DNA of 64,000 nucleotides, taken from positions 343,216,644 through 343,280,643 of the forward strand of contig NC_061514.1 in NCBI RefSeq assembly GCF_022539505.1, written 5' to 3'. The DNA is from Lolium rigidum. Lineage: Eukaryota > Streptophyta > Magnoliopsida > Poales > Poaceae. The notes beneath the pieces were generated by a model. The model searched no databases. It was not told the origin of the DNA and saw only the letters and a list, made by a program, of their open reading frames with translations. Below are positions 1-64,000 of the stretch, one piece after another. Position numbers and translations under genes: made by a program. The first letter of the stretch is position 1; each line of letters opens with the position of its first letter.

Positions 1-2380
1 TTAAGATCAAGATTTAAATGAGAGGTAACTCTCATATTAGGGTTGAGTTTGAATTACACTTTAAAATGCTTTAGAAATGACTACATAGCCATTTTATTTG
101 ATCTAGTTCATGATCATACAAACAACATATCTATATTATGGCATAATCAATTAGAGGACACCATTTGTGATTTATTAGAGTTGGAAACAATTCAAAATCT
201 ATTATGGTTGAATTTTAAATAAAGTTTGAATGTTCAAAAGTCCCTGTCTTGTCTTTTTATCAGATTAAATCTATTTCGAAATTGAAGGTGAGGCCAGTGG
301 CATGAGCTAGATAATTTCATGAGCTTTCTAACTATATAAAATTGGTTAAATTTGGTGTAGTGGATCTCAAGATATTCAAATTTGAAGTTAGCATCAGTAT
401 TGAATTTGAACTAAATGGATTATTCCTATTTTGAATTTTTGGGCCAGGCGGGAAAAACTAATGGGCCGAAACGGGTTAAAAATCTACTTCGCAGCCCAAC
501 ACGCATCTGGTGCGCTTGGGCCGTGCTGACGAGATGGGGGCCACCTGTCGGCGCCTCTTTAAACAGCGAAACGTTATTTTCCTTCTCGACCGTAGGATTA
601 GAAAGAAGATCGACGGTGCTGGAGCATCGTCGTCTCCGACGAGCAACGGCTTACTGGCGGCGAGCCTAGGGGGTGGGAGAGGGTACCAGGCCGTTGCAGG
701 GGTCTGGCAGTAGGCGTGGAGAGGTTGTAGTAGATGAGGAAGAGCTTGGGGCAGCGGCGGAGCTCGGGGAGGCGTCAATCGAAGCAGAGCTTCCGCGGTC
801 TCCGGCGGTCTTGAGCTCGCGATTCGAGCAGCTCCGGCGAGGTCTGGTGAAATTGACGGGTGGAGGAGTCTCAGTGAGGTGAGGGGAGTGGATTGTGTGA
901 AGAGAGGAGGCGCCGATCGTCGCTATTTATAGAGGGAGGGAGGAGGCCGAGTGTGCTGTGGAGGAGCAGCCATGGCGCGGCGCTTCTGGCGCTCTAAGGG
1001 GCAAGTGAAGGACGGCTAGAGATAGGCGGTGTCCTGGCGATGCTCAACGGCTAGCTGGCGCAGCGAATGGGTGAAGGAATCGTCCAGGGTTTCGTTTCGA
1101 GTGCTGCGGTACCCGCGGTACCTTGCCGGCGAGGACGACGGTGACAAGGCCTCTGCGCGTGCTCGAGCATGTCTAGCGTGTAGAGGGCGTAGAGGCGGTT
1201 CTCGTTCCAGGGGTAGGGATGCAGGGGGAGGACGATCGCGCTCGAGTGCACGGCGTCCTGGCGCGGCCAGTGCGCGCTCACCGCGTGCACGGGCGCGTGC
1301 TGGCAAGTTTCTGGGCATGGGCGTTCTGGGCAAATCCGTGCATTGGCGATCGATCAAATGGTACTGGCGTGATCCTTGTGCTCCAGAGATGCTTGAAGAC
1401 AAGGGGAAGAATTGAGATGGAGGCCTGAGATAGGGATGCCCAAAGGTGGCCGGGGTACACGGCATAGCTTTGTTTTAGGGTTTTTCTTCTCCCTCCTCTC
1501 ACTTTAATCGATCAAGGAGGTACTGGGAGGATGCAGGGGTCCTAGAACTAGCTAATGATCACAATTTTAAAGTGGTTTAGTGAAGAACCCGTTGGATAAT
1601 AGTGTGTAACACCATTTGGAATAGATGCTCGCCATGTGTTTGTTGAAATGGCCGCAAGAGAAATTTATTTAAATTTCGAAATTCTTTTTGGTACATCTCA
1701 AAGATATAATTAATGTGAGGTATTGGTGGTGGTGGCACTCAATTTGGATTTGATTTGCAAAATTTCAAATTTGAGGTGATCATGTTTTTCTTCTCAGATC
1801 CCATTTTGGCATTTTAATACTGGTCAACCTAGTCGACTCTAGCCATGGTGGTCAACATGAAAAGTACTCACTTTGACATGGTCTTGGATGACATGGCTTT
1901 GGTTGACAAAGTTTAGTTTAGGATTTGAGAAATACAGGGGGGTAAAGTGGGGAAGAAAATATTTTTGGTCCAAGTGACCATTATCATATGTATGTAGGAT
2001 TTTTGATTTCTTGGTATTTGATTCTTGATCCAAGGATGCAAAAAGGTTAGTTTATCATATTGAAGTGTTTTAGAAGCAAGGGAGCAAGCAAAATTGGCCT
2101 TGGTGAAGGATTTGCATTTTTACATAAAGTGTATGTGAGTGAGAAAAGGGTTTTTCCCATTTTCTCTAATTCCCTTCAAATTAGGGTTTAGTGATCTTGC
2201 TTAGGGTTCACAAGGCAATGTTCAAACATATTAACACTCATCATGGCAATTGCACAAAAGAAATCACTCACATGCAAGAAACTATATTACATGCATATAA
2301 AAAGTTTTTGTTAATTGCAAATTTTGGGTTTGGGGAATTTCTCTTTCTTATTTATTATTGATGAAACTTGGGATGTTACA
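1..2380 (-). repeat. 3' LTR of the chromovirus, truncated by the window edge
   Basis: Position 1 aligns with 10140 in the 5' LTR, and the match continues to 2380 / 12528, where both end in TGTTACA on the plus strand. About 1.89 kb of this LTR must lie left of the window. The stretch to about 1560 is nearly identical to the partner LTR, but 1580-1810 and 2200-2380 differ clearly from it. Those same parts match the third LTR copy at 28614-30319 almost perfectly. Confidence 0.93.
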
Positions 2381-2394
2381 AACCCTTCCCCCTT
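2381..2394 (-). other. Polypurine tract of the chromovirus
   Basis: Read on the minus strand, a purine run (AAGGGGGAAGGG) directly precedes the LTR start TGTAACATCC. This is where the plus-strand primer for reverse transcription lies in LTR retrotransposons. Confidence 0.75.
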
Positions 2395-2425
2395 ACAAAA
2401 GATCTCGTCCCGAGATCCGAGAAAA

Positions 2426-5400
2426 CTAGGTACTAAAGAGATCTGGGTACTCAGTCCTCATAAAGTCTTCTCTCTCCCAAGTGGCTTCTTCTTCGGTGTG
2501 ATTACTCCATTGGATCTTCAGAAACTTGATACTTCGGGTACGGGTGGTTCTGAAGGCTTCTTCCAGGATGCGAATAGGTACTTCGCGGTATGTCAGATCT
2601 GAGTTGATATCCACAGCTCGATGGTCAATGTTCTTGAAAACCTCGGTCTTCTCAGGTACCTCTAAACACTTCCGGAGTAGCGAGATGTGAAACACATTGT
2701 GCACTGCTGACATTTCTTCCGGTAACTCCAGCTGATAGGATACTTCTCCTCGGCGACTCAGGACTTTGAAAGGTCCGACATATCGGGGTGCGAGCTTTCC
2801 TCTAAGTTGGAATCTCTGCATTCCTTTGAGAGGGGACACTTTGAGGTACACGAAATCTCCGATCTCGAAGGTCATCTCTCGGCGTCTCTTGTCGGCGTAG
2901 CTCTTCTGTCTTGATTGGGCTGTCTTGAGGTACTCGCGGATCTTGTGAACCTTCTCTTCGGCTTCTCGGAGAATATCTGGTCCAAAGATTTGACTCTCTC
3001 CTACTTCCGACCAATTCAGAGGGGTACGGCACTTCCTTCCGTACAAGGCTTCAAAGGGGGCCATCTGCAAGCTGGCTTGGTAGCTGTTGTTGTACGAGAA
3101 TTCCGCGTATGGCAAGCAGTCTTCCCACTTAGATCCATACTCTAGCACACATGCTCTCAACATATCTTCTAGTATCTGGTTGACTTGTTCGGTCTGTCCA
3201 TCTGTCTGTGGGTGATAGGCGGTGCTGAAATTCAGACGAGTTCCGAGTCCTTCATGTACTTTCTGCCAGAATCTGGAGGTGAATTGGGATCCTCTGTCGG
3301 ATACTATCGACTTCGGGGTTCCGTGCAGGCTGACTATCCTTGAGATATATAGCTCTGCGATTCTTGGTCCTTGATAGGTGGTCTTGACGGGGATGAAGTG
3401 GGCGACTTTGGTTAGTCTGTCGACCACTACCCAGATGGAATCATTTCCTTTACTAGACTTGGGCAGTCCGGTGATGAAGTCCATTCCTACGGAATCCCAC
3501 TTCCACTCTGGAATCTGTAGGGGTTGCAACAGTCCTGCGGGGCGTTGGTGTTCTGCTTTGACTCTCTGACAGATGTCACACTTGGCGATGTAGCTTCCAA
3601 TTTCTCTCTTCATTCCATGCCACCAGAATTGTTCCTTCAAATCCTGGTACATCTTGGTTCCTCCGGGATGAATGGAGTATAGGGTGTCGTGAGCTTCTTT
3701 CAGAATAACTTGCTTCAATTCTGAGTCTGACGGCACGCAAAGGCGCTTGTTATACCATAACACTCCTTCTTCATCTACGGTGAATCCCGGTGCCTTCCCG
3801 GCGGCTATTTGGTTCTTGATTCCCTCAATGCTAGCATTTCCTTTCTGAGCTTCCTTGATCTGACTAATCAGGGTGGGTTGGAGTTCAATGCTGGCGAGAT
3901 ATCCTTCGCTAACCAGTTCAAGCCTAAATTGTTCAAACTCTTCAAACAGGCTGGGTTGCTCAATTGCTAACATGTAGTTTAACTGACACGGCAGTCTACT
4001 CAAGGCATCCGCTACCACATTGGCCTTGCCGGGGTGATAGTGGATTTCCATGTCGTAATCCTTGATTAACTCTATCCATCTGCGCTGTCTCATATTCAGC
4101 TCCTTCTGCGTGAAGATATACTTCAGGCTCTTGTGATCCGAGTAAACCTCGCATCGATTACCCATGAGGTAATGACGCCATACCTTCAGTGCTAACACCA
4201 CCGCTGCTAGCTCTAAGTCATGGGTTGGATAGTTCTGTTCATGCTGCTTCAGCTGTCTTGATAGGTAAGATATTACTTTGCCTTCTTGCATCAGTACACA
4301 TCCAAGACCAATCTTGGAGGCGTCACAGTACACATCAAAGGGCTTGGTAATGTCCGGCATAACCAGTATTGGGGCTGTGGTCAATCTTAGCTTGAGCTGT
4401 TGAAAGCTCTCTTCACATTTGTCGGTCCATTCAAACTTCCGGTCCTTCTTCAACAATTGAGTCATCGGTCTTGCTATGCTTGAGAATCCTTCAACGAATC
4501 GGCGGTAATATCCCGCCAATCCGAGAAATGCACGGACCTCGGTCTGAGTGGTTGGGGCCTTCCATTCTTCAACAGTCTTGATTTTTGCGGGGTCAACGGC
4601 AATTCCTCCGGCTGACAAGATATGACCCAAGAATCCTACTTCTTTCAACCAGAATTCACATTTGCTGAACTTGGCATACAACTTATGCTCCCGAAGGGTA
4701 TCAAGTACCACTTCCAAATGTTGCTCATGCTCTTCTTCGGACTTGGAGTATATGAGGATGTCGTCGATGAAGACAACGACAAACTTGTCCAGGAAGTTCA
4801 TGAAGATCTTATTCATGAGATTCATGAAGTAAGCGGGGGCATTGGTCAATCCAAATGACATGACATTGTACTCATACAATCCATATCTGGTGGTAAAGGC
4901 AGTTTTGGGGATATCGGTGGCACGAATTTTCAGCTGATGGTATCCTGTCCGCAGATCAATCTTCGAGAATACTTGAGCTCCTGTCAGCTGGTCAAACAGA
5001 TCTTCTATCTTTGGCAACGGATACTTGTTCTTGATGGTGACATCGTTAAGTTTACGATAGTCCGTAACCAAACGAGTGGCACCGTCCTTTTTATCCACAA
5101 ACAAAACTGGCGATATCCAAGGTGACGCACTTGGTTGAATCAGACGTTTGAATAGCATATCATCCAGTTGCTTCTTCAGTTCCACTAACTCTGCCGGGTT
5201 CATGCTGTAAGCTCTCTGGGCTATGGGTCCAGTTCCGGGGATTAACTCGATGATAAACTCGATATCCCGATCTGGGGGCATACCGGGTAGATCATCCGGA
5301 AACACATCAGGATATCGACAAACGACCCTGATCTGATCCAAGGTGGGTTTGGCTAGGGTTTGGTTACAAGTGAATTTTCTGGGCATCCTTTCAGATACGT

Positions 5401-6071
5401 GTTCGACTATTATTCCGGTGCTACTAGTCATGGTGATGGCCTTCTTGGCACAATCAATCGGTCCATGATGTTTCGCCATCCAGTCCATTCCAAGGACTAC
5501 TTCCAAACCTTTGGCTCCCAGAACAATCAAATTTGCATAGAATTCTATTTCATGTATTCTGATTGGCACATCTTTGCAAATTTTTCTAGCTTTAGTGGTT
5601 GATCCAGGTATTTGAACTATCATGACATGCTTCAAACCGATGGGTTGAATCTTACTAGTGCATGCAAAATCTTCGGTAATGAATGAATGCGATGCTCCAG
5701 AATCAAACAAGCACTCTTGCGGGTATTGAGTTAACGAGAGAACATACCCAAGCACAACGTCCGGGGCCTCCCGAGCTTCTTCTGCATTCATGTGGTAGAG
5801 GCGGCCGTTGCGGTTGTTCGGGTTGTTGGGGGCGAACTTCTTGTTGGTGGTGACACGACGCTGCTGCTGTGCAGGGCCTGAGGTGTTGGCGGCGGTCTTG
5901 GCGAGCTTCTTGGGGCACTCATAAGAGAAGTGCCCAGCCACTCCGCACTCGTAGCAGTTGTAGGTGGATTTGTCCTTGGGGGTGATAGGAACAGCATTGC
6001 TCCCAGTCCTTGGAGCGGTGTTGGAGTTGTTGTTAGAGGCGCGAGGTGGAGCGCGGTTGAAGTTGCTGTGG

Positions 6072-6105
<34 letters not shown>

Positions 6106-6451
6106 AGTTGTGGTGGCCTCCTGGCCTGGGGTTCCCTCCACTCCGGTTCTGATAACTCGGACGTGGATTCTGCATCGGGGGCTTGTTGTTTCTTGGGGCG
6201 AACCCTCCACTTGAGCTGGGGCGGTACTTGTGGTTGTTGCTGGGCCCACTCTGGTTCATCATACGGCGCTTGCGGTTCTCATTGGCTTGGTGTATCTTCC
6301 CCTCCATCTGAATGGCGGAGTCAACAAGGGCTTCTAGATCAGCAAAGGGAATGTTGATCAGCACAGTCTGCATCTCATCATGGAGTCCATTCAGAAACCT
6401 CTCCTTCCTTTTCTCGACGGTGTCCGTCTCATCCGGGGCGTACCTTGACAA
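2426..6451 (-). CDS. Gag C-terminus and Pol polyprotein of the chromovirus (1341 codons, open)
   Basis: This frame encodes the machinery that copies and integrates the element. In order: the C-terminal part of Gag, an Asn-rich linker, a CCHC zinc knuckle ([14 protein letters not shown], near residue 170), an aspartic protease (FDSGAS, near 250), a reverse transcriptase (FIDD, near 565), RNase H (YCDAS, near 710), an integrase with an HHCC zinc-binding region (near 925-970) and a DDE core ([17 protein letters not shown], near 990-1085), and a chromodomain ([15 protein letters not shown], near 1310). All catalytic motifs are present with no internal stop. The Met at 6451 is only the first ATG after a frameshift near 6470; the true polyprotein would begin at 6984. 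Product is thus probably not made as one Gag-Pol from this copy. Confidence 0.92.
6071..6105 (-). repeat. AAC trinucleotide run coding for poly-Asn in Gag
   Basis: A run of GTT on the plus strand (AAC on the minus strand) encodes consecutive Asn residues between the Gag core and the zinc knuckle. The linker around it is also rich in Asn, Pro, Arg and Gly, as in other low-complexity Gag linkers. Confidence 0.85.
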
Positions 6452-6984
6452 AGCGAGGAACTTGTCGCGGTATTACTACCACGGTCATTCTCGCCTTGCT
6501 TCGGTTCCTCGAACTCATCCCTCATCTTCTTAATCAAACCCGGGGGCACATGATACTTGCTAAACTTGAGTTTGAAATCCTCCCAAGTCATCATTTGCCC
6601 CGCATGTAAGGCGCGGGTACTTGTCCACCAGGCACGTGCAGGTCCAGCCAGATAGTGGGTGGCGAACAACACCTTCTCGTTGTCCTCCACTCCGGCAACC
6701 TCGAGATTGTTCTCCATAGTTTGGAGCCAATCATCAGCATCGAGGGGTTCCTCTGTCTTGCTGAACACCGGTGGGTTGGTGTTTTGGAAGTTTTTCAGCT
6801 TCGACCCTGGGTGGTCATGGTTTCCGTGGCCTTGATTGCCCTGAGCAATCTTTTGAAGTGCAGCTAGGTTGGCTTGACGGTCAACTCTCTCAGCTTCTCT
6901 TTCTGCCATCATCTGTTGCAGCAGTTGCATCATGGCGTTTTCGTTGCGGGTTGGGGGTGCCATCTGAACAGTGATAGGGATCAT
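6391..6984 (-). pseudogene. Gag N-terminal half of the chromovirus, frameshifted
   Basis: The frame starts at Met 6984 and contains the retrotransposon Gag core: DADDWLQTMEN, then the YLAGPARAWW segment and the WEDFKLKFSKYHVP segment. Near 6470 the Gag-like sequence breaks off into unrelated residues, while the continuation of Gag (SRYAPDETD) appears in the frame of the downstream ORF. A single extra base in the GTGGTAGTAATAC stretch explains this. The two frames overlap by about 60 bp. Programmed frameshifting is possible in principle, but Tekay-type elements usually have a single Gag-Pol frame, so I read this as a mutation. Confidence 0.85.
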
Positions 6985-7219
6985 GAGATGAGAGGGAAAT
7001 TTCTAGGGTTCATTTTGGGATAAATACACACAACTTAAACTTGATTCATAAAATACTAATAATATTACACATACAAACATAGTCATGGAGGTAGCAACTA
7101 TTACAAGCCAAAGTTCAGGAGGGTTTTAAGAACCCTTTCAACAACTACGATACATGGGGCGGATACAAAGGACCGATACATATCATACTACGCAAGTGCT
7201 CATAAGGGGGGGATGGAAG

Positions 7220-8032
7220 CTATCCATCGATGCGGAGCGGGAAGGTGGTGTCCATCCCGGCAGGCAGGTTCTGGTGGAAGTCAAGGTCTCCCTCATCTTC
7301 CTCCTCGTAGTCGTTGTCATTGCTGACATAGGAGTAGCCATCCCCTTGGATGTCTTCCCCTTCACCCTCTCCTTCCAGCAGCTGGAGCTGTTCCGCTTGA
7401 GTGGCGATGGTCTCCTTCAGGATGGAGAGCTTGGCCTTCAGGCGGTGGATAGTAGAGTCCCTCTTCGCGACCAGCTGGCGAAGAGTCCTTCGCTCCTTTG
7501 CGATGACCTTGATGGTCTCCGCGTACTGGTTCAGCTGGCCCTGGGTGTGGATGGCGGCGGAGCGGGAGTTGTCCAGCTCAGCACGAGTCTCGAAGAGCAT
7601 GAAGTCCATGTGGTCCACATGGTGCCTGAGCACGGGGTGGAACGGAAGGCTGAGGGGCAGTCCAAGGGAGGAGTGCCTTGCGAAGTGCGCAAAGCGTTCC
7701 CCCTCGATGGCCACCGAGTTTTGCCCGCACAGACGAGCGAGGGCCTCCTGCATAGCGCGGGCGAGTCCATCCACCCAGTTGTTCTCTCGGAGAGAGAACT
7801 GAATCTGGCGGAACATTGGCGACTCCGGCTTCCCGGGGAGGTTGGCCATGATGAGCCACTGGAGTGGACCATTAGCCGGCCCATCGATCTGTCCCCCGTA
7901 GAACACGGGAGGAGAGCGCCCAAGGAACTCGGTGAGGGCAAACAGATCCCGTTCGAAGATCAGGTCCCCTCCGTTCGCCAGGTTGTACACCTGGGTCTGA
8001 ACGAAGGGCTCCGTCGGAATGATGGGCTCCAT
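7220..8032 (-). CDS. Extra ORF between primer site and gag (about 270 residues, unknown function)
   Basis: An open frame runs in the same sense as gag, starting at Met 8032 (MEPIIPTEPF). An in-frame Met at 8161 would add 43 hydrophobic residues and looks like read-through of the leader. I do not recognise a catalytic domain. The second half has a likely coiled coil (RTLRQLVAKRDSTIHRLKAK onward), followed by an acidic tail rich in Glu, Asp and Gly. It lies about 200 bp after the primer site and about 230 bp before gag. A structural or accessory role is guesswork; a leaky or spliced expression mode would be needed for gag to be translated downstream of it. Confidence 0.7.
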   Translation of the reverse strand: MEPIIPTEPFVQTQVYNLANGGDLIFERDLFALTEFLGRSPPVFYGGQIDGPANGPLQWLIMANLPGKPESPMFRQIQFSLRENNWVDGLARAMQEALARLCGQNSVAIEGERFAHFARHSSLGLPLSLPFHPVLRHHVDHMDFMLFETRAELDNSRSAAIHTQGQLNQYAETIKVIAKERRTLRQLVAKRDSTIHRLKAKLSILKETIATQAEQLQLLEGEGEGEDIQGDGYSYVSNDNDYEEEDEGDLDFHQNLPAGMDTTFPLRIDG

Positions 8033-8237
8033 CTGTAGAGGGATTGATAAGCAAGTTAGAAGAGTGCAAGTGTTCAAAATTTTAGGTGATTTATAAATAA
8101 GAACATGAATTGACCATTTAACAAAAAGACTCAAAGGTAAGGGTATGATTGTATTTTTCATAACTATTCAAATTAAGCTATTTGAAACTAAGTTTGTCAA
8201 CGTCCGTTCTAACTAGGGGCTTCTAAGGTCAAACAAT

Positions 8238-8250
8238 GGCTCTGTTACCA
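8238..8250 (-). other. Primer binding site, initiator-Met tRNA type
   Basis: On the minus strand TGGTAACAGAGCC lies three bases after the LTR end (GTTGACA). It matches the plant initiator-Met primer site TGGTATCAGAGCC at all but one base. Confidence 0.85.
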
Positions 8251-8253
8251 ACT

Positions 8254-11200
8254 TGTCAACACCCGAATTTTTAAGTCCGGATGCCCTATTACATCATACA
8301 TCGCAATCCCAGGAAGATTGTTTTTGCGAGACATAATAGTAAGTAGTTCAGAGTCACCATTTATTACGACACATAGAGTCTTACAACAAGGGATCACATG
8401 ATCCAAAATTACACAAATAGATTGTTCAACATCACAAATAAGTAGCGGAAGCATAGTAGTAGTGGACTATCTATTCCACAGGCAACGCTTGACGTTAGAA
8501 GGCGATCCTAGTTATCGTAGACGTCCTGTTGTCCGTCATCCTGATACTGTTGCTCCTCTTCAAAGTCTGGCATTTGAATAGCCAGGGCAAGCCATGAGTA
8601 CTCTTAAAGTACTCGCAAACTAACTCTAAGATAATTAATCATTAAGTGTAAGGGGGTGCTAAGCTCTAGGTTTATTTGCATAAAGCCAAGTTTTAGTTTC
8701 ATAAATCTTTGGTAAAAGCCTAAATCATGTGCTAGACTAACTCAAGTGAGAACATTAGTGTCATTCCCACAACTCATTATGGTTCACCATAATGTCACCT
8801 TTCAATCCACCATTCCTTTCTAGAATTAAAACAGTTTAATGATAACGGAGATAGTATGGCCTTTCCAATCGTCCGTAACCGTGGACACGGCTATTCGAAT
8901 AGGTTTAACACTCGCAGAGGTTGTACTCTTGTGCCACAACTTTTGATTACATCCGTCGAGGATAACCCCGAATCATCGTAACATAGTACGCGGATCATCA
9001 ATCGAAACCTTTCACTTATATATGCTAGTATGAGCACCTCTCGCCATGAGCTTGGCCTCCCGGTGGAAACCGCAGTCAACCCGGGAACTGCACAGGGCTT
9101 GGGCCGTACATTCACCTCATTTCAACATCAATCCATACTTAACGGAGGCAGCCGCAGCGTAACCCCTATGATGTTTGTTCAGAGGGAACCCATACTAAAA
9201 TACACAAGTTTCTAGTTAAGCCCTACCCATAATCAGGTATTGTGGGGGTACTTGTATAATTGGAAGGGTATCGCATTCAGACTCAATCATCAATTTTATC
9301 AAAAATCACCATCTTCTCTTGTTCAAATCCACCTTCACCTTCTTTCAAAGTTATTTCACTTCACCATGTTCCCATCTAGAGTAGTCAATTTTAATTGATT
9401 AGCACTAGCAACTATATGAGGGGTGCTATCTAGCTTGAGTGGTGCTAAACTATTCCAAGTATTGTTCTACTCTAGACCAAGTGAATCATAAATCAAAAAG
9501 TACTTTGAAATAAATAAGCAAAAGTAAATGTAAATAAAAAACATGGGATAGGTAATACATAAAAGTAAAGTGTGATGGTGCCTTTGCTCTTGTAGAGCTA
9601 AGCACTTGTGTTTAGCAAGGGTTAGCTTGCCTTGAGCTGAGTAGTTATCGAAGTGCTCTTCTTCTTCCTGGGAGTAGGCTTCCTCCTCTTGATACTCCTC
9701 GTTACTAGCGTCTATATACGAATACGAGGTATAAATACTAAACCAACTCACATACTAAACTAGAAACACTCAAAAGAGTTCACACTCTAGTCCTATTATC
9801 AATCAAACATGGCATGGTGAGTTATTTGATGAATTCTTATTTAGGGGAAAATAATTTCCTCTCATTATTCCTATTTCCAAAATTTAGTATGTAGATCCTT
9901 AGAGCAATTCATTTCTTCTCATTACCTCTTATTAAAATTTAATCTCTGCATATAATAATAAGGTATGAAATATAGGTTGACCCAAAGTCAACATTTCATA
10001 TCTATTATATGTGAGTATAATTTAAGTGAAGTGCTACACTTCACAAAGTTTTAATACTTAACCTTTAATGAATTAAAATCTCTAAGTAGTAATTCTCAAG
10101 GGTTCATTAGCCTAAGTCATTCCCCCTGGTTATTAGTACTTAAGATCAAGATTTAAATGAGAGGTAACTCTCATATTAGGGTTGAGTTTGAATTACACTT
10201 TAAAATGCTTTAGAAATGACTACATAGCCATTTTATTTGATCTAGTTCATGATCATACAAACAACATATCTATATTATGGCATAATCAATTAGAGGACAC
10301 CATTTGTGATTTATTAGAGTTGGAAACAATTCAAAATCTATTATGGTTGAATTTTAAATAAAGTTTGAATGTTCAAAAGTCCCTGTCTTGTCTTTTTTAT
10401 CAGATTAAATCTATTTCGAAATTGAAGGTGAGGCCAGTGGCATGAGCTAGATAATTTCATGAGCTTTCTAACTATATAAAATTGGTTAAATTTGGTGTAG
10501 TGGATCTCAAGATATTCAAATTTGAAGTTAGCATCAGTATTGAATTTGAACTAAATGGATTATTCCTATTTTGAATTTTTGGGCCAGGCGGGAACAACTA
10601 ATGGGCCGAAACGGGTTAAAAATCTACTTCGCAGCCCAACACGCATCTGGTGCGCTTGGGCCATGCTGACGAGATGGGGGCCACCTGTCGGCGCCTCTTT
10701 AAACAGCGAAACGTTATTTTCCTTCTCGACCGTAGGATTAGAAAGAAGATCGACGGTGCTGGAGCATCGTCGTCTCCGACGAGCAACGGCTTACTGGCGG
10801 CGAGCCTAGGGGGTGGGAGAGGGTACCAGGCCGTTGCAGGGGTCTGGCAGTAGGCGTGGAGAAGTTGTAGTAGATGAGGAAGAGCTTGGGGCAGCGGCGG
10901 AGCTCGGGGAGGCGTCAATCGGCGCGAGCTTCCGCGGTCTCCGGCGGTCTTGAGCTCGCGATTCGATCAGCTCCGGCGAGGTCTGGTGAAATTGACGGGT
11001 GGAGGAGTCTCAGTGAGGTGAGGGGAGTGGATTGTGTGAAGAGAGGAGGCGCCGATCGTCGCTATTTATAGAGGGAGGGAGGAGGCCGAGTGTGCTGTGG
11101 AGGTGCGGCCATGGCGCGGCGCTTCTGGCGCTCCAAGGGGCAAGTGAAGGACGGCTAGAGATAGGCGGTGTCCTGGCGATGCTCAACGGCTAGCTGGCGC

Positions 11201-12528
11201 AGCGAATGGGTGAAGGAATCGCTCAGGTTTTCGTTTCGAGTGCTGCGGTACCCGCGGTACGTCGGCGACGAGGACGACGGTGACAAGGCTCCTGCGCGTG
11301 TTTGAGTATGTCTAGCGTGTAGAGGGCGTAGAGGCGGTTCTCGTTCCAGGGGTAGGGATGCAGGGGGAGGACGATCGCGCTCGAGTGCACGACGTCCTGG
11401 CGCGGCCAGTGCGCGCTCACCGCGTGCACGGGCGCGTGCTGGCAAGGTTCTGGGCATGGGCGTTCTGGGCAAATCCGTGCATTGGCGATCGATCAAATGG
11501 TACTGGCGTGATCCTTGTGCTCCGCGAGATGCTTGAAGACAAGGGGAAGAATTGAGATGGAGGCCTGAGATAGGGATGCCCAAAGGTGGCCGGGGTACAC
11601 GGCATAGCTTTGGTTTAGGGTTTTTCTTCTCCCTCCTCTCACTTTAATCGATCAAGGAGGTACTGGGAGGATGCAGGGGTCCTAGAACTAGCTAATGATC
11701 ACAATTTTAAAGTGGTTTAGGGAAGAAACCAGAGGGTAAAAGAGTGTAGCTCAATTTGTAAATGTTGCCTGCCAAGTGTTTGTTGAAATGGCCGCAAGAG
11801 AAAATTATTCAAATTTCGAAATTCTTTTTGGTGAATCTTTCTTATATAATTAGAGTGAGGTATTGGTGGTGTTGGCACTCAATTTGGAAAAGAATTGCAG
11901 AGTTTCAAATTTGGGGTTATCTTGTTTTTCTTCTCAGATTCCATTTTAGCAATTTAATTCTGGTCAACCTAGTCAACTCTAGCCATGGTGGTCAACATGA
12001 AAAGTACTCACCTTGACATGGTCTTGGATGACATGGCTTTGGTTGACAGAGTTTAGTTTAGGATTTGAGAAATACAGGGGGGTAAAGTGGGGAAGAAAAT
12101 ATTTTTGGTCCAAGTGACCATTATCATATGTATGTAGGATTTTTGATTTCTTGGTATTTGATTCTTGATCCAAGGATGCAAAAGTGTTAGTTTATCATGT
12201 TGAAGTGTTTTAGAAGCAAGGGAGCAAACAATCTTGGCCTTGGTTGAGGATTTGCTATATTGCATAAAGTGTATGTGAGTGAGAAATGGGTTTTTCCCAT
12301 TTTCTCCAATTCCCTTCAAATTAGGGTTTAGTGATCTTGCTTAGGGTTCACAAGGCAAGGTTCAATCATACTAACACTCATCATGGCAATTGCACAAAAG
12401 AATTTCACTCAAATGCATAAGTCTATATGTGGCACTATATGCATAGAAAAAGTTTTTGTTAATTGCAAATTTTGAGTAGTTGAAACTCTCTCTTGATCTT
12501 TATTATTGTTAAAACTTGGGATGTTACA
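8254..12528 (-). repeat. 5' LTR of the chromovirus (about 4275 bp)
   Basis: The LTR runs from TGTCAACACC to TGTTACA on the plus strand. The right 2.39 kb matches 1-2380. Its internal 11720-11990 and 12420-12528 parts differ from both the left LTR and the copy at 28614-30319, while 10140-11715 and 11990-12200 are nearly identical, giving a patchwork. A TATA-like CTATTTATAG occurs at 11062 but on the plus strand, so I do not call it the element's promoter. Small ORFs inside the LTR have no recognisable product. Confidence 0.9.
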
Positions 12529-13149
12529 CACAATGAGGAGAAGACAACCATCTAGCTACTGCTATGGACCCATAGTCCAGGGGTGAACTACTCACTCATC
12601 ACTCCGGAGGCGACCATGGCGGTGTAGAGTCCTCCGGGAGATGAATCCCCTCTCCGGCAGGGTGCCGGAGGAGATCTCCCAGAATCCCCCGAGATGGGAT
12701 CGGCGGCGGCGGCGTCTCAGTAAGGTTTTCCGTATCGTGGTTTTTCGCATCAGGGGTTTCGCGACGAAGGCTTTAAGTAGGCGGAAGGGCGACGTGGGGG
12801 GCCACACGGGGGCCCCACACCACAGGTCGGCGCGGCCAAGGGCTGGGCCATGCCGCCCTATGGTGGCAGCCCCTCGTGGCCCCACTTCGTATCCTTTTCG
12901 GTCTTCTGGAAGGTTCGTGGAAAATAGGACCCTGGGTCTTCGTTTCGTCCAATTCCGAGAATATTTCGTTACTAGGATTTCTGAAACCAAAAACAGCAGA
13001 AAACAGGAACTGGCACTTCGGCGTCTTGTTAATAGGTTAGTTCCAGAAAATGCACGAATATGACATAAAGTGTGCATAAAACATGTAGGTATCATCAATA
13101 ATATGGCATAGAACATAAGAAACTATCGATACGTCGGAGACGTATCAAG
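12529..13149 (-). repeat. 3' LTR remnant of the pol-less gypsy element
   Basis: Nearly identical to 19080-19699, the terminal 620 bp of the element's other LTR. It is cut at 12529 by the chromovirus; the remaining ~980 bp should lie left of the window. It ends GATACGTCGGAGACGTATCA. A purine-rich AAGCTTGGGGATGCT (minus strand, just inside 13150) is a likely polypurine tract. Confidence 0.9.
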
Positions 13150-15734
13150 CATCCCCAAGCTTAGTTACGCTCGTCCCGAGCGAGGTAAAACGATAACAAA
13201 GATAATTTCACGAAGTGATATGCCATCATAACCTTGATCATACTATTTGTAAACATATGTAGTGAATGCAGCGATCAAAACAATGGTAATGACACGAGTA
13301 AACAAGTGAATCATAAAGCAAAGACTTTTCATGAATAGTACTTTAAGACAAGTATTAATAAGTCTTGCATAAGAGTTAACTCATAAAGAAATAAATCAAA
13401 GTAAAGGCATTGAAACAACACAAAGGAAGATTAAGTTTCAGCGGTTGCTTTCAACTTGTAACATGTATATCTCATGGATAATAGTCAACATAGAGTAATA
13501 TAACAAGTACAATATGCAAGTATGTAGGAATCAATGCACGGTTCACACAAGTGTTTGCTTCTTGAGGTGGAGAGAGATAGGTGAACTGACTCAACATAAA
13601 AGTAAAAGAATGGTCCTTCAAAGAGCAAAGCATCGATTGCTATATTTGTGCTAGAGCTTTTATTTTGAAAACATGAAACAATTTTGTCAACGGTAGTAAT
13701 AAAGCATATGAGTTATGAAAATTATATCTTACAAGTTGAAAGCCTCATGCATAGTATACTAATAGTGCCCGCACCTTGTCCTAATTAGCTTGGACTACCG
13801 GATCTTTGCAATGCACATGTTTTAACCAAGTGTCACAATGGGGTACCTCCATGCCTCCTGTACAAAGGTCTAAGGAGAAAGCTCGCATTTTGGATTTCTC
13901 GCTTTTGATTATTCTCAACTTAGACATCCATAACGGGACAACATGGACAACGAGATAATGGACTCCTCTTTAATGCATAAGCATGTGGCAACAATTATTA
14001 TTCTCATATGAGATTGAGGATATATGTCCAAAGCTGAAACTTCCACCATGATTCATGGCTTTAGTTAGCGGCCCAATGTTCTTCTCTAACAATATGCATG
14101 CTCCAACCATAAAGGTGGTAGATCTCTCTTACTTCGGACAAGACGGACATGCATAGCAACTCACATGATATTCAACAAAGAATAGTTGATGGCGTCCCCG
14201 AAACATGGTTATCGCACAACAAGCAACTTAATAAGAGATAAAGTGCATAAGTACATATTCAATACCACAATAGTTTTTAAGCTATTTGTCCCATGAGCTA
14301 TATATTGCAAAGGTGAATGATGGAATTTTAAAGGTAGCACTCAAGCAATTTACTTTGGAATGGCGGATAAATACCATGTAGTAGGTAGGTATGGTGGACA
14401 CAAATGGCATAGTGGTTGGCTCAAGTATTTGGGATGCATCAGAAGTATTCCCTCTCGATACAAGGTTTAGGCTAGCAAGGTTATTTGAAACAAACACAAG
14501 GATGAACGGTACAGCAAAACTCACATAAAAGACATATGGTAAACATTATAAGACTCCATACCGTCTTCCTTGTTGTTCAAAACTCAATACTAGATGTTAT
14601 CTAGACTCTAGAGAAACCAAATATGCAAACCAAATTAGCAAGCTCTAAGTATTTCTTCATTAATGGGTGCAAAGTATATGATGAAAGAGCTTAAACATGA
14701 GCACAACAATTGCCAAGTATCAAATTATCCAAGACATTTTAGAGTTACTACATGTAGCATTTTCCAATTCCAACCATATAACAATTTAACGAAGAAGAAA
14801 CTTCGCCATGAATACTATGAGTAGAGCCTAAGGACATATTTGTCCATATGCTACAGCGGAGCGTGTCTATCTCCCATAAAGTGAATGCTAGGATCCATTT
14901 TATTCAAACAAAACAAAAACAAAAACAAACCGACGCTCCAAGCAAAGTACATAAGATGTGACGGAATAAAAATATAGTTTCGGGGGAGGAACCCGATAAT
15001 GTTGTCGATGAAGAAGGGGATGCCTTGGGCATCACCAAGCTTAGACGCTTGAGTCTTCTTATAATATGCAGGGGTGAACCACGGGGCATCCCCAAGCTTA
15101 GAGCTTTCACTCTCCTTGATCATATTGCATTATACTCCTCTCTTGATCCTTGAAAACTTCCTCCACACCAAACTCGGAACAACTCATTAGAGGGTTAGTG
15201 CATAATAAAAATTCACATGTTCAGAGGTGACACAATCATTCTTAACACTTCTGGACATTGCATAAAGCTACTGGATATTAATGGATCAAAGAAATTCATC
15301 CAACATAGCAAAAGAGGCAATGCGAAATAAAAGACAGAATCTGTCAAAACAGGACAGTCCGTAAAGATGGATTTTATTAGGCCACCAGACTTGCTCAAAC
15401 GAAAATGCTCAAATTGAATGAAAGTTGCGTACATATCTGAGGATCATGCTCGTAAATTGGCTTAATTTTCTGAGCTACCTACGGGGAGATAGACCCAGAT
15501 TCGTGACAGCAAAGAAATCTGGAACTGCGCAGTAATCCAAATCTAGTACTTACTTTTCTATCAAAGACTTTACTTGGCACAACAAAACTCAAAACTAAGA
15601 TAAGGAGAGATTGCTACAGTAGTAAACAACTTCCAAGACACAAATATAAAACAAAAATACTGTAGTAAAAACATGGGTTGTCTCCCATAAGCGCTTTTCT
15701 TTAACGCCTTTCAGCTAGGCGCAGAAAGTGTATC
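13150..15734 (-). other. Non-coding internal region of the pol-less gypsy element
   Basis: About 2.6 kb of AT-rich sequence without a credible long ORF on either strand. No reverse transcriptase, RNase H or integrase motif is visible. It includes two near-repeats of a phrase with CCCCAAGCTTAG (around 13150, 15040 and 15090), which echo the polypurine-tract neighbourhood. Confidence 0.6.
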
Positions 15735-17948
15735 TCAAGTAACATCAAGAGACGAAGCATCAACATCATAATTTGTTCTAATAATAGAATCATAAGGTAA
15801 CTTCATTCTCTTTCTAGGGAAGTGTTCCATACCTTTCTTGAGAGGAAATTGATATTTAATATTACCTTCCTTCATATCAATAGTAGCACTAACGGTTCGA
15901 AGAAAAGGTCTTCCCAATATAATGGGGCAAGATGCATTGCATTCAATATCCAAGACAACAAAATCAACGGGGACAAGGTTATTGTTAACCATAATATGAA
16001 CATTATCAACTCTCCCCAAAGGTTTCTTTTTAGCATTATCGGCGAGATTAACATCCAGATAACAATTTTTCAACGGTGGCAAGTCAAGCATATCATAGAC
16101 TTTTTTAGGCATAACGAAATACTTGCACCAAGATCACATAAAGCATTACAATCAAAATCTTTGACTCTCATTTTAATGATGGGCTCCCAACCATCCTCTA
16201 GCTTTCTAGGAATAGAAGTTTCAAGTTTTAGTTTCTCTTCTCTAGCTTTTATGAGAGCATTTGTAATATGTTTTGTGAAAGCCAAGTTTACAGCGCTAGC
16301 ATTGGGACTCTTAGCAAGTTTTTGTAAGAACTTTATAACTTCAGATATGTGGCATTCATCAAAATCTAAATCATTACAATCTAAAGCAATGGGATTATCA
16401 TCCCCAAGGTTGGAAAAAATTTCAGCAGTTTTATCACGAGCGGTTTCAGCGGTTTTAGCGGTTTCGGGTAATTTTGCGCGCTTTGCACTAGGAGTAGAAG
16501 CATTGCCAACACCAATTATTTTACCATTAATAGTAGGAGGTGCAGCAACATGTGAAGAATTAGCATTGCTAGTGGTGGTAATAGTCCAAACTTTAGCTAC
16601 ATTTTTCTCTTTAGCTAGTTTTTCATTTTCTTCTCTATCCCACCTAGCACGCAGTTCAGCCATTAATCTTATATTCTCATTAATTCTAACTTGGATGGCA
16701 TTTGCTGTAGTAACAATTTTATTTTCAATATCCTCAGGTTTAGCAGCCATTTTATTAATTAAAGAAGATTGTGACGCAGACATGTATGAGATTCGGGTTT
16801 CAGCATTTGCAAGTTTAGTTTGCAACCCAGAAATCTCCTTGTTCAGATTTTCAAGTTGATTTCCTATATAATTCAACAAGGTAGATTGCTCATTCATAGT
16901 TTTAGTAAACAATTTATTTTGCTCATATTGTGATTGCATAAAGCTCTTGGTGGATCTTTCAATTTCTAACATCTTTTCCTCATTAGGCGAAACACATCTA
17001 CCATAAGAGTTATTATTAGCAGGATTTGGCCTAGAATTTTGAGCAACCAATGAAGCTAACGGAACATTATTAGGATCAACATTATTCCTACCATTAACAA
17101 GCATAGACATAATAGCATCAATCTTACCACTCAAGGAAGGGGATTCTTCAACAGAATTTACCTTCTTACCTTGTGGAGCTCTTTCCGTGTGCCATTCAGA
17201 AGTAATTAACCATCATATTATCAAGAAGCTTTGTTGCTTCACCAAGAGTGATGGACATAAAGGTACCTCCAGCAGCTGAATCCAATAAATTCCGCGAAGA
17301 AAAATTTAGTCCTGCATAGAAGGTTTGGATGATCATCCAAGTAGTCGATCCATGGGTTGGGCAATTTTTAACCGAGAGATTTCATTCTTTCCCAAGCTTG
17401 AGCAACATGTTCATTATCCAATTGTTTAAAATTCATTATGCTACTCCTCAAAGATATAATTTTAGCAGGGGGATAATATCTACCAATAAAAGCATCCTTG
17501 CATTTAGTCCAGGAATCAATACTATTCTTAGGCGGAGATAGCAACCAATCTTTAGCTCTTCCTCTTAATGAGAAAGGAAACAATTTTAATTTTATAATGT
17601 CACCATCTACATCTTTATACTTTTGCATTTCACATAGTTCAACAAAATTATTGAGATGGGCAGCAGCATCATCGGAACTAACACCGAGAAAATTGCTCTC
17701 GCATAACAAGATTCAGTAAAGCGAGGTTTAATTTCAAAGAATTCTGCTGTAGTAGCGAGGTGGAGCAATAGGTGTGCATAAGAAATCATTATTATTTGTG
17801 CTAGTGAAGTCACACAACTTAGTATTTTCAGGGTTGGCCATTTTAGCAATAGTAAATAAAGCAAACTAGATAAAGTAAATGCAAGTAAACTAATTTTTTT
17901 GTGTTTTTGATATAGCAAACAAGATAGTAAATAAAGTAAAACTAGCAA
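15735..17948 (-). pseudogene. Gag and aspartic protease of the pol-less gypsy element, frameshifted
   Basis: Three overlapping minus-strand pieces make up the degraded gene. 17368-17709 is the retrotransposon Gag core (SLRGRAKDWLLSPP, then CKDAFIGRYYPP). 16070-17134 (354 residues) is the variable Gag C-terminus with a likely coiled coil (LLNYIGNQLENLNKEISGLQ) ending in the protease start DLGASISL. 15735-16112 continues the protease in another frame (CPIILGRPFLRT, the second conserved strand). The DLGAS motif replaces the commoner DSGA/DTGA; the catalytic Asp is kept. Frameshifts near 17135-17370 and near 16090 disrupt it. The ORF ends without moving into a reverse transcriptase. Confidence 0.82.
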
Positions 17949-18067
17949 CTAATTTTTTTGTGTTTTGATATAAGTGCAGCAAACAAAGTAGTAAATAAAA
18001 TAAAGCAAGACAAAAACAAAGTAAAGAGATTGAGAAGTGGAGACTCCCCTTGCGGCGTGTCTTGATC

Positions 18068-18085
18068 TCCCCGGCAACGGCGCCG
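18068..18085 (-). other. Primer binding site, tRNA-Asp type
   Basis: The minus strand reads GGCGCCGTTGCCGGGGA, matching 17 of 18 bases of the plant tRNA-Asp primer site (first base C instead of T). It lies ten bases after the LTR end CGCATCA. Confidence 0.85.
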
Positions 18086-18095
18086 GAAATTTGCT

Positions 18096-19699
18096 TGATG
18101 CGTGTAATTGACACGTCCGTTGGGAACCCCAAGAGGAAGGTGTGATGCGCACAGCGGCAAGTTTCCCTCGGTTAGAAACCAAGGTTTAATCGAACCGAGT
18201 AGGAGTCAAGAAGCACGTTGAAGGTTGATGGCGGCGGGATGTAGTGCGGCGCAACACCGGAGATTCCGGCGCCAACGTGGAACCTGCACAACACAACCAA
18301 AGTACTTTGCCCCAACGAAACGAGTGAGGTTGTCAATCTCACCGAGCTTGCTGTAACAAAGGGTTAACCGTATTGTGTGGAAGATGATTGTTTGCGAGAG
18401 AAAATAGTAAAACAAGTATTGCGGCAGATTTGTATTTCGGTATAAAAGAATGGACCGGGGTCCACGAGTTCACTAGAGGTGTCTCTCCCATAAGATAAAA
18501 GCATGTTGGGTGAACAAATTACGGTCGGGCAATTGACAAATAGAGAGGGCATAACAATGCACATACATGACATGATAAGTATAGTGAGATTTAATTGGGC
18601 ATTACGACAAAGTACATAGACCGCCATCCAGCTGCATCTATGCCTAAAAAGTCCACCTTCGAGGTTATCGTCCGAACCCCTTCCGGTATTAAGTTGCAAA
18701 GCAACGAGACAATTGCATTAAGTATGGTGCGTAATGTAATCAACAACTACATCCTCGGACATAGCGCCAATGTTTTATCCCTAGTGGCAACGAGCACAAC
18801 ACAACCTTAGAACTTTCTGTCACTTGTCCCGGGTGTCAATGCGGGCATGAACCCACTATCGAGCATAAATACTCCCTCTTGGAGTTAAAAGCAAAAACTT
18901 GGCCGAGCCTCTACTAGTAACGGAGAGCATGCAAGATCATAAACAACACATATGTAATAACTTGATAATTAACATAACATGGTATTCTCTATCCATCGGA
19001 TCCCGACAAACACAACATAGAGTATTACGGATAGATGATCTTGATCATGTTAGGCAGCTCACAAGATCCAACAATGAAGCACAATGAGGAGAAGACAACC
19101 ATCTAGCTACTTGCTATGGACCCATAGTCCGGGGGTGAACTACTCACTCATCACTCCGGAGGCGACCATGGCGGTGTAGAGTCCTCCGGGAGATGAATCC
19201 CCTCTCCGGCGAGGGTGCCGGAGGAGATCTCCAGAATCCCCCGAGATGGGATCGGCGGCGGCGGCGTCTCGGTGGGTTTTCCGTATCGTGGTTTTTCGCA
19301 TCGGGGGTTTCGCGACGGAGGCTTTAAGTAGGCGGAAGGGCGACGTCGGGGGCCACACGGGGGCCCACACCACAGGGCGGCGCGGCCAAGCGCTGGGCCG
19401 CGCCGCCCTGTGGTGGTAGCCACCTCGTGGCCCCACTTCGTATGCTCTTCGGTCTTGTGGAAGGTTCGTGGAAAAATAGGACCCCGGGTCTTCGTTTCGT
19501 CCAATTCGAGAATATTTCGTTACTAGGATTTACGAAACCAAAAACAGCGAGAAAACGAGAGCGGCACTTCGGCATCTTGTTAATAGGTTAGTTCCGAGAA
19601 AATGCACGAATATGACATAAAGTGTGCATAAAACATGTAGGTATCATCAATAATATGGCATAGAACATAAGAAATTATCGATACGTCGGAGGCGTATCA
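18096..19699 (-). repeat. 5' LTR of the pol-less gypsy element (about 1604 bp)
   Basis: Bounded by TGATGCG on the left and CGTATCA on the right (short inverted termini TGATRCG). The primer site lies just left of it and a foreign gypsy pol reading frame begins immediately right of it at 19700. Positions 19080-19699 match the remnant 12529-13149. Confidence 0.88.
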
Positions 19700-20838
19700 T
19701 CGTCCCGAACAAATTTGTTTGTTTTCTTCAACGACTTGTACAAAGGTAACGCCTTCTCGCCAAGACGGCTAACAAACCTACGATTGCTGCAACGCAACCC
19801 GTTGAGTCGTTGCACATCTTTGAGACAAGTTGGCCTTTTGATGCACAGGATTGCCTTGATTTTTCCGGGTTAACCTCAATGCCTGCGTGAGAGACGATGA
19901 AGCGAAGGAGTTTTCAGGTGGCACGCCAAAGAAGCACTTCGCGCGGATTCAACATCATCTTGTCTTGAGGGAGATTCTCAAAGGTTTACGTGAGGTCGTC
20001 GATCAAGTCGGATCCGTTCCGGGTCATGACCGTGATGTCGTCGACGTAAGCGTGCACGTTCCGGCCAATTTGGTCCTTCAAGCACCGCTGCATCGTACGT
20101 TGGTAGGTGGCACATGCATTTTTCAAACCAAAGGGCATGGTGACGTAGCAGTAAGTGCCAAAGGGGGTGATGAACGAGGTCGCCTTTTGGTCGGACTTCT
20201 TCATCCGGATCCGATGATACCGGAATATGCGTCAAGAAAACACGAAGTTCCGCCCTGCCGTCGAATCAATGACTTGGTCAATGCGCGGCAAAGGGAACGG
20301 ATCCTTCGGACAATGCTTGTTCAAGCCGGAGTAATCGATGCACATTCTTAGTATTTCAGTGTTCTTTTTGGGTACAAGGATGGGGTTTGCGACCCAATCA
20401 GTATGGATAACTTCTACTACAAAACCTGCCTCTAGTAACTTAGCTAGTTCCATTCCTATGGCGCGGCGCTTCTTATCTCCAAAGCTTCGCATAGCTTGCT
20501 TCATTGGTTTAGCCCCGGATTTATGTTGAGGTAGTGCTCGGCGAGTTCCCTAGGTACTCCGGACATGTCAGAAGGTTGCCATGCGAAGATATCCATGTTA
20601 GCACGGAGGAACTCGACGAGTGCGTCTTCCTATTTGGGGTCCATTGTGGCTCCGACTGAAACTTGCTTAGAGTTGTCGCCTACAATGAGGTCGTGCTTCT
20701 TGGTTTCTATCGCAGCCTTGAACGAGGTCTTCTGTTCGGAGATCTTCTTCTTGGTGGTCTGCATCTCAGTCGGATCCACCGCGGCTTTGTAGCCCTGCAG
20801 CTCCTCTCCAGATATCACAGACTCTGTGAAGGCGGCTT
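19700..20838 (-). pseudogene. Fragment of an older gypsy pol gene (reverse transcriptase)
   Basis: Minus-strand reading gives, from right to left, a linker upstream of RT (KAAFTESVISGEELQGYKAA), then RT segments (NPILVPKKNTEILRMCIDYS; FITPFGTYCYVTMPFGLKNA; the active site YVDDI) and, close to 19700, sequence of the RNase H connection (NKFV). Frameshifts separate the pieces and the expected segment between 20204 and 20232 is damaged. The reading stops abruptly at 19700 where the pol-less element has inserted; the rest of the gene should lie on the far side of the nested block, left of the window. The right end abuts an LTR with no gag or protease in between, so an internal deletion is likely. 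Confidence 0.85.
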
Positions 20839-21380
20839 TGTCGAGGGTACTCCTCGCCAATGCCCTCCGATAGGGGCTTAGGGTTGACGGAATCCTGCAA
20901 GCTGACACGAGACATCGGTTCACAGACAAGCGGGGAGAGCGATTTACCGGAGTTCGGGGCCCTCGATGAGGTAAAACCCTTACGTCATGCTCATGCTGTT
21001 CTTGATTATGATGATAATGGGTTACAATGGGGTGCCGAATAGTTCGGCTGAGATCTCGTCGAGATGGTTATTGCTATGATGACCTAGCTTTAAGCTTTTA
21101 CGGCTAAGATTGCTATGATCGATTCTCGTCCCTCGGCAGCCCCTCTCCTGGCCTATATATAGGAGGCCGGGTCTCAAGGGTCCTAGCCGAGTACGACTAG
21201 GTTTACAGTAGTTTAGATCCAATCTTTCCTTGCTTGTTCGCTTCCTTGTTTTGCCCGTCAAGGAATCTTCTAGTGCGTCGACCTAGTGGCCCATCTCGCC
21301 TTCGGGTATCTTCATGGGCCTCCAATTTGTCAATACCAGATAAGGCAATACTGGTTACCCGAAGGGTAATGCCCACGTCA
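20839..21380 (-). repeat. LTR of an old gypsy element (about 542 bp)
   Basis: On the minus strand it begins TGACGTGGGCATTACCC and ends CCCTCGACA. A purine-rich tract (ACTCGGGGGCTAC, minus strand) sits directly before its start at 21381-21393, which is the mark of a 3' LTR. Yet a pol fragment follows its end directly, as after a 5' LTR. A TATATATAGG stretch near 21155 (read CCTATATATA on the minus strand) is a plausible core promoter. Boundaries rest on TG/CA ends and are inferred. Confidence 0.65.
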
Positions 21381-22342
21381 GTAGCCCCCGAGTGTCTAGC
21401 CGAAGGTAATTCGGGTAGAGACTAATGCATGTTTTTTCTCGACATTCTTCTTCTTCATTGCTCTTGTTCATCTTGATTATGCTTCATCTTCTTTTTATCG
21501 GGTGCGCGTCGGCGCCTCAGTAGGAGTAGCCCCGAGTCTAGGTACGGACGCTTGCAATCCGTGCGTAGGACTCAAGTTGTACTACTCGAATATTTTCCTC
21601 TCGCCAAGTTTTCACAAGTCTTCATAGATCATCTGATATATTTTCTTCACGCAAAGGATAATGAGCAACGTGCCCAACTTTTGTTGGTTAACCGCCGATG
21701 GCAAAACAACGTTACTCTACACGTAATCAAGTCCTCGGGCATGATCCTGGAATGCAAAAAACTTCCAACGGGTGTGCATCACGTCCTCCCGATGGGAGTA
21801 GTTAACGAAGTGTGCAAAATTCCTTTCAAACTTTTACCCTTTCGACTGTTTGTTCTCGTCGAATCTTCTTTATCGGGTGCGTCGGCGCTCCCGATGGGAG
21901 TAGCCCCGAGTCCGAGTTCGGATGCTCGCAATCCGTGCGTGGACTCAAATCCTTCATCCGATGACTTTCTATGTTTCCTTCGAATGCTTCTAAATTATGA
22001 CGTCATTGCCGACGTGTAGCTCGCTGCGAGCTGATTTGACGGGTCCATCATGACGAGCTAGCCCTAGCCCTGCTCAATCAGTGTTTTAGGGATTGACCAC
22101 TATACGCGTAATGACCGAGGTGGCTCCTCGATTTTCGCGCAATCGTGGGCGTAGTGGGCCGTCAGTTCCTTCCCTTCCTTAAGCGCCACGTGCTTACTTT
22201 AACTTCTCCTTAAAATCTCCAAAGGGCAAAAAATTCTCAATCTTCTCCACGGTTCCCGCAACATCTCCTCATTCTCCCCCTTCTTCCTTCTTTCGCCATT
22301 GTTGCGCCGCCGCTACAGTTTCAATCTTCATCGGATCTCGCG

Positions 22343-25300
22343 ATGGTGAAGAAGAAGAATACCGCCGCCTGTTGCTAGCTCCACCCGGCGGAGGTGCCGC
22401 TACCAAGTCCTCCTCTTCTCTTCGCGAAGGAGCGCTCCGACGCCCCTCCCAGCTCCGGCGGCTGCCGACGCGCCGTCGGGCTCGATGGTCAAACCCGGGG
22501 ACCAGGTAGCTTCAACCGTCACCAAGCGTGACGAAAAGAGGTCCCGAAGCTTAGGATTGATATCCTCCGACGCGGGAGATGTGATCCTTCCGGTGCGATC
22601 TCTCGGCTCGATCCTCCTGCTGGATTTTCCGTGATGTTCTTATCTTTTCTTCATCGAGGCCTTTCGCTCCCCACTCATGGATTCCTCCTCCATCTCTTGC
22701 GGACGTATGAAATCCAATTATGGCAACTTACCCCCAACTCAATCCTCCATGTTGCTTGTGTTCATCACCCTTTGCGAGGCGTTTTTGGGTATTGAACCTC
22801 ATTTCGGGCTGTGGAAGAAGATCTTCTATGTAAAAAGATACGGCAGTAGTAATGGGTACTTTGTCACTGGGAGGAGTAGGTTTTGTTGCTCGCTCGGAAG
22901 TTAATTACTTTAATTTCCCAATGAGAGAGTCCGTGCAAGGATGGAGGTTGAAATGGTTTTACGTTAAAGATTCCTCGTCACTCGAATGTCGACTCCCCTG
23001 CTATGCCGACGTTACGCAAGCCAAGCCCAAGGACTCTTGGAAGAACATCCTCTCAGCCGACGAAAGGGCCTCGACCGAAGAATTATTTGCCGGATTCCTT
23101 CGAATCAAAGAGGCCGACGGCCAAACTATGATTGGTACGGAGGTGGCAGCAGGTTTTCTGAAGCGCCCAATCCAGCCGGTCATGGCCGCAGTTCACCCGA
23201 TGTGGTTGTACTCAGGTCCAAAGGATGAGACCAGGATTAATGCTTGCCGATCTATCGAAAAAGAGTTGCTTGATGAAGTTCGTCGTCTTACTTCCTTCAA
23301 CCAGGAAGATTCGATTCCGCTGATCTCTTCTTATGCTCCCCTTGACGTTGATCATCCACCATCAGGGGTATTTTCCTTTCTTCACATCTCTATTATAGCT
23401 CCTTGCTTAGCCGACATGATTACCTTTGTTCTTACTTGTCATTTTTCTTTGCCAGATCCCTATGGCTTACGAAAATACACGTGATTCACCGGATGATACT
23501 TCGAGGGGAGAGGCTCCTCAATCCCAGTAGATTTGCACACCACCGATCAAACGGGTTTAGAGGATGAATATAATGGTCCGATGAATCTTGAAGTTGCCCA
23601 CGCTGATCTTCCCTCCTCGGCCGATAACACTTGTATCGCATATGGATCGGTACGTAACGTCGACAACGATCGTGATACTTTTGTTGATGCGAGCTGCGGA
23701 TGGGGCCGGAGCTTCTCCTGCGAAGAGATCAGCCGGCGGCTTTGCCGATGAAGATGATCTCTTCGACATGTAAGTAGTTCCCTTACGAAAGTTATCTTGT
23801 GCCTTTTTACCTTTCATACTCCTCGTTATAATCACGATCGACTCGTTTACTTTTGCGGTGACATGGGCTTTATCGAGCCTCCTCCTAAAAGGCCAAGTAC
23901 GATGCCGTTTCGCGGTCGTGGTGGCTTTCGAAGCTTTGGCTCCTAAGGCTGCCCCCATGGCTCAAGCATCGGCTGCGTCTTCCCTTTCCAAAGGGAAGAA
24001 TATTTCTCCACATCTTTGCTACTGCGGCTCCTTTTTACGTAAGTCCTCTTCGATCTTAATACAGATTTCTTGGAGCGTGCCTTGTTTAATTGTTTTTCTT
24101 TCTCTCTTAAGGACTGTGTGGCGTTATCTCTTCTCCGGAGGTTTTTGCCTCCCGATTCACTTCTCTAGAGGCTGACAAAGTTCGGCTGCAAGAGGAAGTC
24201 GAATCTTCCTCCTCAAAACTAGATGGCGCGATCAAGATAGCTGCCGCGGCTCGCCAAGAGATTGATTCTACGAAGGAGGAGCTGGCGGCCGAAAAGGAAG
24301 GCTGAAGGAGGAGGAAGCATCCAGGTGGTGGCTGAGGCTCGAGCAGCCGAAAAGGATGAAGTCCTTCGTCAATCTTCTTTGGCCTTGCTTGGTAATCTCT
24401 AACATACTTTTGTCGAGTGACGTTCTTATGGATTTAAAGTTTTTGTCAATGACTGAATTTTTCCCTTCCTTTCTATTGTAGAGCCACCAAACATTCATGT
24501 CGATGCCACTGGAAAGAGTTCCAAATAACTCCCCGGCGAATGCTCGTGTCAACGACTCTCGCTTCTCACCGAGCTTACTCAAGAGCTTCTTGTTAAGGGA
24601 AAGGTGCTGCGGCACGGATGCACTCGATGATCTTCCCCAAGATTAAGCAAGAGAAGACCCTGGGACAGCTAATCGATACCTTCGCGGTTGACACCAAAGA
24701 GGTCATCGATGTATTCAAGCGTACATCGCGCACTTTTGGTGCTCTTCTTGCCTTCCAGCTTATGATGGGTTACAGCTTTAAGGGTGACATCGAGGAAATG
24801 ACTAAGGGGCTTCCAAAAGGGCAAGACGGGCAGCTGATGTCTACGGGAGCTTCTATTCTTGTAGACAGTGTTGGGCCTCCAAGAGCAGAGGTTTGTAGAA
24901 CAGCAGCAAGTTTCCCTTAAGTGGATCACCCAAGGTTTATCGAACTCAGGGATGAAGAGGTCAAAGATATCCCTCTCGAGCAACCCTGCGATCACAATGC
25001 ACAAGAAGTCTCTTGTGTCCCCAACACACCTAATAGGTGCACTAGTTCGGCGAAGAGATAGTGAGATGCAAATAATATGGATGAGTATGAGTGGTAGTAG
25101 CAATCTGAATAAAATATGGCAGCGACTAAACATGCAACAAAACGATGAAACAAACGGAGATTCGATGCTTGGAAGCAAGGCCCGGGGATCCCGCTTTCAC
25201 TAGTGGACACTCTCAACAATGATCACATAATAGAACCACTCTACACCCTCTTGTTGGATGATGAACACCACTAGCGTGTGTAGGATTACACGAACCCTCA

Positions 25301-26380
25301 ATGCCGGAGTTAACAAGCTCCACGATATCGATTTTCATGTTTAAATAACCTTAGAGTGCAAGATAGATCAACACAATTACACCAAGAACTAACATAGCAT
25401 GCTACACTCGTCACCATCACACTATGAAGGAGGCATAGATCACATCAATACTATCATAGTAATAATTAACTCCATAACCTACAAGAGATTATGATTATAA
25501 TCTACGACAAGAACTACATTGTGCACACCCGTCACCATTACACCGTGAAGGAGGAATAGAATACTTTAATAACATCACTAGAGTAGCACGTAGATGATAT
25601 TCAACTAGATCACATAAAGAGAGAGATGAACCACATAGCTACAGCGGAGCCCTCAGACCAGGGTGAATTACTCCCTCCTCATCATGGAGAGCAAGCGATG
25701 GCGGTGAAGATGGCGGTGGAGACGGTGGTGGAGATGACTCCGGGGCAATTCCCCGTCCCGGCAGGTGCCGGAACAGAGACTTCGTCCCCGAATTAGAGTT
25801 TCGCGATGTGGCGGCGCCCACGGAGTCTTTCGGAGTTTCGTCAAGAGGTACTCGTGTTTTTAGGTCGAAAGGGGTTATATAGGCGAAGAGGCTGGCGCAG
25901 GAGGGCCGACAGGTGGCCCCACCTAGGCCGGCGCGGCCGAGGTCACGGCCGCGCCGCCTTATGGTGTGGGTGGCCCCCTGGCCCCTCTCCGACTCTTCTT
26001 CGGTGTTCCGAGCCTTCCGGAAAAATAGGAGGTTTGGCGTTGATTTCGTCCAATTCAGAGAATATTGCCCGAACAGCCCTTTCTCGGAACCAAAACAGAC
26101 AGAACAAAGCAATCGGCGCTTTCTGGCATCTCGTCAATAGGTTAGTTCCGTAAAACGCATAATAATGACATAAAGTGTGAACAAAACATGTCGGTATTGT
26201 CATAAAACAAGCATGGAACATCGGGAAGTATAGATACGTTGGAACGTATCGCTGACTGTTGATTTGAGCGCCTTTAAGGCGTCTCGCTCTTACTTGTGTC
26301 CGATCGGCTCCTTAGAACTGGTTGCATCAAGGAAATCGTCGACTGGTCCTAGTTCATCGACTCAAACTCAGCTTCCTTGA
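22343..26380 (+). pseudogene. Antisense ORF, putative gypsy-type transposon protein (PF04195-like), broken
   Basis: A plus-strand gene remnant, opposite to gag and pol around it. It starts near ATG 22343 (MVKKKN). The conserved block spans 22677-23366 (LVFITLCEAFLGIEPHFGLW; NYFNFPMRESVQGWRLKWFY), with a frameshift near 22860. Intron-like breaks follow: a donor after 23366 with an acceptor TTTGCCAG near 23455, and GTAAGT at 23771 after the acidic FADEDDLFDM. A coiled-coil part (LQEEVESSSSKLDGAIK) is at 24180-24300, and a C-terminal block at 24618-24837 (KTLGQLIDTFAV; FGALLAFQLMMGY). A solo LTR splits it at 24838; the tail resumes at 26256 and stops at 26380 (SSTGPSSSTQTQLP). Function of this family is unknown. 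Confidence 0.75.
24838..26250 (-). mobile_element. Solo LTR of a gypsy element with 5-bp target duplication
   Basis: About 1.41 kb beginning TGTCTACGGG and ending GGAACGTATC (expected final A missing). GCTGA occurs immediately before (24833-24837) and after (26251-26255), a clean 5-bp target duplication. No internal element sequence is present, so LTR-LTR recombination removed the rest. It resembles, without being the same as, the LTR at 18096-19699 (both have the TGATACGT-type minus-strand start and a similar first 150 bp). Confidence 0.88.
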
Positions 26381-27399
26381 TTCTTGTAACAAACTTGTGC
26401 CTTGGTGATGCACAACATTGCTCTGTCGCAAAAACTCATGCTTTGTAATAAACTCCGGGTGCTAGCATTGCTTGTTAGCACACTTTTGCTATGATATCGC
26501 TTTCTTGCGCTTCTCCCGATGGGAGTTATTTTGGATGTTCGAGTTGCTACCATATCGTTACTTCTTTATGACCCGGTGCTTTACTGCGGGTTTTCCCGAG
26601 TACCCTCGTTTGTAGACGATTACGTCGGGTCTGCGCTCCTGAAAGTGAGTCGGATCCGAGCGCATGAAAGACCGGATGACCACAGCTGTGTGTCTGTTAT
26701 TATTCTCTGGAGAAGGATTCCTTGCGCAGCATATGCTTTCGCTGCCATCATTAATAAAAAGAAGCGAGATTACGGCCGTCGTGGAGCGAGTACATTCTTG
26801 GCGAGCTGCACAAAGGCTACCGATAGTTTAANNNNNNNNNNNNNNNNNNNNNNNNNNNNNNNNNNNNNNNNNNNNNNNNNNNNNNNNNNNNNNNNNNNNN
26901 NNNNNNNNNNNNNNNNNNNNNNNNNNNNNNNGGAGCCACGCACCGCAATCGCCAGCGACCCGACCGCCACGTGCCGCCCGCATGACGCCGCAACCAACGG
27001 GCTCCCGGAAACACTTGGGCAACGGTCCGATTTTCCGTGGCGGAAGGGCGCCCAAGCGCGATGGACCGAAAAATCGTCGTAGGACTTTGCCTGACGCAGT
27101 TTCCACAACAGAACCCATATCGTCGGGTTAGGCCCATAGGCGACGAAAAATACCCCTTAGCGGACGATTTTGAGACGTTGTCTATCAGAACTTTTCTTGT
27201 AGTGTGTGTCTATCGACATAAAGGACATGTCGAGGTTTTGGATCAAGTGCTCTCTTTCTGCTTCGAGTATGTGTTGTAACCTTGATCTTCCTCCGTTCCA
27301 GAGCCTCCCTGTGGCTATCACCCGAAACTCTAGATTGTCGACTTAGATCCGCCCTTCTCTCGCTCGGATGCGTAAGCTGCCTCCTTTCTCCTGTTCAAC
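26381..27399. other. Decayed internal DNA of the Tat-like remnant, with a 100-N gap
   Basis: Holds no credible gene. 26832-26931 is a run of 100 Ns, a conventional size for a gap of unknown length. A CACTA-type terminus lies right of the gap (26932-27204). 27205-27399 is probably decayed gag sequence continuing from the minus-strand frame at 27400. Confidence 0.6.
26932..27204 (-). mobile_element. CACTA-type transposon terminus, cut by the assembly gap
   Basis: On the minus strand the sequence begins CACTACAAGAAAAGTTCTG at 27204 and runs left into the N run. The CACTA start followed by an A-rich stretch is characteristic of the superfamily. The interior shows palindrome-prone motifs with CGTCG/CGACG. 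The other end is not visible and may be in the gap. The flanking TGT at 27205-27207 could be the 3-bp target duplication. Confidence 0.6.
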
Positions 27400-28215
27400 T
27401 CAGTTCGTCTGTTTTTCTATTTCTCCGACGGCTCGTGCGAGCCTATATTGATAAGCTTGCGGTTCTTGAGCCGTAGCCGTTGTCGTCATTGGCTCCGAAC
27501 CATCTAGAGCTTTTGCAGCTCTATCCCGAGCTGCTTGTGGAAGTTGAACTCTGACACGTGGTGTGGGCCCGTCATATTTAGTGCCCATACCTCTCCTTAG
27601 ATCTGAGGGATCGACATAGGGATTACCCAAATCGTCGAAAGCCTCCGATGTTTCTTCTTGATTTTCGATAGCATAAATCTGATGATATTTGGTACTCAGA
27701 TCTATGTTGGGTTTGGTGACATCATTGTTGAGATTGATGAAGACCTGGCCCACTGTGATGGATTTGTCGATGAAGTCATAACTATCGACATCGCTTGAGC
27801 CATCGCTTATATATGAGTCTGCAGATGAATCAAACGATGTGTCGCTGAAGATCTTGGCGAGTTTCTCTCTTGCTCCGTATGCGACGTAATGTGTTGCCGA
27901 AGTTTCTTCTTCTGACTCGGTTGACGATGCATAGCTTGAAAAATCGGAATCGACCGCCGACGATCCCGACGAGATCGGAATTTCGACATGATACGATCCT
28001 TCCTTCTCGACGCGAAAGTGAAACCTTCCGAACGTCATCTCCATGGGCTCCGCCAGATACGCATATGCATCCAAACGGGAGGGTGGGTGAGGAACAAAAT
28101 CAACAAGACCGAGCAGCGATCCGTTTACCTCGATCCATAGTGTTGCTTCCGGTTGACGATGTCGAAGACCTTGAACGTGCCATCGAGATCGGATCCTTAC
28201 GCCTCTAATTCCCAC
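27400..28215 (-). pseudogene. Gag N-terminal fragment of a Tat-like gypsy element
   Basis: A 271-codon minus-strand frame that is open through the primer-site flank, so the annotated Met at 28215 is unlikely to be the true start; MEMTFGRFHF (near 28045) is a better candidate. The protein is Ser/Asp/Glu-rich (VDSDFSSYASSTESEEE; DSSADSYISDGSSDVDSYDF) and ends in a basic/Gln-rich segment (PQAARDRAAKALDGSEP) at a stop at 27400. No zinc knuckle is reached, so the gene is cut short. Its position right after an LTR and primer site marks it as retroelement Gag, not a host gene. Confidence 0.65.
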
Positions 28216-28227
28216 GAGACGGCGCCA
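28210..28227 (-). other. Primer binding site of the Tat-like element
   Basis: Minus strand TGGCGCCGTCTCGTGGGA lies two bases after the LTR end CTTGTCA. TGGCGCC-starting primer sites are typical of this gypsy group; I do not assign the tRNA. Confidence 0.7.
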
Positions 28228-28229
28228 AT

Positions 28230-28613
28230 TGACAAGGGATTAACTTGTCAATGCCTACGGGTTATAGGCTAGGGTTTAGTTAGAAGTAGAGGGCAAGTAG
28301 ATCTCGAAGGTTTCAGCCGAAAAGTACTCGACGATTATGAAAACTAGGGTTTGTGAACAATGATTCGATGATTTTCTCGTCCCTCGACTCCCCCTTTATA
28401 TAAGAGGTGGAGCCAAGGGTTTCGTTTTGTACAAGTTACAGAGTCCGGGACGGTTTCTGACTCATCCCGCCAGATTACAGACAATACTTCCTATTACAAT
28501 TCTACTTTCCTTAATATATCTTGGGCTCTCGAACCTTCTTATTCTTCGGGTAGTGGGCCTTCATTAAACCCCGGGTACTATCTTTGGCAGGCCCATTTGG
28601 GATGCCTATGTCA
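28230..28613 (-). repeat. 5' LTR of the Tat-like element (384 bp)
   Basis: Minus strand TGACATAGGC ... CCCTTGTCA, with the primer site directly following. A TATA-like CTTATATAAAG on the minus strand (near 28395-28405) is a plausible core promoter, about 165 bp from the LTR's 3' end. The LTR interrupts a chromovirus LTR whose remaining part starts at 28614. Confidence 0.8.
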
Positions 28614-30319
28614 GTGGGAGAGGGTACCGGGCCGTTGCAGGGGTCTGGCAGTAGGCGTGGAGAGGTTGTAGTAGATGAGGAAGAGCTTGGGGCAGCGGCA
28701 GAGCTCGGGGAGGCGTCAATCGAAGCAGAGCTTCCGCGGTCTCCAGCGGTCTTGAGCTCGCGATTCGAGCAGCTCCGGCGAGGTCTGGTGAAATTGACGG
28801 GTGGAGGAGTCTCAGTGAGGTGAGGGGAGTGGATTGTGTGAAGAGAGGAGGCGCCGATCGTCGCTATTTATAGAGGGAGGGAGGAGGCCGAGTGTGCTGT
28901 GGAGGAGCGGCCATGGCGCGGCGCTTCTGGCGCTCCAAGGGGCAAGTGAAGGACGGCTAGAGATAGGCGGTGTCCTGGCGATGCTCAACGGCTAGCTGGC
29001 GCAGCGAATGGGTGAAGGAATCGTCCAGGGTTTCGTTTCGAGTGCTGCGGTACCCGCGGTACCTTGCCGGCGAGGATGACGGTGACAAGGCCTCTGCGCG
29101 TGCTCGAGCATGTCTAGCGTGTAGAGGGCGTAGAGGCGGTTCTCGTTCCGGGGTAGGGATGCGGGGGAGGACGATCGCGCTCGAGTGCACGGCGTCTGGC
29201 GCGGCCGGTGCGCGCTCACCGCGTGCACGGGCGCGTGCCGGCAAGTTTCTGGGCATGGGCGTTCTGGGCAAATCCGTGCATTGGCGATCGATCAAATGGT
29301 ACTGGCGTGATCCTTGTGCTCCAGAGATGCTTGAAGACAAGGGGAAGAATTGAGATGGAGGCCTGAGATAGGGATGCCCAAAGGTTGCCGGGGTACACGG
29401 CATAGCTTTGTTTTAGGGTTTTTCTTCTCCCTCCTCTCACTTTAATCGATCAAGGAGGTACTGGGAGGATGCAGGGGTCCTAGAACTAGCTAATGATCAC
29501 AATTTTAAAGTGGTTTAGTGAAGAACCCGTTGGATAATAGTGTGTAACACCATTTGGAATAGATGCACACCAAGTGTTTGTTGAAATGGCCGCAAGAGAA
29601 ATTTATTTAAATTTCGAAATTCTTTTTGGTACATCTCAAAGATATAATTAATGTGAGGTATTGGTGGTGGTGGCACTCAATTTGGATTTGATTTGCAAAA
29701 TTTCAAATTTGAGGTGATCATGTTTTTCTTCTCAGATCCCATTTTGGCATTTTAATACTTGGTCAACCTAGTCGACTCTAGCCATGGTGGTCAACATGAA
29801 AAGTACTCACTTTGACATGGTCTTGGATGACATGACTTTGGTTGACAAAGTTTAGTTTAGGATTTGAGAAATACAGGGGGTAAAGTGGGGAAGAAAATAT
29901 TTTTGGTCCAAGTGACCATTATCATATGTATGTAGGATTTTTGATTTCTTGGTATTTGATTCTTGATCCAAGGATGCAAAAAGGTTAGTTTATCATATTG
30001 AAGTGTTTTAGAAGCAAGGGAGCAAGCAAAATTGGCCTTGGTGAAGGATTTGCATTTTTACATAAAGTGTATGTGAGTGAGAAAAGGGTTTTTTCCCATT
30101 TTCTCTAATTCCCTTCAAATTAGGGTTTAGTGATCTTGCTTAGGGTTCACAAGGCAATGTTCAAACATATTAACACTCATCATGGCAATTGCACAAAAGA
30201 AATCACTCACATGCAAGAAACTATATTACATGCATATAAAAAGTTTTTGTTAATTGCAAATTTTGGGTTTGGGGAATTTCTCTTTCTTATTTATTATTGA
30301 TGAAACTTGGGATGTTACA
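28614..30319 (-). repeat. Truncated third LTR of the chromovirus family
   Basis: 1706 bp that match 673-2380 of the left LTR almost base for base, including the parts where the element's own 5' LTR (8254-12528) differs. It ends TGTTACA at 30319, followed by non-repetitive DNA starting GGGTT. Its other part has been displaced by the Tat-like LTR ending at 28613. It is either a solo LTR or the surviving end of an older, larger insertion. Confidence 0.9.
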
Positions 30320-30660
30320 GGGTTGATAAATTGTGAGCTAAAAAAGTTACAAAAATATAGAAAATAAAATTAGCTCTTCGAATCGGTAACTTTTCATGTT
30401 TACCATTGATAAATAACGGGAAAAGCGTTGATAGATCGCAAGCTAAAAAATAGTCGCTAAAATATTTTAAGTGAAATTAACTTTTTGGGTTTGTAGATTT
30501 TTATATTTACCGTTAATAAATAACGGGCAAAGTGTTGACAACATGAGCTAAAACTATTCTCCAAAATATTCTAAATGAAATTAAACTTTGTCATTGATTA
30601 TTTTTTATATTCACCGTTGACAACTCACGTACGAGAGGGTTCAAAACTTGTAGGCTAAAA
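30320..30660. repeat. Three diverged tandem copies of a ~110 bp AT-rich unit
   Basis: A phrase of the type ACCGTTRATAAATAACGGG..AAAG.GTTGA...GCTAAAA recurs at about 30400, 30510 and 30615, each followed by TATTCTAAATGAAATTAA-like sequence. The third copy is the most diverged. No coding potential. Confidence 0.6.
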
Positions 30661-30923
30661 TAAATTCTAAATATATCTAGACGGGTGCTAGTTTTGAAAA
30701 CCACATCGAGATTGGGTTATTGGTGGAAAACAGATTTGAAATTGGAGTTATTGTTTGTAACTTAAAAAAACTAAATTCTAAATTAAAAAAACATTGGCTA
30801 ATGTCAGTTTTTTATGTATTTATTGGTTGTCACAGTTCACTAGTTTTGGTTTGTTGTATCTTTTTTTTTATCATTGTCGGATGAAAAGTTGAAAAGATGT
30901 GCGTCTCAGGTTTGTCACGTGAA

Positions 30924-30997
30924 ATGTTAGTGGCTCAGTTGGTGCGCAGGTCTAACTAGGCAGGCAATGTAGGTTGCAGGTTTGATCCCCCTTAGCC
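30924..30997 (+). repeat. tRNA-derived SINE head or tRNA pseudogene
   Basis: An RNA polymerase III A box (TGGCTCAGTTGG, 30931-30942) and B box (GGTTTGATCCC, 30979-30989) are spaced as in tRNA genes. The acceptor-stem ends do not pair well, so it is probably not a working tRNA. A non-tRNA tail rich in GGGACAAAAATGG follows to about 31085, as expected for a SINE body. Confidence 0.55.
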
Positions 30998-31085
30998 ATA
31001 TTTTTGCTAGTGCACGGAAATGGCCCTGTAGGGCGGGATAGACAAAAATGGAAGTGCCGCTCGCGACGGGGGGACAAAAATGGTA

Positions 31086-31189
31086 CCCCTCTAATTCATA
31101 TTACTTGATGTTAATATAGATGTATCTTTAGACACATTTTTGTTGTAGATATATTCATTTTAACATCAAGTAATAAGGATCGGGGGAAG
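31086..31189. mobile_element. Small Stowaway-like MITE
   Basis: About 104 bp with inverted arms (TATTACTTGATGTTAA near the left, TTAACATCAAGTAATA near the right), outer ends resembling the CTCCCTCCG-type Stowaway terminus, and flanking TA on both sides. Confidence 0.6.
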
Positions 31190-33150
31190 TAACTTCGTTT
31201 ATCAGAAATCAACCGCGTCGCTTGTGTGTGTGTGTTTTAGGCTTTTTTTTACTAGTAAAATACATGTATCTGAAGTTTGAACACGTTGTAGTGTGTGGGT
31301 TAACTATTTGAATCTCTATTTAGTCTATTTTAAAATATTTTAAAAAATACACTAGTGAAAAGAGCAAGGTTTAAACTAGCGGGTTATTTAGTTTAACAAC
31401 AAATTTTTTGGGGAAGCAACAAATAGGGAAGCAAACTTGTTTAGCAGTTTAACACAAAATAATATAAAATAGACTAAATAAGTGTGAAATTAGCAGTCCC
31501 ATGAATCTAAAACATGTCCACATGACCTTCCATTTGGCCCAAACATAGCCCTAGTTTACACCGCCACACCCTTTCAAGTTTGAGTCACACAATTTTATTC
31601 TAAAAAAGTAGCAGAGCTACACACTTCCTCCTCTACTCCACCGAGCACATTGGATCCTCCCCTTATGATGACCCAGCCCGGAGCACCTACTCCCCGCTCC
31701 GATCTCTCAACCTAACCTCTTCAATCTCACCCACTATGGTTTGGCTCTCAATCCCCTCCACCCTGCGCCCCCAACTGAAGGAGCTCCAAATGTGGGCAGC
31801 GCTACAAGGAAAAGCCTGGAGAGAGTAGAAGGGCTCTATTGGCTCTTGGCAGAGCTTCGAAGGTTGCCACGCAGGGAATAGTGAGATGCCCAAGGCACAA
31901 CCAATAGCAGCAATATAGCTCCTCTCGCGGTTATGATGTTTAGCGGGCATTAGCGGTGCTTTAGCGTGCTGTAGTGCCAATAGCCGTAAAAACAAGCTTA
32001 TCATAGCGGTAGGTTCATTTGGAAGCTATGGCATCGGAATAGAGAGAGTGCATTTATTTTTTAATAGAAGAAGGCACTACACGTCCAATTTTAAAGAAAA
32101 AATCCAAAATAAATCTTGAACTTTAAATCAGGTTTGATTTAGCTAAGCCTGACAAGCTTAAGGTTTGTTTTGGAATTTTTCCTCACAGCCGAGCTCACCT
32201 GCATGCTAATGAAAGATTAATTTGTCGAGGTTTACGCATACCTACCTCATCTCTTTCATTTATATTTATATTTGTTGTTATGTTGAGATTTTATTGTTCA
32301 AAATCATAAATATGAGCTAAATTCTCAAACCTATTTTGCGGTATCCAGGATATGTTTAGATGGAGCGTGCACAATACCGCAAAGCAGGCTTTGATGATAC
32401 CTCAAATAAGTTTTAAGGTATAGCCTTTTAAGCGATCCACTAGAGATGCTTTAATATTTTGTCTACTTTGAAAGCAATCTAAAAGCTGCCACTACGCAGT
32501 TACAATATTTTCATTGAAATTCAATTCATTGGTAGAGATCTTGCCGTAATATTTGCGGTTGGTGAAGCCGAAGTTGTCAAGTCATGGCTACACCCAATAT
32601 TCAAGAAATCGTTAATTTTAACTTATCGGTCAGTTTTAAAATGGAGATTAATCGCTTATTGGCCGATTAATCGATTTTATCGGTCGCCCATTTATTGGCT
32701 TAGTTTTATTTGTAAATCCTAATTTTCAGCACTAAATTTTATACAATATACTATGTAAAAATAATATTGAAGTATTAAGCAGAAGTATTACCTTGATTCT
32801 TTGCATTTGAATCAATTAAAATGAAAAAATTGAGCTAATTCTCCCCGTCAAGTTCAGTAAACCGGTTTGAGGAGCGGCCACCTGAAATCATCTCCGCTGC
32901 CCTTGTTTAATCCTCCAAATCACATGAGCGAGGTGCCGTCCCGGCCTCGTCGCCAAGCGCCGCCGCGCGCCAACACCGCCGGTGCCGGCGTCGAGGGAGC
33001 CATCCGCATCGACCTTCAGGATACCATCACTCCCGTTCTGGTCCGATGAACCGGACCATCAGATTGCACCATCACTCCCGCGCCGCACACGCCACTGCAG
33101 CCTAGCTGACGCCAGCGGCAGTTCGCCCCTTCCCCGCTCCTCTCACGAGC

Positions 33151-35109
33151 ATGCAGCCGCGGCCCGTCACGGCGGTGGCGGTGGCGGCGGGCGCCTCCGC
33201 GCCGTTCCCGCCGTCATGGGCGCACCGGATCCGCTCGGCGGCGTCGCAGGGGCACCACTTCCACGCCATCGCCCTCTTCCTCCAGATGAGCGCATCGACC
33301 CCCGCGCCGCCCCGCTCCTCCGTCCCGGCCTCCCTCCCGGCCGCGCTCAAGTGCTGCACCGTGCTCGGCCTCCGCGCCCTCGGCGCCTCCCTCCACGCGC
33401 TCGCGCTCCGCTCCGGCGCCTTCGCCGATTGCTTCACCGCCAACGCGCTCCTCAACCTCTACTGCAAGCTCCCACCTTCTTCCTGTCCCTCCTCCGAGAC
33501 GCATGGCGCGGCAGGACAATCAGAGTCGGCTGCATTTCACAGCGCGCGGAAGGTGTTTGACGAAATGCCCGAGAAAGACACGGTGTCCTGGAACACGCTG
33601 GTGCTGTGGTGCGCGGAGAACGGGAGGCACCAAGAGGCTCTGGGATTGATCAGGGAGATGTGGGGAGACGGGTGTAAGCCCGACTCATTTACCTTGTCGA
33701 GCGTGCTGCCGATCTTTGCCGAGCGCGCCGATGTCCGGAGGGGGATGGAAGTGCATGGCTTTGCGACCAGGAACGGCTTTGCTGATGATGTGTTCGTCGG
33801 GAGCGGCTTGATCAACATGTACGCGAATTGCACTCGGACGGATTACTCAGTCAGGGTGTTTGACAATCTCCCGGGGCGAGATGCCATCCTGTGGAACTCG
33901 ATGCTTGCAGGGTGTGCACAGAATGGGTCGGCTGAGGAGGCTCTTGAAATATTCCGTCGTATGCTGCATTCTGGGATCAGACCTATGCCCGTGACTTTCT
34001 CGAGCCTCATACCTGTCTGTGGGAACCTGGCCTCGCTGCATCTCGGGAAGCAGCTGCATGCGTATGTGATATTTGGCGGGTTAGATGGTAATGTGTTCAT
34101 AACCAGCTCCCTGATTGACATGTACTGCAAATGTGGGGACGTTAGCACTGCTCGTCACATCTTTGACCGGATTCAGTCACCTGACATTGTATCATGGACT
34201 GTGATGATCATGGGACATGCATTACATGGTCCAACAAGAGAAGCTCTGGTGTTGTTTGACAGGATGGAGTTGGGAAATGTCAAGCCTAACGATATCACCT
34301 TCTTAGCAGTCTTGACTGCATGCAGTCATGCTGGATTGGTGGACAAGGGTTGGAAGTACTTCAACAGTATGTCAGACCATTATGGCATTGTTCCTTCCCT
34401 TGAGCATCACGCAGCACTTGCAGACATCCTTGGCCGTGCGGGGAAGTTAGAAGAAGCATATAATTTCATCTCTGAGATGCCAATAAAACCAACTGCAAGT
34501 GTCTGGTCTACCTTGTTAAGGGCATGCAAGGTCCATAAAAATACTGTCTTAGCTGAGGAAGTTGCCAAAAGAATCTTCGAGCTTGAACCTAGGAGCATGG
34601 GATCTCATGTAATTTTATCAAATGCGTATTCGTCCTCCGGCAGATGGAATGAAGCAGCCCACCTGCGAAAATCTATGAGAAAGAAGGGCATGAAGAAGGA
34701 ACCAGCTTGCAGCTGGATTGAAGTGAAGAACAAAAGGCATGTGTTTGTAGCTCATGATAAGTCCCATCCTTGGTATGAAAGGATTATTGGTGCACTTAAT
34801 GTTTTCTCAGAGCAGATGGCACGTCAAGGGTATGTTCCCAATACAGAGGATGTTTTCCAGGATATTGAGGAAGAGCAGAAGAGCCATGTGTTATGTGGTC
34901 ACAGTGAGAAACTTGCAATGGTATTTGGTATTATAAGTACACCACCTGGAACGACAATTCGTGTAATGAAGAATCTCCGAGTTTGTGTTGACTGCCACAC
35001 GGTAACAAAATTTATTTCAAAGATAGTTGGGAGGGAGATTGTTATGCGTGACGCAAACCGTTTCCACCATTTTAAGGATGGGAATTGCTCCTGCGGGGAC
35101 TTTTGGTGA
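33151..35109 (+). CDS. Pentatricopeptide repeat protein, PLS class with DYW domain
   Basis: A single-exon gene of 652 codons, complete. PLS-type PPR motifs run from about residue 130 to 460 ([60 protein letters not shown]), followed by E/E+ motifs and a C-terminal DYW domain. The deaminase-like zinc motifs HSEKLA (near 583) and CVDCH (near 613) are present, and the protein ends GNCSCGDFW, a DFW variant of the terminal tripeptide. Proteins of this class bind organellar transcripts and edit C to U in mitochondria or plastids. The Ala/Arg-rich N-terminus could be a transit peptide. The first Met is used; the GC-rich start is typical of grass genes. The exact target RNA cannot be told. Confidence 0.95.
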
Positions 35110-35264
35110 TTGAGCTAAAGTTCGGTATCGCTTCATGCTCATGATAGTTGGGAGGGAGATTCTTATGCGTGATGCAAACCGTTTTCCACCATTTTAAGAA
35201 TGGCAATTGTTCCTGCAGACACTTTGGATGATTGAGCTTAAGTTTGGGCTCACATCATGTTCAT
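35022..35264 (+). repeat. Tandem duplication of the 3' end of the PPR gene
   Basis: 35022-35142 (last ~85 coding bases, stop and early 3' UTR) is repeated at 35143-35264 with a period of 121 bp. The second copy carries substitutions and one extra T in the CGTTTTCCACC stretch. It lies behind the first stop codon and so does not alter the protein. Confidence 0.9.
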
Positions 35265-36879
35265 GACATGAGTTCCTATTGCACATGCCCCTCTGTTCCC
35301 AGGATATGCCTTTTAGACCATGGTATTATTTCTGGAAAAAGTGCCAGGGCAATGAAGGTTGCTTGAACTTCACTAGACATATATCATGTGTTCTTCGAGT
35401 GGGGAGGCAGTCTGTTTTTTCTGAACTTACAATACTATGATGATAGCATTTTTTGCAGACACAATAGCTAAACTAGAGCCATCTGAACATCAAAACATAA
35501 CTATATGTATTTGGCCTTTTAACATATTGGTATTCCAGTCTTCGGAAAAATATATTCAGGTATACTTGTTACCGTTACCTTGACGATGCTACTTTACTGA
35601 CTGATATAATCCAGTTTGTTAGATGTGTTGCCAGCCACATAAGCCATTTTAAGTATTATTATGACTCAGTTGCCTTTCTTTGATCTGTTAAACCTGTTAA
35701 CCAGAACCTCCATTCCCCAATTGTGAAAATTAGTGATGTCACTCAATTTCAAAAGAATGTCACTCTAGGAAATGCTATTTAAGCAAGTGAAATTGATGAT
35801 TTGCCACTTCACTTCCTGTTTGATCATATAATGCCACTCTTGCATTTCTTAGAGTGCATATCATCAATTTCCCCCTTCCTCAAATAGCCGGTCATGTAGG
35901 TTTTCTTCACAGCACCTTGTTTACCTGTCCGCCTTGCACCAAATACACTGTTACATATTGAAAGTAATGTGGGGCCTGAAGCAAGATTAGTTAAGTTGTA
36001 CAAGTTATGCAAATCCTTAATATTCACCTTGACATTGGGAGTACAAGATAGTCCTGATACCTGTTACTTTAGTTGCTATATATAGCGAGTTCTAAATGGT
36101 TCTGCTACTTCTTGCTTCAATCGGTTGCATTGTATCAGAGATAGAAGGATTGCCAGCTGTCCATCTTAACTGGCCTTCATATCCCTGATTGTTCCGCTCT
36201 TGTTTTCCAACTCCCTGGTCCTGATGATGCTCAGTCAGAAGGATGATTGGTGTAAACATGAGATGGGGTGTCTTAATTAGTTTTGGTATCTAATCGATGC
36301 ATGCTACCACAGGGAGCCATGGAGAGTGTCTTAATTAGCCAATGTCCGTAGTATCTAATCAATGCATGCTACAGGGAGAGCGTCTTAATTAGCTTTGGTA
36401 TCGCATCAATGCATACTACAGGGAGAGCGTGAAAGCAATTCCGTTGCCGAGACGTGCTTAGCACCTTTCACTACCAAGGGTTTTGGCACATGCAGATATG
36501 ATGCGTGTAGTATAGTCAGTCCATTGTCACATCTTGGAGCATTCGTTCTGTTGTACTGAGCCTGTCAGTAGCCCAATTAATTATCGGCTAACAAGCTCAT
36601 TCCGTTTGATGCACACTGAAGGCTGGTTAGTGCTACCGTAAGAAGACCAGCATGTCTGGCTAGTTCGTCTTGTCCAATGCCCATGCGGATATTAATTCCA
36701 TGTTGATGTCAAGGCAGGTTTGGGTCGCCCAGGAGCCAGACAAACAGAGAACCTTCACCTGTCCTCTTGTCGGCCAAACTTACGGTATAAATACAGCATC
36801 CTCAACTCGGCTCAAGTCACACGCAATCCTCCAGTTGAAAGTCTCAGAAGCAGAGCCGGGCAATCTATTAAGCAGTACC
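35265..36879. other. Intergenic DNA between the PPR gene and the P450 pseudogene
   Basis: No gene seen. The minus-strand 67-codon ORF at 35824-36027 has no recognisable features. A short minisatellite lies at 36265-36432. Confidence 0.5.
36265..36432. repeat. Minisatellite, three imperfect units of about 50-65 bp
   Basis: Units contain GTCTTAATTAG, TTTGGTATCTAATC, AATGCATGCTAC and CAGGGAG, in the same order, at about 36269, 36329 and 36381. The second unit has CAATGTCCG in place of TTTGG. Confidence 0.75.
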
Positions 36880-38812
36880 GTGGTGGTTGTTGTCTGGATG
36901 ATGGTGGCATTGCTGGCCTGTTCGTGGGCATTGAGCGCCCTGTCACGGCTCATGTGGAGGCCCCGGGTCATCACGAGGATGTTCCGCGTGCAGGGCGTGC
37001 ACGTACCAGATTACTCCTGCTCGGAATATCGGCAATATGAAGCGGTTCCTCCTTGGGAGCGCTGGCCTCGTGCTGAACATCGGCTGCCACGACTACAGTG
37101 CCATGGTGCAACCCTGGTCACGGAAATATCGATGGTGACGAGTGGAAGCGCCATGGGAAGGTCGTCCACCCGGTCTTCAACATCGACAAACTAAAGGTAT
37201 ATACAGTAGGTAACTCTTTGAAAAGCTAAGATTTGTGAGGTACTTCTCGACTTCTGTTGACACTTCTTGCATGTGTGAGGAGGCTCTGCTCGGCAGATGT
37301 TGGCTGTGACCGTGTCCGAATTGGTTCGATGATGTACGAGTGGGAATTGAAGTTGAAGAAAGCCGCCGGCAACGTGGAGATTGAGATGAGTAGCCAGTTT
37401 GATGAGCTTGTGGCTGGCGTGATCTCGCGCGCGGTATTCCGGGGTGATCACAGAGCGGCCAATGGAATCCATATAGCACAGGAGCTCCAGTTTCTCGTCT
37501 TCTCGAGTATATTCAAGTTTTTGAGCCATATCCCGGGATTCAGGTATATAGGTCGCAACTCTTTGAACAGCTAAAGGTATATAGGTCGCAACGCTTTGAA
37601 CGACTGGAAGCGCCATAGGAAAGACGTCCACCCGGCCTTCAATGTGGACAAACTAAAGGTATATAGGTCGCAACTCTTTGAACAGCTAAGATTTGTGATG
37701 TACTTCTCGACTTTTGTTGACACTTGTTGCATGTGTGATGAGGTTCTGCTTGGCAGATGTTGGCTGTGACCGTGTCCAATTGTGTTGGTTTGATGGTGTT
37801 CCAGTGGGAAGTAAAGTTGAAGAAGGCCGTCAGCAATGTGGAGATTGAAATGAGTATTCAGTTTGATGAGCTCGCGGCTGACGTGATCTCGCACGTGGCA
37901 TTCGGGAGCGACCACAGAGCGGCTAATGGAGTACATTTATCACAGAAGGAGCTCCATTTTGTTGCCTTCTCCAGTATATTCAACGTTTTGTGCCACATCC
38001 CAGGATTCAGGTACATAGCGATAGAACTTGTTAAATTTCTCATTTAGTTGGTTCAAATGAGGACAGAGCAAAACTCAAAATCACTGCGTGTTTGTGAAAT
38101 TAATCAGGTACCTTCCAACAAGAGGTAACCTGAAAATGCGGAAGCTCCAGAAAGATGTACAGGACATATCCACCAACATTGCCAAAAATAGGGTGGCCAC
38201 CAAGGACACCGCAGGCTGCAGGAACGACATGCTCAGGGAGGGGTTCACAGCCAAGAACGGGCAGAACCCGCTCATGAGCATGGACGAGATCATTGAGGAG
38301 TCCAAGACCTTCTACTTAGCTGGGCACGAGACCTCTCAGTTTCTCATCTGGACAATGTTCCTATTGAGGACATACCCAGAGTGGCAAGAGAAGCTCAGAG
38401 AGGAGGTGCTAAGAGATTGCGGCAAGGAAACTCCTGTCGACGACATGCTCAACAAGCTGAAGTTGGTCAACATGTTCATCCTTGAAACTCTCAGGCTGTA
38501 CAGCCCCATCGCGCAAATCCAGAAGAGAGCGAGCTCGGCTGCATCAAGGTGTCCGAATGCGCGATCCTGTCGTTTTCCATCAAGACGATACACCGTGACA
38601 AGGATGTCTGGGGCGAGGATGCCGACGAGTTCAAGCCTGAGACGTTTGAGAATGGGGTGATGATGGCCACAAAGCAGCCCAATGCGTTTCTGCCCTTCCC
38701 CAGCGGACCGATGGCGTGTCGGGCAAAACTTTGCCATGATTGAGGCGAAGATCGTGTTTGCGATGATCCTGCAGAGGTTCTCAATGTCTCTGTCTCACGG
38801 TGCGTCCTAGGC
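36880..38812 (+). pseudogene. Broken cytochrome P450 (CYP72 clan, CYP709-like)
   Basis: Remnant of a membrane-bound monooxygenase. Visible parts: a hydrophobic N-terminal anchor and hinge (VALLACSWALSALSRLMWRP, near 36905-36965); a W-x-R-H motif (EWKRHGKVVHPVFNIDKLK) ending at a splice donor near 37195; an exon with FDELVAGVISRAVF (37299-37540), present twice (again near 37759-38012); then an exon from about 38108 with the I-helix AGHETS, the K-helix ETLRLY, and the PERF-like FKPETFE. The heme-binding loop (FPSGPMACR) is frameshifted just after the Cys at 38718. The segment between anchor and W-x-R-H motif is largely lost. Frameshifts also occur near 37110 and 38530. Assignment to CYP709 is from overall resemblance. 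Confidence 0.85.
37139..38020 (+). repeat. 462-bp tandem duplication inside the P450 pseudogene
   Basis: The block exon end + intron + next exon starting at 37140 (GAGTGGAAGCGCCATGGG) recurs from 37602 (GACTGGAAGCGCCATAGG). The second exon copy is the better preserved. The junction at 37544-37606 contains two extra copies of a ~31 bp motif (AGGTATATAGGTCGCAAC) also found at 37657, looking like filler DNA. Confidence 0.85.
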
Positions 38813-39777
38813 ATGGGCGTCAGATGGTCCTCGATAGACTGCTCGGTTCAAAACTTCAAATATCTCATCATCTTCACTGTACCATGTATACACACCCTTA
38901 TTTTGAACTTGAATAAAATTGCTATAAGGTGCTGTATCATGTCTAGTCTAGGAACATGATTGGTGTGGCCATACATGATTGGACCTTCAATTAATTATTG
39001 ATCCGTTTAAAGGTTCTAGCATGTGGTGAAATGGATTAATACATGCTGAGCATAGATCGAGACATCACAGTGAGTACAGTGAGCTTGACTGTCCACTAAG
39101 CGGACTTGCTGCCGCTGCTATGAAGGCATATATTTCTAGCAATACAAAAAGGGAAACCAACAATCTTTCCAGCGATCCAATATTACAAGAACACGAGTAT
39201 TACAAACAAGGCCTCCAAGTGACATTCAGATTTCAGGGCATGTAACATCGCCCTGAATAGCGAAAGCACTAGTAGGGTAAGCAGTATATCGAGCTAACAG
39301 CTATCATGAGTTCATGACACATAAAAACATTTTTTTCCTCGTTCATGGTAGCTAGTTTTTACACATAAGGCCGTAGCCCGGCGTTATATCTCAATGGCAT
39401 TCCAAACGACGGAACGATGCATAGTGCTGAAATATGCTTACAAATCGAGACCAAGTACACACGCACTGGCATGTTTTGTGTCTACTTCTGAATATTTTGT
39501 GTGTTGAACGTCACCAACGAGATACCCTGGATAGTGCTTACAATCTTCGGATAAGATTCTACAGAGAGTAATATGGGATAACACTTTATTTCGAACAAAA
39601 AACTGAACTATGAATTGCCATCATCTAATTTTGACGGTACTTCCGCATTACAAACTAGCTAACAATTCGAGGTCATACTGTCAAAGATGAGAGTTAAGCA
39701 TCACAACTAAGAAGATTTCATAGAATTCTAGCCCCTTCCGTGCAACTAGCACGATAGCACCTCCCCTCCCGGAGAGC
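38813..39777. other. Intergenic DNA downstream of the P450 pseudogene
   Basis: AT-rich; AATAAAATT near 38908 may be an old polyadenylation signal of the P450. No gene or clear mobile element recognised. Confidence 0.5.
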
Positions 39778-40562
39778 TCAACGTACATCATCATCGTCCT
39801 CATCATCATCAGTAAAACACATGAAAGGGCCAAATATCACACTAACCGCCGTCACCGGTATGCACATGCCCAGTGCGAGCCCTAATAACTGCATTCCCTC
39901 GCCACGGCCCTTCATCGCATCGGAAAAAGACGAGCCGAGAACTGTTCCCACACCAATGCCTAGAATGTACAGACATGCGAAAAATAGCTGCAAAATCAGA
40001 CCGGGGAGCAAAAGTGAGGGCCGGCGTGCGAGCAGCATGATGAAATATACAAAATGTAACTCACACCAAATAAAAAAAGAGAGATGAGATGTGTAATCTT
40101 AAATTTAGTTAGAGTTACATATGTAGAAAAGAAATTATAACGTACGGAGTACTTGTCTTGCGAAAAATAATACTGTCGAAAGGCGGCCCTCAGAGTATAA
40201 TAACAAAGCATGTTAATTAAAGAAAGTTGCCGCTAGACTAGAAGAAACAACGAAAGAAATTACTTGGACGGTGCACGCACCCATATATGATAACGCGGCG
40301 GCCGTGTTTTCTTGCGGTCGTCCCTCGCTTCTTGTTCTTGGTGCTGCTCCTCGTCGTGGTTGTAGGCCGCCGTGTCCCCGTGGTACCAGTATTCGCCCAC
40401 GTTGCCCTCCTTCGAGGCAGCGGGTGGCTGCAACGCTGGGACCATCAGATCGCCGCCGTGGCGTATGCCGCCGGCCATCGGTGAGCTAGTGGATTCCCCA
40501 GCGCCGTTGGTGCATCCGAGTTGGATGTTCACGACGTGGTGGCGATCGCTGTGATGGTCCAT
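39778..40562 (-). CDS. Hypothetical two-exon membrane protein
   Basis: Not a recognised family. Proposed model: exon 1 from ATG 40562 to 40281 (MDHHSDRHHVVNIQLG ... RPPRYHIW), a 221-bp intron (donor GTGCGT, acceptor GTGTGAG), exon 2 40059-39778 (LHFVYFIMLLARRPSLLLPG ... DDDEDDDDVR), 187 residues. The phase fits exactly and both exons are 282 bp. Exon 1 codes for a hydrophilic His/Glu/Gln-rich segment; exon 2 has two hydrophobic segments (LILQLFFACLYILGIGVGTV and LLGLALGMCIPVTAVSVIFG) and an acidic tail. An alternative donor at GTAATT would put exon 2 out of frame. Both exons being open and joinable supports a gene, but expression is unproven. Confidence 0.5.
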
Positions 40563-42477
40563 ACTTGAAAGGAAGCACGGGATATGGGCTTGTGCTACTC
40601 CGTGGGTTTGGACTCTGGACACGCTAACGAGAAGATCCTGTACGAGGTTATTTGAACAGAACACGACACCTTCTTCGACTAGTGTCCGTCTCCGCAAGGG
40701 AACGACGGGAGGTCTAGAATTGTTATAAGGTGTTTGGTTCGTGGTATTGTAACTTTGGAGTATATACAACAATACAAGGTGTTTGGTTCGCTGAATTGTG
40801 TATTATAAGGTGTTTGGTCCATAAGGACATGATCTATATACATTTTTTAGCTCAAAATACAATGGAATTTTTACAGAAACTTTGCACAAATACACAGACC
40901 ATATATACCTATTCACATAAAAAAAATTGAAGCTTCCAACCACATATTTCAACATTTTCAAAAACCGAGCACCAGTGTGCACGGGTGATGTAAGTCCGCG
41001 TTCCCTAGTTCGACATTAAATTAGTGATGCCCCAAAATAATATAAAGATACATGGGTATGAAACCAACTTTTGTTAAATCGAGACCAAACATATGCAGGT
41101 CCACCGACCTCGGTGAAGGACACCATCTCACAATCCGACTGCCGCATTGTCCACACGATCACGATGGCTGCCACCATCGACGAACGAGAGCTGCCGCCGC
41201 TATCCCCAAACTATTGGCCTGCCATCGGATGGATAATTATTGCCACACCCACACCACCCCATCCATACGACGATGCCGCAGGATCACTCGCCGCCCCACA
41301 CGAGAAACGCTGGGGAAGAAGATTGGTGATGCGATCTCCTCGTCAAGGGTACGCTAGGCTGCGTCGGTTCTACTTCGCGGGGAACAAAATAACCCTGCCC
41401 GCTATGCAGGCTTCGCATGGCGGTGGCAAGGGTAGGAGGGATGGGTGGAGAGATGCACGTCATCGGTTGGGGTTTCTCCGAATCCTAGGCCACATGTCGG
41501 AGCGGCATAGGAGTAATCAAAAGTTTTGAAGTTTTAAAGTCTGAATGATGGGTCAAGATTTTTCATATGCAAGCACTACAATTTCTGGAAGTGCCAAAAT
41601 TAGGATGTGCTAGGCTGCTAGCAGTGGAAGGTTTCAAAGCGGGGAAAAAAATCGTGCTAGGGAATAACTGGCTTGCCACTGGAAAAGCAAGTGTGAATCA
41701 CAGTTGCTAAACGTGTCTGCGGTGCAGTTGTATGCGTGACGTATATCCCAGGGTATCTGGACATAATGATGGGATGTTGCCGTACTTGGACTATAACTGC
41801 AGAATTGACAGGGTTGCCATTAGAAAAAGACAACAGACCAGCAGTGCTAGACCGGGCCGAGTAGTGATCAAGGAAGTCGCCATTCTAGTCCACCAACCCA
41901 CCAACAACTAGAGTGCTGATCGTCACAGGCCCACCAATGCAGATCTCCTGGACCCGCCATATACAACCACAGAAACCTGCCAGCTTAGACACGATCCTTG
42001 CTAGAAAAAACAGTGAGCTTGTACATTTTTCAATGCCATGTCAATTAGCGTCCAGATACATTAAAATTTAAATAAAATATATGACATCTTATTATAGGAC
42101 CGAGCAAGTTCGGAACATCACACGGACCATCTTTCTAGATATTATTTAGTATCTTGATATATTCGACAACTGCAAGATATCATTTGTTGAGACAGAGAGA
42201 CTATATACTTCCTCCTCAGTAAGAAAATAAGTGAATATGTTTTTTTATAGATTCACATGTACCCATACACTAAAACGTGTCAATTCTATGGTTCATCGGC
42301 ATAATATAAATCCTAGTCACTTATTTCCAAATAGAGGGAGTAATTTTATTTGTTATCGGGTTGTTCAGTGGCATGCCTCCCTCGTTTGTACCATTTTTGT
42401 TGTTTCCTTTGACAACATAAGATATGAGATGCTCTTTTAGTTGTCTGTTCCAAAAAAAAGGGCATAGAAACATGTTA
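40563..42477. other. Intergenic DNA with short local repeats, no gene accepted
   Basis: A motif AAGGTGTTTGGTTCG or a close variant recurs at about 40727, 40775 and 40807. The plus-strand ORF 41071-41529 (152 codons) has no recognisable domain and low-complexity Arg/Gly composition; I do not call it a gene. Confidence 0.5.
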
Positions 42478-42963
42478 CTCCATCCGTTTTATATTAGTTG
42501 TCACTGATTTATTACCACGGAAATGCAATTTTGATCTCAGGTGCATATGCTCCTGCTACAGAGAAAAACATTTTAAAATATCACAAAAAATACGAACACA
42601 AATTTCATGCGTACATGTCAACAATTCATATGTGTATGCCAAGTTTCGCGCGAAACCGATAGGTTTTGTGTCCTGTGTAAAAATGACAAGCAAAACGTCT
42701 TGTGAAGAGCTTATATTTAGCACCAAATTTTAACTTTTTTACACATGACACAAAAAGTATCGATTTTTCGTGAAACGACTTTGCAAACACATAGAACATC
42801 AAGATGTATCCGTAACATTTTTTATCGGAATTTTTTGACATTATATAATATGTTGAAATTTAATTTTAAAAACCAGGAGCATGTGCTCCCGGGAGCAGAA
42901 ACAGCATGTCCCCATATAAAGTTGTATTGAACCGGTGACACAATTTATATGGAATGGAGAGAG
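42478..42963. mobile_element. Stowaway/mariner-like MITE (486 bp)
   Basis: Ends CTCCATCCGTTTTATATTAG on the left and, inverted, CTCTCTCCATTCCATATAAA on the right, with TA on both sides inside a larger CATGTTA / TAACATG mirror. A second inner pair (GGTGCATATGCTCCTG near 42540, GGAGCATGTGCTCCCG near 42877) is a direct-type repeat. No transposase. Confidence 0.75.
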
Positions 42964-43030
42964 TAACATGTTTGTGTAGTTTTATTTTTGCAAAATCAGC
43001 GCTTAACTGTGAAAGGGAGGAAATAATATA

Positions 43031-43141
43031 CTCCATTGATTCAAATTAATTATCTAAAAAAAGATGTATCTAAACATGTTTTTAGTATAGAACTATAGAT
43101 ACATCTATTTTAGGGCAATTATTTTGAACCCGAGGGATTGC
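43031..43141. mobile_element. Stowaway-like MITE (about 110 bp)
   Basis: Left arm CTCCATTGATTCAAATTAAT and right arm ATTATTTTGAACCCGAGGGA are inverted repeats, and an inner pair AGATGTATCTA/TAGATACATCT forms the stem. TA flanks at the left; the right flank is slightly decayed. It ends about 510 bp upstream of the dirigent start codon. Confidence 0.7.
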
Positions 43142-43563
43142 TATCGTTCTAGAAAGTGTAGGACATACAACACTAAGTAAGCCGCATTCACACGTAATTT
43201 TTTTGACACAAGGCATTCACACGTGGTTTGTCTCAGCGAGATCTGTACGTTTTAGGACGGAGATCGAATGCTACTCGCGTGGGACTCGTGACTCTCAAGT
43301 CCAAACAGAGATTCTGGATACAAACACGTATACTTGGAAGTACTCCGTACGAAAAAGCGAGGAACCTGATTACTGTTTTCCTTTTCTCCATGGTGTTGGC
43401 CATCCTTTTTACGAGTACTTTTCCGCCTCTCCGACATGATGGCATCCAACCAAACATCTCAACTGAAGCAACGACCCCGACACGCCATGCATACTTTGCT
43501 ATGCATGCTTCAACCGTCAACACGCCCCATAATGTACTCTCCCGCCCACACGCACCGGCGCAC

Positions 43564-43572
43564 GCATAAATA
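43564..43572 (+). promoter_or_regulatory. TATA box of the dirigent gene
   Basis: CATAAATAC lies about 90 bp upstream of the ATG, a usual distance for a grass core promoter with a short leader. The leader between it and the ATG is C-rich and contains AGCTAGCTAGCT. CATGCATAC and TGCATGC (RY-type motifs) occur at about 43483-43507. Confidence 0.6.
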
Positions 43573-43654
43573 CGCGAGCGCGCCCTCAGCACCTCACACG
43601 GAGTCACAAACCCACCGCAGCAGCGAGCAGCACCAGCTAGCTAGCTCGCCAGCA

Positions 43655-44188
43655 ATGGCCGCCACCGCCGCGCTCATCGCCCTAATCGTCCTCGCCGGCA
43701 CCACCTCCCACTCCGAGGCCGCATCATCGGCTGCAGGCGAGAAAACGACGCACATCAAGCTCTACTGGCACGACGTGGTGAGCGGGCCGAGCCCGACGGT
43801 GGTGCAGGTGGCGCACGCGGCGTCGACCAACGCCTCCAAGACGGGCTTCGGCGGCGTGGTGGTCATCGACGACCCGCTCACCGAAGGGCCGGCGCTCACC
43901 TCCTCCAGGCTCCTCGGGCGCGCGCAGGGCACCTACATCAGCGCCGGCAAGGACGACGTGTCGCTGTTCATGAGCATGAACTTCGTCTTCACCGCCGGCA
44001 GGTACAACGGCAGCACCGTCGCCATCATGGGCCGCAACGCCGTCTTCAGCGCCGTGCGGGAGATGGCCGTCGTCGGCGGCACGGGGGTCTTCAGGTGGGC
44101 GCGAGGGTACGCGCAAGCCAGGACGCACACCTTCGACTTGAAGACCGGCGACGCCACCGTCGAGTATAACGTATTCATCAAACACTAG
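43655..44188 (+). CDS. Dirigent protein
   Basis: A complete single-exon gene of 177 codons. Residues 1-24 (MAATAALIALIVLAGTTSHS) form a secretion signal. The mature part is a full dirigent domain: HIKLYWHDVVSG near the start, GFGGVVVIDDPLTEGP, SRLLGRAQGTYISAGKDD, the core strand MSMNFVFTAGRYNGSTVAI, and VREMAVVGGTGVFRWARGYA towards the end. Dirigent proteins act in the cell wall and steer phenoxy-radical coupling or related steps (lignans, terpenoid-type phenolics); the substrate cannot be told here. NAS and NGS are potential N-glycosylation sites. An in-frame ATG at 43436 would add 73 residues before the signal and lies upstream of the TATA box, so the 43655 start is preferred. Confidence 0.95.
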   Translation: MAATAALIALIVLAGTTSHSEAASSAAGEKTTHIKLYWHDVVSGPSPTVVQVAHAASTNASKTGFGGVVVIDDPLTEGPALTSSRLLGRAQGTYISAGKDDVSLFMSMNFVFTAGRYNGSTVAIMGRNAVFSAVREMAVVGGTGVFRWARGYAQARTHTFDLKTGDATVEYNVFIKH

Positions 44189-44944
44189 TCAGTCACTGCT
44201 GCTAGTTCCACGTTGGTTTGAATATTTGATTCGTACGCGTTGATGCGCGAATCCACCCTTCGAAAATAAAAGCAATTATACATTAAGTTCAATCGCACTA
44301 TACTGTTCTTGGTGTTGCTTTAATTTTAATCAAAATCTACGGCGAGAGAATATTAATAAGTTCAATCGTGTGTTCTTGGTGTTGCTTTAATTTTCATCCG
44401 AAACTGCGGTTAGAGGAGAGAAAGGTTGTTGTAACAGTAGCTAAAAAAACAGTACCCAACTCTCGATCAATTGGTCTAATCACAAACTGCTGCTAGAAGA
44501 GTACTTTGAATTTTGGAGCACTAAATAAAATGGAACGGTGGATTATCTGACCGGCGAGTTTGTTGCGCGCTGGTTGGTGTTCTATGTCCAATCCATACAG
44601 CTGCAAAGAGCTATCAGATCCGGAAACTTTTAATCTCGGGTGCATATGTTTTTTTTATCTAAGATATTATTTAAAATGTGATTTTTTGAAAATTACGTCG
44701 AATGTGCATCTTCACATTCTACGCGTGCACGTAAAGTTGCAACAAAATCCATATTTTTGTAATTAAGATTAAAAATAAGATCAAAATGTTGTTGTCGATG
44801 ATATCATATTCTTTCTTCAGTTGTAGTTGCTTCAGTGACACTGAGATCAAAGCTAGGCATCTACAACAATTGCTAATTCACCGACCTGGTCATTGGATCA
44901 TGATATTTTCTGAGTAATCAAGGGAGAACACTATTTTTTGATTA
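44189..44944. other. 3' flank of the dirigent gene and intergenic DNA
   Basis: AAAATAAAAG near 44263 is a likely polyadenylation signal. A ~72 bp direct repeat (44284-44402) follows. Around 44635-44700 there is a piece (CGGGTGCATATG) resembling the interior of the MITE at 42478-42963. No gene. Confidence 0.5.
44284..44402. repeat. Two direct copies of a ~50 bp motif downstream of the dirigent gene
   Basis: TAAGTTCAATCG followed by GTTCTTGGTGTTGCTTTAAT occurs at 44284 and again at 44357. Confidence 0.8.
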
Positions 44945-46027
44945 GAGCATATCCAACATCATCCCCCTTACTTGGCTCTTCTATGATTTGCCCTTCTTTA
45001 CATTGCAATTTATTTTTTGCCACATCTTACTTTGGATTTTGATATTTTGCCGTCTAACAGCTTGGGCCCTACGCATCTAATTTAGCCGTTGCGATGCCCA
45101 TCGTCCTCGTCCAAAGTGGCGTCGGCTTCCCGACCTTGCGCCACCATGACCATACGTCCTTCCGGTAAGGTATGCACCGTAGGATAAAGGACATTTACTT
45201 TGTACGGTCCTGCTGCCGACGTGGTCCCATGCCCCAAGTTCCTCGTCGTCCCCCACGTGTAGTTCGTTGGAGCCAAATCCCACGGCGTTGACGCCCGCGC
45301 CATGTCCCGTGTTCCCATGCCCATAGTATCCTCAGTACGCCCCGCGTGCTTTCAACAAAGTGGTGGCCCGTGTTCCCGTGCCCGTAGTATCCTCACTGCG
45401 CCCTTGTGCTTTCGTCAAAGTGGCGACCACGTTCTTCACTGCATCTTGATGCCTCATGGGCAGCATGCCGGACACAGAGCGCCACCGCCTTTCTTTACAT
45501 GGCGAATACAGGTGTGGAATCAGGTGGCGATGCGCCACTGCGTTGAGGCTGTATACGGCTACGAGGCAGGCCAAGGTGAAGGAGAATGCACGGAATCCAG
45601 AGGGAGGGTTGTGGGAGCAGTCGTCGATTGGGTTGCGGGAGCCGGTGGCAGGGGAGTTCCTGCGGTGCAAATGTCAGATGGCCGCCTTAAGGTGCATTGA
45701 ATCATGGGCATGGGTGGCGACAGATCCATTGGTGGTGGAGTCAAACCGATAGGGAATATGGTGCCGGCCTAAGGCCAGCGGCAGTAGAGCTCGACCGTCG
45801 GGGCATCGGGGGACCTCTTTTCTCTTGGGGTTGGTTCCGTGATGTATGACATGGTAATCTGGTCCACCGGATTTAGAATTATCCTCAAAAGGTCAAGAGA
45901 TGGAAGTCGAAAGTAAAGTGTAGAAAAAATAAATTGCAATGTAAAGAAAGGCAAATCATAGAAGAGCAAAGTAAACAGGGGCAAAAAATAAAATTCCTCT
46001 TAAGAAAGGCTGAGAGAGTTGGCGGAA
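44945..46027. mobile_element. Fold-back DNA element with ~80 bp inverted arms
   Basis: The left arm (about 44970-45050) contains GGCTCTTCTATGATTTGCCC, CTTTACATTGCAATTTATTT and TTTTGATA; the right arm (about 45905-45990) contains the same phrases inverted, with small differences. Outer ends share TCCAAC / GTTGG, and the left end GAGCATATCCAAC resembles common grass DNA-transposon termini. The interior is non-coding with decayed GC-rich direct repeats (45305-45420, GTTCCCATGCCCATAGTATCCTC-like, twice). Superfamily not assignable by eye. Confidence 0.6.
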
Positions 46028-47167
46028 CTGGCGTGAAACCGAGGCGACGGCAATTGATCAGCCATAAATAGAGATCGACGCGCGTGAAACCGAGGCGACG
46101 ACATTAACTCGTCGCGTGGAAGCTACGCGGTCGGCGAAGACTGACCGGCGGCATGCTTTTACAGCGCGCGGAAGACGATGTGATGAGAACGACGATTGGC
46201 CTCTCTCGCCGACAAGTTGGGGCCACCAGCCGCACGGTAAGTTTTCTCGGCGTTTCCCGCGCTTTCGTTTCGTCCGGAGTCCCCGAGCGCTCCCCGGGGG
46301 ACCGGGGATGGCCTGTGGTCCCGGGATGGATGAAAGCCCAAATCCAAATGAAAATGAGGTTCTGGGAACGCGATTGAACCGTTTTCATCCATCCAGATGA
46401 AAAAAACGTCCTAGAGATCTCGTCGGAAAAGACGGCTGGAGATACTCTTACCATCAGTGTGGATCAGCGGCTCCATGGCGGAGCAGGCCGACTCTCGCGC
46501 GCTGGCTTCAACTCTATAGGAGAGGACGGTAGAGTCCGGAACTGAACCCAACTATAGACGAAACAATACCAAACACGACATATAAAATTGGTCGCAGGAC
46601 TTAAGACGGTTGCCAGCGCGAGTTTTTATTTTTTTGGTTTTCCTACTGGTTTTTCTTATTCTTATACCGAGAGCGGGAGCAGCTAAGGGACGATGGGTTT
46701 TTGTTTTCCATCTAACGGAGAGGGACTTCGGTTTTCTTTGACTTACCATCCGAGTTTTTAATGTACGGACGCTATGCTGGTTTGGTTTTTCTGACATACC
46801 AAACATAGATTGGTTTTATTTAACCAAAGAGACAAAACAAGGCAAGGTAGGTTTTAACGAACTAGACTTGGAACGGGAGGAAGGTTTTTTTTACGTACTA
46901 AACTTTAGTTCGGTTTTTTTGATGGATGAAAATTTGTTCTGATTTTTTTGACCTACCAACACCACCAATCCGTAACTTATTAGTAGAAAACTAGCGATTT
47001 CAAAAAAGGAGCTTGCAAATCCGTTCAAATAAATCGCGTGACACAATCAAATCGAACATATGAATAGACATACCCACACATGATCTTAGGATGATGCATA
47101 AGTTTAGGAGAGAATTTTGCCATCGTACGTATATACCGTTGCTTCCCGAAGAGATAAACAGTTATGT
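46028..47167. other. Intergenic repetitive DNA
   Basis: 46040-46095 has a direct repeat of GCGTGAAACCGAGGCGACG. 46429-46448 (GGCTGGAGATACTCTTA) looks like the right end of a DNA element of the GAGCATCTCC type. 46550-46990 is a T-rich stretch with multiple GGTTTT repeats. The final part (46966-47123) recurs at the right window edge. Confidence 0.5.
46966..47123. repeat. Left copy of a segment repeated at 63855-64000
   Basis: AATAAATCGCGTGAC, CAATCAAATC, CACACATGATCTTAGGATG and GAGAATTTTGCC are shared in the same order and spacing with 63901-64000. The match starts weakly near 46966 and becomes strong from 47006. Confidence 0.85.
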
Positions 47168-47846
47168 GTGGAAGTGTAGGAAAGTTGAAATTCAGCAAGA
47201 AAGGTGCGTACAACCATTTCACCATTTGTGTACGTGTCCGGTCGGTCCACCTCCAACACAAGGACGTCGAGCATCTCGATCTCCTGTTCAATCATCGTTG
47301 GGGCGAAGTTGAATTTTCGGTCATCCGCCATGGCCGCCTGTCAGTCGTGGAAGACGCAGGCGACAAAGTCGTCTGAGTCGTCCTTGGCCTCCTTGTTGTG
47401 GTAGGCCAGCGTGTCGTTGTCGTCCTGTGGAGGCGCAGGAGGAGCCGGCGGCTGCCGTGTTCGACGACGAGGCGGCGGTGACCGCTCAAACGGGAAATCT
47501 CGGTCGTCGATGAAGCCCGCCACCCTCCTCGGATCCTCCTCGGTCTCGCGCCTGCTATGCCAGTTATTGGAGTCAACGGCGAACTGGGATCGATGCGGAC
47601 GTCCGGCGGCAGGTACCACCGATCTCAGCTCTCTGGCTCTCGCAGAGGCACAGGAGGGACAGGCACCCGGAGCTGGCTGAGCAGCCAGACGCCGCCAGGC
47701 AGGTGCACGTCCCGCCAGCGGTGGCACACCGTCCAGCTCTGGTGCATGAGCCGCGCCAGGTCGACGGGGAGTGGCACCCTATTCGGTCGCATCTCCTTCT
47801 TGATGCCACTGTTGGACGCCTCGGAGTCGTGCTTCTTCTTTCCCAT
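47168..47846 (-). pseudogene. Decayed member of a repetitive Triticeae-type gene family, unknown function
   Basis: Starts at ATG 47846 (MGKKKHDSEASNSGIKKEMR; VDLARLMHQSWTVCHRWRDV). The frame stops at 47625 but the expected continuation appears in other minus-strand frames: FIDDRDFPFERSPPPRRR and DNDTLAYHNKEAKDDSDDF (47341-47560), then MADDRKFNFAPTMIEQEIEM and NGEMVVRTFLAEFQLSYT (47168-47331). At least two frame changes are needed. The product is charged with a Pro-rich middle and has no catalytic motif that I recognise. From memory, similar proteins are numerous in wheat-group genomes and look transposon-associated. A terminus-like TTAGAGATGCTCTAAG at 48295-48310 may be the right end of the carrying element. 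Confidence 0.55.
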
Positions 47847-48321
47847 GGTGATGCGGTGGCATGCGGTGTTGCGGGTGGGAGTGGAGGTCGGTGGTGTGGG
47901 CGATGACAGGGATGATGCCGGTCTCCTTTTAAAGGCTGGGCGCACGCGGGACATGACACCATTGATGGCGGCGTAGAAGTTCAACCGCCGCCTGCCTCGC
48001 GTGCAGAAGAGGAAGCAGCGCTATTGATGGTGAAGGCTACGGCGCAGACGCTGAAGCGACAGCCACGGAAGTGATGCGTTTGAAACAGGCCTCTAGGTCG
48101 TTGACAGGCGGGCCCGTGAAAAAAGTTAGCGGTCACGCGACGGGACCGCGCAGCGTCCGCGAGACGCATCCGAGGCGCAAATATGTGACGCGTTTGCGTT
48201 TTCGCGAACGCCAATCACTATGTGTCGAGCCGTTAGACCTGGGTAGAGGCGCATTTTTGACCATGCGGGCTCCGCGCTCATTTCCGTCGTTCCGTTAGAG
48301 ATGCTCTAAGACTTACTCATA

Positions 48322-49420
48322 AGCTTGCAAGAAAAAGGGCTTATAATCCCGGTTGATAAAGGCTTATAATCCAGCGGATGCGACCAACCATTCGAGACTA
48401 AAGGCCCCCCCTTAGTCTCGGTTGTAAAAACAAAACGTGAATAAAGAGCCCGCCACATGGACTGCTGGCGCGCGTCGAGAAAATAACGACTAAAGGCTAT
48501 TTCGTTAAATTTTTTTAATCTATTTTTGATTTTCTAATTATGTTTTTCTCCCTCTTGTTTTCCTATTTTCTTTCTTCAGAATTTCTAGTATTTCAGTTAT
48601 TTGACTAATTTAGTTTTTAACTACACTTAATCTCTAACTATGCTTAATCTCTAGTTAAATTACTTACCCGCGGTCAAACTTCTCACTCGGTCACCCATCC
48701 TCCCGCTGCTCCAACACTAGCAAGCTTAACTTCCAAGTTCCTTCCCGTCCTGCTTCCAAAGGCTTCACGCGCATGTAGTTGATAGTAGTATCGTATCAAT
48801 CCAATTAACATGTTGGTCGATGTCACATTTTTTTATTATTTGAATTCCAAATAATTCTTTTAATAAACAAAACTAATGATATAATAAATCTTATAATTTT
48901 AAATATTAACTTATTTATTTTGAATTTTTTAATAATTTTCTAATTAAGTTTTTAATAAAAAAATTAACAAACCTGAAAATTTAAAAATCTTAAAATTGGC
49001 TAACTTTATGGTTAAGTAATAGTAATCTTTATGTAGGATGCAATTATGTAATTAAATTTTTTAAAAAATAATACTAAATTTCTGGGAAAAACTAAAATCT
49101 TCCTGCTTTCAAATCTAAAAAATAGCTAACCGGGTAAACCTTTAGTCCCGGTTGGTAAAGCGAACCGGGACTAAAGGGTAGACCTTTAGTCCCGGTTGGT
49201 AATACGAACCGGGACTAAAGGTTTTGCCCCGGAGGTAGCCTGCCACCACCCTTTTAGTCCCGGATCGTAGTACCAACCGGACTAAAGGTTCCAAATGAAC
49301 CAGGACAAAAGGCTTTCGAGAATGAACCAGGACCAATACCCTCCGTTAGTTCCAGTTTGTTTTTAAACCGAGACTATAACTCCTTGGGGTGCTGGACCAA
49401 AAGCCTGTTTTCTACTAGTG
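48322..49420. mobile_element. Short CACTA-type element without ORF, left of the array
   Basis: The right end is CACTAGTAGAAAACAGGC on the minus strand (ending at 49420); the left end near 48324 (CTTGCAAGAAAAAGGGC) looks like a decayed partner. Subterminal repeats of TTTAGTCCCGGTT / AACCGGGACTAAA occur at 49141-49300 and 48390-48425. The interior (48480-49110) is AT-rich and non-coding. At 49115-49140 it shares AGCTAACCGGGTAAACC with the array units but then lacks the spacer and ORF found there. Confidence 0.65.
49141..49222. repeat. Palindromic subterminal repeats of the CACTA terminus (example)
   Basis: TTTAGTCCCGGTT and AACCGGGACTAAA form two successive hairpin-capable pairs with 9-11 base loops; a third, larger one surrounds position 49255. 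Most array units keep this set (for example 50627-50708, 56562-56641, 59459-59540), whereas 60915-60945 and 62330-62345 have lost part or all of it. CACTA subterminal repeats are normally transposase-binding sites. Confidence 0.8.
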
Positions 49421-49646
49421 TCAGTTTAGCAGACACGCACGTAGTTTAAAAAATTGCGTTGACCATTATTTTGGTTAATAAAATATGAAACATATTCAAA
49501 AAATTATATCATTGGAAAGATTTTTTGCATACGAATCTAATGATATAGATTTTGTAGACTTAAAGTTTATATTTTATTGAACAAATTGATGGTCAAAGAT
49601 TATCTTAAACTGCGTGCGTGCCTATTAAATCTAGATGGAGGAAGTA
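49421..49646. mobile_element. Truncated MITE inside the array unit (first copy as example)
   Basis: The arms GTTTAACAGACACGCACGTAG (left; here with one change) and, inverted, GTTTAATAGGCACGCACGCAG (right) continue inward for about 60 bp each. The right end is complete (CTAGATGGAGGAAGTA, Stowaway-like), but the left end lacks the matching outer ~14 bp because the CACTA terminus starts there. The same truncation is seen in every unit of the array. Confidence 0.75.
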
Positions 49647-49954
49647 TGAAAAACGATCAAAGTAATAATTGCATAATATCGTGCAAAGTATAAAAAAGGC
49701 CATGAATTAATATGGACGGAAACACACAAAAACATGAATTACGACTTTGACCAAATTGACCTGAACAAGATTAGACCTCGACAAATTTGAACATAGTGGA
49801 ACATTCGACACTGCAACAGGAACACTCAGTTTTGGCATTTGCTCACAAATAATGACATGCCGTCACATACAACAAATTTGGGCTTGCACGCACTATATAC
49901 TATTGAAAGACATGACGACACACCAAAATATTACGACAACTTTTTTCTCTGAAG

Positions 49955-50275
49955 TCATAGCAAGAAAGACAACAAGGCCTGATCACTAAAGAAGGAGTAC
50001 ACTTCTTGCCACATCGGCAGTTCTCCCAGGTCCAGCAAGCTCACCGGCTCGGCGGCGGAGTGGTACTCAAGGTCCGACGATATTAGGTAGTCATCGTCAA
50101 GGATCCGCGGCGCAGCGGATGAGAGACCAAGGAACATGCAGTCTTCGTCCTCCGGCGGTACAATCACATCGGCAGTGCAGAATGGAAAGAACACGCCGCT
50201 GCCATCGCAGCACGTCTCCTCCTGGAGCAATCTGTCGGGCGAAAGATTCATAATCGAACTCAGGGTATCAGCCAT
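49955..50275 (-). CDS. Array ORF copy 1, intact (106 residues)
   Basis: Starts MADTLSSIMNLSPDRLLQEE and ends SDQALLSFLL with TGA. Acidic, rich in Leu, Asp, Glu and Ser; contains a Cys pair in EETCCDG and the segment ILDDDYLISSDLEYHSAAEP. No signal peptide, membrane segment or known motif is seen. The family is not recognised; the composition is reminiscent of an acidic regulatory region, but that is a guess. A second ATG (in CAATGGCGGTAAGC) lies 21 bp upstream in another frame. It reads away from the CACTA terminus that ends at 50910. Could be a captured fragment of a host gene. Confidence 0.6.
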   Translation of the reverse strand: MADTLSSIMNLSPDRLLQEETCCDGSGVFFPFCTADVIVPPEDEDCMFLGLSSAAPRILDDDYLISSDLEYHSAAEPVSLLDLGELPMWQEVYSFFSDQALLSFLL

Positions 50276-51446
50276 CTCATCGGGCTTACCGTCATTGAGA
50301 ATCTAAAAATTAGCTAATCGGGTAAACCTTGGTGAATTCGGATGTAACTTTTTCCCACGATCATTTTGATATATTATACGTTTTTTCCGATGTCGTATGC
50401 AAAAGGTAATGCCGTTTTACCTTTTTCAAAGTTTTTTTTTCAAAAAAGTCGAAATTCAAATTTGTTGATTTTCCTAATAGTAGGTTGTGTAGCATACAAG
50501 AATCTCAAAATATTTATTTTTTGATTTATTTTTATTATTTTCTTTTATATTGTACAGTGCTAAAAAAGGCGATCCACATGGGGTGGAGCCGTGGAGGTGC
50601 GTGGGGAGCCAAAAAACCAGAAAATCCTTTAGTCCCGGTTGGTAAAGCGAACTGGGACTAAAGGGTAGACCTTTAGTCCCGGTTGGTAATACGAACCGGG
50701 ACTAAAGGTTGTTGCCCCGGAGGCAGCCTGCCACTACCCTTTTAGTCCCAGGATCGTAGTACCTACCGGGACTAAAGGTTCCAAACGAACCGGGACAAAA
50801 GACTTTCGGGAATGAACCGGGACCAATACCCTCCATTAGTTTCAGTTTGTTTTTAAACCGGGACTATAGCTCCCAGGGGTGTTGGACCAAATGCATGTTT
50901 TCTACTAGTGTCGGTTTAACAGACACGCACGTAGTTTAAAAAATTGCGTTAACCATTATTTTGGTTAATAAAATATGAAACATATGTCAAAAAAATTATA
51001 TCATTGGAAAGATTTTTTGCATACGGATCTAATGATATAGATTTTGTAGACATAAAATTTATATTTTGTTGACCAAATTGATGATCAAAGTTTATCTTAA
51101 ACATCATGCGTGCCTATTAAACCTAGATGGAGGAAGTATGAAAAACGATCAAAGTAATAAATACATAATATCGTGCAAAGTATAAAAAAGGCCATGAATT
51201 AATATGGAAGGAAATACACAAAAACATGAATTACGACTTTGACCAAATTGGCCTGAACAAGATTAGACCTCGATAAATTCGAACATAGTGGAACATTCGA
51301 CACGGCCACAGGAACACTCACTTTTGGCGTTTGCTCACAAATAACCACATGGCGTCACATACAGCAAATTTGGGCTTGCACTCACTATATACTATTGAAA
51401 GACATGACGACACCCGAAAATATTTCGACAAAAAATTGCTCTGAAG

Positions 51447-51767
51447 TCATAGCAAGGGAGACAACAAGACCTGATCACTGGAGAAGGAGTCCACTTCTTG
51501 CCACATCGGCGGTTTTCCCAGGTCCAGCAAGCTCACCAGCTCGGCGGCGGAGTGGCACTCAAGGTCCGACGATATTAGATAGTCATCGTCAAGGATTCGC
51601 GGCGCAGCGAATGAGAAACCAAGGAACATGCAGTCTCCATCCTCCGGCGGTACAATCACATCGGCAGTGTAGAATGGAGAGAACACGCTGCTGCCATCGC
51701 AGCACGTCTCCTCTTGGAGCAATCTGTCGGACGAAAGATTCATAATCGAACTCAGGGGATCAGCCAT
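51447..51767 (-). CDS. Array ORF copy 2, intact (106 residues)
   Basis: Starts MADPLSSIMNLSSDRLLQEE, full length, ends SDQVLLSPLL. Compared with copy 1 it differs at well over ten residues (for example FYTADV for FCTADV, EDGDC for EDEDC, LECHS for LEYHS, GKPPMW for GELPMW). No frame damage. Confidence 0.6.
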   Translation of the reverse strand: MADPLSSIMNLSSDRLLQEETCCDGSSVFSPFYTADVIVPPEDGDCMFLGFSFAAPRILDDDYLISSDLECHSAAELVSLLDLGKPPMWQEVDSFSSDQVLLSPLL

Positions 51768-52870
51768 CTCATCGGGGTTACCACCATTGAGAATCTAAAA
51801 ATTAGTTAACCGGGTAAACGCTGGTGAATTCGGAAATAACTTTTTCCCACAATCATTTTGATATAGTATACGTTTTTTACGACGTCGTATGCAAAAGTTA
51901 ATGCCGTCTTACCTTTTTCTAAGCTTTTTTTGTAAAACAAGTCGAAATTTAAATTTGTTAATTTTTCCTAATAGTAGGTTGTGTAGCATACAAGAACCTC
52001 AAAAGATTTTATTTTTGAATTTTTTATCATTTTCTTTTATATTGTACAGTGCTAAAAAAAGGCGATCAGGGGGGTGGAGGTGAGTGGGATCCAAAAAACC
52101 GGAAAATCCTTTAGTCCTAGTTGGTAAAGAGAACCGGGACTAAAGGGTAGACCTAACACCACCCTTTTAGTCCCGGATCGTAGTACCAACCGGGACTAAA
52201 GGTTCCAAACGAACCGGGACAAAAGGCTTTCGAGAATGAACCGGGACCAATACCCTCCATTATTTTCGGTTTTTTTAAAAACCGGGACTATAGCTCCCAG
52301 GGGTGCTGGACCAAAGGCCTGTTTTCTACTAGTGTCGGTTTAACAGACACACACGTAGTTTAAAAAATTACGTTGACCATTATTTTGGTTAATAAAAATA
52401 TGAAACATATTTCAAAAAAATTATATCATTGGAAAGATTTTTTCCATACGAATCTAATGATATAGATTTTTTAGACATAAAATTTATATTTTGTTAACCA
52501 AATTGATGGTCAAAGTTTATCTTAAACTGCATGCATGCCTATTGAACCTAGATGTAGGAAGTATGAAAAATGATCAAAGTAATAATTGCATAATACCATG
52601 CAAAGTATAAAAAAGGCCATGAATTAATATGGAAGGAAACACACAAAAACATGAATTACGACTTTGACCAAATTGGCCTGAACAAGATCAGACCTCGGCA
52701 AATTCGAACATAGTGGAACACTCGACACGGCAACAGGAACATTCACTTTTGGCGTTTGCTCACAAATAATGACATACCGTCACATACAGAAAATTTGGGC
52801 TTGCACGCACTATATACTATTGAAAGACATGACGACACACGAAAATATTACAAAAAATTTTGCTCTGAAG

Positions 52871-53191
52871 TCATAGCAAGGCAGACAACAAGGCCTGATC
52901 ACTGAAGAAGGAGTCCACTTCTTGCCACATCGGCAATTCTCCCAGGTCCAGCAAGCTCACCGGCTAGGCGGCGGAGTGGTACTCAAGGTTCGACGATATT
53001 AGGTAGTCATCGTCAAGGATCCACGACGCAACGAATGAGACACTAGGGAACATGCAGTCTTCGTCCTGCAGCGGTACAGTCACATCGGCAGTGCAGAATG
53101 GAGAGAACACGCTGCTCCCGTCGCAGCACGTCTCCTCTTGGAGAAATGTGTCGGGCGAAAAATTCAAAATCGAACTAAGGGGATTAGCCAT
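52871..53191 (-). pseudogene. Array ORF copy 3, stop at codon 76
   Basis: Starts MANPLSSILNFSPDTFLQEE. The Glu codon after LEYHSAA is TAG, giving a 75-residue product; the frame beyond remains similar to the others. It also differs more than other copies in the middle (PSVSFVASW for PGLSFAAPR). The assembly gap lies about 100 bp upstream of its start. Confidence 0.7.
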
Positions 53192-53288
53192 CTCATCGGG
53201 CTTACCGCCATTGAGAATGTAAAAAAAGCTAACCGGGTAAACCCTGGTGAATTAAGATATAACTTTTTCCTACGATCATTTCGATATA

Positions 53289-53388
53289 NNNNNNNNNNNN
53301 NNNNNNNNNNNNNNNNNNNNNNNNNNNNNNNNNNNNNNNNNNNNNNNNNNNNNNNNNNNNNNNNNNNNNNNNNNNNNNNNNNNNNNNN
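53289..53388. other. Assembly gap (100 Ns) inside the array
   Basis: Exactly 100 Ns in the spacer of unit three. The sequence on both sides aligns to the spacer of other units with only a few bases missing, so the true gap in this unit may be tiny or may hide whole collapsed units. Confidence 0.95.
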
Positions 53389-54430
53389 ACGTCGTATACA
53401 AAAGTTAATGTTGTTTTACCTTTTTCTAAGTTTTTTTTGCAAAACAAGTCGAAATTTAAATTTGTTAATTTTTCCTAATAGTAGGTTGTGTAGCATTCAA
53501 GAATCTCAAAAGATTTTATTTTTGAATTTTTTATCATTTATTTTTATATTGTACAGAGCTAAAAAAAGGACGATCCACGGGGGGTGGAGGTGAGTGGGAA
53601 GCCAAAAAACCGGAAAATCCTTTAGTCCCGGTTGGTAAAGTGAACTGGGACTAAAGGGTAGACCTTTAGTCCTGCTTGGTAATACAAACCGGGACTAAAG
53701 GTTTTTGCCCCGGAGGCAGCCTAACAGCACCCTTTAAGTCCCGGATCGTAGTACCAACCGGGACTAAAGGCTCCAAACGAACCGGGACAAAAGGCTTTCG
53801 AGAAGGAACAAGGACCAATACCCTCCATTAGTTCCGGTTCGTTTGGACTATAGCTGCCAGGGGTGCTGGACCAAAGGCATGTTTTCTACTAGTGTCGGTT
53901 TAACAGACACACACGTAGTGTAAAAAATTGCATTAAACATTATTTTGGTTAATAAAATATGAAACATATTTCAAAAAAATTATATCATTGGAAAGATTTT
54001 TTGCATACGAATCTAATGATATAGATTTTTTAGATATAAAATTTATATTTTGTTGACCAAATTGATGGTCCAAGTTTATCTTAAACTGCGTGCGTGCCTA
54101 TTAAACCTAGATGGAGGAAGTATGAAAAACGATCAAGGTAATAACTGCATAATATCGTGCAAAGTATAAAAAAGGCCATGAATTAATATGGAAGGAAACA
54201 CACAAAAACATGAATTACGACTTTGACCAAATTGGCCTGAACAAGATCAGACCTTAGCAAATTCAAACATAGTGGAACATTCGACACGGCAACAGGAACA
54301 CTCACTTTTGGCGTTTGCTCACAAATAATGAAATATTGTCACATACAACAAATGTTGGTTTGCACGCACTATATACTATTGAAAGACATGACGACACACG
54401 CAAATATTACGACAAAAAATTGCTCTGAAG

Positions 54431-54751
54431 TCATAGCAAGGCAGACAACAAGGCCTGATCACTGAAGAAGGAGTCCACTTATTGCCACGTCGGCAGTTAT
54501 CCCAGGTCCAGCAAGCTCACCAGCTCGGCGGTGGAGTGGTACTCAAGATCCGATGATATTAGGTAATCATCGTCAAGGATACGTGGCGTAGCGAATGAGA
54601 GACCAGGGAACATGCAGTCTTCGCCCTCCGGCGGTACAATCACATCGGCAGTGCAGAATGGAGAGAACACGCCGCTGCCATCGCATCACGTCTCCTCTTG
54701 GAGCAATCTGTCGGGCGAAAGATTCATAATCGAACTCAGGGGATCAGCCAT
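54431..54751 (-). pseudogene. Array ORF copy 4, early stop at codon 22
   Basis: The ATG is kept (MADPLSSIMNLSPDR), but the first Cys codon of EETCCDG is TGA. Later TAA codons occur in the GELPMWQE region, including one directly after TGGCAA that is shared with copies 7 and 8. Total length stays 321 bp. Confidence 0.75.
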
Positions 54752-55907
54752 CTCATCGGGCTTACCGCCATTGAGAATCTAAAAATTAGCTAACCGGGTA
54801 AACCCTGGTGAATTCGGATGTAACTTTTTCCAACGATAATTTTGATATATTATACGTTTTTTTCCCGACGTCGTATGCAAAAGTTAATGCTGTTTTACCT
54901 TTTTCTAAGCTTTTTTTGCAAAAAAAGTCGAAATTCAAATTTGTTAATTTTTCCTACTAGTAGGTTGTGTAGCATACAAGAATCTCAAAATATTTTTTTT
55001 TGAATTTTTTTATCATTTTCTTTTATATTGTACATTGCTAAAAAAGGCGATCCATGGGAGTTTAGGTGCGTGGGGAGCCAAAAAACCGGGAAATCCTTTA
55101 GTCCCGGGTTGTAAAGCGAACCGGGACTAAAGGGTAGACCTTTAATCCCGGTTGCTAATACGAATCGGGACTAAAGGTTTTTTCCCCGGAGGCAGCCTGC
55201 CCCACCCTTTTAGTCCCGGATTGTAGTACCAACCGGTACTAAAGGTTCCAAACGAACCGGGACAAAAGGATTTCGAGAATGAACTGGGACCAATACCCTA
55301 GTTCCGGTTCAGTCTTAAACAGGGACTATAGCTCCCAGGGGTGCTGGACCAAAGGCGTGTTTTCTACTAGTGTCGGTTTAATAGACACGCACGTAGTTTG
55401 AAAAATTGCGCTGACCATTATTTTGGTTAATAAAATATGAAACATATGTCAAAAAGAAATATCATTGGAAAGATTTTTTGCATACGAATATAATGATATA
55501 GATTTTATAGATATAAAATTTATATTTTGTTGACCAAATTGATGGTCAAAGTTCATCTTAAACTGCGTGCGTGCCTATTAAACCTAGATGGAGGAAGTAT
55601 GAAAAACGATCAAAGTAATAATTGCATAATATCGTGCAAAGTATAAAAAAGGCTGTGAATTAATATGGAAGGAAACACATAAAAACATGAATTACGACTT
55701 TGACCAAATTGGCCTGAACAAGATCAGACCTTAGCAAATTCAAACATAGTGGAACATTCGACACGGCAACAGGAACACTCACTTTTTGCGTTTGCTCACA
55801 AATAATGACATGCCGGCACATACACCAAATTTGGGCTTGCACACACTATATACTATTGAAAGACATGACGACACACGCAAATATTACGACAAAAAATTGC
55901 TCTGAAG

Positions 55908-56217
55908 TCATAGCAAGGCAGACAACAAGGCCTGATCACTGAAGAAGGAGTCCACTTATTTGCCACGTCGGCAGTTCATCCCGAGTCCAGCAAAGCTCAC
56001 CGGCTCGGCGGTGGAGTGGTGCTCAAGATCCGATGATATTAGGTAATCATCGTCAAGGATCACGTGGCGCAGCAAATGAGAGACCATGGAACATGCAGCT
56101 CTTCCGGCGGTACAATCACATCGGTGCGGAATGGAGAGAACACGCCGTTGCCATCGCAACGTCTCCTCTTGAGCAGTCGGGCGAAAGATTCATAATCGAA
56201 CTCAGGGGATCAGCCAT
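55908..56217 (-). pseudogene. Array ORF copy 5, frameshifted
   Basis: Only 310 bp instead of 321. Small deletions occur around the EETCCDG segment and in the PPEDEDC segment, and there are extra bases in the GELPMWQ and LLDLG segments. The ATG is kept. It shares the TGGCAA(A)TAAGTGG variant with copies 4, 7 and 8. Confidence 0.75.
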
Positions 56218-57377
56218 CTCATCGGGCTTACCGCCATTGAGAATCTAAAAATCAGCTAACCGGGTAAACCCTGGTGAATTCGGATGTAACTTTTTCCCAC
56301 GATCATTTTGATATAGTATACGTTTTTTCCGACGTCGTTTGCAAAAGTTAATGCCGTTTTACCTTTTCTAAGCTTTTTTTGTAAAAAAAGTCGAAATTCA
56401 AATTTGTTAATTTTTCCTACTAGTAGGTTGTGTAGCATACAAGAATCTCAAAATATTTTTTTTTTTGAATTTTTGTATCATTTTCTTTTATATTGTACAT
56501 TGCTAAAAAAGGCTATCCATGGGAGTTGGAGGTGCGCGAGGAGCCAAAAAACCGGAAAATCCTTTAGTCCCGGTTGGTAAAGCGAACCGGGACTAAAGGG
56601 TAGACCTTTAATCCCGGTTGCTAATACGAATCGGGACTAAAGGTTTTTTCCCCGGAGGCAGCCTGCCCCACCCTTTTAGTCCCGGATTGTAGTACCAACC
56701 GGTACTAAAGGTTCCAAACGAACCGAGACAAAAGGCTTTCGAGAATGAACTGGGACCAATACCCTCCATTAGTTCCGGTTCGTTTTTAAACCGGGACTAT
56801 AGCTCCCAGTGGTGCTGGACCAAAGGACTGTTTTCTGCTAGTGTCGGTTTAACAGACACACACGTAGTTTAAAAAAATTGCGTTGACCATTATTTTGGTT
56901 AATAAAATATGAAACATATGTCAAAAATTATATCATTAGAAAGATTATTTGCATACGAATCTAATGATATAGATTTTATAGACATAAAATTTATATTTTG
57001 TTGACCAAATTGATGGTCAAAGTTCATCTTAAACTGCGTGCGTGCCTATTAAACCTAGATGGAGGAATTATGAAAAATATCAAAGTAATAATTTCATAAT
57101 ATCGTGCAAAGTATAAAAAAGGCTAAGAATTAATATGGAAGGAAACACATAAAAACATGAATTACGACGTTGACCAAATTGGCCTAAACAAGATCAGACC
57201 TCGGCAAATTTGAACATAGTGGAACATTCTACACGGCAACAGGAACACTCAGTTTTGGCGTTTGCTCACAAATAAGGATATGCCGTCACATACATCAAAT
57301 TTGGGCTTGCACGCACTATATACTAATGAAAGACATGACGACACACGAAAATATTACGACAAAAATTTGCTCTGAAG

Positions 57378-57635
57378 TCATAGCAAGGCAGACAACAAGG
57401 CCTAATCACTGAAGAAGGAGTCCGCTTCTAGCCACATCGGCAGTTCTCCCAGGTCCAGCAAAGCTCACCGGCTCGGCGGTGGAGTGGTGCTCAAGGTCCG
57501 ACGATATTAGGTAGTCATCGTCAAGGATCCGCGGCGCAGCAAATGAGAGACCATGGAACATGCAGTCTTCCAGGTCTCCTCTTGGAGCAATCTGTCGGGT
57601 GAAAGATTCATAATCGAACTCAGGGGATCAGCCAT
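57378..57635 (-). pseudogene. Array ORF copy 6, internal deletion
   Basis: About 63 bp shorter: the stretch from the Cys pair to the PPEDED segment is missing, and there is one extra base in the LLDLG region (CCAGCAAAGCTC on the plus strand). Start and stop positions are otherwise recognisable. Confidence 0.75.
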
Positions 57636-58789
57636 CTCATCGGGCTTACTGCCATTGAGAATCTAAAAATTAGCTAGCCGGGTAAACCCTGGTGAATTCG
57701 GATGTAACTTTTTCCCACGATCATTTTGATATATTATACATTTTTCCCGACATCGTATGCAAAAGTTAATGCCGTTTTACCTTTTTCTAAGCTTTTTTAC
57801 AAAAAAAAGTCGAAATTCAAATTTGTTAATTTTTCCTAATAGTAGGTTGTGTACCATACAACAATCTCAACAGATTTTATTTTTTGAATTTTGTATCATT
57901 TTCTTTTATATTGTACAGTGCTAAAAAAGGCTATCAACGGGGGGGTGGAGGTGCGCAAGGAGCCAAAAAACCGGAAAATCCTTTAGTCCCGGTTGGTAAA
58001 GCGAACCGGGACTAAAGGGTAGACCTTTAGTCCCGGTTGTTAATACGAACCGGGACTATAGGTTTTTGCCCCGGAGGCAGCCTACCACCACCCTTTTAGT
58101 CCTGGATTGTACTACCAATAGGCACTAAAGGTTCCAAACGAACCGGGACAAAAGGCTTTCGAGAATGAACCAGGACCAACACCCTCCATTAGTTCCGGTT
58201 TATTTTTAAACCGGGACTAGAGCTCCCAGGGTGCTGGACCAAAGGCCTGCTTTCTACTAGTGCCGGTTTAACAGACATGCACATAGTTTAAAAAATTGCG
58301 TTGACCATTATTTTGGTTAATAAAATATGAAACATACGTCAAAAAAATTATATGATTGAAAAGATTTTTTGCATACGAATCTAATGATATAGATTTTGTA
58401 GACATAAAATTTATATTTTGTTGACCAAATTGATGGTCAAACTTTATCCTAAACTGCGTGCGTGTCTATTAAACCTAGATGGAGGAAGTATGAAAAAGAT
58501 CAAATTAATAATTGCACAGTATCGTGCAAAGTATAAAAAAGGCCATGAATTAATATGGAAGGAAACACACAAAAACATGAATTATGACTTTGACCAAATT
58601 GGCCTGAACAAGATCAGACCTCGGCAAATTCAAACATATATAGTGGAACATTCGACACGGCAACAGGAACACTCACTTTTGGCGTTTGCTCACAAATAAT
58701 GACATGCCGTCACATACAGCAAATTTGGGCTTGCACGTACTATATACTATTGAAAGACATGACGACACATGAAAAAAATTGCTCTGAAG

Positions 58790-59110
58790 TCATAGCAAGG
58801 CAGACAACAAGGCATGATCACTGAATAAGGAGTCCACTTATTGCCACATCGACAGTTCTCCCAGGTCCAGCAAGCTCACCGGCTCGGCGGTGGAGTGGTA
58901 CTCAAGGTCTGACGATATCAGGTAGTCATCGTCAAGGATCCGCGGCGCAGTGAATGAGAGACCAGGGAATATGCAGTCTTCGTCCTCTGGCGGTACAATC
59001 ACATCGGAAGTGCAGAATGGAGAGAACACGCTGCTACCATCGCAGCACGTCTCCTCTTGGAGCAATATGTCGGGCGAAAGATTCATAATCGAACTCAGGG
59101 GATCAGCCTT
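58790..59110 (-). pseudogene. Array ORF copy 7, start codon lost and late stop
   Basis: The ATG position reads AAG (plus strand CTT in place of CAT), so only an internal Met (MNLSPDILLQEE, 59086) is available. The codon after MWQ is TAA, removing the last 15 residues. The middle is well preserved (CDGSSVFSPFCTSDVIVPPE). Confidence 0.75.
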
Positions 59111-60265
59111 CTCATCGGGCTTACCGCCATTGAGAATCTAAAAATTAGCTAACCGGGTAAACCCTGGTGATTTCGGATGTAACTTTTTCTCGCGATCATT
59201 TTGATATATTATGCGTTTTTTTCCGACATCGTATGTAAAAGTTAATGCCGTTTTCACTTTTTCTAAGCTTTTTTTACAAAAAAAATTCGAAATTCAAATA
59301 AGTTAATTTTTCCTTATTGTAGGTTGTGTAGCATACAAGAATCTCAATAGATTTTATTTTTTGAATTTTGTATCATCTTCTTTTATATTGTGCAATGCTA
59401 AAAAAAAGGCGATCCACGGGGGGTGGAGGTGCGTGGGGAGCCAAAAAACCGGAAAATCCTTTAGTCCCGGTTGGTAAAGCGAACCGGGACTAAAGGGTAG
59501 ACCTTTAGTCCTGGTTGCTAATACGAACCGGGACTAAAGGTTTTTTCCCTGGAGGCAGCCTGCCACCTCCCTTTTAGTCCTGGATCGTAGTACCAACAGG
59601 GACTAAAGGTTCAAACGAAGCGGCACAAAAGGCTTTCGAGAATGAACCGGGACCAATACCCTCCATTAATTCCTTTTAAACCTGGACTATAGCTCCCAGG
59701 GGTGCTGGACCAAAGGCCTGTTTTCTACTAGTGTCGGTTTAACAGACACGCACGTAGTTTAAAAAATTACGTTGACCATTATTTTGGTTAGTAAAATATG
59801 AAACATACGTCAAAAAAAATCGTTGGAAATACTTTTTGCATACGAATCTAATGATATAGATTTTGTAGACATAAAATTTATATTTTGTTGACCAAATTGA
59901 TGGTCAAAGTTTTTCTTAAACTGCGTGTGTGCCTATTAAACCTAGATGGAGGAAGTATGAAAAATGATCAAATTAATAATTGCATAGTATCGTGCAAAGT
60001 ATAAAAAAGGCCGTGAATTTATATGGAAAGAAACACACAAAAACATGAATTACGACTTTGACAAAATTGGCCTGAACAAGATCAGACCTCGGCAAATTCG
60101 AACACAGTGGAACATTCGACACGGCAACAGGAACACTCACTTTTCGCGTTTGCTCACAAATAATGACATGTCGTCACATACCAAAAATTTGGGCTTGCAC
60201 GCACTATATACTATTGAAAGACATGACAACACACGAAAATATTGCGACAAAAATTTGCTCTGAAG

Positions 60266-60586
60266 TCATAGAAAGGCAGACAACAAGGCCTGATCACTGA
60301 AGAAGTAGACCACTTATTGCCACATCGGCAGTTCTCCCAGGTCTAGCAAGCTCACTGGCTCGACAGCGGAGTGGTACTCAAGGTCCGACGATATTAGGTA
60401 GTCATCGTCAAGGATCCGTGGCGCAGCGAATGAGAAACCAGGGAACATGCAGTCTTCGTCCTCCGGCGGTACAATCACATCGGTAGTGCAGAATGGAGAG
60501 AACACGCCGCTGCCATCGCAGCATGTCTCCTCTTGGAGCAATCTGTCGGGCGAAAGATTCATAATCGAACTCAAGGGATCAACCAT
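60266..60586 (-). pseudogene. Array ORF copy 8, late stop at codon 91
   Basis: Starts MVDPLSSIMNLSPDRLLQEE and reads 90 residues to MWQ, then TAA as in copies 4 and 7. If the last 16 residues are not needed this could count as a shorter intact version. Confidence 0.65.
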
Positions 60587-61677
60587 CTCATCGGGCTTAC
60601 CGCTATTGAGAATCTAAAAATTACTAACCGGGTAAACCCTGGTGAATTCGGATGTAACTTTTTCCCACGATCATTTTGATATATTATACGGGTTTTTTTC
60701 GACATCGTATGCAAAAGTTAATGCCGTTTTACCTTTTTGTAAGCTTTTTTTGCAATAAAAAGAGTCAAAATTCAAATTTGTTAATTTTTCCTAATACTAG
60801 GTTGTGTAGCATACAGGAATCTCAAAAGATTTTATTTCTTGAATTTTTTTATCATTTTATTTTATATTGTACAACGCTAAAAAAGGCGATCCACGGGGGG
60901 GGTGTGGAGGTGTTTGGGTAGACCTTTAACCGGGACTAAAGGTTTTTGCCCCGGAGGCAGCCTGCCACCACCCTTTTAGTCCCGGATCGTAGTACCAACC
61001 GGGACAAAAGGTTCCAAACGAACCAGGACAAAAGGCTTTCGAGAATGAACCGGGACCAATACCCTCCATTAGTTTCGGTTCGTTTTAAACCGGGACTATA
61101 GCTCCCAGGGGTGCTGGACCAAAGGCCTGTTTTCTACTAGTGTCGGTTTAATAGACCCGCACGAAGTTTAAAAAATTGCGTCGACCATTATTTTGGTTAA
61201 TAAAATATGAAACATATGTCAAAAAGTTATATCATTGGAAAGATTTTTTTCATACGAATCTAATGATATAGATTTTGTAGACATTAAATTTATATTTCGT
61301 TGACCAAATTGAAGGTCAAAGTTTATCTTAAACTGCGTGCGTACCTATTAAACCTAGATGGAGGAAGTATGAAAAACGATCAAAGTAATAATTGCATAAT
61401 ATCGAGCAAAGTATAAAAAAGGCCATGAATTAATATGGAAGGAAACACACAAAAACATGAGTTACGACTTTAACCAAATTGGCCTGAACAAGATCAGACC
61501 TCGACATATTCGAACATAGTGGAACATTCGACACGGCAACATGAACACTCACTTTTGGTGTTTTCTCACAAATAATGACATGCCATCACATACATAAAAT
61601 TTGGGCTTGCCCGCAATATATCTTATTGAAAGACATGACGACACACGAAAATATTACGACAAAAATTTGCTCTGAAG

Positions 61678-61998
61678 TCATAGCAAGGTAGACAACAAGG
61701 CCTGATCACTGAAGAAGGAGTCCACTTCTTGCCACATCGGCAGTTCTCCCAGGTCCAGCAAGCTCACCGGCTCGGCGGCGGAGTGGTACTCAAGGTCTGA
61801 CGATATTAGGTAGTCATCATCAAGGATCCGCGGCGCAGCGAATGAGAGACCAGGGAACATGCATTTTTCATCCTTCGGCGGTACAATCACATCGGCAGTG
61901 CAGAATGGAGTGAACACGTTGCTGCCATCGCAGCACGTCTCCTCTTGGAGAAATCTGTCGGGCGAAAGATACATAATAGAACTTAGGGGATCAGCCAT
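61678..61998 (-). CDS. Array ORF copy 9, intact (106 residues)
   Basis: Starts MADPLSSIMYLSPDRFLQEE, ends SDQALLSTLL. By eye about 23 nucleotides and 11 residues differ from copy 1 over 321 bp (roughly 7%). It lies at the opposite end of the array from copies 1 and 2, the other undamaged ones. The CACTA terminus above it is the one ending at 62472 that lacks most palindromes. Confidence 0.6.
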   Translation of the reverse strand: MADPLSSIMYLSPDRFLQEETCCDGSNVFTPFCTADVIVPPKDEKCMFPGLSFAAPRILDDDYLISSDLEYHSAAEPVSLLDLGELPMWQEVDSFFSDQALLSTLL

Positions 61999-62904
61999 CT
62001 CATTGGGCTTACCGCCATTGAGAATCTAAAAATTAGCTAACCGGGTAAACCCTGGTGAATTCGGATGTAACTTTTTCCCGCGATCATTTTGATATATTAT
62101 ACGTTTTTCCAACGTCGTATGCAAAAGTTAATGCCGTCTTACCTTTTTCTAAGCTTTTTTTGCAAAAAAAAGTCGAAATTCAAATTTGTTAATTTTTCCT
62201 AATAGTAGGTTGTGTAGCATACAAGAATCTCAAAATATTTTATTTTTTGAATTTTTTATCATTTTCTTTTATATTGTACAGTGCTAAAAAAGGCGGTCCA
62301 CGGGGGTGGAGGTGCGTGGGGAGCCAAAAAACCAGAAAAGGTTCCAAACGAACCGGGACAAAAGGCTTTCGAGAGTGAACCGGGACCAATACCCTCCATT
62401 AGTTCCGGTTCGTTTTTAAATTGGACTATAGCTCCCATGGGTGCTGGACCAATGGCCTATTTTCTAGTAGTGTCGGTTTAACAGACACACATGCAGTTTA
62501 AAAAATTGTGTTGACCATTATTTTGGTTAATAAAATATGAAACATATGTCAAAAAAATTATATCATCGGAAAGATTTTTTGCATACGAATCTAATGAAAT
62601 AGACTTTGTTGACATAAAATTTATATTTTGTTGACCAAATTGATGGTCAAAGTTTATCTTAAATTGCGTGCGTTCCTATTAAACCTAGAGGGAGGAAGTA
62701 TGAAAAATGATCAAAGTAATAATTTTATAATATCGTGCAAAGTATAAAAAAGGCCATGAATTAATATGGAAGGAAACACACAAAAACATGAATTACGACT
62801 TTGACCAAATTGGCCTGAACAAGATCAGACCTCGACAAATTCGAACATAGTGAAACATTCGACACGGCAACATGAACACTCACTTTTGGCGTTTTCTCAC
62901 AAAT

Positions 62905-63854
62905 AAATGCTTGATCCGACGTCGTTTGAGGAACGCTTTGGGGGACGCGGCTTCACCTCTCTGGTTATTACATTCCAGGACAGATGGTCCATGACATTCA
63001 TGTTGATTTTGGAGGAAAGGGATCTTATGGATGTGTTGTTAGGAGTGATGATGATCATGGAAGGTGTTTGCGTAGAAGGGGAGACTACCAAGAACTTGCG
63101 TAGCTTGCATTAAGAAATTGGAACGTGGATTGTCAAAGAATTGTCTACAAATGCTTTTATGATAGTTTTCTCAAGAAAAAGATGATGCGAGGCAGAGAGG
63201 GTTAATCCGATTCAAGAAAGGGTTTAGCATACCAAATTTTCCAAGTTTGCTAAAATTAGAGTAATGCAAAAAAATATCACCTTTACACATGAGCAGTTTC
63301 CTTCCGGCTCTGGTACGGTTCAACCGAAGCTTTCACCGGTCTGGTGGTCTAGAACTAACCCACTTCCACTGTCGGTCGGTACAGTGTCGGACACGAGCTA
63401 GCATGTTGTGGGTGCGGGCGTGCGGCGCAAGGAAGGGAAGATGGGATGCGGGGCGATGACTGGTGGGGTGCGTGGAAGCGGTGGTAGTCGTCGTGTGGGG
63501 AAAAGATAGGATTGCTAGGTGGGATTTTTTTGTTAGAGATATTTAGATATGATACGTGGGATCTAGGTCACCTAAGCAAATTACTCATATTTATGCAACC
63601 TCAGGACTAACAAATGGGACCCGCTTCATGTCAGTTTTAATCAACCCGCTTTTAGTGTTAAAAAAACTAAGAAAACATCTTAGATTTTGTGTCCCAAAAA
63701 CGTAAACTGGTATGTATATGTCCCTAATTTGACTAGTAAACTGGTGGTTCTACGCTAATACTCCATTTAAATTCATATATAAACCACAGACTAAAAAATT
63801 GCAATAAAGTTACATGATTCCATGAGTGGAAGTAAATTTGGGTACAACTTTAGG
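62905..63854. other. Unique DNA right of the array
   Basis: The array breaks off in the tail of unit ten at about 62904. The plus-strand 68-codon ORF at 62907-63113 (MLDPTSFEERFGGRGFTSLV) may be a fragment of a longer gene: in another frame the segment near 63000 reads VDFGGKGSYGCVV, so a frameshift is possible, but I do not recognise the family. The rest shows no gene. Confidence 0.45.
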
Positions 63855-64000
63855 TGCTAGCTATTTACTAGTAATATCAGAAAGAAAAAAAGAACTTGCA
63901 CATCAGTTCGAATAAATCGCGTGACCCAATCAAATCATATAAATAGGCATATACACACATGATCTTAGGATGATGCATAAGGTTGCAAGAGAATTTTGCC
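63855..64000. repeat. Right copy of the segment at 46966-47123
   Basis: Shares AATAAATCGCGTGAC, CACACATGATCTTAGGATG and GAGAATTTTGCC with the left copy. In the left copy this sequence lies just downstream (3') of the minus-strand pseudogene at 47168-47846, so a second copy of that gene may start just beyond the window. Confidence 0.85.

Follow-up and report, generated by a model that had tools for sequence, protein, structure and literature searches.

How a transposon terminus, a small open reading frame (ORF) and part of a second transposon come to be multiplied together as a single repeating unit is the question raised by an array in the grass Lolium rigidum, found in a stretch of 64,000 nucleotides that was analysed as a whole (the window). 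The array is probably a tandemly amplified gene-fragment (pseudogene) array, which arose via local duplication between a gene and an adjacent CACTA-like element. It is real and tidy, and ordinary duplication is its most likely maker.

Self-BLAST and alignment of the units bear out the nine full units and partial tenth, all in the same orientation, of a preliminary description, as well as the order of parts given there, on the minus strand: CACTA terminus with subterminal repeats, AT-rich spacer, ORF, tail and MITE (Table 1). That description placed the array at 49421..62904; the first CACTA end (49128-49420) is to be included and the array ends at 62906. The unit period is 1.33-1.49 kb (1.56 with the assembly gap), successive spacings being 1490, 1424, 1560 (including 100 N), 1478, 1471, 1419, 1471, 1409 and 1330, and the full units are 90.6-94.6% identical. 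Self-BLAST of the window gave 73 matches, with 46 long ones (>150 bases) inside the array, all plus/plus; none of the 73 connects the array with the remainder of the window. The CACTA end, CACTAGTAGAAAAC, occurs 10 times in 49128-62906 at no more than 2 mismatches, always on the minus strand, and was not found in the right flank (62907-64000, the window end); at 3 mismatches two more matches appear in the array, at 54949 and 56412, both in the spacer. The leftmost CACTA terminus agrees with the consensus at 269 of 281 bases (95.7%), a level similar to that of the units. Searches of the window for Rfam families (at gathering thresholds) and for tRNAs returned no matches.

Table 1. Features of the array and its left edge (window coordinates)
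Feature	Position	Strand	Remarks
Presumed interior of CACTA-like element	48321..49127	-	Continuous with first CACTA end; left limit approximate; possible degenerate far end ~48342-48446
Duplication junction, native side	49112..49140	-	GGTTTACCCGGTTAGCTATTTTTTAGATT, then native sequence in place of gene fragment; 28/29 bases match unit
First (leftmost) CACTA terminus with subterminal repeats	49128..49420	-	Lacks ~290-base spacer of units; from alignment
Unit 1	49421..50910	-	MITE 49421 to ~49647, tail, ORF 49955-50302 intact, spacer, CACTA end
Unit 2	50911..52334	-	ORF 51447-51794 intact; subterminal repeats with 56-base deletion
Unit 3	52335..53894	-	ORF remnant 52871-53218 (limits derived from ORF and tblastn results), late stop; 100-N gap 53289-53388 inside
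Unit 4	53895..55372	-	ORF remnant 54431-54778, three stops
Unit 5	55373..56843	-	ORF remnant 55908-56244, frameshifts
Unit 6	56844..58262	-	ORF remnant 57378-57662, 64-base deletion
Unit 7	58263..59733	-	ORF remnant 58790-59137, late stop
Unit 8	59734..61142	-	ORF remnant 60266-60613, late stop; subterminal-repeat deletions of 60 and 18 bases
Unit 9	61143..62472	-	ORF 61678-62025 intact; subterminal repeats with 150-base deletion
Unit 10, partial	62473..62906	-	MITE and part of tail; array homology ends at 62906

The 106-codon ORF, at first assigned to no known family, corresponds to the C-terminal third of an AP2/ERF transcription factor of the CRF1-like type, with the DNA-binding domain missing; the name "CRF1-like" comes from one source record, P0011 (Triticum dicoccoides). 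The ORF consensus has 11 protein relatives (search cut-off E up to 0.1), which match at E 1.6e-23 or better and all carry an AP2 domain; the best, P0002 of Lolium multiflorum, shares 91% identity across 99% of the fragment's consensus, and protein alignment confirms that the fragment shares homology with the C-terminal region of CRF1-like factors. The closest named relatives are from Lolium and Festuca, not from wheat; the preliminary description had pointed to "wheat-group" assemblies. In tblastn (E up to 1), P0002 (323 aa) matches at residues 208-322 only, starting at residue 208 in all nine full units; residues 1-207 have no match anywhere in the window, and the AP2 domain of P0002 comprises residues 100-149. 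The AP2 DNA-binding domain (PF00847) is absent: P0002-P0012, searched likewise (E up to 1), match the window in their C-terminal parts only. The host gene makes up more than a fifth of the unit.

Initial protein searches gave only P0001, because the search compares proteins of similar length and was restricted to these. No match was obtained for the fragment in PDB, for P0002 and P0011 in NCBIfam, or in viral contigs scanned with the protein and two DNA patterns, and none of 28 pattern matches in bacterial genome contigs accompanied a relative of the protein. Occurrences of the 17-base CACTA end in 7 bacterial contigs, below the ~30 matches expected by chance (a hand estimate for 257 billion bases), were disregarded. 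A Pfam match of the fragment alone to DUF2990, below cut-off (E 0.19; best 0.0085 among three of four members), was set aside as a chance hit, given that the relatives at full length belong to AP2/ERF. An "unknown ORF" without a Pfam match can thus turn out to be the tail of a host transcription factor.

The ORF is decaying neutrally. It is intact in three of the nine full units (1, 2 and 9); a stop costs units 3, 7 and 8 the final 16-31 residues, and units 4-6 have early stops or frameshifts. Its changes number 41 silent, 86 replacement and 8 stop, against 49.7, 106.4 and 6.0 expected, the replacement/silent ratio being 1.01 of neutral, and its substitutions per site (4.4%) lie inside the noncoding range of 3.9-5.3%. 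No present function of the array is expected.

The two transposons of the unit appear to be nested. Stowaway MITEs (Tc1/mariner-type) have a long inverted repeat, a TA flank and a CTCCCTCC-like tip, and the MITE consensus here has TA-CTTCCTCCATCTAGG at one tip and an inverted repeat scoring 90 against a null maximum of 31, the other tip being lost where the MITE is cut at the CACTA terminus. The "truncated MITE" of the preliminary description is thus a nearly complete Stowaway-like element, short of only a dozen or so bases of one tip. A candidate remnant of the lost tip to the left of the CACTA-like element was not significant, 11% of random 35-base windows scoring equally. CACTA (En/Spm) transposons carry CACTA...TAGTG termini on both sides, with direct and inverted subterminal repeats, and are flanked by a 3-base target-site duplication. 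Here the near CACTA end is clear, with CCTTTAGTCCCGGTT repeats, and a far end possibly lies near 48342-48446, judging from sequence similarity. The region 48342-48445 holds four TTTAGTCCCGGTT matches (2-3 mismatches, both strands) against 6 in 1-40000, its TAATCCCGGTTGATAAAG is 89% like the near-end repeat, and the consensus CACTA end matches 48446-48393 with E 8e-4. Aligned end to end, the far end and near end do not rise above shuffles (38 against a maximum of 39 of 300; 38 against 35 of 200), and no CACTA pentamer was seen at the far-end tip. A CACTA-like match at 46978, considered as the far end, was no better than shuffles (25 against 33). The far-end result slightly lowers confidence in the local-duplication explanation.

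The left edge of the array bears directly on how the unit was assembled. The match to the units there has a local score of 53 (maximum 24 in 300 base shuffles) and stops where the gene fragment begins, at its first codon, ATT, and the left flank continues beyond the breakpoint where the units change to gene sequence. Because a tandem-duplication junction can be read at the left edge, no special transposon event is needed behind the chimera; junction and flank continuity together point to local tandem duplication between the gene and the neighbouring CACTA-like element, then rapid amplification.

We infer the following order of events. A Stowaway-like MITE would have come to lie downstream of a CRF1-like AP2/ERF gene, ~300 bases past its stop codon (minus strand), and a short CACTA-like element would then have inserted in the MITE tip, so that the CACTA terminus abuts the MITE. 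A tandem duplication would have fused gene codon ~208 (ATT...) to an internal position of the CACTA-like element (...TTTTTAG), with breakpoint microhomology of at most a few bases as judged from protein, not parent-gene DNA, yielding a ~1.48 kb unit of CACTA end, spacer, 3' part of the gene, tail and MITE. Rapid expansion to at least 10 copies might have proceeded through unequal crossing-over; alternatively, a circle might have been excised, copied in rolling-circle fashion and returned to its original locus. The right-hand end, including the original gene side, would have been lost; array homology ends at 62906, and the window therefore does not show the original locus on its gene side. From then on the units would have accumulated differences almost independently, apart from some subsequent local exchange that mainly involved units 4-6. 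Against the duplication model, the native left copy is without the ~290-base spacer, and an extra deletion is thus required.

Relationships among the units suggest one fast expansion, followed by decay with little homogenisation. The tree is a star, with one of six inner branches supported and end branches of 0.028-0.049 for units 1-9, and private variants number 367 against 96 shared. A grass substitution rate of 1.3e-8 changes per site per year would put the expansion at about 3.3 million years before the present. The density of shared derived variants is three times higher in neighbours (68 over 8 pairs against 79 over 28 others; permutation p 0.00025), reflecting some later local exchange, mainly in units 4-6. 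It holds, as first proposed, that a single fusion was amplified on the spot, with all copies facing the same way, and the pattern does not look like whole elements transposing. Unequal crossing-over, also proposed, fits, as does a fast burst, the evidence fitting unequal crossing-over and circle-based copying alike. Of a "stable local system" there is no sign, because the ORF decays neutrally and the units are little homogenised.

The array might instead descend from a Pack-CACTA element, that is, a transposon that captured a gene fragment inside its ends, with neighbouring insertions or replication errors of the hybrid producing the array. There is precedent: in the available excerpts of PMC13317346 and PMC8978399, CACTA elements capture gene fragments, AP2 ones among them, and close tandem insertions are a proposed intermediate. 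Also in its favour are the unit's precise CACTA terminus and the unclear far end of the left element. This origin is nonetheless unlikely. The left-edge sequence continuous with the near end faces away from MITE, tail and ORF, which apparently places the gene outside that CACTA end; each unit has a single CACTA end, on one strand, with none in the right flank to 64000, whereas a Pack-CACTA element encloses the gene fragment between two CACTA ends.

A genuine satellite, or a multigene locus whose units are preserved through continuing homogenisation or through selection for a small protein (an activation-domain peptide), could account for the three whole ORFs, the three more that are minus only their last 16-31 residues, the local exchange in units 4-6 and the open ORF of P0001, a protein from a metagenome contig of 1536 bases, close to the length of one unit. 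It is highly improbable in view of the neutral replacement/silent ratio, the six broken units of nine, the star tree and an ORF substitution rate inside the range of the other unit parts; where a satellite has many copies and concerted homogenisation, the window has ~10 units, 5-9% apart, in a star tree. That an assembler made or mis-ordered the copies is more improbable still. Arrays of this kind are often mis-sized, and a 100-N gap lies inside unit 3; but the full units are 5-9% apart with indels of their own, which assemblers do not invent, and copy number alone is doubtful. Units 1-9 all carry one or more indels of at least 5 bases; together with the end-branch lengths, this shows that the assembler did not create the array by copying one unit. 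The gap occupies the place of 16 consensus bases and is probably a placeholder; the true unit number may be higher, and the copy number given here is a minimum.

The duplication reading provides an array with readable junctions, in which a gene fragment and nested transposons became ~1.5 kb repeats through ordinary duplication, with gene capture by the transposon probably playing no part. The apparent single fast expansion and the decay with little homogenisation are a useful counter-example to the view that any array containing a transposon is a satellite that evolves in concert. The array may conceivably be, or have been, a small-RNA locus, although this is very unlikely: numerous copies of a CRF activation-domain fragment next to hairpin-forming CACTA ends (fold z-score -8.3, one copy) might give rise to siRNAs that silence the parental CRF1-like gene in trans, and array copy number would then tune a cytokinin-response factor.

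The literature searched, as represented by excerpts, holds earlier cases of tandem units derived from transposons and of CACTA elements that carry gene fragments; no account of this array or of a CRF-fragment array was found there, which does not prove absence from print. Transposon sequence is likewise part of the tandem unit in the transposon-derived satellites D1100 (rye), ENSAT1 (En/Spm-like element) and CficCl-61-40 (CACTA element Jozin), as excerpted from PMC9659126, whereas here there are ~10 copies in the window, homogeneity is low and host gene accounts for over a fifth of the unit. Pack-CACTA elements (Catoni et al. 2019, as given in the excerpt of PMC13317346) similarly combine CACTA terminus and host gene fragment, but here the fragment apparently lies outside the element's end, and a two-ended hybrid element was not seen in the window. 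With the CRF1-like AP2/ERF factors of pooid grasses (P0002, Lolium multiflorum; P0003 and P0004, Festuca; P0011, Triticum dicoccoides) the fragment shares the C-terminal ~115 residues (91% identity, consensus against P0002), but it is without AP2 DNA-binding domain and original start codon, and it is decaying. Plant tandem segmental duplication and pseudogene arrays begin with microhomology-started duplication and are enlarged by unequal crossing-over. The present array resembles them in its head-to-tail units, its junction of two unrelated sequences, a flank continuous with one unit end and later decay, and differs in that its unit carries a nested pair of DNA transposons and that it appears to have expanded in a single burst, with little homogenisation since.

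Ten CACTA-type ends, on the minus strand only, delimit nine full units and a partial tenth in one head-to-tail array, which confirms the copy number and single orientation given in the preliminary description. Self-BLAST gave 73 matches, none of which links the array with sequence elsewhere in the window. Within the array, the 46 that exceed 150 bases share one orientation; the 13 short inverted ones connect palindromic subterminal repeats (12) or fall inside MITE copies (1). A looser search gave weak matches outside the array, the strongest of them (E 8e-4) immediately to its left at 48393-48446. Unit periods are 1330-1490 bases, or 1560 for the unit containing 100 N. The full units (U1 to U9, left to right) are 90.6-94.6% identical to one another and 94.8-96.2% identical to their majority consensus, and because each has at least one indel of at least 5 bases, the array is not one unit copied by the assembler. 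The 100-N gap stands in place of 16 consensus bases. It is probably a placeholder for a stretch of unknown size, which makes ten units a minimum count.

Parts of the array unit (consensus coordinates, read on the minus strand) and features of the window
Feature	Coordinates	Strand	G+C	Remarks
CACTA terminus with TTTAGTCCCGGTT-type subterminal repeats	consensus 1-301	minus
AT-rich spacer	consensus 302-599	minus	0.34
ORF including stop	consensus 600-947	minus	0.56
Tail	consensus 948-1256	minus	0.37
MITE	consensus 1257-1483	minus	0.29
Array	about 49128-62906
Flanking direct repeat	47002-47121, 63885-64000			85% over 120 bases, extending further if gaps are allowed; right copy runs past window end
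Ty3-type retrotransposon, coding region	2429-7002	minus		Pfam RVT_1, RVP_2, integrase parts
Long repeat, three copies	1-2380, 10140-12528, 28614-30319			third vs first 98.9%, first vs second 95.0% identical
Direct repeat, ~620 bases	12529-13147, 19080-19699			94% identical
Partial third copy of the same	25880-26250			about 73-74%
Second 100-N assembly gap	26832-26931
CACTACAAGAAAAG	27191-27204	minus		resembles a common CACTA terminus
PPR-DYW reading frame	33106-35109			667 uninterrupted codons; PPR repeats, E motif, DYW deaminase domain
Two adjacent direct copies, ~420 bases each	37138-38018			84% identical
Dirigent-like protein reading frame	43370-44188			Pfam PF03018, E 2.4e-57

The setting is an ordinary grass gene-and-transposon landscape in which the array is a local curiosity. 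The three long-repeat copies are presumably LTRs of the Ty3-type retrotransposon, and the direct repeat flanking the array could possibly reflect a larger duplication around it, or a dispersed element.

Within the unit, the subterminal repeats form hairpins (z-score -8.3; one copy, DNA folding parameters). The MITE, cut off by the CACTA terminus, forms a long but imperfect inverted repeat that scores 90, compared with at most 31 in 300 shuffles. The ORF had been described as of unknown family. Used alone, it gave no Pfam family above cut-off, no match among solved structures and one relative, the metagenomic protein P0001 (98 residues). The description does not survive the admission of longer proteins, which yields 11 relatives, all with an AP2 domain. 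The best, P0002, from Lolium multiflorum (323 aa), is 91% identical across 99% of the consensus fragment; two Festuca glaucescens proteins follow (83%), then others from Alopecurus, wheat and Avena, and one relative, from Triticum dicoccoides, is named ethylene-responsive transcription factor CRF1-like. Searched back against the window, P0002 matches from residue 208 in all nine full units (in two pieces in U5, across a deletion in U6), and residues 1-207, including the AP2 domain (100-149), match nowhere in the window; therefore the array carries just the C-terminal third of the gene. The closest named relatives of this one gene suggest a host affinity with Lolium/Festuca-group grasses rather than wheat.

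The ORF has taken up replacement, silent and stop changes at the rates at which noncoding parts of the array mutate (ratio 1.01); it is whole in three of nine full units, ends 16-31 residues early in three and is badly broken in three. This neutral ratio and the breakage speak against a peptide that is being maintained; that the array acts at the RNA level is conceivable but improbable. P0001 shares with the consensus a one-residue deletion and six of the seven substitutions separating the consensus from P0002 (local alignment). Of its 98 residues, 10 depart from the consensus, much as in the array units (5 to 14 differences among 75 to 98 compared residues); U4 is nearest (9/95 differ). Given these common changes and the unit-like divergence, P0001 probably represents a further unit or a close sister. 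At 1536 bases, its contig comes close to the length of one unit, which is suggestive only.

The array is real, well bounded and largely explained, and we consider it likely to represent a gene fragment amplified in tandem together with nested transposons. The first CACTA end is 95.7% like the consensus and continues leftward into further sequence which, with the spacer skipped, equals the unit at 28 of 29 bases (score 53 vs a shuffle maximum of 24); the match stops at the ATT codon with which the gene fragment begins. On our reading, a native CACTA-like element would occupy the left edge, with its near end adjoining the MITE, and units would have formed by joining a point inside this element to codon ~208 of the gene. 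Given such joining, the CACTA side rather than a gene intron would have supplied the in-frame TAG, as well as the TTTTTAG that resembles a splice acceptor ahead of the ORF. Since residue 208 of P0002 is isoleucine and the unit has ATT there, the breakpoint probably involved a few bases of microhomology; it is read from the P0002 protein and not from parental gene DNA.

The amplified-fragment reading has weak points, among them that the left copy needs an extra spacer deletion and that the far end of the element is doubtful. Four diverged subterminal-repeat motifs cluster in 48342-48445, vs six such in 1-40000, a doubtful likeness to a far CACTA end; this stretch lacks the CACTA pentamer, and its end-to-end alignment (score 38 vs 39 for shuffles) does not rise above shuffles. 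That alignment result makes the amplified-fragment reading slightly less likely and slightly favours a Pack-CACTA origin, in which a transposon captured the gene fragment inside its ends and the hybrid was then multiplied; we nevertheless hold the latter improbable.

As to the history of the amplified fragment, the tree of the nine units is a star with one of six inner branches supported (U4+U5), and 367 of 463 variants are private. Rapid expansion followed by near-independent decay fits best. Because shared derived variants are three times denser in neighbours (68 over 8 pairs vs 79 over 28; permutation p 0.00025), some later local exchange took place, mainly in U4-U6. Unequal crossing-over and circle-based amplification fit the data alike. 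The mean pairwise distance of 0.0855 corresponds to 3.3 million years at a grass rate of 1.3e-8 changes per site per year. Of the 587 changes, 257 are C-to-T or G-to-A, and CpG sites are the most often altered, a pattern like that of methylated repeats.
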